From: Crossaster papposus
Lineage: Eukaryota > Echinodermata > Asteroidea > Velatida > Solasteridae
DNA: 64,000 nt
Assembly (NCBI GenBank): GCA_037893245.1
Contig: JBAIAA010000454.1
Location: 294,059 to 358,058 of the forward strand
Reading direction: 5' to 3'
Positions 1 through 64,000 of this stretch are shown here, piece by piece. Made by a program: the position numbers and the translations under genes. The notes under the pieces were generated by a model, which was given only the letters and a program-made list of their open reading frames with translations, searched no databases and was not told the origin of the DNA. The number at the start of each line of letters is the position of its first letter. The first letter of the stretch is position 1.

Positions 1-279
1 TATACAGATAGATCATGGCTAAATAGCGTTTAGAACCTACTAATAAAATTGTTTTCGGCGCCGGCTAAATCTCCACTACCAAAACATTTAATTGATCCCA
101 AGTTTGTCCTCCTATGTCTTTTCCAACCTCTATGCTTAAACTGTTAAGTGCAGTTTTTGTCATCTCTTTCATGCTCATAACTGCAGTGACATGATCAGCG
201 TCCCAGGATTTTTTTTGGTTTTAGACAAAACTCGAGCGACAAAGTTACCTCGGCGCCGTGAGTGACGGTTAGTACCCGA

Positions 280-301
280 CCGTCGCCTAAAAAGGCGACG
301 G
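280..301. repeat. perfect short hairpin
   Basis: An 8-base arm CCGTCGCC and its exact complement flank a TAAAAA loop. No function is assigned. The rest of 1-600 shows no recognisable gene. Confidence 0.5.
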
Positions 302-595
302 ATATCCTGGGGGAGCAGAAGCTGTCCCTAGACCTTCTGCAGCTGCGTTAGTTAGAGCATGTTCAGCTCGCCTAAGATTAGAAGCCTTTCCCCCGACTCC
401 GACATTGTCTTGCCTCACCAAAAAGTTATTCGCGCCCACGTTCACGTACGTGCAGCGCGCATTTTTTGTTTTTACATACATGTAAGGGTACTAAAATTTA
501 TGGGCCAAGGGTACGTAGTGTCGACGCAGATATCCCAGCCCTTAACCTGGTAAATTTGACAATGAACCCGCGTCCGTGACCCGGAAGCGGAAACA

Positions 596-726
596 TAATA
601 GAGATATCTCTAATTCAACCGAAATAGAAATATCTCTATTTGTAATAGAGATCTCTCTATTTGTAATTGAGATATCTCTATTAGAAAAAGAGATATTTCT
701 ATTGTTAATAGAGATATCTCTATTTT
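596..726. repeat. array of AGAGATATCTCT palindromes
   Basis: At least five imperfect copies of the self-complementary word ATAGAGATATCTCTAT occur in about 130 bases, separated by short A/T spacers. A weaker related stretch lies at 6450-6520. Confidence 0.8.
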
Positions 727-887
727 AAAAGTCAACTATGCACGCCATAACGTATAAAACTGGGGGTGTCGCCTTTCTGTATGGAAAACTTCTTGGGATT
801 TGCACTCTCCGGAATCCCAAGCACGATCACTAAACCCTGGCTGCGACAACTTGTGAACGATAGCCGGGCTAGTGTACCAATTATCTA

Positions 888-1110
888 TACTATAAAAGAT
901 GACAAATGCGCCATCTTGTCCCTGGGCGCCGCCATCTTGGAACGCAGGGCCGCGCCATCTTGGAACACAGGGCCGCGCCATCTTGGCGCGTGGTTGGCGC
1001 CATGTTGGCTTTTGGTCGGGCGACTTGTCGCCGCGCGCGTGTGCCGCCGGCGTCGGTGCGGCGGGGTGCCGGACCGTTCGCGACGGGGAATCCCCCGGGG
1101 AATCCCCCGG
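888..1110 (+). promoter_or_regulatory. CpG-rich promoter-like segment with TATA, YY1-like and NF-kB-like words
   Basis: TATAAAAG lies at 891-898. CCATCTTG, the YY1 core, occurs at 911, 932, 955 and 978, with CCATGTTG at 1000. Two GGGGAATCCCC words, matching the NF-kB consensus, lie at 1085 and 1097. The stretch is far richer in CpG than its surroundings. No convincing coding region follows on either strand, so it may drive a non-coding transcript, belong to an element, or be chance. Confidence 0.4.
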
Positions 1111-1510
1111 GGAATAAGATTTAAAAAAAATCGTATTCGTCCGTGGTGAGATTTAAAAGAAACGGACGTTACCGATAAACGCGTAGTCGCTTTTCGATTG
1201 CCTGTCGATGTCTGCGGGCCTTTTTGCGCGAACTATTGCGTTATTTTTGCATTGTCTTTGACCGGAGTTCGGGCCGAAGCCTTCCCGAAATCGTACTGCC
1301 GTAACTCGGTTGCCGAATTGTTGGCCGTTTGCGATTAAGCGGCGGCTACATGCGTTACGCGAAGCCTTCGCAAATTAATTGTATCCGCCTTGCTTGCGCG
1401 GTGGCCGAGTTGGTGCCGAGTTTGTTGTTGGCGATTGGGCGGCCCGTCCCGTGTTATTTGACCTTTATACTCCATTGGTTATTGCGGAGTTTGAGCGCCA
1501 GCTTCGTTTT

Positions 1511-2037
1511 CGGCTTTGAATTTCGTGCGCGTCGACCACATTGCAGTCACAGGCTTGGAACGTTAAAAAATGATTTATTCCTTTCGTGTTGCCTTTTGGG
1601 CAAATTTCGTTGCTTCACATTGTCGATACTTAAATATTACAACATTATCTGTCTCAAAACACTCCGAAACATATCGCTATTGCCTCAATTTTAACTTTGA
1701 TCGTGCAAAAATGTCGCGAAATTGTATGGCGATGGTGGATATGAATAGGCAAATTAGAAACGTGACTACGTTTCGGCTTCGGATTTGCCTCCGAATTCCT
1801 GCGCGTCGACCATTTTGTAGTCACAGTTTTGGAACGTAAAAACAATGATTTATTCCTTTCGTGTTGCCTTCTGGCAAAATTTCTTCCTTTCACATTGTCA
1901 ATACTTAAATATTACAACATTATCTCTCTAAAAACACTCCGAAACGTATCGCTATTGCCTCAATTTTAACTTTTATCGTGGAAAAATGTCGCGAAATTGT
2001 ATGGCCTATCGTGGATATGAATATTCAATTTAGAAAC
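1511..2037. repeat. tandem duplication, unit about 263 bp
   Basis: Two units begin with CGGCTT and share GCGTCGACCA, AGTCACAG, GGAACGT and long matching stretches to ATGTCGCGAAATTGTATGGC. The divergence is low. No gene was recognised in it. Confidence 0.8.
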
Positions 2038-2289
2038 GGGACTGCCTTACGTCAGTTGAGGGCGCACTGTCAGACGGCCGGTCTGTTGGTTTTTTCAATC
2101 GTAACGACGTAAATCAGAAACCCCGAAGTGGTTCGTATTGTTTCCCGTACGATTCATGTTAAAAAATCACGAGACGCAGGCAGCATGCAAGCAAAGATGA
2201 ACTGCCTATTGAGTATTATTAGTTCGGAAGTCGGGAAGTATTTTTACAAAGATTGTTTGTTATTCAGAGTCGATGGTATTCTACGGAGC

Positions 2290-2478
2290 CCCTAAAGGGA
2301 CATATGACGAATACAAATCACCGTTACGAAATAATTTGAGTATTTTATTTCGTGCACTCAAAATAACTTATTTCGTGAGCTCGAAATGTTGTCGTGGCCA
2401 CGAAATGACTTCGTGCGCTCCAAGAATATCTGTTCGTGAGCTCGAAATAATTTCGTGCGCTCGAAATACTTTCTAGCT
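2290..2478. repeat. short-period array of CGTGAGCTCGAAAT
   Basis: Degenerate copies of a roughly 20-base word containing TTTCGTG and GCTCGAAAT repeat about seven times. Confidence 0.65.
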
Positions 2479-2576
2479 GGTACTCTACTCGCTAAGTTTC
2501 GCGATTTGTTTGTCGTACAATCCATTATGTTTTTAAGACGTCAACAAGGTGTATCTATAAGTTACGATTTCACCCA

Positions 2577-2614
2577 GCTAGCAGGTGCCGCGCGAAGCGC
2601 GGCATCCTGCTAGT
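2577..2614 (+). mobile_element. Helitron-like 3' terminal hairpin
   Basis: CTAGCAGG, then the hairpin TGCCGCGCGAAGCGCGGCA, then TCCTGCTAGT. Helitrons end with a GC hairpin a few bases before CTRR, here CTAG followed by T. A related hairpin (CGCGAAGCGCGG) lies at 18500-18540. No Rep/helicase sequence is visible, so this would be a non-autonomous end. Confidence 0.4.
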
Positions 2615-2626
2615 CAATATAAACGA

Positions 2627-2970
2627 TTATGTCCTCAATGTTCCAGCCCTTTCAAAAGGAAGATGACTACTTGGCCATGCTAAAAGGTTACATGGATGGC
2701 TCGTCGCATCATACGCGATTGACGGTGGGCTGAATTGGTCTGAAGTGGCCCTTGACCCGGTAAAGATCTGCCAGCTACAGGGTACCCGGATTCGGATTTG
2801 TTCAATAAGAAGCATTTTAATCCCCATTTGGCAGCCTTCAGTGGCGTGTATTGTTTGAAATCCAGTCGCCCTTTAAATGTTATCATAGTCTCGTCTGGTG
2901 AGAGGTTTTGTCCAGGATTATGTAAGTTTGACAAAACAAGGGCCATATGATGTCCAGCAGGGTGCGGCAT
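2627..2970 (-). mobile_element. piggyBac-type transposase fragment
   Basis: The minus strand encodes PGQNLSPDETMITFKGRLDF followed by KQYTPLKAAKWGLKC. PiggyBac transposases have NLSVDExMxxFKGRxxxKQYMPxKPxKWG in the catalytic region. The frame changes after about 65 residues, where IFTG-like sequence resumes in another frame. Ends are not seen, so it is a degraded internal piece of a DNA transposon. Confidence 0.75.
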
Positions 2971-3096
2971 TTATACAGAGTTTGTCAGGGGTAGTCTCGT
3001 CAGCTCTATTGTTGGTAAGGTAAAACAAATAATACAAATTAAGCAAAAGGTTTTACCGGAACGTATTTGCGTTTTTAATTTACAGCATTTGCTAGA

Positions 3097-3222
3097 ATAT
3101 TAGTATTTGCTCCATTTGGTATGAATAAAAATGAGTAAATGCTTCAGATTTGCAGTATTTACTCGTAATTTTTCAAGGTTTGGTCGGGGCTACCTTTAAA
3201 AAGAAGAAGCAAATACTAATAT
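3097..3222. mobile_element. short TIR element, family ATATTAGTATTTGCT, copy 1
   Basis: Ends ATATTAGTATTTGCT and its complement bound about 126 bases; TGGTCGGGGCTACCTT lies inside. The copy at 35667-35794 shares the ends and interior. Confidence 0.75.
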
Positions 3223-3862
3223 GAAAAATATGAGCTTTTGTATAATGTGGCTAGGCAGGAGCAGTGGGAATGAAAGCCGATTGTATTTGTGTGACGTAAA
3301 GTCACATTGGTAAACAGAGTGTATGCTTCATTGAGTTCATATGGCACTCTTGGGATTGATAGGGTTATAGTGAAATTCAAACATCGACGTAAATGATATT
3401 AAGAGAGACATCTACACGGGTAGCAACCGTCGATCAAGATCAGAGTGCCGAAATGTTGGATTACGTACAACTGGTAATTACCTGCGTAGACTGACATTTT
3501 GGTTTATATCCTCTCTTTCCACGTTGCTTTCATAAGATCCGTAGTGATATCACATTATCATCAATCATTAAAACATTAAAACATTAAACCCTCCTTCGAA
3601 ATAAAGTGCCTATAAACTTGTAGTGCGAGTAGTTGATGGCGAGTAAATGATATTTTCTGGGATTTCTAGGACTAGGAAACACAGCAAGTTTTCAATTGTT
3701 GATAATTACCAGAATCACCCACAGTACTGGAATCCCCAACATGTACATTTGATACAGAGGATGTTTCCAGGCCAGAATTTGTTAGCACATTGTTAGCACA
3801 CGAAGATGATGATGATGCCCAGCGGTGATGTTCAGTAAACTTTCTAAGATTCTGTTAACAAA

Positions 3863-4326
3863 TATTTAAGCCCTATAATTCCACTTTCTGTCTTCAACAC
3901 GATCTGGTGACCCTCACCGCTGAATAATATACGCCACTAAATTAGTTTGTTTAATAGCGTGCACGTGAGAACCTTGACGGTAATAAGTGACCGAGCATAA
4001 TAAGTGACCCATAATAATAGTGCTAACAAAGGAACAGCGAAGAATAATTAGCAATCCTCACGAAAACCTAAATTAAACAAACGCAACCTTTTTCAATATT
4101 TAAGCCCTATAATTCCACTTTCTGTCTTCATACTAACACGATGTGGTGAACCTCACCGCTGAATAATATACGCTACCAAATTATTTTGTTTAATAGCGTG
4201 CACGTGAGAACCTTGAACGTAATTAGTGACCGAGCAGGCTCCGCCCATAATAATAGTGCTAACAAAGGAACACCGAAGAATATTTAGCAATCCCCACGAA
4301 AACCTAAATTAATGAAACGCAACCTT
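3863..4326. repeat. tandem duplication, unit about 230 bp
   Basis: Two consecutive units both begin ATATTTAAGCCCTATAATTC and share TGTTTAATAGCGTGCACGTG and AATAATAGTGCTAACAAAGG. Differences are scattered substitutions and small indels, so the duplication is real and not recent. The flanking stretches 3230-3860 and 4330-4800 show no gene. Confidence 0.85.
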
Positions 4327-4810
4327 TTCCCCGCCACAATCACGCACGACAAATAACGCATTTCATGCTACTTCGCAGATACGCATGCCGCAAAGAAAAC
4401 CCAGTTTGTCTGTGTGTGACCAGACAAAGGAAGAATGTTATACACGATAGGTATTGGTTAGTTCAAGGTTAATTTATTACAGCATGGGGAGTAGGTGTTG
4501 CACACAATGACACCAAGTATGTCACCCAAAAACAATTACAAAAACAGGTATTTAGTAAACAAACTTTAAACTAACTTCTAATAAGACAAAGTTTGTTTTG
4601 GGTTTCTGTCCGAAAAGTATACTTCAACGGAAAGTCTTTCAGATGGCCAATCATTATTTCACTCTCAGCTCTATAAGTGAAACATTGCATTCATTTATAC
4701 GCCATGCAACAAATACTACACTACGTGGTTTTCCTATGCGATACTGCAATTAAAATGATTTTGAACATTATTAATATAAAACGCAAACCAGAATTGAATT
4801 GTAGTCAAAG

Positions 4811-4966
4811 TAGGATTTCAAAGTGAACAAAGACATCGACAAGGCGGGACTTGAACCTGCGACCCCATTAATACCGGACCGGCGCTCTACCAACTGAACT
4901 ACCTTGCCCTATGTTGGCAGTCTCCCAAATTGTCGGTATCTTTGTTCAAGCGCGCTAGGATTTCAA
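4811..4966 (-). mobile_element. tRNA-derived retroposon with target duplication and inverted ends
   Basis: On the minus strand GGCAAGGTAGTTCAGTTGGT (A box) and GGTTCAAGTCC (B box) form acceptor, D and T stems of a tRNA. The anticodon stem is broken. The unit is flanked by an 11-base direct repeat TAGGATTTCAA (4811-4821, 4956-4966). Inside these, GAACAAAGACATCGACAA and TTGTCGGTATCTTTGTTC form an imperfect inverted repeat around the tRNA part. It is best read as a short SINE and not a functional tRNA gene. Confidence 0.75.
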
Positions 4967-5835
4967 CTGTAATATTATGAATAACATTTATTTAGGGCAT
5001 AATGTTTTATACATCTGTAGCAGAATTTAGCGATTTTAATTTAGTTACACCTTGACCCCTTGAGGGCCTATGCAGCTACGGACAATAATCTTACACGCAG
5101 AAGTCATTTTAGGCATTAACAAAACACTTCCAATTTGAGCAAACCAAAACACGGTTTCTGTCTATAATTACAAAATATTACTTTAACTGTTTATTATGTA
5201 TTTTGTGTTAAATTAAGGCCAACGGTGATTTAAGATATTTATTTTTAATTGAGCAGAATTCTAAAACGCATCCAGCAGAATGTATCTGAGCTAGCAGCAG
5301 CTAAATAACAATCACAAACAATGTACACCACATGGTTTTACTAAGCACAGATTGTTTTCTTCATTTGAGCCCAATGGGCCGTATTTGTGAAAGTTGAAGG
5401 CGCTGTGATCACGGTATTGGGGGTATAATTAAAACTGATTAAAGATAATTCACGTCAGTTTTCTTCCAGCTCAACAATTTAATTTTTCCAATATTCCATT
5501 TTTAGATAACACTAAAGTTACTAAACAACTTCATAAAAAGCGCCCTACAGCGCTCTCATGCGACCAGGAACACGATGCATTTCAAAGATGTTGCTTAAGC
5601 ACAATAATTGCTTCAGCACAACAACATTGCTTCGTCAAATTAGTTTACCAGCCACAACTTCATGTGATCTACCGTGCATTGTTTAGGATTGATATTAAGC
5701 TGCAGCATTCAGCATAACAATACCATGGAATTTCGGCCTCTCAGCAAATGTCGGTACTTATAATTAAGCAGCTCTATATGAAATTAGGCCAAGCTAGTCA
5801 CCGTGTCATTGTCCGCCCTTATTCGAGTCCAGGGG

Positions 5836-6052
5836 CCAATTTCATGGAGCTGCTAAGCACACAAAATTGCTAAGCATGAACATTCTTCTTTGGCAAAAAC
5901 AGGATTACAAACCAAAATGTTCAGGTGACGTGTATTGGTTGTGACTGGTATTCAGCTGATTTTGATTAACATGAAAAGTACATGGAGTTTGGGCTGATAA
6001 CCTGTTTTGTACTGAGCAAGATGTTTTTGTGCTTAGCAGATTCATGAAATGT
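5836..6052. mobile_element. TIR element, family CCAATTTCATGGAGCTGC
   Basis: The left end, with TTTCATGGAGCTGCTAAGCA, is mirrored by TGCTTAGCAGATTCATGAAA at the right. Related pieces with GCTTAAGCACAATAATTGC and CACATGGTTTTACTAAGC lie at 5270-5720, and with CTTATTAAGCACAACAATTT at 32960-33150. No TSD is defined. The rest of 4970-5830 is AT-rich without a gene. Confidence 0.65.
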
Positions 6053-6149
6053 TCCTGTTTGCTCTGAGGCTACAGTAAACAAGCACTGGGAATGTTGCAA
6101 CGAATGCACCGAAACTACATTTAATTGGTAATAACGTCAGCTCACAAGA

Positions 6150-6345
6150 TTCGTCTTTAGCGAGCAGCCTAGTGGTTACGGTTTGTAACTCATCGAACCC
6201 AGCTGCTGGCCATATGCTGTGTCCTTAGGCAAGCCACTTCACCCCACTTGCCTCTCTTCACCCAGGAGTATAAATGGGCACCGGCATTAGCTGGGGAGTA
6301 ACCTGCGATGGATTAGCATCCTATCCAGGAGGAATATAAATATTA
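6150..6345 (+). mobile_element. tRNA-type SINE (family A), copy 1
   Basis: An A-box-like GCAGCCTAGTGGTTACG and B-box-like TCGAACCCAGC are followed by GTCCTTAGGCAAGCCACTTC and CACCCAGGAGTATAAATGGG. The same body is found at 52645-52885, where the copy runs further to GTAAAGCGCTTCGAGG and AAGCGCTATATAC, a tail shared with L2-like LINEs. Confidence 0.7.
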
Positions 6346-6676
6346 TCAGTCGTTTTATGCTAGAGAAACATGAGTTAAACCAGCCTAGGCTTATGAGTCA
6401 CATTGACTCGTGACAGGTTTTACTTTTTTACTGACTTACGCGACGATTTTCTTTTTGAGATATATTATATCTAAATGAAAAATAGTGATATCTCTAAAAT
6501 ACATATATCTAAATAGTTAGAGAAAAAATAGAACCATTTGTGCATGGTGTTGAAGTCTACCGGGACTGTTACCATTACCGGCACGCTTGTAACGTGGCGT
6601 TATATAAACGCCTCGATTATTATTACGGTGGGTACTGGGATCGGCTGTTCACTTTCAATTCTTGTTTCGCCGTCGC

Positions 6677-6988
6677 TTATTTTGACTGCGTTGCGTGATT
6701 CGAATCACTGGCGACGGGTGAAACTACGGGTGTGCCGACGGTCGTGCCCGTTGCCGTCTCCAGCGACAGGTCGACCTCGTTAACGTGAGCGGACCGGACC
6801 AATTCGTCCTCCCTGCGTCCCATGGCTGGCTGATGATTGACTTCGGCCGGCGAGCAGCCGCAGATGAGCCCGCAACACCACACGCCCAGGTTGCAGGTGC
6901 GCGTCCTAAGCTGACTGCGCGTCGGTCCGCTCGACAGGCGCTTATCGTTTTCCTTTTTTTCTGGAATGTCTTCCAGACTCTTTTCAAG
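6677..6988 (-). CDS. GABBR2: GABA-B receptor last exon: end of coiled coil, tail and stop codon
   Basis: The acceptor tttgtag is followed by LEKSLEDIPEKKENDKR, in phase with the preceding exon and continuing its heptads. The tail has a cysteine-rich patch (CNLGVWCCGLICGCSP) that could be palmitoylated and ends SDSNHATQSK with TAA at 6677-6679. The GC-rich codon use differs from the AT-rich introns around it and supports coding. No AATAAA was found close after the stop. The 4.6-kb intron before it contains a SINE, a LINE fragment and nested foldback elements. Confidence 0.82.
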   Translation of the reverse strand, partial: LEKSLEDIPEKKENDKRLSSGPTRSQLRTRTCNLGVWCCGLICGCSPAEVNHQPAMGRREDELVRSAHVNEVDLSLETATGTTVGTPVVSPVASDSNHATQSK

Positions 6989-9900
6989 CTACAAATGAAG
7001 AAACAAAAAGGAGAAGTAGTGTGACTAGAATCGTACAGCTTCAATATTTTAACGTCCTACAGGCATTTATTTGGCATACAGTATACACTGTACTACACAA
7101 TACCAAATTAACAGAGGCCAGTATAGTAAAAGTACTGAATACTACAGTTTACTTAAGTAGAAGTTTGTAGTATTGGGAGATGTTAGGGTTAAGAGATTTT
7201 CACTTATAGTTGCAAAAAATAATATATGGTTTTTTTCTGAATTCTGTTTTAGGCGCAAGGGTGCATGTCTCGTCGTGCGCCCTCTCGTGATTTCTTATGT
7301 GTTAAGTCTCTCTCCCTTTTAGAAAAAAGGGGGCGTGTCCCCCCCCCCTCCTCCCCCTGGATCTGCTCATTATGTATGTTGTGTATGTAATACATGTGCG
7401 ACTTTTCTCCTCTTCTCCCCCCCCCCCCGCTCTCTCTCTCTCTCTCCTTGCCCCCCCCCTTTTTTTAAGGCTAGGTTCGGGCGGTCAGTTCTTGATACGC
7501 GAAACTTGTTCTTAATTATAATAATAAACCATTCTTGTATAAGGCGTATATCACCATGAGGTCCCTATGCGCAGTCGTGATATCAACAATTGTACAAATT
7601 GAACAGATATGTTTTGTCTCAGCCTGTTTGACAACATCTGGTAGGTTATTCCATAATTGAACAGCAGCTGATTGAAAGGAGCAGGAACCATAGGACTTAG
7701 TTTTAGTAACTGCAGGAGTCAACAGAATGTTTGGTACTCCTGAACTAAACTTTGAAGATAAGCAGGGGCTATACCATGAATAGATTGATAAGTAATAACC
7801 GAAACTTGAGTCATCTCGGTTTTATCATCGTTCAATTTCAGACAGTAATTTGTTGATCACATGTTGATGTCTTTCAAGCAGTCCAGAAGCTGAGCAACCC
7901 CTGATGATCTTTCATCTTGTTTGAGAATGATATAAAGTTGGGTGTGGTCAGCATATATCATATTGGATATTACATGGTGATTAATGACATCCTCCGGTGA
8001 TGAATAAAGGGTAAAGGCTAAAGGGCTAACAAGTTACAATCGATCCCTGTGGTACTCCACGATCTTGGAAGTAGGGCGATAATTCGCCTTTGCCAATGAC
8101 AATTGACTAAGACCCGTCTGTGAGGTACGTCTTGAACACCAAGTTTCTTACTCAGGCGTTGTATCAAGATATCGTGACTGATAGTGTCAAATGCCGCCGA
8201 GTAATCAAATAGTATCAAGATAGTCTCTTGTCTACCGTCTAGCGCCAGAAGAAGATCACTATACACCCGAAGCAACGCCGTTTTACAGCCGTGATGAGCC
8301 CGGTAAGCTGATTGTGCAGTTGCATACAACAAATTATGCCGATCCTGGATTTGCAGGGCCACCACCCGTTAAATTGTCTTTCTTATGAACTTTTTAAGCT
8401 CTTCAGTGTCAAGTTTTGGAAGGTTTCAATAGCGGACAAATGTGCTAGTGTTTCAATGAATCTGAACATTAATCCTTTTCCAGTAACAGTTCAATTATGC
8501 GAGTCATTGTTTGAGCAAGTTTTTTGCGTTGGAATGGCGGCAACAAGACACGAGCACACGGACTAGGATCACACCCAGCGTACCTATCCATACCCACAGA
8601 CATATAAACGCATAGACCGCCAGGTCCTATTCAAAACTACAGGAGCATTTTGTGATTTGCGCGGCGCCCGACTAAAATACCAACTATGGGCGAATTTACC
8701 CGTCGGTATAGGAAATTTGTAAAAACCCGAAGAGTTCCAGTCAAATAATTATATGAAAGCATTTAGCGAATATACAAAAATACATAATGTTATATCATTG
8801 GCCATGTAGATTAAGCATATCCAGTGTCAATCGTGACACTTTTAAATTAGGACTTTTAGGCCGGCCCATTTTTGTGTTAAGCGCGTTGCCCAGTATGCGC
8901 ACCTCTCGTAAAAAGTGCGCGGTGCGTTGCCCGTCGAACAAAATATTCTGTACAAAATTGTATGAACGTGTCGTTTTGCCCATACTTTTTTTCCACTCAC
9001 GGTTTTGTGCACATACGCGTTTATTATGTCTATGTCAATATCAGACGAGTTTCGCGCGCGTGTACGTAATAATACGCAGACACCGGAACTCATGAAGGCA
9101 ACGACGACGAGCGAGAGGAGACCTATAATATATTATGCCCTTTAAAACAAGATTCCCACAAACAACAAGATCAGTGTTAGTTGTTAGACAGTGAAGGCAT
9201 CGTAGTCATGGAGTCTCACTCTGTTATGAATATCACATTGTTTTCGCATTCAAGAAAGAGGATATTAAGATAAAAGTGATTATAATTATAATAATTGGGG
9301 AGACTAATCATCGTTACTCACAGCTGGGATGCTGAATTGCAAAGGACGCGGCTACAACGTGGTCGAGCCGCTGGCACGTAAAGGCGCCTATGGCAGCCGG
9401 CCACATCGACTCATAACTATTATGACTACGGAGCTCAGCCTGAGATCGGAAGTGGCACAGGAGAGATAAACCCTCGTGGCACAGGGAGATTTAACGCACA
9501 ACTCTACTCACAGTATGGGCCAGGCCGGGAATCGGACCACATTGGTGAGAGGCGAGTGCTTTACACAAAAGCCAACCATGCCACCCATTATGTTTGTGTC
9601 TTAAGTATTTGGGATAATGATCAGGTTACATTAGTAAAGCATTTAGTGCAATTTTTAAATGAATACAAATCCCTTAAATTAAGGTTAAAATGTGTCACTC
9701 TGCTTTCAAATCAAAGGGTCGAAAACAGCGCAGAATGCACCACAGACATCTAGAATTCAAAATTGCCAGGGCCCTAAGGCGGCCCGGAGGCGATATGTTG
9801 TTCCATAGGCCTACCACTAATGGCCCTGTCACACCAGAACGTTTTAGGCCAACGCGTGAGTAGCGCGTTAAAAATAGTTGATACGCTGGTAAACGCTGAA

Positions 9901-12900
9901 CTTCCACAGAAAAAGTCAAGTGGAACCGTGATTTCAGCGTGTCCATAACGCGTTGATAACGGGTTCATAGCGTTCATAGCGTGAGTAACGCGTTAGTAAC
10001 GCGCTCGACAACTGCTGAACGAATGCCCAGCGCGTGAGTAGCGCGTTCCAACGCGCGCCAGCGGACTGCAACGACCACATGATTAGTTGTATAAAAAGCC
10101 GACGCGCTACTACAGTAATGGCCCTGTTACACCAGAACGTTTTATGCCAACGCGTGAGTAACGTATTGGAATTTCGGCAACACGCGGGTAAACGTTGACC
10201 AACGCTAGGACAGCGTTCGCAACACGCTGAGCGTGTTACCCACACGCTGGAACACGCTGTCACACGCTGAGGGCAAACATACATTTTTCAACATACCTAA
10301 AATATTCAGCGTTTGCCAGCGTGTGACTGCACACGCTTGCGGCGCGCAGGAAGGTCGTTGATCACGCGTCGAACGCGCTAGACGATCGTTACCAACCAAC
10401 TACTCACACGCTGGCGACCCGCTGTCGTATTTTTACTATAAATATGATGCGTTCCTCACACGCTGAGCGCGTTCCTCACACGCTACTCACGCGCTGGCAT
10501 ACGCTATGATCCCGTTATCAACCTGTATGGACACGCTGAAATCACGGTTCCACTTGACTTTTTCTGTGAAAGTTCAGCGATTGCCAGCGTATCAACTATT
10601 TTTAACGCGCTACTCATGCATTGGCCTAAAACGTTCTGGTGTGACAGGGCCATAAGCAGCTTGTCGCCAGCGTACGCCAGCGTACGCCAGCGTACGCCAG
10701 CTTGTGCGTAGCGTGTTGATAACGATCGTCTAGCGTGTTCGACGCGTGAGTAACGAACCTCCAACGCGCCGCCAGCGTGTGTAGTCACACGCTGGCAAAC
10801 GCTGGAAATTGTAGGTATGTTGAAAAAATATGTTTTCCTCAGCGTGTGGCAGCGTGTCCCAGCGTGTGAGTAACGCGCTCAGCGTGTTGCTAACGCTGGC
10901 CTAGCGTTGGTAAGCGTTTGCCAGCGTGTTGCCAAAATTACAACACGTTACTCACGCGTTTGCCTAAAACGTTCTGGTGTGACAGGGCCATAACGAGCAG
11001 GGGTCGTATACTTCAGCAAATGCGAGTTGCAAGTCAGGTTCTCGGACTTTATTTCCCTCAAAAAAGAAAATACTCCAAGCCACAAATTAGTAAACAGAAA
11101 ATGTTGCAGATGACTAACCTTTTAAAGAAAACAAAACCTAAACAAACATTAAATAGGTTTTCATGGAATTCAATCTCGCGCCTCCGGATTAATAATCATG
11201 CGCGTTATCCACTATACAGTACAGCGATGTTTCGTTATACTAAGAGCTCGTTAGTGTAGTTTTAAAGAAGTCGCGCCGTAGACTCCACGCCGTAGGGCTT
11301 TGCGCTATACGCGCTCGCAGTTTTATACTCTTTCCTCACTTAAATGCATGTAACTTTGGAACCAAAAGAGTACATTCAGAAATTCAAAAATCAGTAAAGC
11401 CAAAAACATTGTCTATCTATTTATTTTTCTACCTATGTGTATATTCTTCTAGAGGGGAATTTCTCACAAATAATCAAAAGTTACATTTTGTCTTAATGAA
11501 GTTAGCAATCCTGTTTTCAATCCTTTATAATATTGCTTATCAACATATTAACAACAAAATTGAAAGTCTTGAAAGTGAATACCTGGGCAACTCTTTCTTT
11601 CAATGAACGATTCTCCTGTATCATCTCCTTGTTGTTGCTGCTGCTATCGTGCATGGAATTGCGCGTCATCGTTCTAGTTGTTGATTCACGCATCGGGTTT
11701 TCCATTGGGTTTTTGATCACAGCCAAAACCTGCACAAGAGAGGATAAAAGTCTTTAACAAAAGTAACCAGGGTTGCTTTTGTAGGGGGAAGCTAGGGATG
11801 CACCTATTTTTTTGTTCAGGGGGGAAGGGGACACTGAATGAGAAATGGTATAATATACGACCAAACCAAACAAAAGTGGTTGTTTTTTGTTTGTTTGTTT
11901 GTTTGTTTGTTTTTATTTGGTTTTTTTTGGGGGGGACGCACAACAAATAACACCTTTGAGGCGCTAGTTGGACAATAGTTTAAAATCGTTCACGCATGCG
12001 CGTTTATAGGCATGGAGGCAAGAGGCAAAATTGGCCTATTGGAAATATACAGGGGTCCAAAAGGTTCTCTCATTTTCTCAAGGATTTGTCTTATTTGTCT
12101 TTCGAAAATATCTTTGAAATCGTCATAGGTTTTACTTTCTGATGTGTACAAAATAAAAACCCGATTTCGTCCTGTGCGCAAGTGCACAATAAATCAGCAG
12201 GGTTTCTCTCCCCACAATTCTCTCCCCAGTAAAAAATACCTGACTTGTTCGGGGTACCATCTACCCCATTGTGATGAAAGTACTGAATTAATATTATGAA
12301 ATAACGGTATCAAGCATCCTGTTAAATCATGGCTTCTGGTAAGTTGTTATTTTCAAGAAAGGTGGATGTTTTGTATCAAAAGTCTTGCTTTCTTTCTGTT
12401 TACGATTGCCAGGCTTTCGGGATACATTATTATTATTATTATTATTTATTCGGCCAATAGCAACATACAACAAACAATTCACAAAATAAACAGATTTAAC
12501 TAAACAAAAACAATCCAATTCCAGCTGGCCATGATTGACAACAGTATAATTAAACACTCTGACTCGAAAGCCTGTCAATCCTTACTCGAATGGTAACATA
12601 CAAACAAATACAATCTCGATAAATATTACAACTTTACAGGAATTACAACTTTAAATTAAAACAAAAACAAAAAAGTGATGACGCACGGTCGCCTTAGGGC
12701 GTCCCTGCGGAGGCCGTAGGTTTTTGACAAATACCAAGGCAGACGCAAGGTAGCCGCAAGGCGCCCGCAAGGCGCCCGCAAGGCGGCCGCAGGGGACCAT
12801 ATGAAAACAAACTGGTATACCCGCCCCACGCACGGCGCAGACTACCACGGAGGCCGTACGGATGGCGCGCGGTGGGCGTACGGGAGCCGTGCGTAGGCCT

Positions 12901-15900
12901 TGCGTTGCCCGCAGGGTGTGCCACATACTGCAAGGGCATCGTACGGGCACCACAGGGCCGCCTTAAGCCTGCCCTAGGGCGCTGGTGGATTCCTGCGGCC
13001 GCCGCAATTTTGTTGTGGTCCGCAAAAGTCAATTGTATTTACGAGGCAAACGCAAGGCCACTGCACGCCCGACGCATGGTCGCCGTGGAACCGCTCTACG
13101 GCATGGCTACGGTGTGACTAATTGCTACGGCGAACCTAGAAATGCAAACAGCTATAACTCCGCGCTATAATCCCACGGCGACCTATACGGCCTGTAAAAT
13201 ATAACGATACGCCCTAGGCCACCGCAGATCCTCTGCGGCCGCCGCAGGTATCTCTCGATTTCGGGGGGCTTTGCGGCCGCCGTATCCTAGCCGTAGAGCA
13301 AATGTGACTGAGGTAAGTCATTGTATTTATTTCGAGCTAAAGCTAAATGGTGAATCTCCCCATATCATGAACTGTGAGCCAAAAGTCATGCTTGTATCAT
13401 CAAAGGCACAATTTACCATACTATTTTCCCTTTCTGCTCCACTATTTCATTATTTTGTTGTTGTAAATTCACCTTGGGTAGAAACACAACTAGAATCGCC
13501 AGCGAGGTACAGAAGATGGAGATGGCGGAATTGAAGATGTAGAGTGTCTGCGTGTCTCGGCCCAGGACTAGGTTGATAGCTAGAGCCACGATGCATAGTA
13601 TGACGACGTTATATACGCTTATACCGATCAGTTTGCTGTCATTCAGGGCTGGGATGTTCACCTGTAAAATCAACATTAAATCAAGCTGTTGCCAGTTTGG
13701 AAAGAGGGTACAGGTTTGAACGGTTCGAGTTTAAAACATTATTCCCCTTTCTTCCAGATCTTTTAAAAGTGTAACAAGTTAAAATGTGCCTGTTATGGCT
13801 CGGTCACACATAAGCGATGCACAGCCCTGGCATTAAAAATTAATACAAAAATGTAAAATAAGACCAGTGCGTCGTTGTGCGCCCAACTTTTATCAGAATC
13901 TGGGAGAAGCTAGCGAGTTGACAAGGAAAACACAGCGTGTTGCTAGCGCGCTGCGCGTAAACAGGGCGCATACGGAGCGTATACCGAGCGTGTACAGAGC
14001 GCACATGTTAAAAATCAAACGAATGCACAGTGTGTTGCTAGCGCCAGTTCCGAACAGTTAAAGCGCCAGTAATGGCCCTGTCACACCAGGACGTTTTAGG
14101 CCAACGCGTGAGTAACGTGTTGTAATTTTTGCAACACGCTGGCAAACGCTGACCAACGCTAGGCCAGCGTTAGCAACACGCTGAACGCGTTACTCACACG
14201 CTGGGACACGCTGTCACATGCTGAGGAAAACATATTTTGTTCAACATACCTACAGCTTCCAGCGTTTGCCAGCGTGTGACTGCACACGCTGGCGGCGCGT
14301 TGGAGGTTCGTTTTTCACGCGTCGAACACGCTAGACGATCGTTATCAACCCGCTACTTACACGCTGGCGTACGCTGACGTACCCTGGCGACACGCTGGTT
14401 ATGGCCCTGTCACACCAGAAAGTTTTAGGCCAATGCATGAGTAGCGCGCTAAAAATTGTTGATACGCTGGCAATCGCTGAACTTTCACAGAAAAAGTCAA
14501 GTGGAGCCGTGATTTCAGCATGTCCATACAGGTTGATAACAGGTTCATAGCGTATGCCAGCGCGTGAGTAGCGTGTGAGGAACGCGCTCAGCGTGGGAGG
14601 AACGCATCACTAATTTATAGTAAAAATAACACAGCGGGTCGCCAGCGTGTGAGTAGTGGGTTAGTAACGATCGTTTAGCGCGTTCGACGCGTGAGTAACG
14701 ATTTGCCTGCGCGCCGCCAGCGTATGCAGTCACACGCTGGCAAACGCTGAAAAGTTTAGGTATGTTGAAAAATGTATTTGTGACAGCGTGTCCCAGCGTG
14801 TGGGTAACGCGCTCAGCGTGTTGCGAACGCTGGCCTAGCGTTGGTCAACGTTTACCCGCGTGTTGCCGAAATTCCAACACGTTACTTACGCGTTGGCCTA
14901 AAACGTTCTGGTGTGACAGGGCAACACTGCAATTGTGGCCAGTGCGTTGTCGTTTGCTGGGTGTGCGTCAGCATTCGTTGTCATTCGCTTTGTGCGTCGG
15001 GATTTATGTGCATGCACGCATGGATGTACACGCCAGAAGGACGCCAGACACGCGCAGAGCGCGCTGGATCAACGCCAGAAACTCGCGAAGCCTAGCGTGC
15101 TTATAACGCATGTCCAGCTAACATGCAGAGCGCACATGTTAAACAATCAAAATAAAAAGGTGTTCGCTAGACCACAGCCGACAAACATACAACGAATATC
15201 CAGCGTGTGCTTCTCGCGCTCTGCGCGTATCTAGCGTCATTCTGGCGTGCACATTCATGCGTCCAGCTCCGTGCACATGTTTGTGAATCCCAACGCACAC
15301 AACATCCCGACGCACACAGCGATTGACAACTAATGCATAGCGTTGGTCCGGCGCGCTTGACGAACGAGTAACGAATGCTGAAAGCACACAGCGACGACAA
15401 CTCACTGGCCAAAATTGCTAATTGCTCAGTGCGCGGACCTTGTGTCATGTATGTGTGACTGGCGCATTATCACTTCTCCCCCGACCCTTATGGGTGAAGA
15501 CAGAGGTTGTGCGTTGAGCGCGCGGTGCATGCGCGTGCCATTCGTTCCGCGCGCACATGCATGTTGCTTTTTTACCTGGCCTCCAGTAGACCCCGAAATG
15601 TGGCGGTTATAGCGCAGTGACCATGTGCAACACTGCTTGATGGCGGTCTACCGCCACGTTTGCGGTTTGGGCCTCTGGTATTGCTGCCTTTTTGCACTTT
15701 ATTTTCGTACCGGTCATCCAAACAACTTCACACTTGACACTGTACATTCTTAAAGGTAGGATACACCATTTGCAGATATCGACAATATTCACTACCGAAT
15801 TATCAGGAAATATCTTACTCATTTGAAAGTAAATAATGATTCTAGGCATCCAGCAAAATAGATTGCGCTGTAATTATTCCAAAAAAAAATTTTTGTTGAA

Positions 15901-18900
15901 GACAAATTCGCGATCGCTTGACGGCGATCCCTTAAAAAACCAAAAATAACATAAGAATAACTGCTCGACGCCGGTTGGAAACAAACGCTGTTTTTCGTGC
16001 TTTTCTCGGCATCCATGATTGTAAAACTTCGGACAGGTCAGTTAAACTTTATTTACTATAAAATACAACCCCCAAATCTACACATTCATAATAATTCACG
16101 CAATTACCAATGGTGTATCCTACCTTTAAGTCTTGAGCAATACACATTCATACCTTCATCTTTATTTCCTGAGATAATTGAAAAACAGCAGACACACAGA
16201 CTGACATATATACGATTTCTAGATTGATAGATGTACTTCGAACTTGTGGAAAATGTAGATGATTCTTAATTAAACGCGGTGAACGGAGGTACGTAATTTG
16301 TTTGGTTTATTGCCACGCCCTGATTCTGAGTGCCATTCGCAAGACGGGGAGGAAGGTTAGCCATCTTAAATACTTAAACTTTCAAAGTTATTTTAAAAGT
16401 AATGCAAAACATTTGCTTTTGCTGTAATCTGATTAATAATGAGAGGGTTTAACCAATAATAGGTTGATGTTCATATCACACCTGTAGCTATCAGTTAATT
16501 TTGAATAAATTACAGGGAAATCCGTGTAAATATATACATGACATGTTACGCCCCCATCACACCAAACTAGTTCTCACTACGTTCTTGGAAATGTTGCCAA
16601 ACGGGCTCAAACTGTGTGCGAACAGAGTGGACGTAGGGCAACTGTTTACGGTCTTGATCGTATGCAAACTTCATGGACGGGCTCAGACGGGAAGGGATGG
16701 GAAGTACTTTGAGCCTACTCAACATTTTAGGGCGGTTATCTCGTTCTGCAATTAGACGGAGTGACAACGTACTTAAAACGAGATGGACGTACTACAAACG
16801 GAATTGCCGTATTTCGATCTTGGGGACGGGGCTTCGAGATCGGCGGGTAGTAGTACTGGCTGCTTTCCCACGGCAAGTCTTCCCGATCCACTTCTCCTTG
16901 GAGGCATGATGCTCGTAAATGTCGATGTCGGAAAACTTGTCGGAAAAGTGTTGATCTGCACAGGTTGAAGCGGCAAACGCAAATGAGGACTGGCAAAAAC
17001 GCGGTAGGTATTTATAACCGTCGGGCCAGGACGCGATTGCAATACGCACTAGGGACGAGATGAGGACGTGGCGAGAACGAGGTAAACTGTCTGGGAACGA
17101 AGTGGTCGAGTTAAGAAATAATTAGAATGGGTTAGGACGTATTAGGAACGAGGTAGAACAAGTTCAGAACGGGTTTAAACTGACTACGGACGGGCTTGGA
17201 CTGCTTGGAAACGTTGTCCGCACGAGGTGAACGGGCAATTTTACCCGATCTGAACTGGATACCAACGGACTGCGGACGGGTTAAAGACGAGATGGACATA
17301 TAGAGGACTGTTTCTGAACGAAGTAGCATCGTATTTATGACATTATTATTATGCCAAAGTTACACGGTCTACCCCCAGCACAGCCCGTTTTACGATTTTG
17401 TTAGGATGGGGCAGGACGTTTTAAGAACTAGTTTGGTCTGACGGAAGCATTAGGTCTGAAGCACGCCTCCTAAATTAAAAATAGCAACGGTAATGTTTGC
17501 CCGCTATCGGCTTATTGCAAAATGGCAATAGTCGCGCCACGAAATTACAATTTTGGAGGTGATGAGATTCAAATTTTGCTGAATTTGAAAGTGTCTCAGG
17601 CAGGTATATATAAAGGGAGAAAAAATAATTATAAATATTCAAAGGGAGACATGCGTATAATTTGTGATAAGACAAGAGTGGATTATGCTGGACGATCAGT
17701 CAATCGTCCTGTGCTATTGGTCGATTATAACTGATATTTTATATTTGCCTTTAAATAATCCTTTAGAGCCGTGAAGTTGACAGAACATTTGTTCGACTGG
17801 TGGTGGCAGCACAATCGGCGCATATAAAAGATCATCGACCGACTGTGCCCAACAGTTATACAAATTACGATGAATATTATTTGATAAATCTGTCAAGTTT
17901 TAGCTCCAAATTAATGTACCACTTCCAGTTTCCAATGTTAGGTGTCATGTGCAAAGGTAGGCTCTCCGTAGCTGATGTGCTTGAGGAGAAAATTCTGATA
18001 ATTATTGATAGTTATTGATAATTATTATCATTAATTATATAAATAATTCTTCCAAATAGGCACTTTGGGAGACAAATTAGCGATAGTTTTGATTCACTTG
18101 GGAGACAGTGGCACTTAGGGAGACATTTCAGTGTCTCCCTAAGTGTCTAGCTACCCCACAAAACGATATTTGGGAGTTATTTTTGCTCGGAGAAGACAGA
18201 TTTGGGTCTAAATAGCATAAATATGAAATTTCGTGGAAAAAGCTCCAGGTAAAAACGGGTTAGGTTACAATAAAGATTGTGCACGACTCTATGGGATTGT
18301 CTCCCAAAGTGCCCATTTGGAGGTATGTTAATTATGATAGTTATCGCAAGAGGACGACGAAGAAACTGTTTGCCTGGCCAGAAGATTGTATCAAGTCGCC
18401 CCCTGGTCGCTTTGCCTCAAGATTGTCGGTATTTACCTCTCTTTTTATCACAGGAAACATTGTTCCACTTACAAACAATGCAAACTTTAAAACTCATCCA
18501 GATAGCGGATGCCTCGCGAAGCGCGGTATCTCGCTATAAGAATGGAAAGCAGAGCCTACATACCCGTCGTGTCTCCCAGGCTAGAAAGGCACCAAATATC
18601 AACAGCAGTCCCTTGAAGGAAATTAGTGCAATGCTCCAGTACAGGTAGTACTCCCCGGTACACACCGTGATGTAGGGGACACGAATCAGCGTGGCATTCT
18701 CTGCGTCTTGCTGTCAGAAAATCAAAAGGCGGTAAAAACCAACTCAGACTGAGGATTAAGAGCAAAACAAAACAAAATGGAATTTGTTAGACTCATGATG
18801 TAGGCATCAGCCTCGGTCCAAAAACTTGGGCCACCGGTATCAAAATGATCGAGATCGGAATTAACTGCCCATTCCGTTTTTGGCAAGGTATATGGTTGGG

Positions 18901-21900
18901 AAATGTGTGACAGCATTGTGGCGTAAGTGTAGGCAGCCTTTTGGTGTTTTTTTTTCTTTGATTTTGTTCTCCAAAATGGCCGCCAATGTGCGTTTTACCC
19001 ATAGAGCAGAATAATAATACAGCTCTATGGTGTTACCGGCTTAGATGTACATGTATGTGGTAACAAGCATTTTGGCTGCCATTTTAGGTTTTTCTTAACG
19101 GAGAGATAACACCCAAAATGCTGCCACTGCTGCAATGCTATCACAATCAAGCTATGGTATAGCGTCTTGATTTTTACCTTATCAGGAAGATATATTTTAT
19201 CAACGCGCCAGGGGAAGAAGAGTTGCCATGGTAATATAATGGCGACGTCAATCACAAGAAGAACAGCAACCATGAGAATGAGCTGGCTATCCTGCACCAC
19301 CTGCGAGACGCAAGTGAAACAACAGAATATCACTTGTAAAGAAAGCTATATCTAGAAGTTAAATGCCAAGCGATACATAGCGAGGAAAACCCCCCGCTCT
19401 GCCTATAGGCAACTTTAGCTTGGAAAGCTCCACACATACATGATTTTCACACGGGTGACCTAAGATAAAGTTGCCGCTCTCCAAGATGATACAAAAAGAT
19501 AAGCGAAACTGTAAGACGGTTTTAGGGGTGTTTTGGACAACTATTCGTCACGGACACCACGAACTAAAGCCCTCTGCATCACAATGTGTACCAATAAATC
19601 AAGAAATTCGACAAAAAACAAAAACATTATTGCCGAATCTAACACTTTGTGTCATGAGGTATAACATGGCGAAATGTTTTTTTCGGAAATCATCTTGAAT
19701 AATTTGCTAATTTGTACTGGCGAGTTTTGCAGAAATGAGTCCATTCTGGCGTTGATCGGTTCCCCGAAGTGACACTGCACTCAGTGTCAGTTCGTGAAAA
19801 CTAAATTGCGTGGGCGCGCTGTGAAAAAGATTTTACGAACTAGCACATTCTATACATCGTACCCAGGGCAATGTTTTACGGCTCTGGCTCTGTATACGTA
19901 TGCCATGTTTATCTTAGACTTGGTGCCAAGTCGGTAATAGCGGTCCATTCGGTATTATATTCGGTTGCCTCGTACCCAATTTGCAGAGTTCGAAGTTAAA
20001 TTAGGCACGTCACTAGTCTTAAACCAGCCGTGCAGGTGGATTTTGACTGAAATTCACGGATGAAACACTACTATCAAACGACTTGTCATCAAGTCTACGT
20101 TTATCTACAAAATGAATGAAACTCGATGTTGTCATTATTGGCGGCACCCAAGCACTGTGTGCGGGCACTCCCGGAAAAAAGCGTCAATTTTGTTTTTTAC
20201 GAACTGACACCCGTCTTAATCAATTAATTATTAATTAACAGCATATTTTCACAATATACAAATTGTGTTTCAGTAGTTAACGAATTGTTACGTTTAATGA
20301 TACCAAAACCCCTCAAGTAAACGGATTTGTTGACTGAGTAAATTCGTGTCAAACCTTTAAAAGCGTTTTTCTCCGATTTTTTGTTCTGCAACGGCGACCA
20401 CTGGGTGTCAGTTCGTGGTGTCGGTGACAATTTAGTTTGTTAGTGATTTATTTATTTACCCCAATTTTTTGGGAAGAGAAATTCGATGAAAATACTTAAG
20501 AAATATTTGACCATTCTTTTTACAAAAATTGAAAAAAATGACTTATATTAGGGAGTTTTGAGAATGCCGAGTCGGTTTATATTTTGTACAATAAAAATGA
20601 CCGCCAAATCTAAGACGACGGTCGTTTTTTCCCAAAAAAAATAGGCGTTCTTGGCTCAGTAAAATTGACCAATCTTGATGAAATGTGATCAGTTTTAGGA
20701 GTTTACTATGAAGCTGAATCGCTTTATTTTGTTTGTTGGTTGGGGTGTTTGTCACTCAGTTTCACATTTCTCGCTTTGTGCACTCATTCAGGGTGAGCCC
20801 CCTACTGGTACAGTATAGTGCTATACACAAACATCCATTCAAATTCAACGACTCACACATTTAATTTCGTCCAAGAAAAAAAAAAGTCGCACGATTTAAC
20901 CAAACCAGTAAATTAGTCTGGTGACTGAGTCAAGCACAAATCAGACTAATTTGTTTACCATAAGTTTGAAATTGATTTATATGAGACAAATTCGATCTCC
21001 TAATTCAAACAGAATTCAAACAGGGTGACAACACTTTACAACTGAATGGTAAATGACTACTTGTTTGGGAAAAACGACGAAATTAAATGTGAGAGTTGTG
21101 AGAGATTGTGATACTTTTTGTAATGAAAATAGCCGGAAAACCTATAGTTGTCCGTATAATGTACATGTATACGTTGACACAATACGGTGCTATACAGGGC
21201 CGAATGTACAATCTATTTTAAGGGGTGCTGCATACTACACGTATAGTATGTCTTCTTCTTTTTAGCAAAAGGCACAAAGAGGGCCAAATCGTGATTAAAA
21301 CATCAAAGGTCCCGCTACTGATGTGGACTTTCAGATATATCGGAGTGCGAAATGACAGAACCAGGTCACCTTTCTCTTGGGAGTTTTCCTCGCCACGACT
21401 TTGTGGACTCTCCAGGTTTTACTGAACATTGCTCCAAAAGCTAAGACAAACCCAACAGCGATAAGCCACACTCGGATCTATATAGAGAGAAGGGAAGACA
21501 TTACAACAAACGGATTGAAAATAGTCCACTTATATAACCATGGAAGAGGCACCCCCATCATTTAAAATGATTCGGGCACCCCAAGGAGAAGCTCCAGTTT
21601 CTATTACGCGTACAATTTGATGGACATAATCCGTTCTATTATGGTTTGGTTGGAAACAGCTGTTGTTTACATTCTGTCACTGGACTAGCGGTACATGTAT
21701 ATAGATTATTGATAGCTGCTATTAATCATGCAGGCTGGCTAGACCGGCGAGACGGTCAGTATACGCAAAGCACTACGGCCTGCGTCAAACGTCGTGATTC
21801 AGCCGTGTCGAATGTAATTACTTTGACAATTTCCCAGTTGGTGTGTCCATGTATTAAGGGGGTTCTACCCCCTTAATTAGGAGCGTCCCGCTCCCCGTCC

Positions 21901-24900
21901 CGCTCCTAATTCGTGTGGGACCTAGTAATTAGTAGTATGCGCATGCGCCTTTTCGACTGCATGCTCAACGCGTGTTGGCATTGATAAACAACACCACGAT
22001 TCGTTACTGCGCGGTAAAAACTTACGACAATTTCACTTTTGCAACCGCTATACGTTTTACGAGCTGAAAATGCACGCGCACCTGCATGTTAGGCACTTAC
22101 TATCAAAAACATAAAGTAACCACGGTGGCACTGGAGGGACTACGCAAATCATGAATATTGACGTCAATATTTGCGACAATTTGTTGTATGACTTGTTCCA
22201 AAGTCGTAAACATTGTCGTCAATATTGACATCAAATTTCACGACTTTCCCCAAAAGTCGTGAATATTGACGTCAATATTCTCGATTATTTTTACAACCGG
22301 TCATACTTTTTGACGCGATTTTTTGCGCGAATATAGGATCTGTGTCATTTTTTTGCATCTACAATTACCTGTTTGGTAGGAAGTACTTACATTACAAGGC
22401 TGTCTGTGAATTTTTATTAGCACAGGACCTGACATTTCTAACAAGATATACATCGCGAAAGTCTCCGGTAAACAATTTCCTTTTTCCCCGGCAGCTCTGA
22501 TTGATACGAGAAACTACGCCATTTGACAATTAAGTACGAAAGTGTTGATGTCACAGTATTAAATTCGAAGTTTGATGCAGGTGTAGAGTTTGGCGCGCTT
22601 TTGTTGCACCGAAATGAATTGAATTCGACACGGCCGACAGAAGCACGACGTTTGACGCAAAATAAAGGTGTTTACACAAAATAAATTGGGCTTGGCTAGA
22701 GGCGCAGATTTTTCACGGTCGGCTTGCATGACTGGTGAGTGAACTCCTCATCAAAGTTGACTATGGAAAATCAAACTGGGAGGTTCGATTGAGGATTACA
22801 TTGAGTTGGAGAGGAATTGGCCTAAATGTGTTTAAGTAATTAAAAACATAATTAATGTGCCTTCCGGAAGCTCTTCTTGGCTGCACGGATGGTTAATTAT
22901 TATCGCCTACATAATAAACGAACGAACAGTGCTGAACAACGAAACATAATGATGCTCAGTTTGTAAGCATGTTTAAAACTAGAAGGTAAACATTTAATTC
23001 TTAAAAAAAACAGTGTCCAAAATGTTGATGCTGTCAATTGTAAGTAAATTATAAATACCACGTAAATCTCCAAGACTCGAGACAATAAATGTAACTAAAA
23101 ATAAGCAATCTCAGTGAAAACATTTCTCTTTTTAACATTTATTTTCGACCAAAAACAGGAGGATTAAAATTAATTTCACAACAATGAGTAAACTCAAAGA
23201 TCCTGATAATTTCGGGGTTTCCCTTGAACAAAAACACCATGATTCAAATGCTGAAACAAACTTTGGGTCTAACACAGGCAATTGTGGATTCCAGTCGTTT
23301 ATAAAAAGCAAGTTAATTCGCAGGGGTAAGCGCAGAACACGAATTATTAGTTGAGTAGGAAGGTGAGGTTACCATGCACCGGTTGGAAGAGTTTCCCTAT
23401 TATATAGGATGTTTCATTACCCAAGTAACACTGCAAAATAAGTAATGCCCATTGATCTCTATTGACCTTTATCTATAATTTGTAATGTTCTGAAATGACG
23501 ATAATTTTGGAACCATTTTTAACAAAATCGCAACTGTTTACATGTTGACCCCTACGGGATCCAAATGTTGACCTTTGACCTTTTAAATAATAACTCCATA
23601 TATAACGGTAAATCCTATAGGGCCAACTATAAATTTTCTGAACCCTTGTGACAAGACAAATGCATTGGTGTGTTTTAAACACAATTTGAGTTAATGTAGA
23701 ATTGTGAAACCTGTACAACCATAATGGCCGTTAAATGACCCATTGGGACAATATTTCGGGATGGGAACATTATTGTTTTTTCTGCTGTGATGTGGACCAT
23801 GGTGTTTTGTACACCCGAGGGGGGAAATGGCATTTGCCCCCGAGGGTGTACAAAACCCATGGACCACGTCACAGCGTTATTGTTTTGCTATACCATGGTA
23901 TTTATTGCAATTAAGAGGTACAAGACAAATTATTTTAGAATACTGTTTGTTACAGTATTAACGTTAACGTACGTACTCCCGAAGTCGAAGCATTCAAACA
24001 TTGGTCGGTATTTTGTTTTCGTTTTCACGCTGTCTCGCTCAAAATTCAGATCTTTTCATTGGATCCACAAAGAAACCTCTTTTTGGAGGCGACTTGTCAA
24101 TTGACATAATTAACTAACGGTGTTGGAACGTATAAAACATTGAAGGGCAGACGAAACAACTAGTAAACAGGTAATGGGGGTATCGTACGGCCTTTCAAAC
24201 TTGTATGCTGTAACTGTTCCCTATGATACGTGCATATTTTGGTTCACGTAGTACCAGTGAAAATGAAACCTCCTTCCCCTGATCTGCTTATATTGAATTT
24301 GATTTGACTTGGTTTATTTATTCAGGTTAACTCAAAAGCAATATGAAAGATAACAAATACATAAAACAAAACAACCCATTTGATCTAACCTGGGATAGCC
24401 CCAAACGCCAATTTTAAAGGCTTATTTCCATTGGGGTCCCAAACAATTTTCGTTTCAGTTGAGAAGGCCAAACGCTGAGAACGATCAAGGTAATGTATTC
24501 CACGGGGTACATCACTTTTTCGGAGTGATGCACCCCAGGTACATCACTTTTGAAGTAACACATGAACATTTGTAATACACCATGTGACCAGTTATCGACC
24601 AATCGGATCTCACAATTGAATGCATGGTATAACAAGATAAGTTGTTTACCCCACTATAAAGCTTTCCCATTATAAACTATATTACCAAAACGTAATTTTG
24701 TACATACATGACAGAACGTCACCAGGTGTTTCTCGTCCACCAAGTTCTTATCAATCCCATACATGACCACGGATGCATAAACAATGACGGTGCCGATCAG
24801 TATAATGTTGTTGAGATTAGGGCTGGACATTCGTACAATCCTGGGGAGAAAAAAACACAACTAAAACGATCACATTCCTCTGAAAATACAATTCACATAA

Positions 24901-27900
24901 ATGCGTTTCCTCATTTAAAAAGTCTGAAATAGAGTTCGAGTATCTGACTCATCAGATAAACAAGTTCATTTCTGTTCTTACTTAAGAAAATTTATGAAAA
25001 CTCGAAGCATAAACGCGTTTACGTTACTAAATTTACTGACGTTAGTCCAACTTCAGTGCACCATTTCAAGCTTCAATAAACTATCGTCTTTTTCATCCCA
25101 CAACAGACTGCCAGTGAAATTTATTATTTATGCCCCTTTGTCTTCGTCAAGATCATTATAGCAATTTTAAAAGCGATGTATTTTGTATAACCAAATCTGG
25201 AACCTCACGCAACTTGTGCATTTTACTCCTGTCAACTGCCATGTGCAAACTCTAGTTTCACGTGTCACATGACATGATTAGACTTATTTCAAGCCGCCAA
25301 CTACTTCAATCATGGCCTACTTATGTGCATCAAATTTGTTGAGATTTATTTCTAAAATCGGATTTTTCGGGAACAATATTGTTGGAAAAGATCGGAAAAA
25401 GTCGGATTACCGAGTAAAATTTGAAAGTTTTCACCAAGAGTTTACCATAGTTACATTAACTCTGATCGAAAGCACGAAGGGACTCGTCTAGTCGATTATA
25501 TCCGCGACAAACCTATACCGCGGTTGGTCGCGCTGGTTATCGATAGCAAGAATTTCATTGCAAAGTGCACCGGAGACCAACTATAAAAAAGGCAGACAAC
25601 GAAACTTCGCCGTTCAAAATGCATATTTTCTTTTACGTTAGACATTTCTGTCACCATTGTATAATAAAACGGCGGTAAGATATTCTAAACTACGCAATCA
25701 CTATTATGGTGTAAATTAACCACCAGTCAACCATTGGTCCTTGATCGAACTTTCCCTAAACTATATTTAACAAAAAAGTCATCCAGCCAGTTAATCAACC
25801 AGAAACATATAGGAAAATCAAACAGTCAATAACGAATCAGCTTAATTAACCAGTTACTTTCCATTGAACTATAGTCAGTTTACAACCAGTTAACGAGCCA
25901 GATCCGATTAACGGTTTAACCCATCGTTCAACTATGTCGTCAATCAGCTCATCAACAGGTTATTCAACCAGATACTTAATCAACCACTGAACAACTGCCA
26001 ATCAACAGCCAGACAATTTTGTGTTAGGGAGACGGGGTGGGGGGGGGGGGGGGGGGGTCTCAAACTTGAAAACAAAATTGCTTCGTCAACTTACCTCAGG
26101 GCACGGTAGCGAACATTGAAAGCAAGAAAAAATAGCGAGAGAAGAATTCCAATGCCAGCCAAAGATGCGAGACATACAAACACAACGAAATCGATCCCGA
26201 CATATTCCTCAACTCTGTGGATCGGAATAACCGGCGTTCTGTCTAGTGGAACTCCTCCACCTGTTGATGAAGGAAAGAACTTTGACAAAAGTGACGGGAA
26301 AAGACAAATAATTAGGCCTACGGTCCCATCCTGACCCATAATAATAAAACAAAACCTGACGTCACAAATTCGCGTTTGCGTTCGCTTTCGCGCCGAGTAA
26401 GAACCGATGGACTGAACACGAGACGAATGTCGTCTGCTTCAGCAGATTTTTTAATGATTATGCTCTTCTATAACTTTCAGAAAAAGTATATCAATCTAAC
26501 TATTATTGTTATTATGAAAATACATTGTAAAGGAATTAGGAAGAAATATTGTCACAAAGGCTCATTTTATGTTTTTCTTATACTCACAGCACTATCGATT
26601 GTCTCTATAGCCACAAATTTCTCAGGATATTTTATATTATTGTCGATTGATGGTGTACAGTCCGCCACTTTCACCTAATTTCCACATAATATGCCTGATT
26701 TTAACGTGAAAACTACATTTTTTTATATTAGGGAGTGTGAAACCCTATGGAAACAAACATGTTTGTTGGGGTTCTTTTCGGAACGAATAGATCCGTCAGT
26801 GGGCTTGGTTCCAAATCTCTACATTGTACGTGCTGAATTATTGTCGGACCCTAAAGGTATAGTATACACCATTTTCAAACATACAAAAACACCTATTATT
26901 ATATAATACTTTACTTGACTTTAAGCGAATAACGGTCTCAAGCATCCTGTGACATCACTTCCTTCTGATGTGCTGTGGTTTTCAAGAAAAGTGTGAATTT
27001 GTGTCGATTTCCAACGATTGCCGGCTAGCAATCGTTAGGAATACCTGACGTTTTTCCAAACACTGCCCATAATTTATTAAATTTAGTTTATAGTCCACAT
27101 TTTATTTGCAATACTGTTACACATCCATGAATGGGTGCAAGCCAACTAGTCTGGTTTCCTATTAATCTGACGTCTGTAAATTGTTCCGTTTCGTCTGAAG
27201 GAAGTCAACGAACCAGACTACAAAAACAGTACTAATGTTCTTGGTTTTTCTAGCATCAATGAACAAAAAACTTCAAAAACAGGTCACCGTCACAATATTT
27301 ACTATTATTATGATCCCCTAACCCATCCATTTATATCAGCAAAAGAAAATGGTGTATACTACCTTTAGGCTTAATTAAAATGTACAAAATCTCTACCGGC
27401 GCTGCATAACCAAATTTGAGCAGATTTATTGTCTTTCAACGTCTCGTTCAAAAGTATTGCTCTAAAATAGCAAATAAAACAAATCGAGGTACAACACAAA
27501 AAGCACTAACACCTAATTTCAAATAAATTGAATACAATTGTATACCTGGCCATATCATTTCCGAAGTCATCTTCAGCACATCATTTGCCGTATCGTAAGT
27601 CCCCACAAGCACCTCCATAAATTCTGTTTAATACAAAGGCAGAAGAATGTTGCGCAATTACATAGAGTTCATGGGTCTGCTGGGTGCTACTTAATACAGG
27701 AGAGTGTTAATGTTCATAGAACACAAAGTCAAGTGTTTCCTTTCGCCATAACCTGCTCCGTACAGTAAGCAATTTCAGACTCTAAAAACTGTGTTTAGCG
27801 AGTAAACACATTTCTTGCTATCAGTTTGTAAACATGTTTATAGAAGCTAAAGGCACGCCCAATTCCAAAACGTCAATGTTTAATGGCTAAACAGTATCAG

Positions 27901-30900
27901 TCCTTAATTATTGTGCTTAACTTATTTAGCGTGTAAACATGTTTAGCATACTGATAGCAAGAAAGTGTTTGGAAAAGTGTTTACTGGCTAAACAAAGTTT
28001 TTGCAGAGTTCCCGCTAGAAGCCCCGCAATATGTGCACTGACAAGTTAACCAATTGGTCTTTATATGCTTAAAAAGTATGAAATTGAAATTATCATTCAA
28101 CAACATAGAAACAAAATCGATTTGTGTTTTCCTTGGCAACTTGAATGTTAGTTTGTTCCTAAGAAAGCCAATCCGAGGAGTCTGGTATTTTTCAAGCGTG
28201 CCGTCCAATGTCCGAGTGGAAATATTCCAGATGACGACAGAACCGTCCAAAATAAAGACATACACGTCGGCATTCTTCAATGTACCATGAAACAAAGCTA
28301 CCGAGGGCTTTATTCACGAGTCGGCAATATTGAAATAAAAGTGGGGTAAAATCTGTATTTTGGGAACATGCGGATAGAAATTACCTAAAGTTGAATTAAT
28401 TAATACCGGTCTTCTCTGATGAATAATTTAAATGTGTGAATAAACATAGCTTAATGTATTAAGCCACATTAAAAACAATTGAAAGTGAGATTCTTATGCA
28501 AAAAAGGTCTGGCACCATCCCGTTCAACAGCTCATAATTTATAAAATACATTCAGGGAACACGACCAAAATGGCTTCCTCTTTTGCACAACTCAAAAGCA
28601 TTTAAAGGGCACCACTAATGGAAAGGTAGGAGGTTACATTTGCAGTATTTGACATTCATTTCCAAGACAAATTAAAATATAAAATAACACCTTTCAAATG
28701 CACGTGTATACCAGCATTCAGGTACACAACTCAATTGCAAAATCATTGAAAAGGTTGTTCGACACATTTTCCTATTATGCATGAACATGTTATAATTGTT
28801 CGACTCTAAATGAGGTTTGCCAAAACCAGCATGAAAAAAATAATATTATTATGCATAGCATGCTTTATTCCAAGGTTGGAAGGAAGAACACCGACGAATT
28901 GTAACCGTTTTCACGAAGAGAGAAAGGTTTGTCCGCGGAGTCAAAAACATAATTCGAGAAAATCGCTTTTATTAGTGGTCTCTCTTTGCATAATTTATTT
29001 CACTGTAATTTGGCGCTATGTTGGCCTAACTAGTGTAACTACACGAAATAACACAACTTAAAAACCCTAAATACTCACAAAATAACAGTCACAGGAATTA
29101 TCACTCTCTTTATTGATAATGCCAGAGATACTTTCAAATTCAGCAAAAATCGAAGGTCAATCATTACCACCAAACTCGTAGCCAGGCCAATTGTAATTTT
29201 TACAGCTGTGATTTTGAATTCACGAGGCGGGATTCAGACCTGTACACGTCATATAATTTGCATACATCAGAACGCACAATACACTGCTAGTTACCGGACC
29301 CCATTTTGAAAAACAATGGGATCCGGGAAACCAGACTATACTCACCAGCTTGATCCTGGCATACGAAGGCAAGCGGCATGCTGCAGCTGACCCGGACAAT
29401 GAGGGCAGCATCACCTGAGATATCCAACGCTGAACAAGTTGCATTAGTGGAGTTGTAATCCGTGTCGCCTATCGTGTCGAATAGCCTACCATAAGATACA
29501 TGTACAGCAAGGTATGAATGCTCTATGGCACTTTTGACAAAACTCGGTGACACATCAAGAACCACACAGGCTATAAGAATTATGTATATATCCCATGGAA
29601 CATGCGTTTGAATGACGTTTTGAAAAGAAACATTCTTAAAAATCCAGTTTTAAAATACAACACTCTGAAAATACAACTCGACATGAAATAACTGTTGCCC
29701 TCCGCAGCAGTATGTAACCTTTAATATCACACCACATGGAGTTTTCATATTGCCTGTATGGCGCAAGTTTGCTTGCAACTGAACTTAAAATTTTACAATT
29801 GCAGGTCTTTTACAACTCAACCACAATGACTTTCGACCTAATTACTTGACTTTTGACCCGACCATCTTATACAATTTTACAATATAACATGTATGACCCA
29901 AGTTTGATTAGAATTGGACTTCAAGTTTTCGAAAGAGAAGTTTTACAATTCAAACCTCATTAAAACTTGACCTTAAATAACTTTTGAGCTCAGTACCTGA
30001 TCTTTGACATGACCATCATGAAGGTTACAATATTGTATGCATGCCCCATGTTTGATTGCAATTGGTCTTCAAGTTTTTGCGTATAAGACTATAATTTACA
30101 AAACTTTAACCAAAATAACACATACATAATACGGACGTATAATACGAACGGTTACATACAGCTTCGTTCAGTCGAGACAAAAGAAAAACGGTACGTTTAA
30201 TACAATTACCACCATTGATATCCCGCCCAAAAAAGTCTTGGAAAATGCACCCCCCCCCCCCCCCCCCCCGTTCCTTGGGGTCGCCGCACGTGACAACTCT
30301 AGGCCTATAAAGTTATAATAACTAAATGTATAGCTTTAACATACCATTTTTTATTTTCAGCCCTATTGTTGACCTCTGATTCCTTCAGTGTTCGAAACAA
30401 CCAGTCGACTTCGGTGCCGTTGTTGACATCCACCGATGCCAGCCGGCTGTTGTCGTTAGTACGACAATACGACACGGCGTCTTCGAGGCCAAGTGGACGA
30501 TCGACAAGCATGTAGCAGCTTCTGTGGTGCTTAATCCAAGTCGGCCAGCAGCCGACTGACGGTGGAGGAATGTAATGCAAACAAACAAACATTAAAGGTA
30601 AAACAAAACAAAGACGATGTGATATGAACATCAGGCTCCTGTGAAAATCTGACTCATTTTTCTCAAGTATCTCACGTGACCTGTCACCCTCCTCGTTATC
30701 ACGATCACCAGTGAGTCTGAAATTCATGCTACAACGGACGGCATTGTTTCTATATACGGCATTTGGGGAAAATAATAACTAGTGAATCGAAGTGAGTTTA
30801 CGCCAGTTTACTACACATTCTCAGAGCTGGTATTGTTGGTACGCAGAAAATGGCGTCATGACACTGAGCGCCCGTCACAGGAACTTGACCAATTACAATT

Positions 30901-33900
30901 ATGTGTTTGAGAAACCAATTGCAAAGAAAATGTGAACTAACTATAATTGAGTAAATTGCCAACCATCGTTGGAAATTTATGCCAACAATTCCAAAATTCT
31001 TGACATCAAACAATTTTACTACCGAATTATTATAAAATATCTGTCTTATTTTAAAGTAAATAATGATTCTTCAGGCACCGGCAAAACGATTACGCTAGAT
31101 ATCCTGCTATTGTTTCGAAAATTTGAATTTTATTAAAAAAGTTTCACGATTGCACGACGGCAATCGTGAAAAATTACATAAATATAAAAAGAACAACTGC
31201 ACGACGGTTGAAAACGAACGTTGTTTTTCTTGTTTTTCCCTCAAGATCCATGATTGTAAAACTTCGAAGAGGTCAGTTAAACGATATTTACTATAAATAC
31301 ACTTAAATCCACCCATTCCTGATAATTCAAACACTTACCAATGGTGTATACGAACTTTAACATGACGCTTAAGACTGATATTCAATAATTACAGTAAAGT
31401 AAATATTGTATTTGTTTCCACAATAATTGGGTTGTTTACTTTTTTGATAGTTGCAAATGATGTATACAAATCCTTGGTCACGTTATGTTGCCATAGATAT
31501 CTCTCACCGTGCAAGATATATTTTACTATGACATATTTTGTTTCCATAAAAAACGATACAACAAAAATAAAGCAGTCCCCACCTCTTAGTTGCTCTATCT
31601 GTGTGAATGAGATTCGGTCGGCGCCTAGAAAGCTGACGGGACCCTGTCACGAGAAGAACATTTGGGTAGATATGAGAAACAACGTTGGGTAGATATGAGA
31701 AACAACGTGAGGTAGATATGGGAAACAACGTGAGGTAGATATGAATAATTACGTGAGGTAGATATGGGAAACAACGTGAGGTAGATTTTGAAAAAAAGGC
31801 GGTGGATACATAAGAGAAACAACGCAGGTTAGTATAGGAAACAACGTGGGGTAGATATGGAAAACAAAGTGAGGTAGATATGAACAACTATGTGAGGTAC
31901 ATATAGGAAACAACATGAAGTAGATATGGAAAAGAGCGGTGGGTAGATATGAGAAAAACAACGTGTGGTAGATATGAGAAACAACGTGTGGTAGTATGGG
32001 AAACAAAGTGGGGTAGATATGAGAAACAACGTTGGGTATAATGAGAAACAGCGTGAGGTAGATATGAGAAACAACGTGTGGTATAGTATGGGAACAACGT
32101 GGGGTATAGATATGAGAAACAACGCTGGGTAGATATGAGAAACAACATGGGGTAGATATGAGAAACAGCGTGAGGTAGATATGGGAAACAACGTGAGGTA
32201 GATATGGGAAACAACGTAAGGTAGACATGAACAACAGCGGTGGGTAGATATGAAAAACAACGTGGGGTAGTATGGGAAACAACGTGGGGTAGATATGAGA
32301 AACAACGTGGGGTAGATATGAGAAACAACGTTGGGTAGATATGAGAAACAACGTAAGGTACATGTAGATATTAGAAACAACGTGGGGTAGTATGGGAAAC
32401 AACGTGGGGTAGATATGAGAAACAACATAGGGTAGATATGAAAACAACGTGGGTAGATATGAGAAACAACGTGAGGTAGATATGGGAAACAACGTCCGAG
32501 GTAGATATGGGAAACAACGTGAGGTAGATATGAACAACAGCGGTGGGTAGATATGAGAAACAACGTGGGGTAGTATGGGAAACAACGTGGGGTAGATATG
32601 AGAAATAACGTGGGGTAGATATGAAAACAACGTGAGGTAGATATGGGAAACAACATGAGGTAGATATGGGAAACAACGTGAGGTAGATATGAACAACAGC
32701 GGTGAGTAGATATGAAAAACAACGTGGGGTAGTATGGGAAATAACGTGGGGTAGATATGAAAACAACGTAGGTAATTATGAGAAACTACGTGGGGTAGAT
32801 ATGAAAAACAACGTGGGGTATAAGGTAAACAACGTAGGGCTAGGGTAAATGTGCGTTTGTTTAGCCTTTCAAACACTATGGTCCAATAAATGAATGACGT
32901 GATGCCAACAAGGACGGATCCGCCACAGCAAATTCGTCTTTGCAGTTCTTTCCTTAGTACAATAATTTCATAGAGCTTCTTATTAAGCACAACAATTTGC
33001 TTATAAGCAGACAATTATTTGCTTTAGTAAATTAGGTTAAAACACAACATTCCATGTGATTGTTATGCTAACCTACAGGAGCCAAATACCGATCACAGAT
33101 AATACACATCACATGGAGTTGTGGCTGTAAGCAGCTGAATGACATTGGCGCCAACTAATGCGTTGATTTTTGTCATCACCTTAGGCTGATATATTATGCA
33201 CCAATGTGAGGTCACTCGCCATTAAAACTGCCCGCACATTTCATCAAGAAAAAAAGCAATTATCAGACTTCATAACAACGGACCATCCAATCATCTATGC
33301 AATTCAAGAGACTTTATTCACCAGTTTGCCATGTTAAATTGGAAGCGAGGTCAACTCTTTATTTTTGGAACTTTGTAATGTGTGCAATTAGATATAAGTT
33401 CCTTACAAATTAACACCAGTCTTTTCTGGTATTTTTTTAAACGTAGCAAACGCAAGGCTTGGACTGCAAAATAGTCTGGCACTATCGTATTCAACAATTT
33501 TCAATACAAAAAAGCATTCAGGGAACACCATCGGAAATGGCGTCCTCGTGTATGTCTACAGAGACTGCAGGAATGCCAAATGTACCCCCCCCCCCCCCCC
33601 CCCCCCTCCCCCCTTTCCCTCCCTCCACCTCCCCCAACTGCAATTGTGGTTAACCCACTGTACAAATAAATCCGTGCGTAAATATGACGTCTGGAAAATG
33701 CCAGTAAAAGATTATACCGATGTGCCGTAGAAATTGGTTCTGTCAAGCGACTCGAAGAAGACCTGACTCATCTCCTTGTCATCATAGGTGAAGTCCTCCA
33801 AACGACGGATGCTACCGTCTTTAAACGCCTTCGTCTTCAGAATCTACGGGGACAAAAATCGCAGTCTTAGAGTTTGTGTCTACTCGATGTAGCCTAACTT

Positions 33901-36900
33901 GGGTATTGATTTTCGATTTCAGCTCGACTGGCTATCTTCCAGTTTTAAACAGTTATGGTATTCAATAAGTGGCAGTAGAATTCCCCCCTAAATTCCGGAG
34001 GCTATTAGTAAATACAAAATGTTGTAGGCGCGTTTTAAACAAACATGTGTACAACCGGCTCATGGGATTGGACGCGTTAATACCCGAGCCAAAACACTCT
34101 CATTCAAGTGTACAACCAAGTCAAAACAAGTTAAAAATTACAATTTTCCAACAATTTTTTTTGGACAAATAATTATGTCTGAGGAACACCCTTCCAGCTA
34201 TTGTAATAGTAGGCCTACGTGCCTCACGAACGTGCCCTTGCAATTATTAAACTGACGCGCGCGTTCCCCCTGCTGCTCGGTATGGCATGATGTTTGTTAC
34301 ATAGCCCATTATCACTATTGAGGATTCAACCAATGAAAAGGCTATGTACTAGACTTCATAGGAGTCCAAAATTAATGCGACACCCAAAAAACATTTAAAA
34401 CTGGCTGGGCCATGTTTATCGACCGTTTAAACATATACACTTGTCGAGCCCTCGACCATTAGGAATAGCTAAACTGTCTCAGGTATTTATGAATATAATA
34501 TAGACAAATACAAGATACGTTAGACTTAAACCTGTTCTGTTTTAAACTAAAGTGCATATTTGTCAGTAAACAAAATGTTGGATAATTAACTCCAAACCAT
34601 CATTTGTCTGTGATCATTTTAAAAGAACATTTCCAAAAGCAACCAGCAACAAAATACAGTGTTGTGTATGTCAGAATTTAGAAACACTTAAGTTGTTAAC
34701 AGCGTTTTACATAACAAATTACAACATAATGATATTCATTAGTCAGTACGTTGTGTACTACCTACGTCTGTTTTATGCTGGTATCAACAACGATTCTTCA
34801 ACTCACAGTTACACTTCAATGGAGTAAGTAAATGGTGAATAGGGACCATTACATTTTGATAGGCGTGAGGGGTACTTATGCGGCTCGAAAATGTCGCATA
34901 TTAAATTACCATTTGGCGTTGTTATTTTATCCGGTACACTATCGGCAATTTCCATCTCATATCAAATTGTTGCAATGTATACTGTAAAACTGATGAAATT
35001 ATCACACTAAATGGCGATTTAATAGGCGACTTTTCCCAAGCCGCATACGTATCCCGTATGCGTATCAAATCCAATGATCCCTATCAGGAAGTTATATCCG
35101 AATTCTTGTGTTACTTCATTGTAAGACCACATAACGCTCTAACATCATTCAGGCCACCCTAATTCACACTGAAAAAGAGCATTATGCGATTTTGCATTCA
35201 AAGCGGATATGGTCCTTAGCAGGATGTGATTTTAACACCAGATTGCCAAAATCACATCCGAATGCTCTAAATTCACACCCTTAGTCCAAATTCACATCCT
35301 GGGTTAGGTGGATGTTAATCCAGTGGATGTGTACTTGAACCTTAACGACTTTACCCATGGTAATGTTATTTTCCACCCGTACAGCGAACCCCCTCTTCCC
35401 ACCAAAATAATTTAAACAAAACACAGCAAAAGCACTAAAAAATCAAACTACGAATCTTAACAAAAATATACAAGCAGTGTTTAGTGACCGTATTGCGAAT
35501 GAAAAACGACAAACTGTACCATCTAAACTGTTTTTAATTGGTTGAAATAAAGGTTAGAATCAGCTACTTGGGTCGTGCGAATAAAATTAGCACTTGCTTT
35601 TACTATCAATCTTCAAGCATTTACTAACATCTGTATGATTACAAACAAAGCAATGGTTATACTAAAATATTAGCATTTGCTCCATTTGGTATGAATACAA
35701 AAGGAGTAAATGCTTCACATTTGCAGTATTTACTCGTCGGTTTTTCAAGGTTGGGTCGGGGCTACCTTGAAAAAAGAGAAGCAAATACTAGTATGTAAAA
35801 TAAGTGCTTTTATATGTGTTTTGGCAGGGAAAGGTATGAACATGGAAGAGAGAGCATCTAGAATAAAACATATAAGCAGTTGATTAGGGAAAGAAATGAA
35901 ACGTAGATGGCCGAACATTTCTTGCAACATTATGGGGATGGAAAGAGGCTGCATGACTGCGAAACAGCAACTTAAGGTGCCAATTTTATTCGAATACCCC
36001 TGTAGCTTACAGGTTGTACGTACGTACAAAACAGACTATAATTGTTGTTAAACCCTCAATTGGCTGTGCAATTAACTGCAAGTTACACTGCACTATGAAC
36101 ATCTGACAAAAGAAAAACTGTGCACTAACAATAACAATTTATTGTTAAGTTGGCACTAAGTCAATAGTTAATTGTTTACAGTGTAACAAGCATTTTATTA
36201 CCTTTTCAGCTCGCAAACAGTAAAACTTAATTGTATTCAGACGAATTGAAGCATTTGCTTTTCCTTTATAATGCTTTTACTCTAAAGAAAATGCTTTTTA
36301 CTTGTTTTTTTGTATATTTTATAGCATTTGCTAGTTTTTATTCATATGGTACCTTGTAAGAAATATAAAAGCAAAGGGGGAAGGTTGGGTGTTAATGGGC
36401 ATTTGCCAACAACTCACCTCGGCCGATTCATTTAGAGCTAGTGCGATAGCCCATGCCGCATCGTAGCCGTAGGTGGAGATGCTGTTGTAGGTGTACGCGC
36501 TATTTTTCGGCAAGGCCATTCTCCTACGTAGCTCGAGGTCGAATTCGAGCGGCGTCTGATGAATAAAATAATACAGGGAAGTAGCTATAGTGGACCTTAC
36601 TAGGATTGAATTAGTAGGGGAACCGTCCGGTCCAAACTGTAAGTGCCTTATAATTTGAAAGTGGAAAATAGTGTAAACTTACTTTCAACGATGTTAGCCT
36701 CTGGCTATAGGTTGTGCTTTAAAAACAAATTACAGGTAACGTCATACATTGCTATATAGCGCCCTCTAGCAGCAGGTTAAAAATGTGTTAAATTGAACAA
36801 TATGTTGATGTGTGTGGCGAAGTTGGCTCAAATCAATTCATAATTGATGTATATAATCAGCTTCATGCTAAGAACAAGTTGAGGGAAGAAAACAAATTGA

Positions 36901-39900
36901 TGACGTCACCAGACCGGTGATATATTTTGAAAGTTGAAAATTATGTTAACTTACTTTCAACGAAGATAGTCACTGGTTAAGTGTACTTTACAAAAAGTTC
37001 CAAAACGTCATAACATGTTATAGCGCCCTCTAGCGGCAGGTTTAAAATGTTTAAAATGAATAATCAGTTAATTCGTTTGGCAAAGTTCGCTAAAATCCCA
37101 ATTCAATTGATGCATATATTCAGCTGCATAATACAAACAAAATGAGTGGAAGAAATACTGATGACGTCACTAGTCCGGAAGTCACAATAAAAGACTGACA
37201 ATTAAACCTTAAAAGATTGCTGAGAAATCAACTGCGAGAGATATAATCCAGATTTGTGCTTCAAAAAGTAAAATTAAGACAGCTCTCGGGCTGTCAGTCT
37301 CGACGTCAGTCTCTGGCTAGGAGTTTCTTAACAACATATATACCGGTGACGTAATACAAAGTTAGAGCGCCCTCTAGCGGCCGGTGTATAAATATCCAAT
37401 ATTAATAATCAGTTGACGCGTGTGCTGTTTTGTTTTACCTTCCTTTTTCCATAAAAAAACTTATTCAATATGGGTGGCTTGGGTGGCTTGTGTGTAAAGC
37501 GCTCGCCTCTCACCAATGTGGCCCGGGTTCAATTCCCGGCCGGACCATATGTGAGTTGAGTTGTGCGTTGGTTCTCTCCTGTGCCACGAGGATTTTTCTC
37601 CGGGTCTTCCGGTTTTCCTCCATCTGGAAAAATCAAACACTTTCGATCTCAGGCTGTGCTCCGTAGTCATATATGAGTCGATGTGGCCGGCTGCCCTAGG
37701 CGCCTTTACGTGCCAGCGACTCGACCACGTTGTAGCCGCGTCCTTCGCAATTAAGCACACCAGTTGCGAGTAAGGATGATTAGCCTCCCCAATTATTATT
37801 ATTATTATTATTATGGGGCGTGCCACATCAAGTACCAAAAAATGGTTTTGCTTGAGTTTTCAATAACAATAACAGAATATATGTATAATATAATAGCAAA
37901 ATGTACGGTTGAAGCAATAAGAACGAAATTATTCTTACTATTCCAGCCACAGTCATGGCATTGTGGTCACCAAACACGGTGCTCTCTGTACTGATGTAAT
38001 AGGAGCCCTCTACCGCCCTCTTGTACTCGGCAGTGGTGCACTTTATAACGGTAGGGTCGTCTAGCTCCCACCAACTGTAGCTAAACCAGCCGAGATGAAA
38101 CCAAACATAGCCAGGGCCTATCATGCCCTGACGACCGGCCTGTGGTTGCAACGAAGCAAAAATATAATGGGCACTAGTGTTAAATGCTCATATGTTCAGT
38201 CTCCAGAGAAAAACGATAGCCAACATGCCATGTTTCATTTTCTGTTCAACATTTGTTTGGTGAGTTGACTGAAGACTTTTGGGCGAAATTCTCAACCCAA
38301 GAAACACCACCCTTAAAACCAATAAAGTTTCGCAAACTGGAAAAATTGCCATTTTAAAGAGATCCTTCCACAACATGGCTAAATTGCGCCATTTTTGGAC
38401 CCAATTGAATTCAAAATGCTCAGAATTGGAAGCCCAAAGTCTGGGCCAAAAGTGCAGTGCGATATGTCTTCAATTACCCAATTCCAGGGCTCTTAGATCT
38501 CTCTAATATACATAATCTTCATTCATGAGCTCGGCGGACGGATTTTTGACCTATTTACTTGGTCGGTACCCTAGAGTCCGCGAAAAGGAATAGGACAAAC
38601 AATTACCACTGGCGGTGGAGCCGGGGGAGGGGCAGGGATCCGCCCATCCTTCTATTTGTTTTACTTGGGAAAATGCCCCCCCCCCCCCCCCCCCACACAC
38701 ACACTCTTGGCAGGTCCCATATTGCACTCTGAGCCGTATATCAATAACTAGTGCAGTGCCCGTTTAAAATGTGCCTATTTTGAACGGAAAAATTCGGCAG
38801 ACCCGCACACGTGGCGGTATGACTATATTTGTGGCGGTTCATACCACCATCACGTTTGCGAGTCTAGACCTCCAGTTTGTTTTTGCAGCTTTTTTGAGAA
38901 CCGCTTATCCACTAAAATCGCTAATCATAATTGTAACACTGTAACATTCTTTGGTCCTAAGCAAGCCGGCCGATTTTCAACTTCATACAGTGCCCAGTTC
39001 TAATCGAAATACGGACAGCCCGACAGCCCGACAGCCCGACAGCTCGCACGACGTACAGACAGACATACAGCGTATAGTATACCTACCTCGCACATTACGC
39101 GTCGTGCCTTACTCTCGTACGCGTTGACTATAATAATGCGAGCATCTAGCGCCTGTTTGGAGAAAGGAATCCAATAACAATAACGTATGTGACACGAGGT
39201 TATTCTTTGCAGACCAAGACATTATATAAACAAAATATGCACTGCAGAAAGGCAAGATACATAGGTTAATACACTCTAAAAACTGCTGAATCTGAACCTA
39301 TATTTAACTCCTATCCATTTTATGGTTAAAAAATGTTTGGTAATTGGATCCCACTCTTTGTTTCAATCCTATACAGGGGCGGATCCAGGAATTTCGGTTA
39401 GAGGGGGCGCCAACAATTGTCAACATAATATATTGGGAGAAGATATGGGAGCGCAGGAGGCGCGAAGCCCCAACACCGAGATCTTCTCAATCTTCTCGAG
39501 ATTTTTTTAGGGGGGGCGCGCGCCGGGTGCGCCCCCCCCCCCCCCCCCCTGGATCCGCGCATGCTATAGGTCTATAGTTATAGATATATACCATAAAACT
39601 AACCTGTAACAATTTCATTTCAAAAGGTGTTACCGATTTTGATATATTGCCGAAAATCTGGAGCGGTTATGTCCACGCAGGAAGAATAATCTGCAGTAAC
39701 GCTTCTCAGATTCAAATTGTTTTGGATACAAAGTGATATCTTTTTCTATAACCGTAGTACTTCGAAGTGAAAGGTTTCTAAAAATACATTATGCTATCCA
39801 AAGCTGCTGTACTTCTTTTTAAGTTTGTATTGCCATTAATTTTTGGAGTAATTACCAAACGTATACGATCCCTTTAAACAAAATGAAACTTTCCCGAGTC

Positions 39901-42900
39901 AAAAGGCTCGGAAGAGGGTACTGATAATATACCTAAATAAGTTTTTGGTTCGCCTTCAGTTTCGCCTCCGACTCCCGAGAAGCAAATAGAAACGGAAGCA
40001 AATGGAAATATTCACACTAATGGTATCATATCAACCGATTAAAAGTTTCCGAAGCACAACAGGCACCAGAATGGGGCTAGAGTTATTGCACTTGGGAGCC
40101 TAAAATCGCCTTAGGCCAGGTATTAAAAAAGACCCATAGATTAAATTCAGATTAGGCGTTGACAGAGCCTTAGCTGGGGTTTGGAAAACGGCCCTAGTTA
40201 TGGTGTGATATGGAAATTAGACTCCTGTGAACATCTTACTCCTTTTCCCTAATATTGGTTAAACCCTCTCACGTGACCGGTCAATCTCCTATTTATCACG
40301 AACATCACTTAATTAAGCATGTGCAATACTACGAATTAGTCCGTAGTCTGCGCATTTGTAAATAGATCAATGTTGATGGCATCCACGTTTGTGATTGGTT
40401 GGATTTGTTCTACCTATACAGGGTAGCAAAAAACGAGACATAAAGAAAAACATAAGTAGGACAAGTGGGAAAAGGCCGAGCCCCACTCCCCCCCCCCCCC
40501 CCCCCCCCCCTCCCCTCCGCGCTGTGGTCTCAGGCTTCAGTCGCTTCGCGCTTAACAGATTTAACACGCCAGCTAATTATAGCCACCTTGACCTTGGCAA
40601 AAAGCTATCAGCAGCAGCAGCAGCTCTCTTATTTCCCCATAGTGAGAATTAACTCCATTCGAGTGAAAACTCACCCCACAATCTAAAAATAGGGACCAGA
40701 CGTCTTAGAGTGAAACAAATTCACCCGAAAAAAAGATCGAAATCTAATCAAATTCCTCTGAATTGTTTTTTTTTTTCAGTGCATTTCAATCTAAAATATG
40801 AGTGATTTTCACTCTAAAAAGCCTTGTCCCTAGTTTCACTCGTTAGAATTTACTATAGCACACTCGTATCAATGTTGTCGGTGTTTTCACGAAGTGACAA
40901 CAATCATCCCGAGATAAATCGCATTAATTAAAGTGAATTTTCAAAACACGTTTTTAATCAGTTTGCAGTTACATGTATATACTAATTTGAACAATGTTAC
41001 TTTGCATTGTTATAGTATATAACGTGTGTTGTTGTCTTCACTAGTTCAAAGTTGCTTGTTAAAAATCTCTCTTAATTAATCTATAATTAATTATTTCCGT
41101 TTCACACTTTGTGAAAACAAAACTACGCGGAAGCCTGTACTATTTTTGTCATCACTTTGGACACATTTTTTGTCCCTATAGTTCGTGAAAAAACACGAAT
41201 TGTTACTTCTCATCCGCCCTTCCAATTAAACATTTTACTCGAAAAGGTGTCCTGCTAATTTTCTTCGACATCGTGCATTTTTTTGTTCGTTGACTTTGTG
41301 CCCCTAAAACCCACTAATGTTTATTTTGACGATTTTAGGTGCTTCTCTGAAGAAAAAATGCTGGAGAAAATGTCCAAAAAACAGCCGCTTTCGCTTATTA
41401 TGCATACCGGTAATCATTATTATTTATTAGCAAAAAGAGCTATTAATGGACACGATGACGCATTACATTCCATCGCTGAAAGTACAAATACCCAAGCATG
41501 ACTTTGTGTAAAAAGTGCAATATACAGGTGAAACTGTGAGACCTTCAGTTCGTTTCGCTGATGCCATTAAAATATATAATTTATTGAGTTAATTAACTAC
41601 GACATACGTGGGTCTAGACCACAGCGCTAATTGCAGAGCCGGTCCCTATGATTCATAGCCAATAGTCTTGTTGGTGTAGGGCGGCGATCGTTTTATATTT
41701 CATGATTTACATTTGCATTTTATGTATTTTATGTTTTTTTCCTGTGTTTTATGTATTTTTAGCCAATTCCTCGAATTAGAGTCCCCTTTATATGAAGCAG
41801 AATCAGTGTCAAAAAGATCGGACGTGTTTTTACAACTCGGATGCTTTCCTAATTCGGATGTATTCCTAATTCGGATGCTTTTTGCAAACTCGGATGCTTT
41901 TTTAATTCGGATGAATTCGTAATTCGGATGATTTCTGTAAACTCGGATGCTTTTTTAATTCGATTGCTTTTCTAGCTCGGATGCATTTTATAAACTCGGA
42001 TGCTTTTTTAATTCGGATGCTTTTCTAGTTTGAATGCTTTTTGTAAACTCGGATGCTTTTTGCAAACCGAACATATTCGCAAATCCGCAATCCGGCACTA
42101 GGGTGGCCCTGAAAGGACATCACACATCGCAGATTCTGCGATTTCGCGCATTCTGCGCGAATTTGAACGATAACAAACATGTTATCGTATATATCTAAGC
42201 ATATATCTGAGATGTGGAAGATTTTGTTGTAGATTTCTGCACAGATTTATGTGATAATGAATATTTTCTGGGCAGATTTTTGAAAAGTCGCATATTTTTA
42301 TTTTAGATTTCAAGTTCTGCGCAGATTTCTTAGTACGCAAATTTGTACGATGTCGCACGGATGGGCACTACATGTACATTTTCATTGCACATTTAATTAT
42401 GCGCAGCTATATGTCGCACTCATGTACAGCAGATTTATATGCAGATTTATGTGCACATTTCGGCCGCGATGTCACAGCACATACGACGTTTTGAAAGTTG
42501 AACCACGACGTTTTTAATGTTATGATGTTCTAAAACGGACAGGCAACGTCGTGGTTCAACCATGGAGGAATAAGAGGTTCAACTTTCAAAACGTCGTGGT
42601 TCAACTTTCAAAACGTCGTACTTCTCAACTTCCAATTAACGTCGTGGTTCAACTGTCGCGCGCTTTTACCTGGCTCAAGGTAGCCGCGTATTCGGCCGGA
42701 TCTCTCCGCGCGGATTCAGTCCGCATTCACCAAAAGGCGACAAAATATTTAATACATGCTGCAAAAGGTGATGCATTTTCTAAAAAGTTTTTTTGTCAAT
42801 TCATTTAAAGAATTTTTCGAAATAAACCGTAAATATAACAATACTTTTTCAAACCCTTGTAGATCATACAGCATATTAGCCACACTTGTTTAACCTTTCC

Positions 42901-45900
42901 TGTAATTTTGATGAAAAATTACAGTTAAATTAGCTGCCTAATGAACTAAGTAATCCTACTTCGAGTTATTTTTATAGATTTGGAAATGAGAATGAAACAT
43001 TTAAAACAAAATATACCTCACATGTTATCAAAAACTCATACTTTTATTTCATATTCTACAAGATAATGTTACTGGGCATGTGGGTATAGGCTTCAGCCGA
43101 ACACTAATGGGTGCCTAATTAGCCCGTTTAATAAATCCCCTTTTCAATGCAGCATTGTAATGCGTTTTTCGGCTGCGAGTATATCTGCCTCTTTAAAACA
43201 AAGTGTACATCACATGTTATTCAAACCTCATATTTGTATTTCATGATCTACGAGATCATGTTTCTGGGCACACTTAATTTTGGTATAGGCTTCAGCCGAA
43301 CAGTAATTAGTGCACTCGCACTTGGTTGGGCTTATTTGCAATGTTCTCGGTGAATCAGTTTCGTCAATCAACAATTTCAACAATTAATTTCACCACGCCA
43401 GATTTTATGAGAACGATAACTGTTACTTCATTTAATAACACAACAGCCCTTCAACTAAGTTCTGCATCATTAGATGGATCCTAGTAGTTTGTCAGCTTAG
43501 AACGTTAGGTAAAATACGGTTTGAGACCGTGTCCATAATTTCTTTTTTATTTCCACCTAATATCGCCCCATAATTCTTTGCGATATATAGCACACTTGGG
43601 TCAAATGTAAGTTTCTAATAAGGTCGAGTGCAAATAAGCAGATATTATCAAAACTACATAAAATGTAAACAAAGAACAACGGTTATATGTCAAAATTAGC
43701 ATATAAAAGAATCTTGGAAACTCCGTACTGCCACTCGTGCTTGAAATAACACTTGCCAGATAGAAAGAGTGGGGCACGGAAAGATAGTCCTTGCAGGTGT
43801 GCTTTACAGAAATGTGCAATTGCAATTCATGTGGCAAAAGAAAAAGAAAGTACAGCAATGATAAAAGCAGGTCTTGAATTTGTAAAACCACACTGTTGCC
43901 GTATTGTTTGAAATTTCTATAAAAGGTTTGACAAATAACTCGAAGTAGAATTACTTCCATTAAGCAGCTAATTTAACTATAATTTTTCATCAAAATTACA
44001 GGAAAGGTTAAACAAGTGTGGCTAATAGGGCCTATGCTGTATGATCTACAAGGGTTTGAAAAAGTATTGTTATATTTAAGGTTTATTTCGAAAAATTCTT
44101 TAAATAAATTGACAAAGAACTTTTTAGAAAATGCATCACCTTTTGCAGCATGTATTAAATATTTGTCGCCTTTTGGTGAATGCGGACTGAATCCGCGCGG
44201 AGTGATCCGGCCGAATACGCGGCTACTTTGAGCCAGGTAAAAGCGCGCGAAAGTTGAACCACGACGTTATTGGAAGTTGAAGTACGACGTTTTGAAAGTT
44301 GAACCACGACGTTTTGAAAGTTGAACCACGACGTTGCCTGTCCGTTTTAGAACATCATAACATTAAAAACGTCGTGGTTCAACTTTCAAAACGTCGTATG
44401 TGCTGACATCGCGGCAGAAATGTGCACATAAATCTGCATATAAATCTGCTGTACGTGAGTGCGACATATAGCTGCGCATAATTAAATGTGCAATGAAAAT
44501 GTACATGTAGTGCCCATCCGTGCGACATCGTACAAATTTGCGTACTAAGAAATCTGCGCAGAACTTGAAATCTGAAATAAAAATATGAGACTTTTCAAAA
44601 ATCTGCCCAGAAAATATTCATTATCACATAAATCTGTGCAGAAATCTACAATAAAATCTTCCACATCTCAGATATATGCTTAGATATATACGATAACATG
44701 TTTGTCATCGTTCAAATTCGCGCAGAATGCGTGAAATCGCAGAATCTGCGATGTTCGATGTTCTTTCAGGGCCACCCTAGTGCCGGATTGGGAAAGCATC
44801 CGATTTGCGAATATGTTCGGTTTGAAAAAAGCATCCGAGTTTACAAAAAGCATTCAAACTAGAAAAGCATCCGAATTAAAAAAGCATCCGAGTTTATAAA
44901 AAGCATCCGAGCTAGAAAAGCATTCGAATTAAAAAAGCATTCGAGATTACAAAAAGCATCCGAACTAGAAAAGCATCCGAATTAAAAAAGCATCCGAATT
45001 AAAAAAAGCATCCGAGTTTACAAAAAGCATCCGAATTACGAATTCATCCGAATTAAAAAAGCATCCGAGTTTGCAAAAAGCATCCGAATTAGGAATACAT
45101 CCGAATTAGGAAAGCATCCGAGTTGTAAAAACACGTCCGATCTTTTTGACACTGATTCTGCTTCATACTTTAAAAAACGACAAATAAAATTGGCACCTAC
45201 TTTTGACTCTACTGAAAATAACTGAACAAATATCACATTAGGACTGGCAATGATGTGATTTTGCATTTAAAGCCGACAACAATTTTAAAAATCACATCTT
45301 AATGCTCCAAATTCACACCTTCGGTCAAAATTCGGAATCCTGGGTTAAGTCGTTATAATGCAAATTCACACCCAGTCATCTTGTACCGTTTTCACACTAC
45401 TCTGGACTTACCCGGATAATTAATCACCCAGGTAGTTGGCCATATTCCCGGGTAGAAACTAACCCGGATAATCGGTTTCACACTACAAAGTTAACCCCGC
45501 ACCCGGGTAATTTTGTAACCGCGTTTATAATAATGCTAGGGTCCCATCTGTTACGAACGCCACGATTGGCCATTCGTAGCTGATCGTGGAATTGTTGTTT
45601 CCTTTTCTGAAATTTCACGTTTGGATACGAGTTGATGCGAGTCGATACGTTCTGGTACGATTTGGTGAGCTTGGATGCGATATAGTCACGATTGGTCAAT
45701 TTCAGGTGACACGATCTGGCACGATCTGCTCTCCCGTTCAGATACGATCAGATACGATCAGATACGTTCCGATAGGATTTTCCCGATTGAGTCCACGATT
45801 GGGTCCCGATCTGACACGATCAGCACGATCGGGGTCCCCGATTTGGGACGATCGGGGTCCCCGATTTGGGACGATCTGGTACGTGCAGATACGTACGTTC

Positions 45901-48900
45901 CGATGCGTTCCGATATGATCATCACGAACCGATGCGCTCGGTTGCGATCGGATATGATTGTGGTCGCGATGTCTTGATCACAATTTGAGCCACGATTGGA
46001 CCCCGATGGGCCGATGGGTATAAATACAGCCCGACTGACCATGGACTTCATTGTTTTTATAACTTCTATACAGAGTGAAGACTACAACCCACAACCAGAT
46101 CGCAGCGCATCTCAACAGAGGTGGTGTTTGTCTTGTCCAAGGTTGATCCCGATCACCACGATTTAGAAGCACGATTAGATGCGATCTGTCCTTGGCGCTC
46201 ACAGCAGCTTGACAGAAAAATGGCGCCCGACATGGAATTGGAAACAGTGGCGTTGATCGTACTATTTCTGAATTGTATTTCTGAATTTCGCCATTGTTAT
46301 GAAAGAAAGAGGAACTCTGAATTATGCACGTGTATAAAAATGACAATCTCATATAGGCTGTAAAAGCATGTTTGACACAGAGTTCGTTCACCCTTCAACT
46401 CAGTTCTATAGCCTATACATGCCTTCCGCGTGAGCACCGTGTGTGTTGATATGCCAGAATGCTTCAATGTGTAGTGTGCGTGCCCGGGGAAGGTATATTG
46501 ATTATGCCCATACTATTAGACTAACAATTGTGACCACCCCCCCTCCCCCCAAACACAGTTCTATACATATTACACATAATTATGTCTCTCGAGTGAGCAC
46601 TGTAGTGCTCTTCGTGTAACGTTTTGGGGGTGGTGCCTCCGAGGGTTTTAATTAAGTGGGGTTTCGAGGCAGTTAACTCGGATAATTTCTAACCTGGAGA
46701 AGTGTAGTGTGAACGCTCTGAATTACCCGGGTAATCTCGGGGTTAACCCGGGTAGTGTGAAATAACCCGGGTAGTGTGAAACCGGTTAAGGATGTGGAAT
46801 CGGTTAGAGATAGATCCGTCCCTGCCCTAATTCGACCAGAAATAGACATTGCCATCGCTTGCTGCCGTGGCACACTGAATTTGTGCAAAGCACAAATTGG
46901 AAAACTATGGAAGGCCCAAAAGTGGAAAAATTAAGAATAGTTATCAATGATTGCACAGTTTGTTTTTGTTTTGTTCATTATAGAAGATACAACATAATCA
47001 GCAGACGCTATGAAATGCTTTCTAAACACGTTTGTTCGTTGTGTAATGAGGGTGTTAAGAAGATTATATTGTTGGTACAATTTTGCCAACCAAGGCCTCA
47101 ATTTGTGCGCTTGTGGCAGCCTATACACAATTGCGCCAATGTTTTGCAATAGACCGTGTAACTCTCGCGCATGGAGGTCAAGATTGAACTTCCGGGCACA
47201 ACTGAGCCGCCGGCTATGACTTTTACGTTCGATTGACTTAGTTTTCTATAGGGGGCCTATACTTTGTTTTTACGAAGATCTAAACCATAAAACAGCCATA
47301 AATATGGATGGTAAATTTAAACTTAATGTTACAATATATAAAAACATGCACGACTCTCTCAAATATTGAATATACACATACATAATATTGTTTTCCTTGT
47401 CCGCATACGAACAAGTTGCCCGTATGTACGAACATGTTCTATGTTCATACACATTGTACACGTACACGCAGTCGTGAACCACATAACGATCGAGGCTCGA
47501 TATTGTGTTTTTCTTTATTCCTATGTTATACCCAATCCCCATTGCTTTGCGCTTGCACCGTCGATCGAGGACCGAATTTTTCCATTCATACCGCCGACCG
47601 AGGGGCTTTTGTTTCCTTTGTTCTCCTTTGTGTCTCGCCCCTCGGTCGTTATGTGGTGCCGGAACACCCGTCCCGAATGCGTATACGTCGTACCTTTTTA
47701 AATAGGAGTATTACTGTTAAACTACGAACAACCGAACGCCGTTAATTGTCCAATCACAAAATGGCAACAAGGCTATATAAGTGGCTATTGCGCAATTTTT
47801 GACTTGACCGATTCGACATTTCTGAAAACGACGGCTGCAGCAAACTTACCTTGAGGTTGGCAACCTGGTTGGTCGGGTCTTCTTCAAACGACTCCGAGGA
47901 GATCAAAGTGATATTTTCTGCCTTCATAAGATTGATCAAATCGTTGATGGCCTGCAGGCGGTAAGGGGAGTTCAAAGGTCGTGAGGGTGATACACATTTT
48001 ATCTTTTTAGGAAAGTTCAGGTGGGAGTAAATCAATACAAGCGAAAAGAGGAAATTGCTAAAGTGGGTAGAAAGAAATCAGCTCATTACTTTAGGCAAGC
48101 AACGAATGAAGGATACATTTGAAGAAATTAAAATATTTTAGGCCCTACCAATATACGACGATATTTAAGCTGAAAATTATATTTTACTAATTATCTGGCA
48201 ATAAGCCAGTTCAGTATTCCAACAGTGCATGTGCACAGGACGATCTGATTTTGTTTCCTTTGAGATAAACATTTCATAGCAGGTACCCATCACAGGGTCA
48301 AGAGTGCGGGCTTCTCAGGAAAGTGTGAAGAACCAGCCGCTCATATAGTCAGGTTCATAATTTACATATTGAAAGTTTCGTTCACTTTTTGTGTAGATTT
48401 GCTAAACTATACATTTTTGGAAACGTTAGGATATACTCAACAGGAAAATCAATGTTTACATTTGTTTTTATTTTTTTTGAAAAAATTGTTCTTTACTGGA
48501 CGTGACACATGAAAAGTCATTGGGTGTCACATTAAAGGTCAAAGTATAAGTCCGATTGGGTTCAAACTTGGTATGCCGGTATGGCGGGATGTGTTATATA
48601 TATAAATTAAAGTGACATCATGATGACGTCATCGTGTGATTTTGTTATGATTTTGTTTAATTTTGGGACCTTTAAGCCATATCTCATCAACATAACATAA
48701 TATATTCAAAATTCTTTTTGTAATATGTTTATTGGGTCATAGACATATGTACACAATTGTGAAAATGTGTGACATCATCATGACGTCATTAAAATGCTAT
48801 TCAAAAAATCCAAGATGGCCGCCATAAAGAACCTAAGAGCAAATGTAAACATTGGTTTTTATGTTAAGTATATCCTAACGTTTTCAAAAATGTATAGTTT

Positions 48901-49096
48901 AGCAAATCTACACACAAATTGAACGAAAATAATACGGAAACAAGACAATCTGATTTCTTCACAGTATGAATACGATAAGGTTGGGATGGGTAACAGCAAG
49001 GCAGTAATAATGTCTCTACCCATTATTATCTGTAGAGGTGTCATAGCCCACACCGGGTTTGATATACCCAGCACGATATAAGACCAAAGGACTTCC

Positions 49097-49136
<40 letters not shown>

Positions 49137-52100
49137 ACCACCCCCTTCCCTCCCCCTAGAATGATTTTGCATCGATTGTGCACGTGCATAACATGCATGC
49201 AGCACAGACGTTGAGTAGATCAGCTACTAGCCGGGCAACGAGTTCCCAAATGTACGTCACGATTATGCAAATGTTCTATGCTCATAAGGTACCATTTTAA
49301 GGGCGGGACCATTTCCCCAAAACACTTTATGAATTTGTGTTTCTTGTACATACTGGAAATCACTTAGTTAAATATAATCTTTCATTTAAGCTAGTAAAAA
49401 AAAAAAATTACAGAAACCCTTTAAGGTAAAGGCAACTAGCCGTGCATAGTTACGGTACTTGAGTGAAAGGGGGAAAGACTGCCCCAGGCAACGCGGAGTG
49501 ACTCAGAGCGCCATCGGGCAAACGCGTGTGATTTCAGTGAGCTGAAGTGAAAACGCTACGTGTTAGAAACTGTTATGAAAACGTAAGAGTTTTTGTTTTT
49601 TTAGCAAGTATAAATATATAACACCAAAAAAGATGGCGTGAACATGCATACATTTCCAACCGACCCAAAATATAGACAAATTTGGACTGCCAAAGTCCGG
49701 CTGACTAGGGCGAAGTGGACAGGCCCGCACCACACTCCACGATATGCAGCGAACACTTTGAGCCATATTTTTGCACTGTCTTGAAATATCTTCTTCCGAA
49801 GTAGGACCCAGTGATACTGAGGATATTTTGTCCAGTTATGTGGAATATGCTCCCCAATCTGTCGTCTTCACTCGCCACGTCTGAACAAAATCGGCTGCGT
49901 GCGTGAATCGCACCTTCTTTTGTACATGTATGTACCACTGTTCCTTTCTCTATGTACATGTATGTACGTACGCGGATCGTATGCTGCAAGCATGTCGTGA
50001 CAAGCGGGACCGTGCGGGGCGTATCTGGCGCCCAGACATGGTCAGGTAACAGACTATAAAGCTGTTTCTTGTTGGGGGTTACTGAATGTACGTCACGAAC
50101 AGCGCCACCTTTTGTCAGTGTTTGAACATGTTAATGATGGACCAATTACATTTACGGTGATTAACCCCAATTAATGTCATAATATACCATTCTATCACCC
50201 CTTCTCTTGTTATGCTACAGTCACACGGCCATGTTACGGACCTGCGGATGCGGATAATGAAAATGCGTAATTTTTAACCCCAATACGGAAATTTGAGCAA
50301 AAGTTACCTATATTCTGCGGACGATACGGATTAGTTACGGATGTTACGTATGAATTACGGATGTTACGGGTAAACCTGCGGATGAACCCATCCGCTGCCA
50401 ACCCGCTGGCACATGTTACTGACGACTTACGGATGACTTACGGATTTTACGGATGACTTACGGACGATACGGATGACTTACGGACGATACGGATAAGTTA
50501 CGCTCGTGTCTGCGCATGTCGGCTTCCTCTGGCGTCCGCACCATCCGCAAATAAACCCACGTGGATCGGAGCTTGCTTCAGTCGCATTTCATCAAGTCTG
50601 AGATCTAGTTCCAGTTATTCAACAGTTTCTTCTCCATCTTTTTGATGTTTACGTACCCCTATGTATCCGCAGGCAACTGCACACCCGACAAAGTGTGCGG
50701 ATCAGTTACGTATCTAACGTATCCTGCGGATGAGTTTACGTATCTTACGTATGAGTTACGGATGCTTACGTATATTTCATCCGCAGCAAAATTTTGAGAT
50801 TTTCAAAATTCCGCTGCGGATCTGCGTATGTCTGCGGATCCTGCGGATTGAATTACGGATGGATACGGATGCATACGGATGATACGGATCCTTGCGGATG
50901 CTTACGGACTTTTATCCGTAAGCATCCGCAGCTACCGTAAGTGGCCGTGTGACTGGTACCATTACTTACACACCAAGCCAAATTTCCAATTATTAAACAG
51001 TACTTATTCCGAAATGTTGCAAAAATGTGTAGTGTGACAACAATTACGATCCCTATTAAGGCCTAGTCGTATACAGTCCAGTTCATGAATGATCTTTTGT
51101 TCTGCGGTTTCCTGCTCACCCTTGATTTCAGTTTAATCCATCTGTTGGAGTACAGCTGAACTGAATTATTGCGTGGCCAGGTAAATTAAATTGTTCGCAA
51201 CAGGTTTCTGTATGTCCTAATATTATTGTTTCTGATATCTAATTTGTGTTCATTCACGCGTTGTATGAGTGGCTGTTCAGTTTTTCAATGTATGTGGGGC
51301 ATAACGAGTATTACGCTAACAAAATATGTTTGGGACATCGAAGGTTTCATTCGTTTTGTGTGTCCAAGCTTTTGTTCGAACAAAGTTCCATTTTACCCAG
51401 CACAATATGAGATCGAAGGAATCCCCCCCTTAGTTCCCCATACCTATACACTCTCTAGACTATTGTTACCTGACGCACCCCCCCCCCCCCTAAAAACCTA
51501 AAGGAATTCCTCAGAAACAATACAACTGACCACCACAAATGAGTGTGTGTTTCCTCCGTTTCATTCTTGCTTCATATGGTTTCCATCATTTTGTCGATTG
51601 TATCATATTATGAAGCAATATATGGGACGGAGAGAACCCCTCCGCCCCCCCACCCCATCCCTTCTTTGTGGTGGTTATCATGCTTGTCAAAAGTTGGATT
51701 TAAAAAAAGGTTTTTAGGGGGGTTGCATTAGAAAACAAACGTCTAGGGAGTGTATATGTATACAGGGGACTAAAGGGGGGGGGGGGGGGGGGGGGTCGCT
51801 CGGACCCATATCTTGCTGGTTATAGATTGCACAGGGGGGGGGGGGGGGGGGGGGGGGGGAGGGGGGGGGGGGCACATAATGCAGATTCGTCCCCCCATAG
51901 TTTTGTGTGCAATTATCTGCCGCATTTACCCCGTCGATACTTGCGCACATGCGCAGTTGGGATACCGAGCTGCCTTAATCAAGCAATCGGACAAAAAAAG
52001 GCAAGGCTTAACAAGAAGAAATCATTACGTCTTGGAAACAAAAATGGGCAACATGGAGTACGAATTAATTATGAAAACTACACATAATGCAGATTCGTCC

Positions 52101-54502
52101 CCCATAGTTTTGTTGTGCAATTATCTGCCGCATTTACCCCGTCGATACTTGCGCACATGCGCAGTTGGGATACCGAGCTGCCTTAATCAAGCAATCGGAC
52201 AAAAAAGGCAAGGCTTAACAAGAGAAATCATTACGTCTTGGAAACAAAAATGGCAACATGGAGTACGAATTAATTATGAAAACTACACACACTTTTCTTT
52301 GTTAATGTTTACTGCAAAATGTATTGAGGTCATTCAAATAACAAACGAAAGTCACTTCAGTAATTGAAGTATAGTACGGAAACAAGGAACCGGGTCACCT
52401 CATGCAGGGCATTTTTCGTAGCGAGAATTTGCAAAAAAAAACCACTAAAAAACGGCCACTTACAAATGAGAAAGATGAAAATCTAAATGCGATTTACTGA
52501 CGTAAACGTAATTAATAAAAAAGAAAAACTCTAATAAGGAGGGCGAAGTACGCACATAGACTTCAGTTATGAGCAGAAAAAACAAGGTTTTGAAAAATAT
52601 TTTCGGCTAAAACGAAACATGCTTTCTAAGCATGACAAAATAAATGGTTACGGTGTTTGAATCGTGTATATACGATGGTTCGTGGGTTCCAACCCTGCCA
52701 GGAACATGGTTGTGCCCTTGGGAAAGACACTTAACTACAATTGCCTCTCTCCACACATGAGTACAAATGGGTACCTGAGAGGGTCGAGGCCGATTGGTCG
52801 CCTATGGCCCATGGCCTGATGAACGGGGTAAAAACTGTAAAGCGCTTCGAGGTCGTTGATACGATGGTAAGCGCTATATACAGTGTGTGTCTCAAACAAA
52901 ATATAACGGAATGTCACAGGGACGGATTTAGCTTTTCATTGAAAGGGGGGGGGGGGGGGTACTATTCGCCTACCAAATTTGACTTCAGTGTACGCATTGC
53001 GCGAAGCCATTACGGCGTGGGTCCAGAGCCCTGCACTGAAGGACCCCGGGAAAAATCTTTGGATTCTATATGCTTTGTGGTGCAATCTAAGGTGATTTCT
53101 GGCCACTTTCCTCTGTACATCTGTACCACCGATTTTCAGGAGTTTTATCAGCTAAACGCACGTGTTCAATTCCCAAACATCAATGTTAAACACTATCCAC
53201 CATGATGCTAAACATGTTTAGTATGTAAGCATGTTTACAATCATTAATTTTGTTTACTGGGTTAAAGACAGTTTTTGCCTCAAATCGAACAACTTGGTCT
53301 CATGGTCAATTTGACCTCTCTTGGGAAATGTGTTCTAAATGTCTGATGTCTCATTTGAAAGTGGAAAGCCTATGTGTTTCAATGCGTGGTGCACCTACCA
53401 GAGCAAAGACATCTTGATTTTGGTGGATGGTGGCCACTCTCTGCCATCCGAATTTCTTGATCAGTCGTATGCGTGCGCGGTTCAGCATGGAGTCCGGCAT
53501 GTAGGTGCGATAGAAGTATGGAAAGACCACACGATTGGAAAGCGCTGAGGAGGCAGCGGAGTACGACATCTAGAGGCAAAGAGTTCACAAAAACAACTGC
53601 TGCAATTATTGAAATTCTTCATTAGCTTTAGTTTAAAGCTAGTATCACTAAGAATATAGGCTTGATATGTGATTTCGCATTCAAAGTGGACACGGTCCTT
53701 AGCAGGATGTGATTTCAACAAAAGATTTCAAAAATTACTTTCAAATGCTCTAGAATTTAAATTCACATCCAGTTGATGTGAATTTGGAAGAATATGTGAA
53801 TTTGGAGCATTTGGATGTGATTTTGAAATCTTTGTTGAAATCACATCCTTTCCAGATCCAGTCGGCAAAACTATGTTTCAAACACGGGTTAATAAACGTG
53901 TGTCTTGGCGAGGTAAAATAAAATATCCAAACACGCGTTTCAAATGTGTTCTAGACGTATTGCAATGTAATATGCGTGTCTGAAACTACTGTTAAACAAG
54001 TGTCCATTTAAACGCGTGTTTGGATATTTCATTTTACAGACACGCTTTTTTTTTTAAATAGTTTTGCCGACTGGGTTTTAGGGAACGTGTCCGCTTTGAA
54101 TGCTTGATTGCATGATTGCTGTATCTGCAACGTATTTAGATGTGATCAATGTGGGCTGCATTTTACCTATTGTACATTTTACATGTGTACTGTACGGGGC
54201 TGACTGGCTACCCATGTGGAGTCTAATCAGCTCCACAGCCTTAAAAGAGTTTATAGTATAGGCCCTACTTCCGGTTTTTGTTGATATGTTAATGAACGCG
54301 CTGCTTTCGAACCACGGGATCTGATTGGTCTTTGATTGTATCGTCATGTTGAATAGCATTTGCAAATTCAAATAAGCTGATTGGACATTCTGAAATGCGA
54401 TAATTTAGGAGTATGAATGATGCAAACCAACAGTCGGTGATCTGTGATTGGCCATTGAAAAATACACATAAATTGCTAGTGTTATTTTGATACGCACTCA
54501 TC

Positions 54503-54534
<32 letters not shown>

Positions 54535-55708
54535 ACCCCCCCCCCCCCCCCCCCCCCCCCCACCCCCCCCCCCCCACCCCCACAAAACCCAAAAAAAAAA
54601 AGTGAAGAAAAACATAAAACCCGACGGTACTAACGAGTCAGCCCGCGTTTACAGTTACTTAACAATGTGTACAATGCAGCCCATGCTGATCACATGTAAA
54701 TACGTTGCAGATACAGCACAGCCTTGCACTCGTTAGATAAGCGCTTTTAATTACATCCTCAATAGGAATTAAACCACAAAGCCAACAAATTATTTATCAA
54801 GTACACGCTGTGACTACCCATGTATGACACAGCGTCGGGGGTACAGTGTTGATGGAACACCGAGACGAAGGTTGAAATTGATCACGGACATGGCATAATG
54901 TATGCAGTGCAGTTGAAAATTAGTACATTAACGAGGTTCCAGATATAAAGCAAATACAAAAGGAAGTGTAAGACGGACGCGGGTGGAGTACAGCAGGCGC
55001 CAGTCGGGTACGGTACACTGTTAACCAGTTTGCGCCGGATGACGAATATAGACGCAAAGTTTTCCCCAGATTTGAAACGGATGACGCATAAACACGCCAC
55101 GAGCAAGGCAGGAAATGTCGGTTAGCAGCGAAGAAAGCCGGAAATGCGTGGGTGTGCTTCCCGGTACTGCCGGCCTGAACACGCTTCGGATCGAGTTTCG
55201 TTAAAAATAATCCCGCGCGTCGGCTCGGTGATGTTAAAATAATTCCGGCGCGATAATGTTGTCCTACACTAGCTTTTCTGTAAAAGTGTTGGTGAATCAC
55301 AGCAGAACATTGTGTTATACACATTTTATTTACAAGATCAATTTGTCAAAATACAATTTGTACACTATACCCTATGTGTTATAAGTTGTTGTTATACCCC
55401 TGTTTTGAATACTGTATTTGTATTGGTCTAGAACGATCACGTGTCCGGTGTATAACAACGCATAGCACACTATCTGTATGATATAACATTATTTTGTGTG
55501 CTGTCAGTGTGCGTGAGTGTGATATAACACGGCTGCTGCCTATGCGTCCCTCCGGTGCTCAAAACTATACCCAGCACGATATGTGGCAGAGGGGTACCCC
55601 CCTCTTATCCCTATACTTTATACGCACTCAACACTATTGTAACCTAACCCACCCCCCCTTGAAACCTAAAAGGAATTCCTGAGATTCCGGGTACACAATG
55701 GTCAACAC

Positions 55709-55747
<39 letters not shown>

Positions 55748-58700
55748 CTCTGCCACATATCGTGCTTCATATGCTCAAAACTTCCAATCCCACATCACAG
55801 TAGTCAACAATTGACCATTTGCGTGTTAAATGTGAATAACATCTGGTACACTAACTTGTTCATACAGCTTGGCACAGTTTAACTTTAAATTCTCAAGACC
55901 AAAGACACTGTTGCTATATCACGTGATTCGGGGCAAGCCTTAAGCTAGCAACCCCCAGCTTTGGAATGGTCTGGTGTCTTTGTGCCATTCTCAACCATTG
56001 TGAACAATGTATTGGTGCTGAGCGTCTCTTACGTAACTATGCAAGAGCTTGCCCGATTCACGTGATATAGCAACAGTGTTGTTGGTCTGGAGAATTTAAA
56101 GTTCATTCATGTATTACTGGTTTAATTTAACAAATCACATATTTTACATATTTTCATGAATTAAATGTTTAACTTGTGTTTATAACACCGCAATTCTGCT
56201 TATAGCCGCGATTGAAGTTATTCATGTGAGATTTTAAAGCAATAATTGGTCAGTTGATCATAATTGGTCAGTTTTATGAAATTCAGTAAACAGATCAGGT
56301 GGGGCAAGGGGCTCCTCTAAAAACGTTCAGTTCTGCATTTTAGCTCACGTACATGTACATGGTATAGTTAAACTTAGGTTTAGCACGTAGGCGATTTTTC
56401 AAGATAGATGACGAAAGGGATTTGGCAAAAACCCGACAAAGGTTCTCCCTCCGGTGTTGCAACTTATCTATTTACACACATGCAATGCTTCAGGATATAG
56501 CTGGTACTGAGATGCAAGTATTATTTTGCACGCTCGCTTATGTACCCTCTCCAGGTCATGACACTGTTGTTTTGTTATACTACTTGCCCATACGGGTGTA
56601 TCACACTACAGCAAGAGACGAATAAATGAAACATAAATGCTGACAAGGTCACGAGTCGTGAGACTATGGTACTTGAGCTTCGGAGCATGAACAAGCAAGA
56701 GTTGGCGCGTTTAATCATCGAGTTCACATGTGCGTCCCATTTTAAGTCCGCTTGAATAAAGACTCCTAATAAGTAATAGCTTCACAGTTTCCGACTGTTG
56801 AATTGTAATATCAGCGAGGACAGTGAGATGGGCACAGGTTTATTTCGCGAAAAACATATGTCTAGCGCATTTTTTTTAGGATTGAGTCGCATTTTGTTAT
56901 TGGATGACCAAGTGTGTAGCTCAGACAGAACAGCTGTTAAGTTGGATTGTTTATCCAAAGTCCGTGTTTCGATGACCGTCATGTCGTCAACATATTTGAA
57001 GTGGCGGATATTGGTGTTCGACACATTGACTTTGTTTGGCATCGTTGATGACTGCTAGGAAGATAATTGTTCCTAGCTTACTTCCCTGGGGAACAGCTGC
57101 ATGAACCGGGATCCAGTCTGGAAGGCATCTATACCGTACATCACGCATTGTTGTCTGTCAGACAAGAAGTCAGCTATCCATCCGGCCAATGAAGGGGCAA
57201 CTCCTAGCCTCAAGAGTTTATTGATGGCGATGGTGTTAAACTTTTATTAAAGGGGTCGTATACGTTTAGTATTTGGAACCCACTGTTTGTTTCAATCCTA
57301 TGTAGTTATAGATATATACCATAAAACTAACCTGTAAAAATTTCATTTCAAAAGGTGGTAGCGATTTGGAGATATTGCCGAAAATTTGGAGCGGTTATGT
57401 CCACGCAGGAAGAATAATATGCATTGGAATACACAATCTGAGAAACGTCACTTCAGTAACGATTCTCAGATTCAAATATTTGGGGATAACAAAAAGTGAT
57501 ATCTTTTTCGATAACCGCAGTACTTCGAAGTGAAAAGTTTCTAAAAATGATTTATACTATTCAAAGCTGCTGTTCTTCTTACCAAGTAAGTTTTTCTTGC
57601 CATCAATTTTTTGAGTAATTACCAAACGTAATTCTGATAATCGTGATACTGATAACAAGAGGGCTGGTTCCGTTTTAGCCAGCACATTCAACCCTCGTTC
57701 CGTTATCTTCATTAACAAATTGAATCATATGCTGCAATATAATAAAAACGAAGAAAATAATAGCAATTCAAACGTACGGATACTAAGGCTGGTTCTGTTA
57801 TTAAGCCAGTAAATTCCCCGATCAATCCGTTATATATTAAATATTAAAACAAATTAAATTTGCTGCAATACACTTTTCTATAAGGATCTCCATATGGTTT
57901 TGTGATCAAATAAGTGTACTTTTCTTTTTTTCCGCGTGCTGAGTGTAATCTAACAGAAAAATTTGATTAGATTAAGACGTCAAGACACTTTCAAGATTGA
58001 TTTTACTTTCAATGCTGTACAGATGAGGGATCTCACATCCTTAATCTGAAAGTGCAGTTCTTTTTGTTATATTAAAGGTCGTTGCACGGTGGGCAATCGA
58101 AGCTATTATGGCCAAGTCGCCAGTTTAAGACTTCACTTTGGGAACTATCTCTGTATTTTTTGTTTTTTGAAAATAAAATCCATTGCTCGCGTTAGAACAA
58201 GTCACGAAGCACGTAGGTACTACACCCAGCGGCGTATATATGGGGCACAAGGGGTGCATCAATGTTAGGATAAAGGCAACTTATAATATACTGCGCACTG
58301 CGAGACTTCCAAATGGGGACCCGGGGAGGAGGGAGGGGGTTAAAGAGGTTAAATAGCAGCTAAGAGGGTGCTCTCTAAATTATAGGGGGTGAAACCAGGG
58401 ATTAGACGATAAAGGTAAAAAAGTACTCGGATTTTAGATTAAAAGACACTGACAAACATATAATTTCAGTCGAATTCGATTGGATTTTGATCTTTTCTTA
58501 GTCACTCTAAAACGTAATTTTAAACAGTGTGAGTGAATTTTCACTCTGATGGAGTGATGATTGTTTACTCTATGGTAAAAGGAGAGTGTTGTATTACTCT
58601 GCAAGAAATTATATGGAACACCATTAGGATGAGAGAGGAGATTGTGACCAAAATGTAAGCCCCTGACAATGAAGTCGGTAAAAACAGCCCTATGTATCGA

Positions 58701-61700
58701 TGACGTTACCCCCAGTGGGGACGGCCAGGCTATGTACCACCAACGTTGGGTAGCAAGCCATTCCCTTTGTGAACTGCGGTGCGCACAAATCGCAGGCACG
58801 CAAACCCAACGTAGCGAGTGCACAAAGTGCGGTGCTGTTACTATAGCCAAGGTACCGTAAATACAACCAAAGGTAGGATACATTATTTGCAGATATCGAA
58901 ACATTTTAGTACCAAATTATTAAGAAATATCTTACTTATTTGAAAGTAAATATTGATGGTAGGCATCCAACAAAATAATTGCGCTAGATATCCTGTAATT
59001 GTTCCGAAAAATATAATTAAAAAAATAAATAAAATCACGACCGCCCGACGGCGATCGTGAAACCAAAAAAGGAACAACTGCCCCACGCCAGTTGAAAACG
59101 AACGCCGTTTTTCTGGCTTTTCTTAGCATCCATTATTGTGAAGGTTTGGACAGGTCAGTTAAACGATATTTACAATAAAATGCAACCCCCTAAATCGACA
59201 CATTAAAACATGGTAATTCAAGCAATTACCAATAGTGTATCCTACCTTGAATGTTAAAGCATACCAACAATTTGGCTTGTATCAAACTGTCGTCAAAATG
59301 TCATCAAAGTTGCCCTGTACATGGTCTAGTCGTAGTCTGGCTTGACAATTTCAGCTCTGAAGCTCATGAAATGTAGAGATTTGCCATTTAGCTTTAGCTG
59401 GAAATAAATGACTTAGACAGCGGGTCATACACGTACGTTCACTACCCTTCAGTGGTAACAGCTTCCCACACGAGATGATAGTTCGTTGACATCAATCTGT
59501 ACTACGTCCGTAGTGGCGTATTTCGTAGTTTGGGACATGTTTAAGTTGATTCTTCTTTGAAAATCAAGACCCGCTGACTAAGCCCTGTATGTAATTTCAG
59601 CTCATTTGTTCCTTTACACCACATGAAGGGTTCTTAATATACACTGCCGTTTTCACACTTGAAAGCAGACTACAAAGTACTGATTGCACAGTACTTAATG
59701 TTTTCGATGTCTTTTCCCTTCAATTTGTCAACATTGTCTCAAAGATAAATTTGACTAAGAAAAGTGGATACTAGTGGATTCGAAGAGGACCCTTTCGATC
59801 TATAGCTCAATCCTCGAGACTATCGTGACAGGTCGATGACAGCCGTTCTTATGCTCATCTATACTCGTTGATTTCTTAAAGCTCTTCGCGTAGTGTGCTT
59901 CCGAGAACGTATAATGCACTATTGCTAGAAGAAACCCTTGGCTGCAGGTAGAGTACAGCGGGTGTGAGTCGAGTACATTGGAAATAAAAATAGAAGTACA
60001 GCAGGCGCAAGTCGAGTACATTGGAAGAAGAAAGAGAAGTATAAAACGGGCGCTGGTGGAGTACAGCGGGTGCAAGTTAAGTACATTGGAATTAAAAATA
60101 GAAGTACAGCGGGCGGAAGTCGAGTACACTAGAAGTATAACACGGGCAAAGGTGGAGTACAGCGGGTGCAAGTCGAGTACATTGGAAATAAAACGAGAAG
60201 TATAAGACGGGCGCAGGTGGAGTACAGCAGGCGCAAGTCGAGTAAATTGAAAATAAATAGAAGTACAGCGGCTGCAAGTCGAGTACATTGGAAATAAATA
60301 TAGAAGTATAAGACGGGCGCAGGTGGAGTATACAGCGGGTGCAAGTCGAGTACATTGGAAATAAAAAGAGAAATATAAGACGGGCGCAGGTGGAGTACAG
60401 CAGGCGCAAGTCGAGTAAATTGAAAATAAATAGAAGTACAGCTGCTGCAAGTCGAGTAAATTGGTAATAAAAAGAGAAGTATAAAACGGGCGCAGTTGGA
60501 GTACAGCAGGCGCAAGTCGAGTAAATTGAAAATAAATAGAAGTAGGCCTACAGCGGCTGCAAGTCGAGTACATTGGAAATAAAAAGAGAAGTATAAAACG
60601 GGCGCAGGTGGAGTACAGCGGGCGCAAGTCGAGTAAATTGAAAATAAATAGAAGTACAGCGGGTGCAAGTCGAGTACATTGGAAATAAAAAGAGAAGTGT
60701 AAAACGGGCGCAGGTGTAGTATAGCGGGCGCAAGTTAAGTAACTTGGAATTAAAAATAGAAGTACAGCGGGCGCAAGCTAAGTAATTTGGAATTAAAAAT
60801 AGAAGTACAGTGGGCGGAAGTCGAGTACATTGGAAATAAAACGAGAAGTATAAGACGGGCGCAGGTGGAGTACAGCAGGCGCAAGTCGAGTAAATTGAAA
60901 ATAAAAAGAGAAATATAAGACGGGCGCAGGTGGAGTACAGCAGGCGCAAGTCGAGTAAATTGAAAATAAATAAAAGTACAGCGGCTGCAAGTCGAGTACA
61001 TTGGAAATAAAAAGAGAAATATAAGACGGGCGCAGGTGGAGTATACAGCGGGTGCAAGTCGAGTAAATTGGTAATAAAAAGAGAAGTATAAAACGGGCGC
61101 AGTTGGAGTACAGCAGGCGCAAGTCGAGTAAATTGGTAATACAAATAGAAGTATAAAACGGGCGCAGGTGGAGTACAGCGGGCGCAAGTCGAGTAAATTG
61201 AAAATAAATAGAAGTACAGCGGGTGCAAGTCGAGTACATTGGAAATAAAAATAGAAGTATAAAACGGGCGCAGTTGGAGTACAGCAGGCGCAAGTCGAGT
61301 AAATTGGTAATACAAATAAAAGTATAAAACGGGCGCAGGTGGAGTACAGCAGGCGCAAGTCGAGTAAATTGGAAATAAATATAGAAGTACAGCGGGTGCA
61401 AGTTAAGTAACTTGGAATTAAAAATAGAAGTACAGCGGGTGGAAGTCGAGTACATTGGGAATAAAAATAGAAGTATAAAACGGGGGCAGGTGGAGTACAG
61501 CAGGCGCAAGTCGAGTAAATTGAAAATAAATATAGAAGTACAGCGGGTGCAAGTTAAGTAAATTGGAAATAAAAAGAGAAGTATAAGACGGGCGCAGGTG
61601 GAGTACAGCGGGTGCGAGTCGAGTAAATTGAAAATAAATATAAAACTACAGCGGGTGCAAGTCGAGTAAATTGGTAATACAAATAGAAGTATAAAACGGG

Positions 61701-62669
61701 CGCAGGTGGAGTACATCGGGCGCAAGTCGAGTAAATTGGTAATACAAATAGAAGTATAAAACGGGCGCAGGTGGAGTACATCGGGCGCAAGTCGAGTAAA
61801 TTGGTAATACAAATAGAAGTATAAAACGGGCGCAGGTGGAGTACATCGGGCGCAAGTCGAGTAAATTGAAAATAAATATAGAAGTACAGCGGGTGCAAGT
61901 TAAGTAAATTATAAATAAAAATAGAAGTATAAAACGGGCGCAGGTGGAGCACTATTTCTAGAAGAAACCCTTCGCTGCAGGTAGAGTACAGCGGGCGCAA
62001 GTCGAGTACATTGGAAATAAAAATAGAAGTATAAAACGGGCGCAGGTGGAGTACAGCGGGTGCGAGTCTAGTACATTGGAAATAAAAAGATAAGACGGAC
62101 GCAGGTGGAGTACATCGGGCGCAAGTTAAGTTAATTGAAAATAAATATAGAAGTACAGCGGGCGCAAGTTGAGTACATTGCGGAAATAAAAATAGAAGTA
62201 TAAAACGGGCGCAGGTGGAGTACACTGGATGTGGATTTGAATTCTAACGCCTTTATTAACCCAGTATGTGAATTTAGACTGAGGATGTGAATTTGGGGGA
62301 TTTGGATTTGATTTAAAAATTATGTTGTTGAAATCACATCCTGCTAAGGACCGTGTCCGCTTTGAATGCAAAGCATTCCTAGTGATATGGGGCAAAGGGG
62401 TCCATCTCGTTTGTGTGGTGGTAATTGTTTTCCTGGAATCTCGGGAATTTCTTTCAGATATAGGAGGCGTGTTAGGTAACAATACTCTGGAGTGTGTATA
62501 AGGACGAGAGGGGGTATCCTTATGCCCCATTCGGGCAGGCTATATCCAACTTACTGTGATAAGGTTCCAGTAAAATGACGTCTGTGCCACTGCCTGGGCC
62601 GTGGTGGAGCAGGCTGGCCCAATCAACATTAGCTTCTGAGGAGGCAGCCGAATCTGCTCAAAGAAGAGT
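6677..62669 (-). CDS. GABBR2: GABA-B receptor subunit 2-like GPCR with C-type-lectin-like domain, whole locus (18 exons seen, 5' end missing)
   Basis: The locus encodes a class C GPCR of the plasma membrane that in known animals pairs with GABBR1 and signals through Gi/o. About 2.7 kb of coding exons are visible. The order is flytrap domain, lectin-like domain, seven transmembrane helices, coiled coil and tail. Subunit 2 affinity rests on SSPNLNN after TM1, AFGAMFSKTWRVH in TM3, FLAWETR after TM5 and NIPALNDSK before TM6; subunit 1 differs at these places. Most introns are phase 0. Introns around the lectin module and TM1 are phase 1 or 2. The N-terminal exons with signal peptide were not found up to position 64000. 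One junction (33718 to 30555) does not keep phase, so an exon is probably missing or spliced differently. It could be an invertebrate GABA-B paralogue rather than a strict orthologue. Confidence 0.9.
7330..7480. repeat. C runs and CT microsatellite
   Basis: Several C runs of 9 or more and a (CT)n tract lie together. CCCTGGATCTGCTC next to the first run resembles the end of the GGATCC element at 39374-39563. The stretch 7000-7330 shows no gene. Confidence 0.6.
7516..8400 (-). mobile_element. LINE reverse-transcriptase fragment (CR1/L2-like group)
   Basis: The minus strand encodes TILILFDYSAAFDTISHDIL, the first catalytic-aspartate motif of non-LTR reverse transcriptases. About 240 bases further on come IYADHTQLY (YADD box, last D lost) and LKLNDDKTEM. 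Frame breaks separate these pieces. The remainder resembles the C-terminal part of such LINEs. It lies in the intron before the last receptor exon, in the same orientation. The region 8400-9280 shows no other recognisable feature. Confidence 0.85.
9289..9590 (-). mobile_element. tRNA-derived SINE (family B), copy 1
   Basis: On the minus strand it begins GGGTGGCATGGTTGGC, passes CTCGCCTCTCACCAATGTGG, and includes GTCGATGTGGCCGGCTGCC and CGACCACGTTGTAGCCGCG. It ends before an ATT-rich tail. The copy at 37466-37814 is nearly colinear. Confidence 0.85.
9821..10990. mobile_element. foldback element (outer) with a same-family element inserted
   Basis: Left end TGGCCCTGTCACACCAGAAC at 9821 and its complement ending at 10990 are each bordered by TAA, consistent with a 3-base target duplication. 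The interior is made of degenerate ACGCTGG and GCGTGAGTA words on both strands. The element is split at 10118/10653 by a copy in opposite orientation. TIR start and TAA duplication would fit a PIF/Harbinger-type element, tentatively. Confidence 0.75.
10119..10652. mobile_element. inner foldback element, about 534 bp
   Basis: It starts TGGCCCTGTTACACCAGAAC and ends with the complement of the family end, with TAA directly repeated at 10116-10118 and 10653-10655. Its left half matches the right half of the outer element, and its right half the left half, so it sits inverted inside a relative. Confidence 0.75.
11583..11729 (-). CDS. GABBR2: GABA-B receptor exon: cytoplasmic tail, start of coiled coil
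   Basis: This 49-codon phase 0-0 exon begins VLAVIKNPMENPM directly after FLPK of the TM7 exon. It runs through a Ser/Asn-rich linker to KEMIQENRSLKERVAQ. Hydrophobic residues follow a 4-3 spacing that continues into the last exon as LEKSLEDI, a coiled coil. In GABA-B receptors this coiled coil pairs with subunit 1 and masks its ER-retention signal. The acceptor is gtgcag and the donor GTATTC. Confidence 0.88.
12230..12425. repeat. fragment of the TTAA-type MITE relative
   Basis: CGGTATCAAGCATCCTGT, TTTTCAAGAAAGGTG and ACGATTGCCAGGC match the interior of the element at 26855-27364. The intervening 11750-12230 contains a (GTTT)n microsatellite near 11885 and no gene. Confidence 0.55.
12660..13310. 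repeat. GC-rich foldback-like block with CGCAAGGC words
   Basis: Left part repeats CCGCAAGGCGC-type words; right part has CTGCGGCCGCCGCAGG and GCGGCCGCCGTATCC. The two halves are related as complements but without long exact ends. It lies in the intron between the TM6/7 exon and the coiled-coil exon. Confidence 0.5.
13473..13661 (-). CDS. GABBR2: GABA-B receptor exon: TM6 and TM7
   Basis: This 63-codon phase 0-0 exon encodes [20 protein letters not shown], two helices, and ends ILVVFLPK. GABBR2 carries [20 protein letters not shown] before TM6 and FVPK after TM7, so this exon is the strongest evidence for the subunit-2 assignment. The acceptor is ttacag and the donor GTGAAT. Confidence 0.95.
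13797..14072. mobile_element. partial element with GGTCACACATAAGCG end
   Basis: It starts GGCTCGGTCACACATAAGCG and contains AGAGCGCACATGTTAAAAAT, also present at 15127-15146 beyond the foldback cluster. A loose complement of the end, GTATGTGTGACTGGC, lies at 15444-15458, so the whole 13797-15465 may be one interrupted element. Confidence 0.4.
14073..14921. mobile_element. second cluster of the TGGCCCTGTCACAC foldback family
   Basis: Family starts are present at 14073 (after TAA) and 14402 (after TTA), and a family end at about 14921. The piece 14402-14921 is colinear with 10119-10652 in opposite orientation; 14073-14401 is a half element. The interior words are the same ACGCTGG/GCGTGAG. Confidence 0.7.
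14925..15424. mobile_element. foldback element with GTGGCCAGTGCGTTGTCG ends
   Basis: GGCCAGTGCGTTGTCGTTTG and, at the right, CGACGACAACTCACTGGCC mirror each other, each followed inward by CAGCATTCG. The interior is rich in GCGTGCACAT-like words. Confidence 0.6.
15754..16125. mobile_element. MITE with TTAA target site, copy 1
   Basis: Ends AGGTAGGATACACCATT and AATGGTGTATCCTACCT are exact complements and are flanked by TTAA on both sides. Copies lie at about 30995-31356 and 58871-59247. TTAA duplication is typical of piggyBac and Kolobok families; a piggyBac fragment lies at 2627-2970. Confidence 0.85.
16554..17443. mobile_element. foldback-type element with CACCAAACTAGTTCT ends
   Basis: CATCACACCAAACTAGTTCT at left is mirrored by AGAACTAGTTTGGTCTGACG at right. 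The interior repeats degenerate ACGGGCTTGGACT/AACGAGGT words. It lies in the intron before the TM6/7 exon. Confidence 0.6.
18054..18318. repeat. nested inverted repeats of GGGAGACA
   Basis: Outer arms AAATAGGCACTTTGGGAGACAA (18054-18075) and the near-complement at 18297-18318 enclose a perfect 14-base hairpin CACTTAGGGAGACA at 18112-18125/18132-18145. Confidence 0.75.
18564..18710 (-). CDS. GABBR2: GABA-B receptor exon: extracellular loop 2 and TM5
   Basis: This phase 0-0 exon encodes QDAENATLIRVPYITVC, then YYLYWSIALISFKGLLLIFG and AFLAWETRR. The cysteine is the loop-2 partner of the TM3 cysteine. KGLLMLFGCFLAWETRNV is the GABBR2 equivalent. NAT is a potential N-glycosylation site. The acceptor is gacag and the donor GTATGT. 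Confidence 0.94.
19178..19300 (-). CDS. GABBR2: GABA-B receptor exon: TM4
   Basis: This phase 0-0 exon reads VVQDSQLILMVAVLLVIDVA, IILPWQLFFPWRVDKIY, LPDK. GABBR2 has [31 protein letters not shown]. The Q-DP motif of vertebrates is replaced by QLFFP here. The acceptor tcgcag and donor GTAAAA are acceptable. Confidence 0.92.
19540..20436. mobile_element. TIR element with GACACCACGAACT ends, with an inner TIR pair
   Basis: GTCACGGACACCACGAACT at left is answered by AGTTCGTGGTGTCGGTGAC at right. Inside, GTGTCAGTTCGT near 19785 and ACGAACTGACAC near 20200 form a second pair. A solitary related end, ACCGACACCACGAACT, lies at 62777-62792. Confidence 0.55.
20440..21365. other. intron sequence without recognised gene
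   Basis: AT-rich stretch between the TM3 and TM4 exons. No protein similarity or clear repeat structure was seen apart from homopolymers. Confidence 0.5.
21370..21477 (-). CDS. GABBR2: GABA-B receptor exon: TM3 and start of intracellular loop 2
   Basis: This phase 0-0 exon encodes IRVWLIAVGFVLAFGAMF, SKTWRVHKVVARKTPKRK. GABBR2 has [24 protein letters not shown], so TM3 and the KTWRVH motif are nearly exact. The basic run ARKTPKRK is the second intracellular loop, which contacts G protein in this subunit. The donor is GTGACC, a usable but weaker site. Confidence 0.93.
21854..21911. repeat. two abutting hairpins
   Basis: TTAAGGGGG and its complement form a 9-base stem at 21854-21876. AATTAGGAGCG and CGCTCCTAATT form an 11-base stem at 21875-21911, overlapping the first by two bases. 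Confidence 0.7.
22154..22279. promoter_or_regulatory. two perfect CRE-containing palindromes
   Basis: AATATTGACGTCAATATT occurs at 22154-22171 and 22262-22279, with a one-sided variant between them. TGACGTCA is the full CREB/ATF site. The pair could equally be ends of a small TIR element. The rest of 22300-23780 shows no gene. Confidence 0.4.
23784..23875. repeat. 92-bp near-perfect hairpin
   Basis: GCTGTGATGTGGACCATGG and the complement of GACC..CACAGC mirror each other almost completely, with ACACCCGAGGGGG near the loop. It sits in the intron between the TM1 and TM2 side of the gene and an upstream AT-rich stretch. Confidence 0.75.
24708..24840 (-). CDS. GABBR2: GABA-B receptor exon: SSPNLNN loop and TM2
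   Basis: The exon reads IVRMSSPNLNNIILIGTVI, VYASVVMYGIDKNLVDE, KHLVTFCH. GABBR2 has [28 protein letters not shown] and an equivalent cysteine before TM3. Phase 2 entry completes an arginine codon split with the TM1 exon, and exit is phase 0 at GTATGT. Confidence 0.94.
25690..26058. repeat. degenerate CAACCAGTTAA-rich stretch and poly-G run
   Basis: Words such as CAACCAG and AACCAGTTA recur about a dozen times without fixed spacing, followed by a G run of about 18 just before the TM1 exon's intron side. The stretch 24930-25690 shows no gene. Confidence 0.45.
26095..26260 (-). CDS. GABBR2: GABA-B receptor exon: PLDRTPVIP linker and TM1
   Basis: The exon encodes GGVPLDRTPVIPIHRVEEY, then a hydrophobic helix FVVFVCLASLAGIGILLSLF ending FNVRYRALR. 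GABA-B receptors have GGxxPxDxT just before TM1 and FNxxxRxxR after it. Entry is phase 1 (aacag) and exit phase 2 (GTAAGT). A poly-G run lies just downstream in the intron. Confidence 0.93.
26855..27364. mobile_element. longer relative of the TTAA MITE family
   Basis: Ends AGGTATAGTATACACCATTT and AATGGTGTATACTACCT resemble the TTAA MITE ends but the interior differs. A fragment of the same interior is at 12230-12425. It lies between receptor exons at 27546 and 26260. Confidence 0.65.
27546..27623 (-). CDS. GABBR2: GABA-B receptor exon: linker strand GTYDTANDVLKMTSEMIWPG
   Basis: This short exon (phase 1 in, phase 1 out) reads FMEVLVGTYDTANDVLKM then TSEMIWPG. GABBR2 has VKVGEYNAVADTLEI and ends IxFxG before TM1; other GABA-B receptors end WPGG. 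The acceptor is aaacag and the donor GTATAC. It joins GG to the next exon (WPG-GGVPLDRTP). Its phase-1 entry accepts the lectin exon directly. Confidence 0.88.
27779..28009. mobile_element. MITE with ACTCT(A/G)CAAAAACT ends
   Basis: GTGTTTAGCGAGTAAACAC and TTTCTTGCTATCAG at left are mirrored by CTGATAGCAAGAAA and GTGTTTACTGGCTAAAC at right. A degenerate piece with AAACATGTTTAGTATGTAAG occurs at 53205-53290. Confidence 0.75.
28100..28296 (-). other. uncertain open stretch, possible extra receptor exon
   Basis: A phase-1 acceptor (cggtag) or phase-0 acceptor (ttgaag) opens into a frame reading NADVYVFILDGSVVIWN. It has a faint resemblance to the end of a GABA-B flytrap domain, but no strong donor keeps frame with the exon at 27623, and dispersed repeat sequence begins just upstream. 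I would not count it as coding without transcripts. Confidence 0.2.
28290..28640. repeat. dispersed repeat, copy 1 (copy 2 at 33310-33550)
   Basis: Both copies share CTTTATTCAC, a TCTTxTCTG word, TCTGGCAC, and CATTCAGGGAACAC followed by ATGGC and TCCTC, colinear over about 250 bases. Family unknown. The interval 28640-29300 otherwise shows no gene. Confidence 0.6.
29346..29542 (-). CDS. C-type-lectin-like domain, second half
   Basis: The exon ends TCSALDISGDAALIV, VSCSMPLAFVCQDQA. The CxxL...W/VxxxxCxxxxxFVCQ ending is diagnostic for the C-terminal strands and disulphide of the fold. The usual carbohydrate-binding EPN/QPD and WND motifs are absent, so calcium-dependent sugar binding is unlikely. 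The donor GTGAGT leaves phase 1 and joins in frame to the receptor exon at 27623, giving DQA-E-FMEVLVGTYD. The start is the acceptor caccgag, which continues phase 2 from the first lectin exon; an alternative tatag acceptor 12 codons upstream does not keep frame. Confidence 0.72.
29725..30090. repeat. degenerate tandem repeat, unit about 160 bp
   Basis: CAAGTTTGATTxxAATTGG with CTTCAAGTTTT, TTACAAT and CTTTTGA words recurs at least twice between the two lectin exons. A C run of about 20 follows at 30249. Confidence 0.5.
30345..30555 (-). CDS. C-type-lectin-like domain, first half, inside the GABA-B receptor locus
   Basis: The exon reads CWPTWIKHHRSCYMLV, then GLEDAVSYCRTNDNSRLASV and NNGTEVDWLFRTL. 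C-type-lectin-like domains begin with Cx3W(x)nSCY, then the helix AxxYCxxxxxxLASI and a second helix ExxxL, all seen here. A good acceptor (ccgtcag) gives phase 1 entry and GTATGT gives phase 2 exit. Reading frame stays open upstream through a hydrophobic stretch (LCFVLPLMFVCL) starting at an ATG near 30630, which could be a signal peptide of a shorter transcript. Strand matches the receptor exons on both sides. Joining to the previous receptor exon would break phase, so an intermediate exon or alternative start is implied. Confidence 0.75.
30995..31356. mobile_element. TTAA MITE, copy 2
   Basis: Colinear with 15754-16125 through TTTGAAAGTAAATAATGATT-like sequence, a central ACGGCAATCG hairpin and GGTCAGTTAAAC; the right end ATGGTGTATACGAACTTTAA is degraded, as is the left. 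Confidence 0.75.
31655..32830. repeat. minisatellite, unit about 21-23 bp
   Basis: About 50 copies of GAAACAACGTGGGGTAGATAT and variants fill 1.2 kb of the intron between the exons at 33.8k and 30.5k. Variants such as AACAACAGCGGTGGGTAGAT recur at spaced positions, suggesting a higher-order unit. The minus strand is open for over 400 codons, but only as a by-product of the repeat. Confidence 0.9.
33580..33640. repeat. long C run
   Basis: About 26 C followed by CT-rich sequence. Comparable runs lie near 26040, 30250, 38680, 39535, 40490, 49100, 51480, 51780, 51840, 52940, 54510 and 55720. Confidence 0.8.
33718..33843 (-). CDS. GABBR2: GABA-B receptor exon: flytrap end, RRLEDFTYDDKEMSQVFFE to NFYGTS
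   Basis: This 42-codon exon encodes RRLEDFTYDDKEMSQ and FFESLDRTNFYGTS. GABBR2 has LxDFNYTDxxLGxxIxxAMxxTNFFGVTG in the same place. The acceptor ccgtag is good and gives phase 0. The donor reads GTATAA, weaker than the others, and leaves phase 0. The next expected piece, the GxVxFxxxGERxG strand that closes lobe 2, is not obvious downstream, so the next splice partner is unresolved. Confidence 0.88.
34150..34838. other. AT-rich stretch without recognised gene
   Basis: Intron before the exon at 33.8k. No repeat family or coding similarity was seen. Confidence 0.5.
34839..35084. mobile_element. MITE with ATAGGGACCATT ends
   Basis: GGGACCATTACATTTTGATA and TATGCGGCTCG at left are mirrored at right by AGCCGCATACGTATCCCGT and CAAATCCAATGATCCCTAT, giving arms of about 60 bases. 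Confidence 0.7.
35175..35330. mobile_element. MITE family GCATTCAAAGCGGACAC, copy 1
   Basis: TTTTGCATTCAAAGCGGATA, GGTCCTTAGCAGGATGTGAT and CAAATTCACATCC mark this family. Other copies: 45240-45376, 53660-54105, 62222-62385. Confidence 0.7.
35667..35794. mobile_element. TIR element, family ATATTAGTATTTGCT, copy 2
   Basis: Colinear with 3097-3222 over its full length, including TCCATTTGGTATGAATA and GGTCGGGGCTACCTT. A related end pair lies at 36240-36345. Confidence 0.75.
36418..36555 (-). CDS. GABBR2: GABA-B receptor exon: flytrap lobe 2, YGYDAAWAIALALNESAE
   Basis: This 46-codon phase 0-0 exon begins TPLEFDLELRRRMALPKN and ends YGYDAAWAIALALNESAE. All GABA-B receptors have a (F/Y)AYDAxWAxALALN helix here. 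The acceptor is catcag and the donor GTGAGT. The preceding intron (37938 to 36556) contains a 250-bp tandem repeat and a SINE. Confidence 0.92.
36690..37420. repeat. tandem repeat, unit about 245 bp, 2.5 to 3 copies
   Basis: AACTTACTTTCAACGA, GCGCCCTCTAGC and GATGACGTCAC recur at about 245-base spacing; a third partial unit includes AGAGCGCCCTCTAGCGGCCG near 37365. Units are well diverged. Confidence 0.75.
37466..37814 (+). mobile_element. tRNA-derived SINE (family B), copy 2
   Basis: The tRNA-like head has GGCTTGTGTGTAAAGCGCTC and B box GGGTTCAATTCCC. The body holds GGATTTTTCTCCGGGTCTTC and GATGTGGCCGGCTGCC, and the tail is (ATT)n. It matches 9289-9590 except that the latter lacks about 40 bases in the body. 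Confidence 0.88.
37939..38139 (-). CDS. GABBR2: GABA-B receptor exon: flytrap lobe 2, GYVWFHLGWFSYSWWE
   Basis: This 67-codon phase 0-0 exon encodes AGRQGMIGPGYVWFHLGWF, SYSWWELDD, then CTTAEYKRAVEGSYYISTE. The family hallmark is GMxGxxYxWxxxGWYxxxWW followed by a cysteine and the AVEG strand, which fits closely. The acceptor is ccacag and the donor GTAAGA. The tryptophan-rich loop contributes to the ligand cleft in GABA-B receptors; which ligand this copy binds cannot be told from this exon. Confidence 0.93.
39087..39152 (-). CDS. GABBR2: GABA-B receptor exon: flytrap, DARIIIVNAYESKARRVMCE
   Basis: This 22-codon phase 0-0 micro-exon encodes ALDARIIIVNAY and ESKARRVMCE. The GABA-B equivalent is the DARIIIGxFxxxxARxVxCE strand and helix, including the conserved cysteine. 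The acceptor is aaacag and the donor GTAGGT. It lies only about 1 kb from the next exon but 8.7 kb from the previous one, in an intron holding a very large inverted repeat and a foldback element. Confidence 0.88.
39332..39890. mobile_element. MITE of GTATACGTTTGGTAATT family, interrupted
   Basis: Body with ATAGATATATACCATAAAAC, TTGCCGAAAAT, GGAGCGGTTATGTCCACGC and GTACTTCGAAGTGAAA matches 57247-57640. Right end ATTACCAAACGTATACGATC. A 190-bp element is inserted at 39374. Confidence 0.75.
39374..39563. mobile_element. GGATCC-ended element inserted in a MITE
   Basis: Begins CAGGGGCGGATCCAGGAATT and ends CCCTGGATCCGCGCATG, with CTATA directly repeated at 39369-39373 and 39564-39568. It carries GGGGGGCGCGCGCCGG and a C run. 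Confidence 0.75.
40000..41780. other. intron stretch: C run, CAG run, AT-rich sequence
   Basis: A C run lies at about 40490, a (CAG)5 at 40608 and an element-like piece with GTGAGT/ACTC words at 40650-40870 similar to 58430-58620. No coding similarity was seen. Confidence 0.45.
41791..45167. mobile_element. large inverted-repeat element, 3.4 kb, arms about 1.2 kb
   Basis: Left arm 41791-42943 and right arm 43959-45167 are reverse complements throughout: TATGAAGCAGAATCAGTGTC at the left edge, its complement at the right. CTTTA is directly repeated at 41786-41790 and 45168-45172. Arms carry subterminal AATTCGGATGC word arrays, then CAGATTTATGTG-rich sequence, then repeated AACCACGACGTTTTGAAAG words. 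The 1-kb centre has only short open frames without recognised similarity. It is probably a non-autonomous DNA element. Confidence 0.85.
45240..45376. mobile_element. MITE family GCATTCAAAGCGGACAC, copy 2 (partial)
   Basis: GTGATTTTGCATTTAAAGCC and CCAAATTCACACC match the family. It ends where the CCCGGG foldback begins, and AAGGATGTGGAAT after 46788 may be its continuation. Confidence 0.5.
45385..46786. mobile_element. foldback element with ACCGGTTTCACACTAC ends
   Basis: ACCGTTTTCACACTAC at left and GTAGTGTGAAACCGGT at right are complements; subterminal arrays of CCCGGGTTA follow on both sides. The interior 45590-46000 is an array of GATACGATC-type words, then 46019 TATAAATA and about 400 bases without recognised similarity. 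Confidence 0.7.
46800..47845. other. intron stretch without recognised gene
   Basis: Short open frames on both strands lack convincing similarity. It lies just downstream of the exon at 47850-47951. Confidence 0.45.
47850..47951 (-). CDS. GABBR2: GABA-B receptor exon: flytrap, ITLISSESFEEDPTNQVANLK
   Basis: This 34-codon phase 0-0 exon reads AINDLINLMKAENITLI followed by SSESFEEDPTNQVANLK. GABA-B receptors carry the same helix-strand unit, with the ESFxxDP motif before the hinge strand. The acceptor is tgcag preceded by pyrimidines, and the donor is GTAAGT. It follows QDVFAL of the preceding exon and leads to ALDARIIIV of the next without a frame change. Confidence 0.92.
48376..48928. mobile_element. 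TIR element, arms about 85 bp
   Basis: TTTCGTTCAC, TGTAGATTTGCTAAAC, ATACATTTTTGGAAACGTTA and CAATGTTTACATTTG are all mirrored at the right end. The interior has TGATGACGTCATCG and CATGACGTCATT. Confidence 0.8.
49050..49140. repeat. C run of about 40 next to a MITE end
   Basis: CCCAGCACGATATAAGACC, an end of the family at 55570-55790, precedes the run. From 49150 to 50215 no gene is seen. Confidence 0.7.
50218..50955. mobile_element. foldback element with CAGTCACACGGCCA ends
   Basis: CAGTCACACGGCCATGTTACGG at left and CCGTAAGTGGCCGTGTGACTG at right mirror each other. Interior consists of TTACGGATG and GCGGAT words in both orientations. Confidence 0.8.
51390..51820. mobile_element. MITE-like piece(s) of the GCACGATATG family with G/C runs
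   Basis: CCCAGCACAATATGAG near 51398 and the complement of CCAGCAAGATATGGGTCC near 51800 resemble the ends at 55570-55790. Interior holds TATTGTTACCTGACGC and AACCTAAAGGAATTCCT, shared with that copy. Confidence 0.5.
51873..52289. repeat. tandem duplication of about 208 bp, nearly identical
   Basis: Both copies run from ACATAATGCAGATTCGTCCC to TTAATTATGAAAACTACAC. The five differences I see are single-base or short length changes, nearly all in homopolymers or simple runs. A long G run lies immediately upstream. The pattern suggests an assembly duplication of unpolished long reads as much as a biological event. Confidence 0.85.
52645..52900 (+). mobile_element. tRNA-type SINE (family A), copy 2
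   Basis: GGTTCGTGGGTTCCAACCC (B box), CTTGGGAAAGACACTTAAC, TTGCCTCTCTCCACACATG and the tail AAAGCGCTTCGAGG, TAAGCGCTATATAC follow the order of the family. Confidence 0.75.
53399..53569 (-). CDS. GABBR2: GABA-B receptor exon: flytrap lobe 1, SYSAASSALS to HQNQDVFAL
   Basis: This 57-codon phase 0-0 exon encodes SYSAASSALSNR, FPYFYRTYMPDSM, then ARIRLIKKFGWQRVATIHQ. GABA-B receptors have the equivalent SYxxSSPxLSxRxxFPxFFRT and a helix ending in FGWxRVxTxxQ, which forms part of the ligand cleft between the lobes. The acceptor is ctctag and the donor GTAGGT. Frame and position agree with both neighbouring exons. The intron before it is about 9 kb and holds a 2.3-kb minisatellite and a LINE fragment. 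Confidence 0.93.
53660..54105. mobile_element. MITE family GCATTCAAAGCGGACAC, copy 3, interrupted
   Basis: Left end CGCATTCAAAGTGGACACGG and right GTGTCCGCTTTGAATGC are complements. AATTTGGAGCATTTGGATGT lies inside. A 217-bp element interrupts the right arm. Confidence 0.8.
53858..54074. mobile_element. inserted MITE with CCAGTCGGCAAAACTAT ends
   Basis: CCAGTCGGCAAAACTAT and ATAGTTTTGCCGACTGG are exact complements; AACACGCGTTT words recur inside. It sits in the arm of the surrounding element. Confidence 0.8.
54505..54582. repeat. interrupted C run of about 75 bases
   Basis: The longest homopolymer tract here, with only a few A interruptions, followed by an A run. 54110-54500 and 54600-54950 show no gene. 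Confidence 0.9.
54958..55012. repeat. solitary unit of the 59.9-62.2k minisatellite
   Basis: GTGTAAGACGGACGCGGGTG, GAGTACAGCAGGCGCCAGTC, GGGTAC corresponds word for word to the longer unit of the array, with a few substitutions. Confidence 0.7.
55570..55790. mobile_element. MITE with GCACGATATGTGGCAGAG ends and a G run
   Basis: CAGCACGATATGTGGCAGAG at left and CTCTGCCACATATCGTGC at right are complements. A G run of about 30 lies directly inside the right end. 55020-55565 shows no gene. Confidence 0.85.
55881..56102. mobile_element. MITE with 60-bp arms
   Basis: AACTTTAAATTCTCAAGACC and CACTGTTGCTATATCACGTG at left are mirrored at right over about 60 bases. 56110-56750 shows no gene. Confidence 0.85.
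56760..57250 (-). mobile_element. LINE reverse-transcriptase fragment
   Basis: The minus strand encodes VAPSLAGWIADFLSDRQQCV, then after a break RHFKYVDDMTVIETRT (YVDD catalytic box) and LHTWSSNNKMRLNPKKNALD. This is the palm-thumb part of a non-LTR reverse transcriptase of a common marine-invertebrate LINE type. Frame changes mark it as degraded. It is distinct from the 8.0k copy. Confidence 0.85.
57247..57640. mobile_element. MITE of GTATACGTTTGGTAATT family, copy 2
   Basis: Left TTAAAGGGGTCGTATACGTT and right GAGTAATTACCAAACGTAAT; body colinear with 39332-39890 but without the insertion, and about 30 bases longer in the middle. Next to it, 57650-57850 holds a degenerate direct repeat of CTGGTTCYGTT...GCTGCAAT. 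Confidence 0.8.
58430..58620. repeat. element-like piece with GTGAATTTTCACTCT words
   Basis: GTGAGTGAATTTTCACTCTG and TTGGATTTTGATC resemble 40650-40870 on the other strand. 57850-58430 and 58620-58870 show no gene. Confidence 0.4.
58871..59247. mobile_element. TTAA MITE, copy 3
   Basis: AGGTAGGATACATTATTTGC at left, AATAGTGTATCCTACCT at right, and a central CGACGGCGATCGTG hairpin, colinear with 15754-16125. Flanks are CCAA and TGAA, so the target duplication has decayed. Confidence 0.85.
59940..62225. repeat. minisatellite of two alternating units, 2.3 kb
   Basis: Units of about 45 and 63 bases share GAGTACAGCGGGCGCAAGTC, GAGTAAATTG and AAATAAAxATAGAAGTA; the longer adds TAAAACGGGCGCAGGTGG. 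A leader, AGAAGAAACCCTTxGCTGCA, stands at the array start and again near 61962, marking a large-scale duplication. Minus-strand frames are open in all three phases for 180-340 codons, which is a repeat effect. 59250-59930 shows no gene. Confidence 0.92.
62222..62385. mobile_element. MITE family GCATTCAAAGCGGACAC, copy 4 (one end)
   Basis: GGATGTGAATTTGGGGGATT, GTTGAAATCACATCCTGCTA and CCGTGTCCGCTTTGAATGC match the right half of the family. The left half is replaced by the minisatellite. Confidence 0.7.
62555..62669 (-). CDS. GABBR2: GABA-B receptor exon: flytrap lobe 1, KLMLIGPACS strand
   Basis: The exon translates to a peptide containing LPPQKLMLIGPACSTTAQ and FYWNLIT. This matches the GABA-B segment that runs from the strand before the conserved GxxCS loop to the WNL helix end. 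The donor is a clean GTAAGT. The acceptor is less certain: CAG at 62671-62670 gives a phase-2 entry, and two AGs a few codons further in are possible. The frame continues exactly into the exon at 53569 as WNLIT-MSYSAASSALS, the typical continuation in the family. It is the most upstream exon seen, so at least one exon with the signal peptide and first strands should lie outside the window. Confidence 0.85.
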
Positions 62670-63099
62670 CTGGTTCCCAGACCGGCGTCACACTATAACA
62701 ACATACAATAGAAAGATTTGAACTATTTTATTAGTGGGCTTAGAGTTGAAGTGACAATGGCTTTAGTTTATCAGATGTTGTTACCGACACCACGAACTAA
62801 CACTTAGGTTTCTAAATTGACACATTGACACTATGCGGTTTTACTTCGTAAATACCGTCCAGTGAACAATTTCGGTTTCACGAAATGCCATTTATTTTTG
62901 TTATCGAACGATGGGCTCACCAATAGAGCCGTTACATAAGATTTTTGTTAAGCCTGAACGCTCTTAGTTTATAAAAACGGACATTGCATTTGAACGCCTT
63001 TCTTCTCGGTCTGAGCGTTCGAACTTCGCTTGTCATAAGATTCTTACGACTTGCTGATGCACACGTTTATAATAAGTTTTTGGCCGATACTTTCTATTT

Positions 63100-63600
63100 A
63101 CTGTACCATTGCGGTCACACTTAGGGCCTACTCCTGTTAAATCCATGATGTTCGACGACCAACAGACTAGCAATAGCGATATATTGTCGGCAAATATTTC
63201 TCTCCAGAAGAAGATAACTTCAATCAATAAGAAGCAGAAACTGTCGGCGGGAGATTTTGACCCCTCTCGAGCGACGGCAACCGCGAACAATTTGAGCACT
63301 CTGAGAAGGTTAAATACTTCATCGAATCGGCATTGGGTCTGTGGAGGACGGCGATAACCCTTCTGCCAAAGGTCAACCTTACTGAAGCTTTGGATTGGGT
63401 AATAAAACGCCAACAGCTCATTCAGTTGCCCGACAGATCCCGTCATGGCTGCTCTACCGTCAAGGAATATGTTGCCGATAATCTGGCTGAAGACTCTGAA
63501 GACGAGAAACGTCTGATCAAAGCCGAAAAGTCAGCCGCCGCCAAGAGAGAACAGTTTTATTATTATGCAATTCGTAAGTCACCGGGCTAATTTCTAGCAG
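63100..63600 (+). mobile_element. possible fragment of a retroelement-associated protein
   Basis: Plus-strand open stretches include STVKEYVADNLAEDSEDEKR followed by a Lys/Ala-rich segment, a pattern I associate with gag-like proteins near marine-invertebrate retroelements. The assignment is tentative and the piece looks partial and old. 62700-63100 and 63600-64000 show no recognisable gene. Confidence 0.3.
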
Positions 63601-64000
63601 TGTATCAGCGGATGATTGACACCCAGCTTGGCAATTTGACCCCCAGATTGTATTGTACCAGAACACTCGGTAAATGTAAACGGAATTCTTCCCCTGGGAT
63701 CTCGATTATTGCAAATCGCGTACCACTTGATTAGTGCATGCAAATACTGAACTTGGCCCCAAAAGAAAACATTTGTTTTCCGTTTAGACGCAATTTGTAA
63801 GATGTCAAGCTGATTTGAAGCTTTGCATTATCGGTCGATTGAGTACCGAATGACTTATTGAATTGTGTTCCAAAATGATTTGTCAATCGAACAAGACGGT
63901 TTAGTCGAAAATAGCCGAATTAGACGGCCAATCTAAGTTTTTCACCCATCAATACTTTCCCTTTTCTTTTGCGTTTCTCATGAGTGAGTTCCAGTGCTCT

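What the first reader, a model, noticed from the sequence alone, without database searches (positions are those of the whole stretch)
29346..30555. A C-type-lectin-like domain lies between ligand-binding and transmembrane parts of a GABA-B receptor gene
Two minus-strand exons encode a recognisable lectin-like fold (Cx3W...SCY, AVSYC...LASV, VSCSMPLAFVCQ). They sit between the flytrap and TM1 exons. Outer borders are both phase 1, the classic signature of a shuffled extracellular module. The second exon joins the receptor linker exon at 27623 in frame. Vertebrate GABA-B receptors have no such domain there; I know of none described. If real it would give a receptor with an added protein- or glycan-binding surface.
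Basis: partly seen in the sequence, partly recalled or inferred. Interest (0 to 1): 0.78.

Follow-up and report, generated by a model that had tools for sequence, protein, structure and literature searches.

The report
Lectin-like module inside GABA-B-like receptor
In an animal genome that looks like an echinoderm's, a few GABA-B-like receptor genes carry two extra exons that would plug a lectin-like module into the ligand-binding 'flytrap' itself; the exons sit at the same place in at least three related genes, so they look like a real part of these receptors, although no RNA was available to prove it.

Summary
Window 30345-30555 and 29346-29530 (minus strand) encode a six-cysteine C-type-lectin-like domain (CTLD) with phase-1 outer borders. 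It lies not between flytrap and TM1 but in an intron inside the flytrap, between exons 31583-31643 (..TQIEQLR) and 27546-27623 (EFMEVLVGTYD..); joined directly, these align without a gap to GB1. Included, the CTLD would sit in the flytrap's last hairpin.

The same two exons, with the same phases and sizes within 9 nt, occur in the same intron of an allele-like copy (C567c) and of paralogues C567a, C567b and C43: at least three distinct genes. Of three more distant paralogues read, two keep the intron at 132-149 nt without a CTLD and one has no intron there. In C43 only 134 nt separate flytrap and CTLD exons and a stop abuts the CTLD exon, so a nested lectin gene is unlikely. Neutral drift explains the conservation poorly. 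No calcium/sugar motif is seen.

Nine paper searches showed no CTLD in a class C GPCR; PMC6321704 knew CTLD-GPCRs only in the adhesion/secretin family. Transcription, splicing and function are untested.

The parts
30345..30555 (-). CTLD exon 1 (VGCWPTW..SCY..SYC..LASV..KK), phase 1 in, phase 2 out
   Evidence: Splice sites and phases; counterparts in C567c, C567a, C567b, C43
29346..29530 (-). CTLD exon 2 (AIEHSYLAV..NATCSAL..VSCSMPLAFVCQDQA), phase 2 in, phase 1 out; acceptor less certain
   Evidence: profile scores
31583..31643 (-). Flytrap exon before the cassette (GPVSFLGADRISFTQIEQLR), phase 1 donor
   Evidence: aligned to GB1 and GB2
27546..27623 (-). Flytrap exon after the cassette (EFMEVLVGTYDTANDVLKMTSEMIWP)
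   Evidence: aligned to GB1 and GB2
33718..33843 (-). Flytrap exon (ILKTKAFKDGSIRRLEDFTYDD..FYGTS)
36415..36558 (-). Flytrap match (..NSAYTYNSISTYGYDAAWAIALALNESAEV)
   Evidence: match, not exact exon borders
37933..38142 (-). Flytrap match (QAGRQGMIGPGYVWFHLGWFSYSWW..)
39084..39155 (-). Flytrap match (QALDARIIIVNAYESKARRVMCEV)
47847..47951 (-). Flytrap match (AINDLINLMKAENITLISSESFEEDPTNQVANLKV)
53396..53536 (-). Flytrap match (NRVVFPYFYRTYMPDSML..)
62556..62696 (-). Flytrap match (CDAGLGTRLFFEQ..ACSTTAQ..NLIT), most N-terminal part found
26094..26261 (-). TM1 exon
24705..24842 (-). TM2 exon
21367..21477 (-). TM3 exon
19178..19300 (-). TM4 exon
18561..18713 (-). TM5 exon
13470..13661 (-). TM6-7 exon

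Best explanation
A two-exon C-type-lectin-like module entered a phase-1 intron of an ancestor of a small clade of GABA-B-like receptor genes by exon shuffling and has been kept since. Spliced in, the CTLD is displayed from the turn of the last beta-hairpin of the Venus flytrap (between ..TQIEQL(Q/R) and (E/D)..). SHOWN: the exons, phases and GT-AG borders, the same arrangement in at least three distinct genes, relatives without it, and constraint on the protein sequence between two of the genes. INFERRED: that mRNAs include it (perhaps as an in-frame cassette that can be skipped), that it folds as a disulphide-bonded CTLD, and that it works by binding a protein partner or cell-surface ligand and so biases movement of the lobe that carries it (probably LB2, by analogy with mGluR1, recalled) and hence 7TM output.
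For: Same intron, same order and strand, phases 1-2-1, GT-AG borders and exon sizes 61/211/185/78 (window, C567c) or 61/202/179/78 (C567a, C567b, C43) in 5 of 5 copies. Six cysteines invariant in the four sequences aligned. C43 against C567a: CTLD dN 0.43, dS 2.0, dN/dS 0.215; with the observed 159 differences placed at random the frame stays open in 1.24% and open with six cysteines in 0.005% of 20,000 trials, and at most 54 residues are identical against 61 observed. Carriers and non-carriers are separated with 100% ultrafast bootstrap in an unrooted tree of eight sequences. In C43 only 134 nt lie between flytrap and CTLD exons. Direct join without the CTLD aligns gap-free to GB1.
Against: No transcript evidence. 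The window's domain is weak by Pfam (2 of 10 inputs gave a sub-threshold Lectin_C row) and only 26% identical to C567a; its exon-2 acceptor is uncertain. Constraint is weaker than on the flanking flytrap exons (dN/dS 0.215 against 0.141) and weak between C567a and C567b (0.41). C567a/C567b and window/C567c may be allele pairs, so independent genes number three. No other species could be searched.
Confidence: 0.74

Rival explanations
1. Regulated cassette: the CTLD exons are real but spliced in only in some tissues or stages, so each gene makes a plain GABA-B-like receptor and a CTLD form. Compatible with the best explanation; it differs in use.
For: Skipping keeps the frame in 5 of 5 copies, since both outer borders are phase 1; the skipped protein aligns gap-free with GB1 across the junction.
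Against: Symmetric phase also follows from shuffling alone; no RNA data.
Confidence: 0.4
2. Nested independent gene: the two exons are a secreted lectin gene lying in the intron.
For: In the window the frame of exon 1 extends upstream into a signal-peptide-like stretch with Met, and the frame of exon 2 runs about 20 codons past its donor to a stop. Lectin genes are many in this genome.
Against: In C43 a stop codon ends one base before exon 1 and the flytrap exon is 134 nt upstream, leaving no room for a separate start; C567a and C567b show no signal-like start by eye; the outer borders match the receptor intron phase in 5 of 5 copies.
Confidence: 0.05
3. Relic: the module was once used but is now skipped and decaying, at least in the window's gene.
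For: The window copy is the most diverged of the rows, its exon-2 acceptor turns the conserved Trp codon into Cys, and its Pfam score is below cut-off.
Against: Both frames are open, six cysteines and GT-AG borders are kept, and it scores 25.5 bits as a CTLD against 8.3 for the best of 2,000 shuffles.
Confidence: 0.15

Closest known systems
GABA-B receptor subunits GB1 and GB2 (class C GPCR)
   Same: Flytrap aligns to GB1 (9jqx_A 176 bits, 4mqe_A 174) and 7TM part to GB2 (275 bits) over the assembled exons.
   Different: The chains aligned have no insertion at the last flytrap hairpin. Vertebrate GB1a sushi domains (recalled) are N-terminal, not in the flytrap. His and Glu among the GB1 GABA contacts (numbers in PMC12499500, place in the chain recalled) are Tyr and Ser here (by eye).
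CTLD-bearing adhesion/secretin GPCRs of placozoans and one of Branchiostoma (PMC6321704, passages read)
   Same: CTLD as an extracellular part of a GPCR.
   Different: Another GPCR family; there the CTLDs form or join the extracellular region and are not inserted in a flytrap. That paper called them, to its authors' knowledge, the only described GPCRs with CTLDs.
C-type-lectin-like domains of PLA2 receptor, LY75, mannose receptor and snaclecs
   Same: Long-form CTLD cysteine pattern; profile matches; end-to-end match of the C43 domain to agglucetin.
   Different: Different proteins; no calcium/sugar motif seen in the receptor cassette (by eye).
Venus kinase receptors and Hydra Sweet Tooth (passages of PMC2680970)
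   Same: A flytrap, or CTLDs, joined to another signalling output.
   Different: Tyrosine kinase output; neither combines a CTLD with a flytrap in the passages seen.

Membership tests
GABA-B-like class C GPCR | Flytrap related to GB1/GB2 | tested here: met
   342 residues of joined flytrap pieces match GB1 at E about 1e-50
GABA-B-like class C GPCR | 7TM domain of the GABA-B type | tested here: met
   GB2 E 6e-81 with a joined 379-residue model
GABA-B-like class C GPCR | GABA-contact residues of GB1 kept | tested here: inconclusive
   By eye, with residue places recalled: one Ser, Tyr and Trp kept, His to Tyr and Glu to Ser; one Ser read; the first Trp lies in an exon not found
GABA-B-like class C GPCR | Heterodimer formation and G-protein coupling | not testable with these tools
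   Needs cells
C-type-lectin-like domain | Significant match to CTLD profiles | tested here: met
   Met for the four-row profile and for C43 alone in Pfam; for the window alone met against genome CTLDs but below the Pfam cut-off
C-type-lectin-like domain | Conserved long-form cysteines | tested here: met
   Six Cys columns invariant in 4 of 4 rows
C-type-lectin-like domain | CTLD fold | not tested
Calcium-dependent C-type lectin (sugar binding) | EPN or QPD plus WND motifs (recalled) | tested here: not met
   Not seen in 4 of 4 rows, by eye
Shuffled exon module | Symmetric phase, and relatives with the same intron but no module | tested here: met
   1-1 borders in 5 of 5 copies; phase-1 intron without CTLD in C700 and C499, read by eye; no intron in C518
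Expressed receptor exon | Present in mRNA joined to receptor exons | not testable with these tools
   No RNA data on hand

The most novel reading that the evidence does not exclude
A class C GPCR with a CTLD inserted inside the Venus flytrap's last hairpin, so that a protein or cell-surface ligand held by the CTLD directly biases lobe movement: a GABA-B-type receptor turned into a contact or recognition sensor, with in-frame skipping able to switch the sensor off, kept as a small gene family in an echinoderm.
Probability: 0.35. Interest if true: 0.85.

Novelty: new variant of a known kind. Interest (0 to 1): 0.64.

Why it matters
Class C GPCRs are mostly thought of as flytraps for small molecules. 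A conserved CTLD built into the flytrap would be a natural domain-in-domain insertion that gives such a receptor a second, protein-sized input beside the lobe whose movement accompanies GABA-B activation. It offers a concrete test of how class C receptors gain new ligands, and several genes in which to look for regulated in-frame inclusion of an extracellular module.

Tried and rejected

Rejected as unlikely: nested lectin gene (stop codon one base before exon 1 and a 134-nt intron in C43).

Looked for and not recognised: a middle CTLD exon carrying the WIGL..W region. One search compared intron frames among copies, but its output was cut; in what was shown, exon 2 was the only strong match between C43 and C567a/b introns. 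The C43 domain aligns end to end with agglucetin without a middle exon.

Looked for further CTLD-bearing GABA-B genes with the window, C43 and C567a domains as queries. Strong matches fell only on the five copies described; the next best had E 0.025, 0.019 and 0.93. Sensitivity is limited: the C43 and C567a queries did not list the window or C567c cassette, so cassettes as diverged as that could be missed. The introns of the large GABA-B-like clusters (C798, C722, C1024 and others) were not read.

Considered and not claimed: positive selection on the CTLD. C567a and C567b differ by 15 nonsynonymous and 11 synonymous changes in the CTLD against 3 and 7 in eight other matched segments and 0 and 3 in the two flanking flytrap exons; Fisher p 0.051 on these pooled counts. 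The surrounding intron is about 7% diverged as well, and the two copies may be haplotypes placed in tandem.

Papers: 9 searches, listings seen, listing only 15 of 40 and 10 of 31; passages read in PMC2680970, PMC12499500, PMC4302439, PMC7308585, PMC6321704.

Full report
WHAT IS THERE. The window is the last 64 kb of contig C454 of a 1.02-Gb assembly. The assembly's 16.3-kb contig C1841 holds a cox1 that has no stops and reads as I recall echinoderm cox1 under code 9 (AAA as Asn, ATA as Ile, AGA as Ser), so the animal is very probably an echinoderm; likeness to sea cucumbers is recalled, not tested. The minus strand carries a GABA-B-like receptor gene, found from 62.7 kb to 13.5 kb. Its flytrap matches GB1 best (9jqx_A 176 bits, 4mqe_A 174) and its 7TM part GB2 best (275 bits). 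The exon for the very N-terminus was not recognised by eye in the last 1.3 kb.

THE CTLD EXONS. Exons 30345-30555 and 29346-29530 lie in the phase-1 intron between flytrap exons 31583-31643 and 27546-27623. With them the protein reads ..TQIEQLR-[CTLD]-EFMEVLVGTYD..; without them it reads TQIEQLREFMEVLVGTYD, which aligns without a gap to GB1 IEQLQGGSYKKIGYYD and to GB2. So the module would sit in the flytrap's last hairpin, not between flytrap and TM1. By analogy with mGluR1 this hairpin is in the membrane-proximal lobe LB2 (recalled). PMC12499500 (passages) reports that LB2 rearrangement and approach of the flytrap C-termini accompany activation of the Drosophila receptor.

IS IT A CTLD. For the window alone Pfam is weak: 2 of 10 inputs gave a Lectin_C row, 16.2 bits for the exact model and 18.3 for a variant, under the 22.6 cut-off. 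NCBIfam gave nothing for the window or C43. A window join matched PDB CTLDs at best E 0.0012. Of the paralogue domains C43 passes Pfam (24.1 bits) while C567b (19.4) and C567a (15.0) do not. A profile of the four rows matches solved CTLDs with E down to 2.9e-15 and a profile of five CTLDs from this genome with 97% probability, E 1.2e-10. The window sequence alone scores 25.5 bits against that genome profile; the best of 2,000 shuffles scores 8.3. Six cysteine columns are invariant in 4 of 4 rows. Calcium/sugar motifs are not seen, so 'lectin-like' fits and sugar binding is unsupported.

CONSERVATION. C567c is 99.6% identical to the window over 22 kb that include the cassette, then 85-95% over most of the aligned rest and 99.1% over the last 2.7 kb, as a mosaic of alleles would be. 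C567a, C567b and C43 share about 56% of 352-353 compared residues with the window. All five copies carry two CTLD exons in the same intron with identical phases and sizes within 9 nt. C567a and C567b differ by 1.1-12.7% substitutions, under 8% in 18 of 21 aligned stretches, and may be haplotypes; I count three distinct genes. Between C43 and C567a the CTLD has dN 0.43, dS 2.0, dN/dS 0.215, against 0.141 for the two flanking flytrap exons. With the 159 observed differences placed at random, the frame stays open in 1.24% and open with six cysteines in 0.005% of 20,000 trials, and identity never exceeds 54 of 127 residues, against 61 observed. Between C567a and C567b constraint is weak (dN/dS 0.41). 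Comparisons with the window's gene are saturated.

EMPTY SITES AND ORIGIN. Of three more distant paralogues whose region I read, C700 and C499 have an intron at the same place and phase, 149 and 132 nt by my reading of the printed sequence, without a CTLD; C518 reads straight through. Carriers and non-carriers are split with 100% ultrafast bootstrap in an unrooted tree of eight sequences. The internal CTLD intron has the same phase in all five copies. One insertion of a 1-1 module into an existing intron is the simplest history. The many other GABA-B-like genes were not read intron by intron. Three cassette searches found no further strong match, but the C43 and C567a queries also failed to list the diverged window cassette, so more carriers may exist.

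RIVALS. A nested lectin gene is suggested in the window by a signal-peptide-like start running into exon 1, but in C43 a stop codon ends one base before exon 1 and only 134 nt separate it from the flytrap exon. An unused relic cannot be excluded, above all for the window copy. Regulated inclusion is possible, since skipping is in frame in 5 of 5 copies.

MECHANISM, INFERRED. The CTLD presents a protein-binding face beside the moving lobe; engagement by a partner would favour or hinder lobe approach and so 7TM activation. Two GB1 GABA contacts listed in PMC12499500 appear replaced in the window's gene (His by Tyr, Glu by Ser; by eye, residue places recalled), so the receptor may not respond to GABA and may be an orphan or partner subunit.

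KNOWN OR NEW. PMC6321704 (passages) states that placozoan adhesion/secretin GPCRs, with one Branchiostoma adhesion GPCR as exception, were to its authors' knowledge the only described GPCRs with CTLDs. Nine searches of the held library listed no paper that I could see to describe a CTLD in a class C GPCR. Sequence databases of animals and subscription papers could not be searched, so an unremarked annotation elsewhere is possible. I rate it a new variant of a known kind, interest 0.64.

Noticed in passing
window 31662-32820: Minisatellite of about 23-bp units (50 copies, 77% matches) in the intron just upstream of the flytrap exon 31583-31643.
   Followed up: partly
G000 contigs C798, C722, C1024, C638, C621: Clusters of further GABA-B-like 7TM and flytrap exons, suggesting a large lineage expansion of the family.
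   Followed up: no
G000 contigs C133, C930, C849, C119, C779: Dense clusters of CTLD exons; 150 of 1,206 first-look candidates were scored and all 150 listed are over the family cut-off.
   Followed up: no
G000:C8:5208663-5210009 and C8:2872001-2873343: Stop-free COX1 genes outside the mitochondrial contig, in long open frames; contig C8 may be bacterial.
   Followed up: no
window 60001-62000: Strong strand asymmetry (GC skew 0.41, AT skew 0.38) in one 2-kb step.
   Followed up: no
window 13470-38143 against C567c: Identity switches from 99.6% to about 90-95% near window 25958, as if two haplotypes were joined in the assembly.
   Followed up: partly
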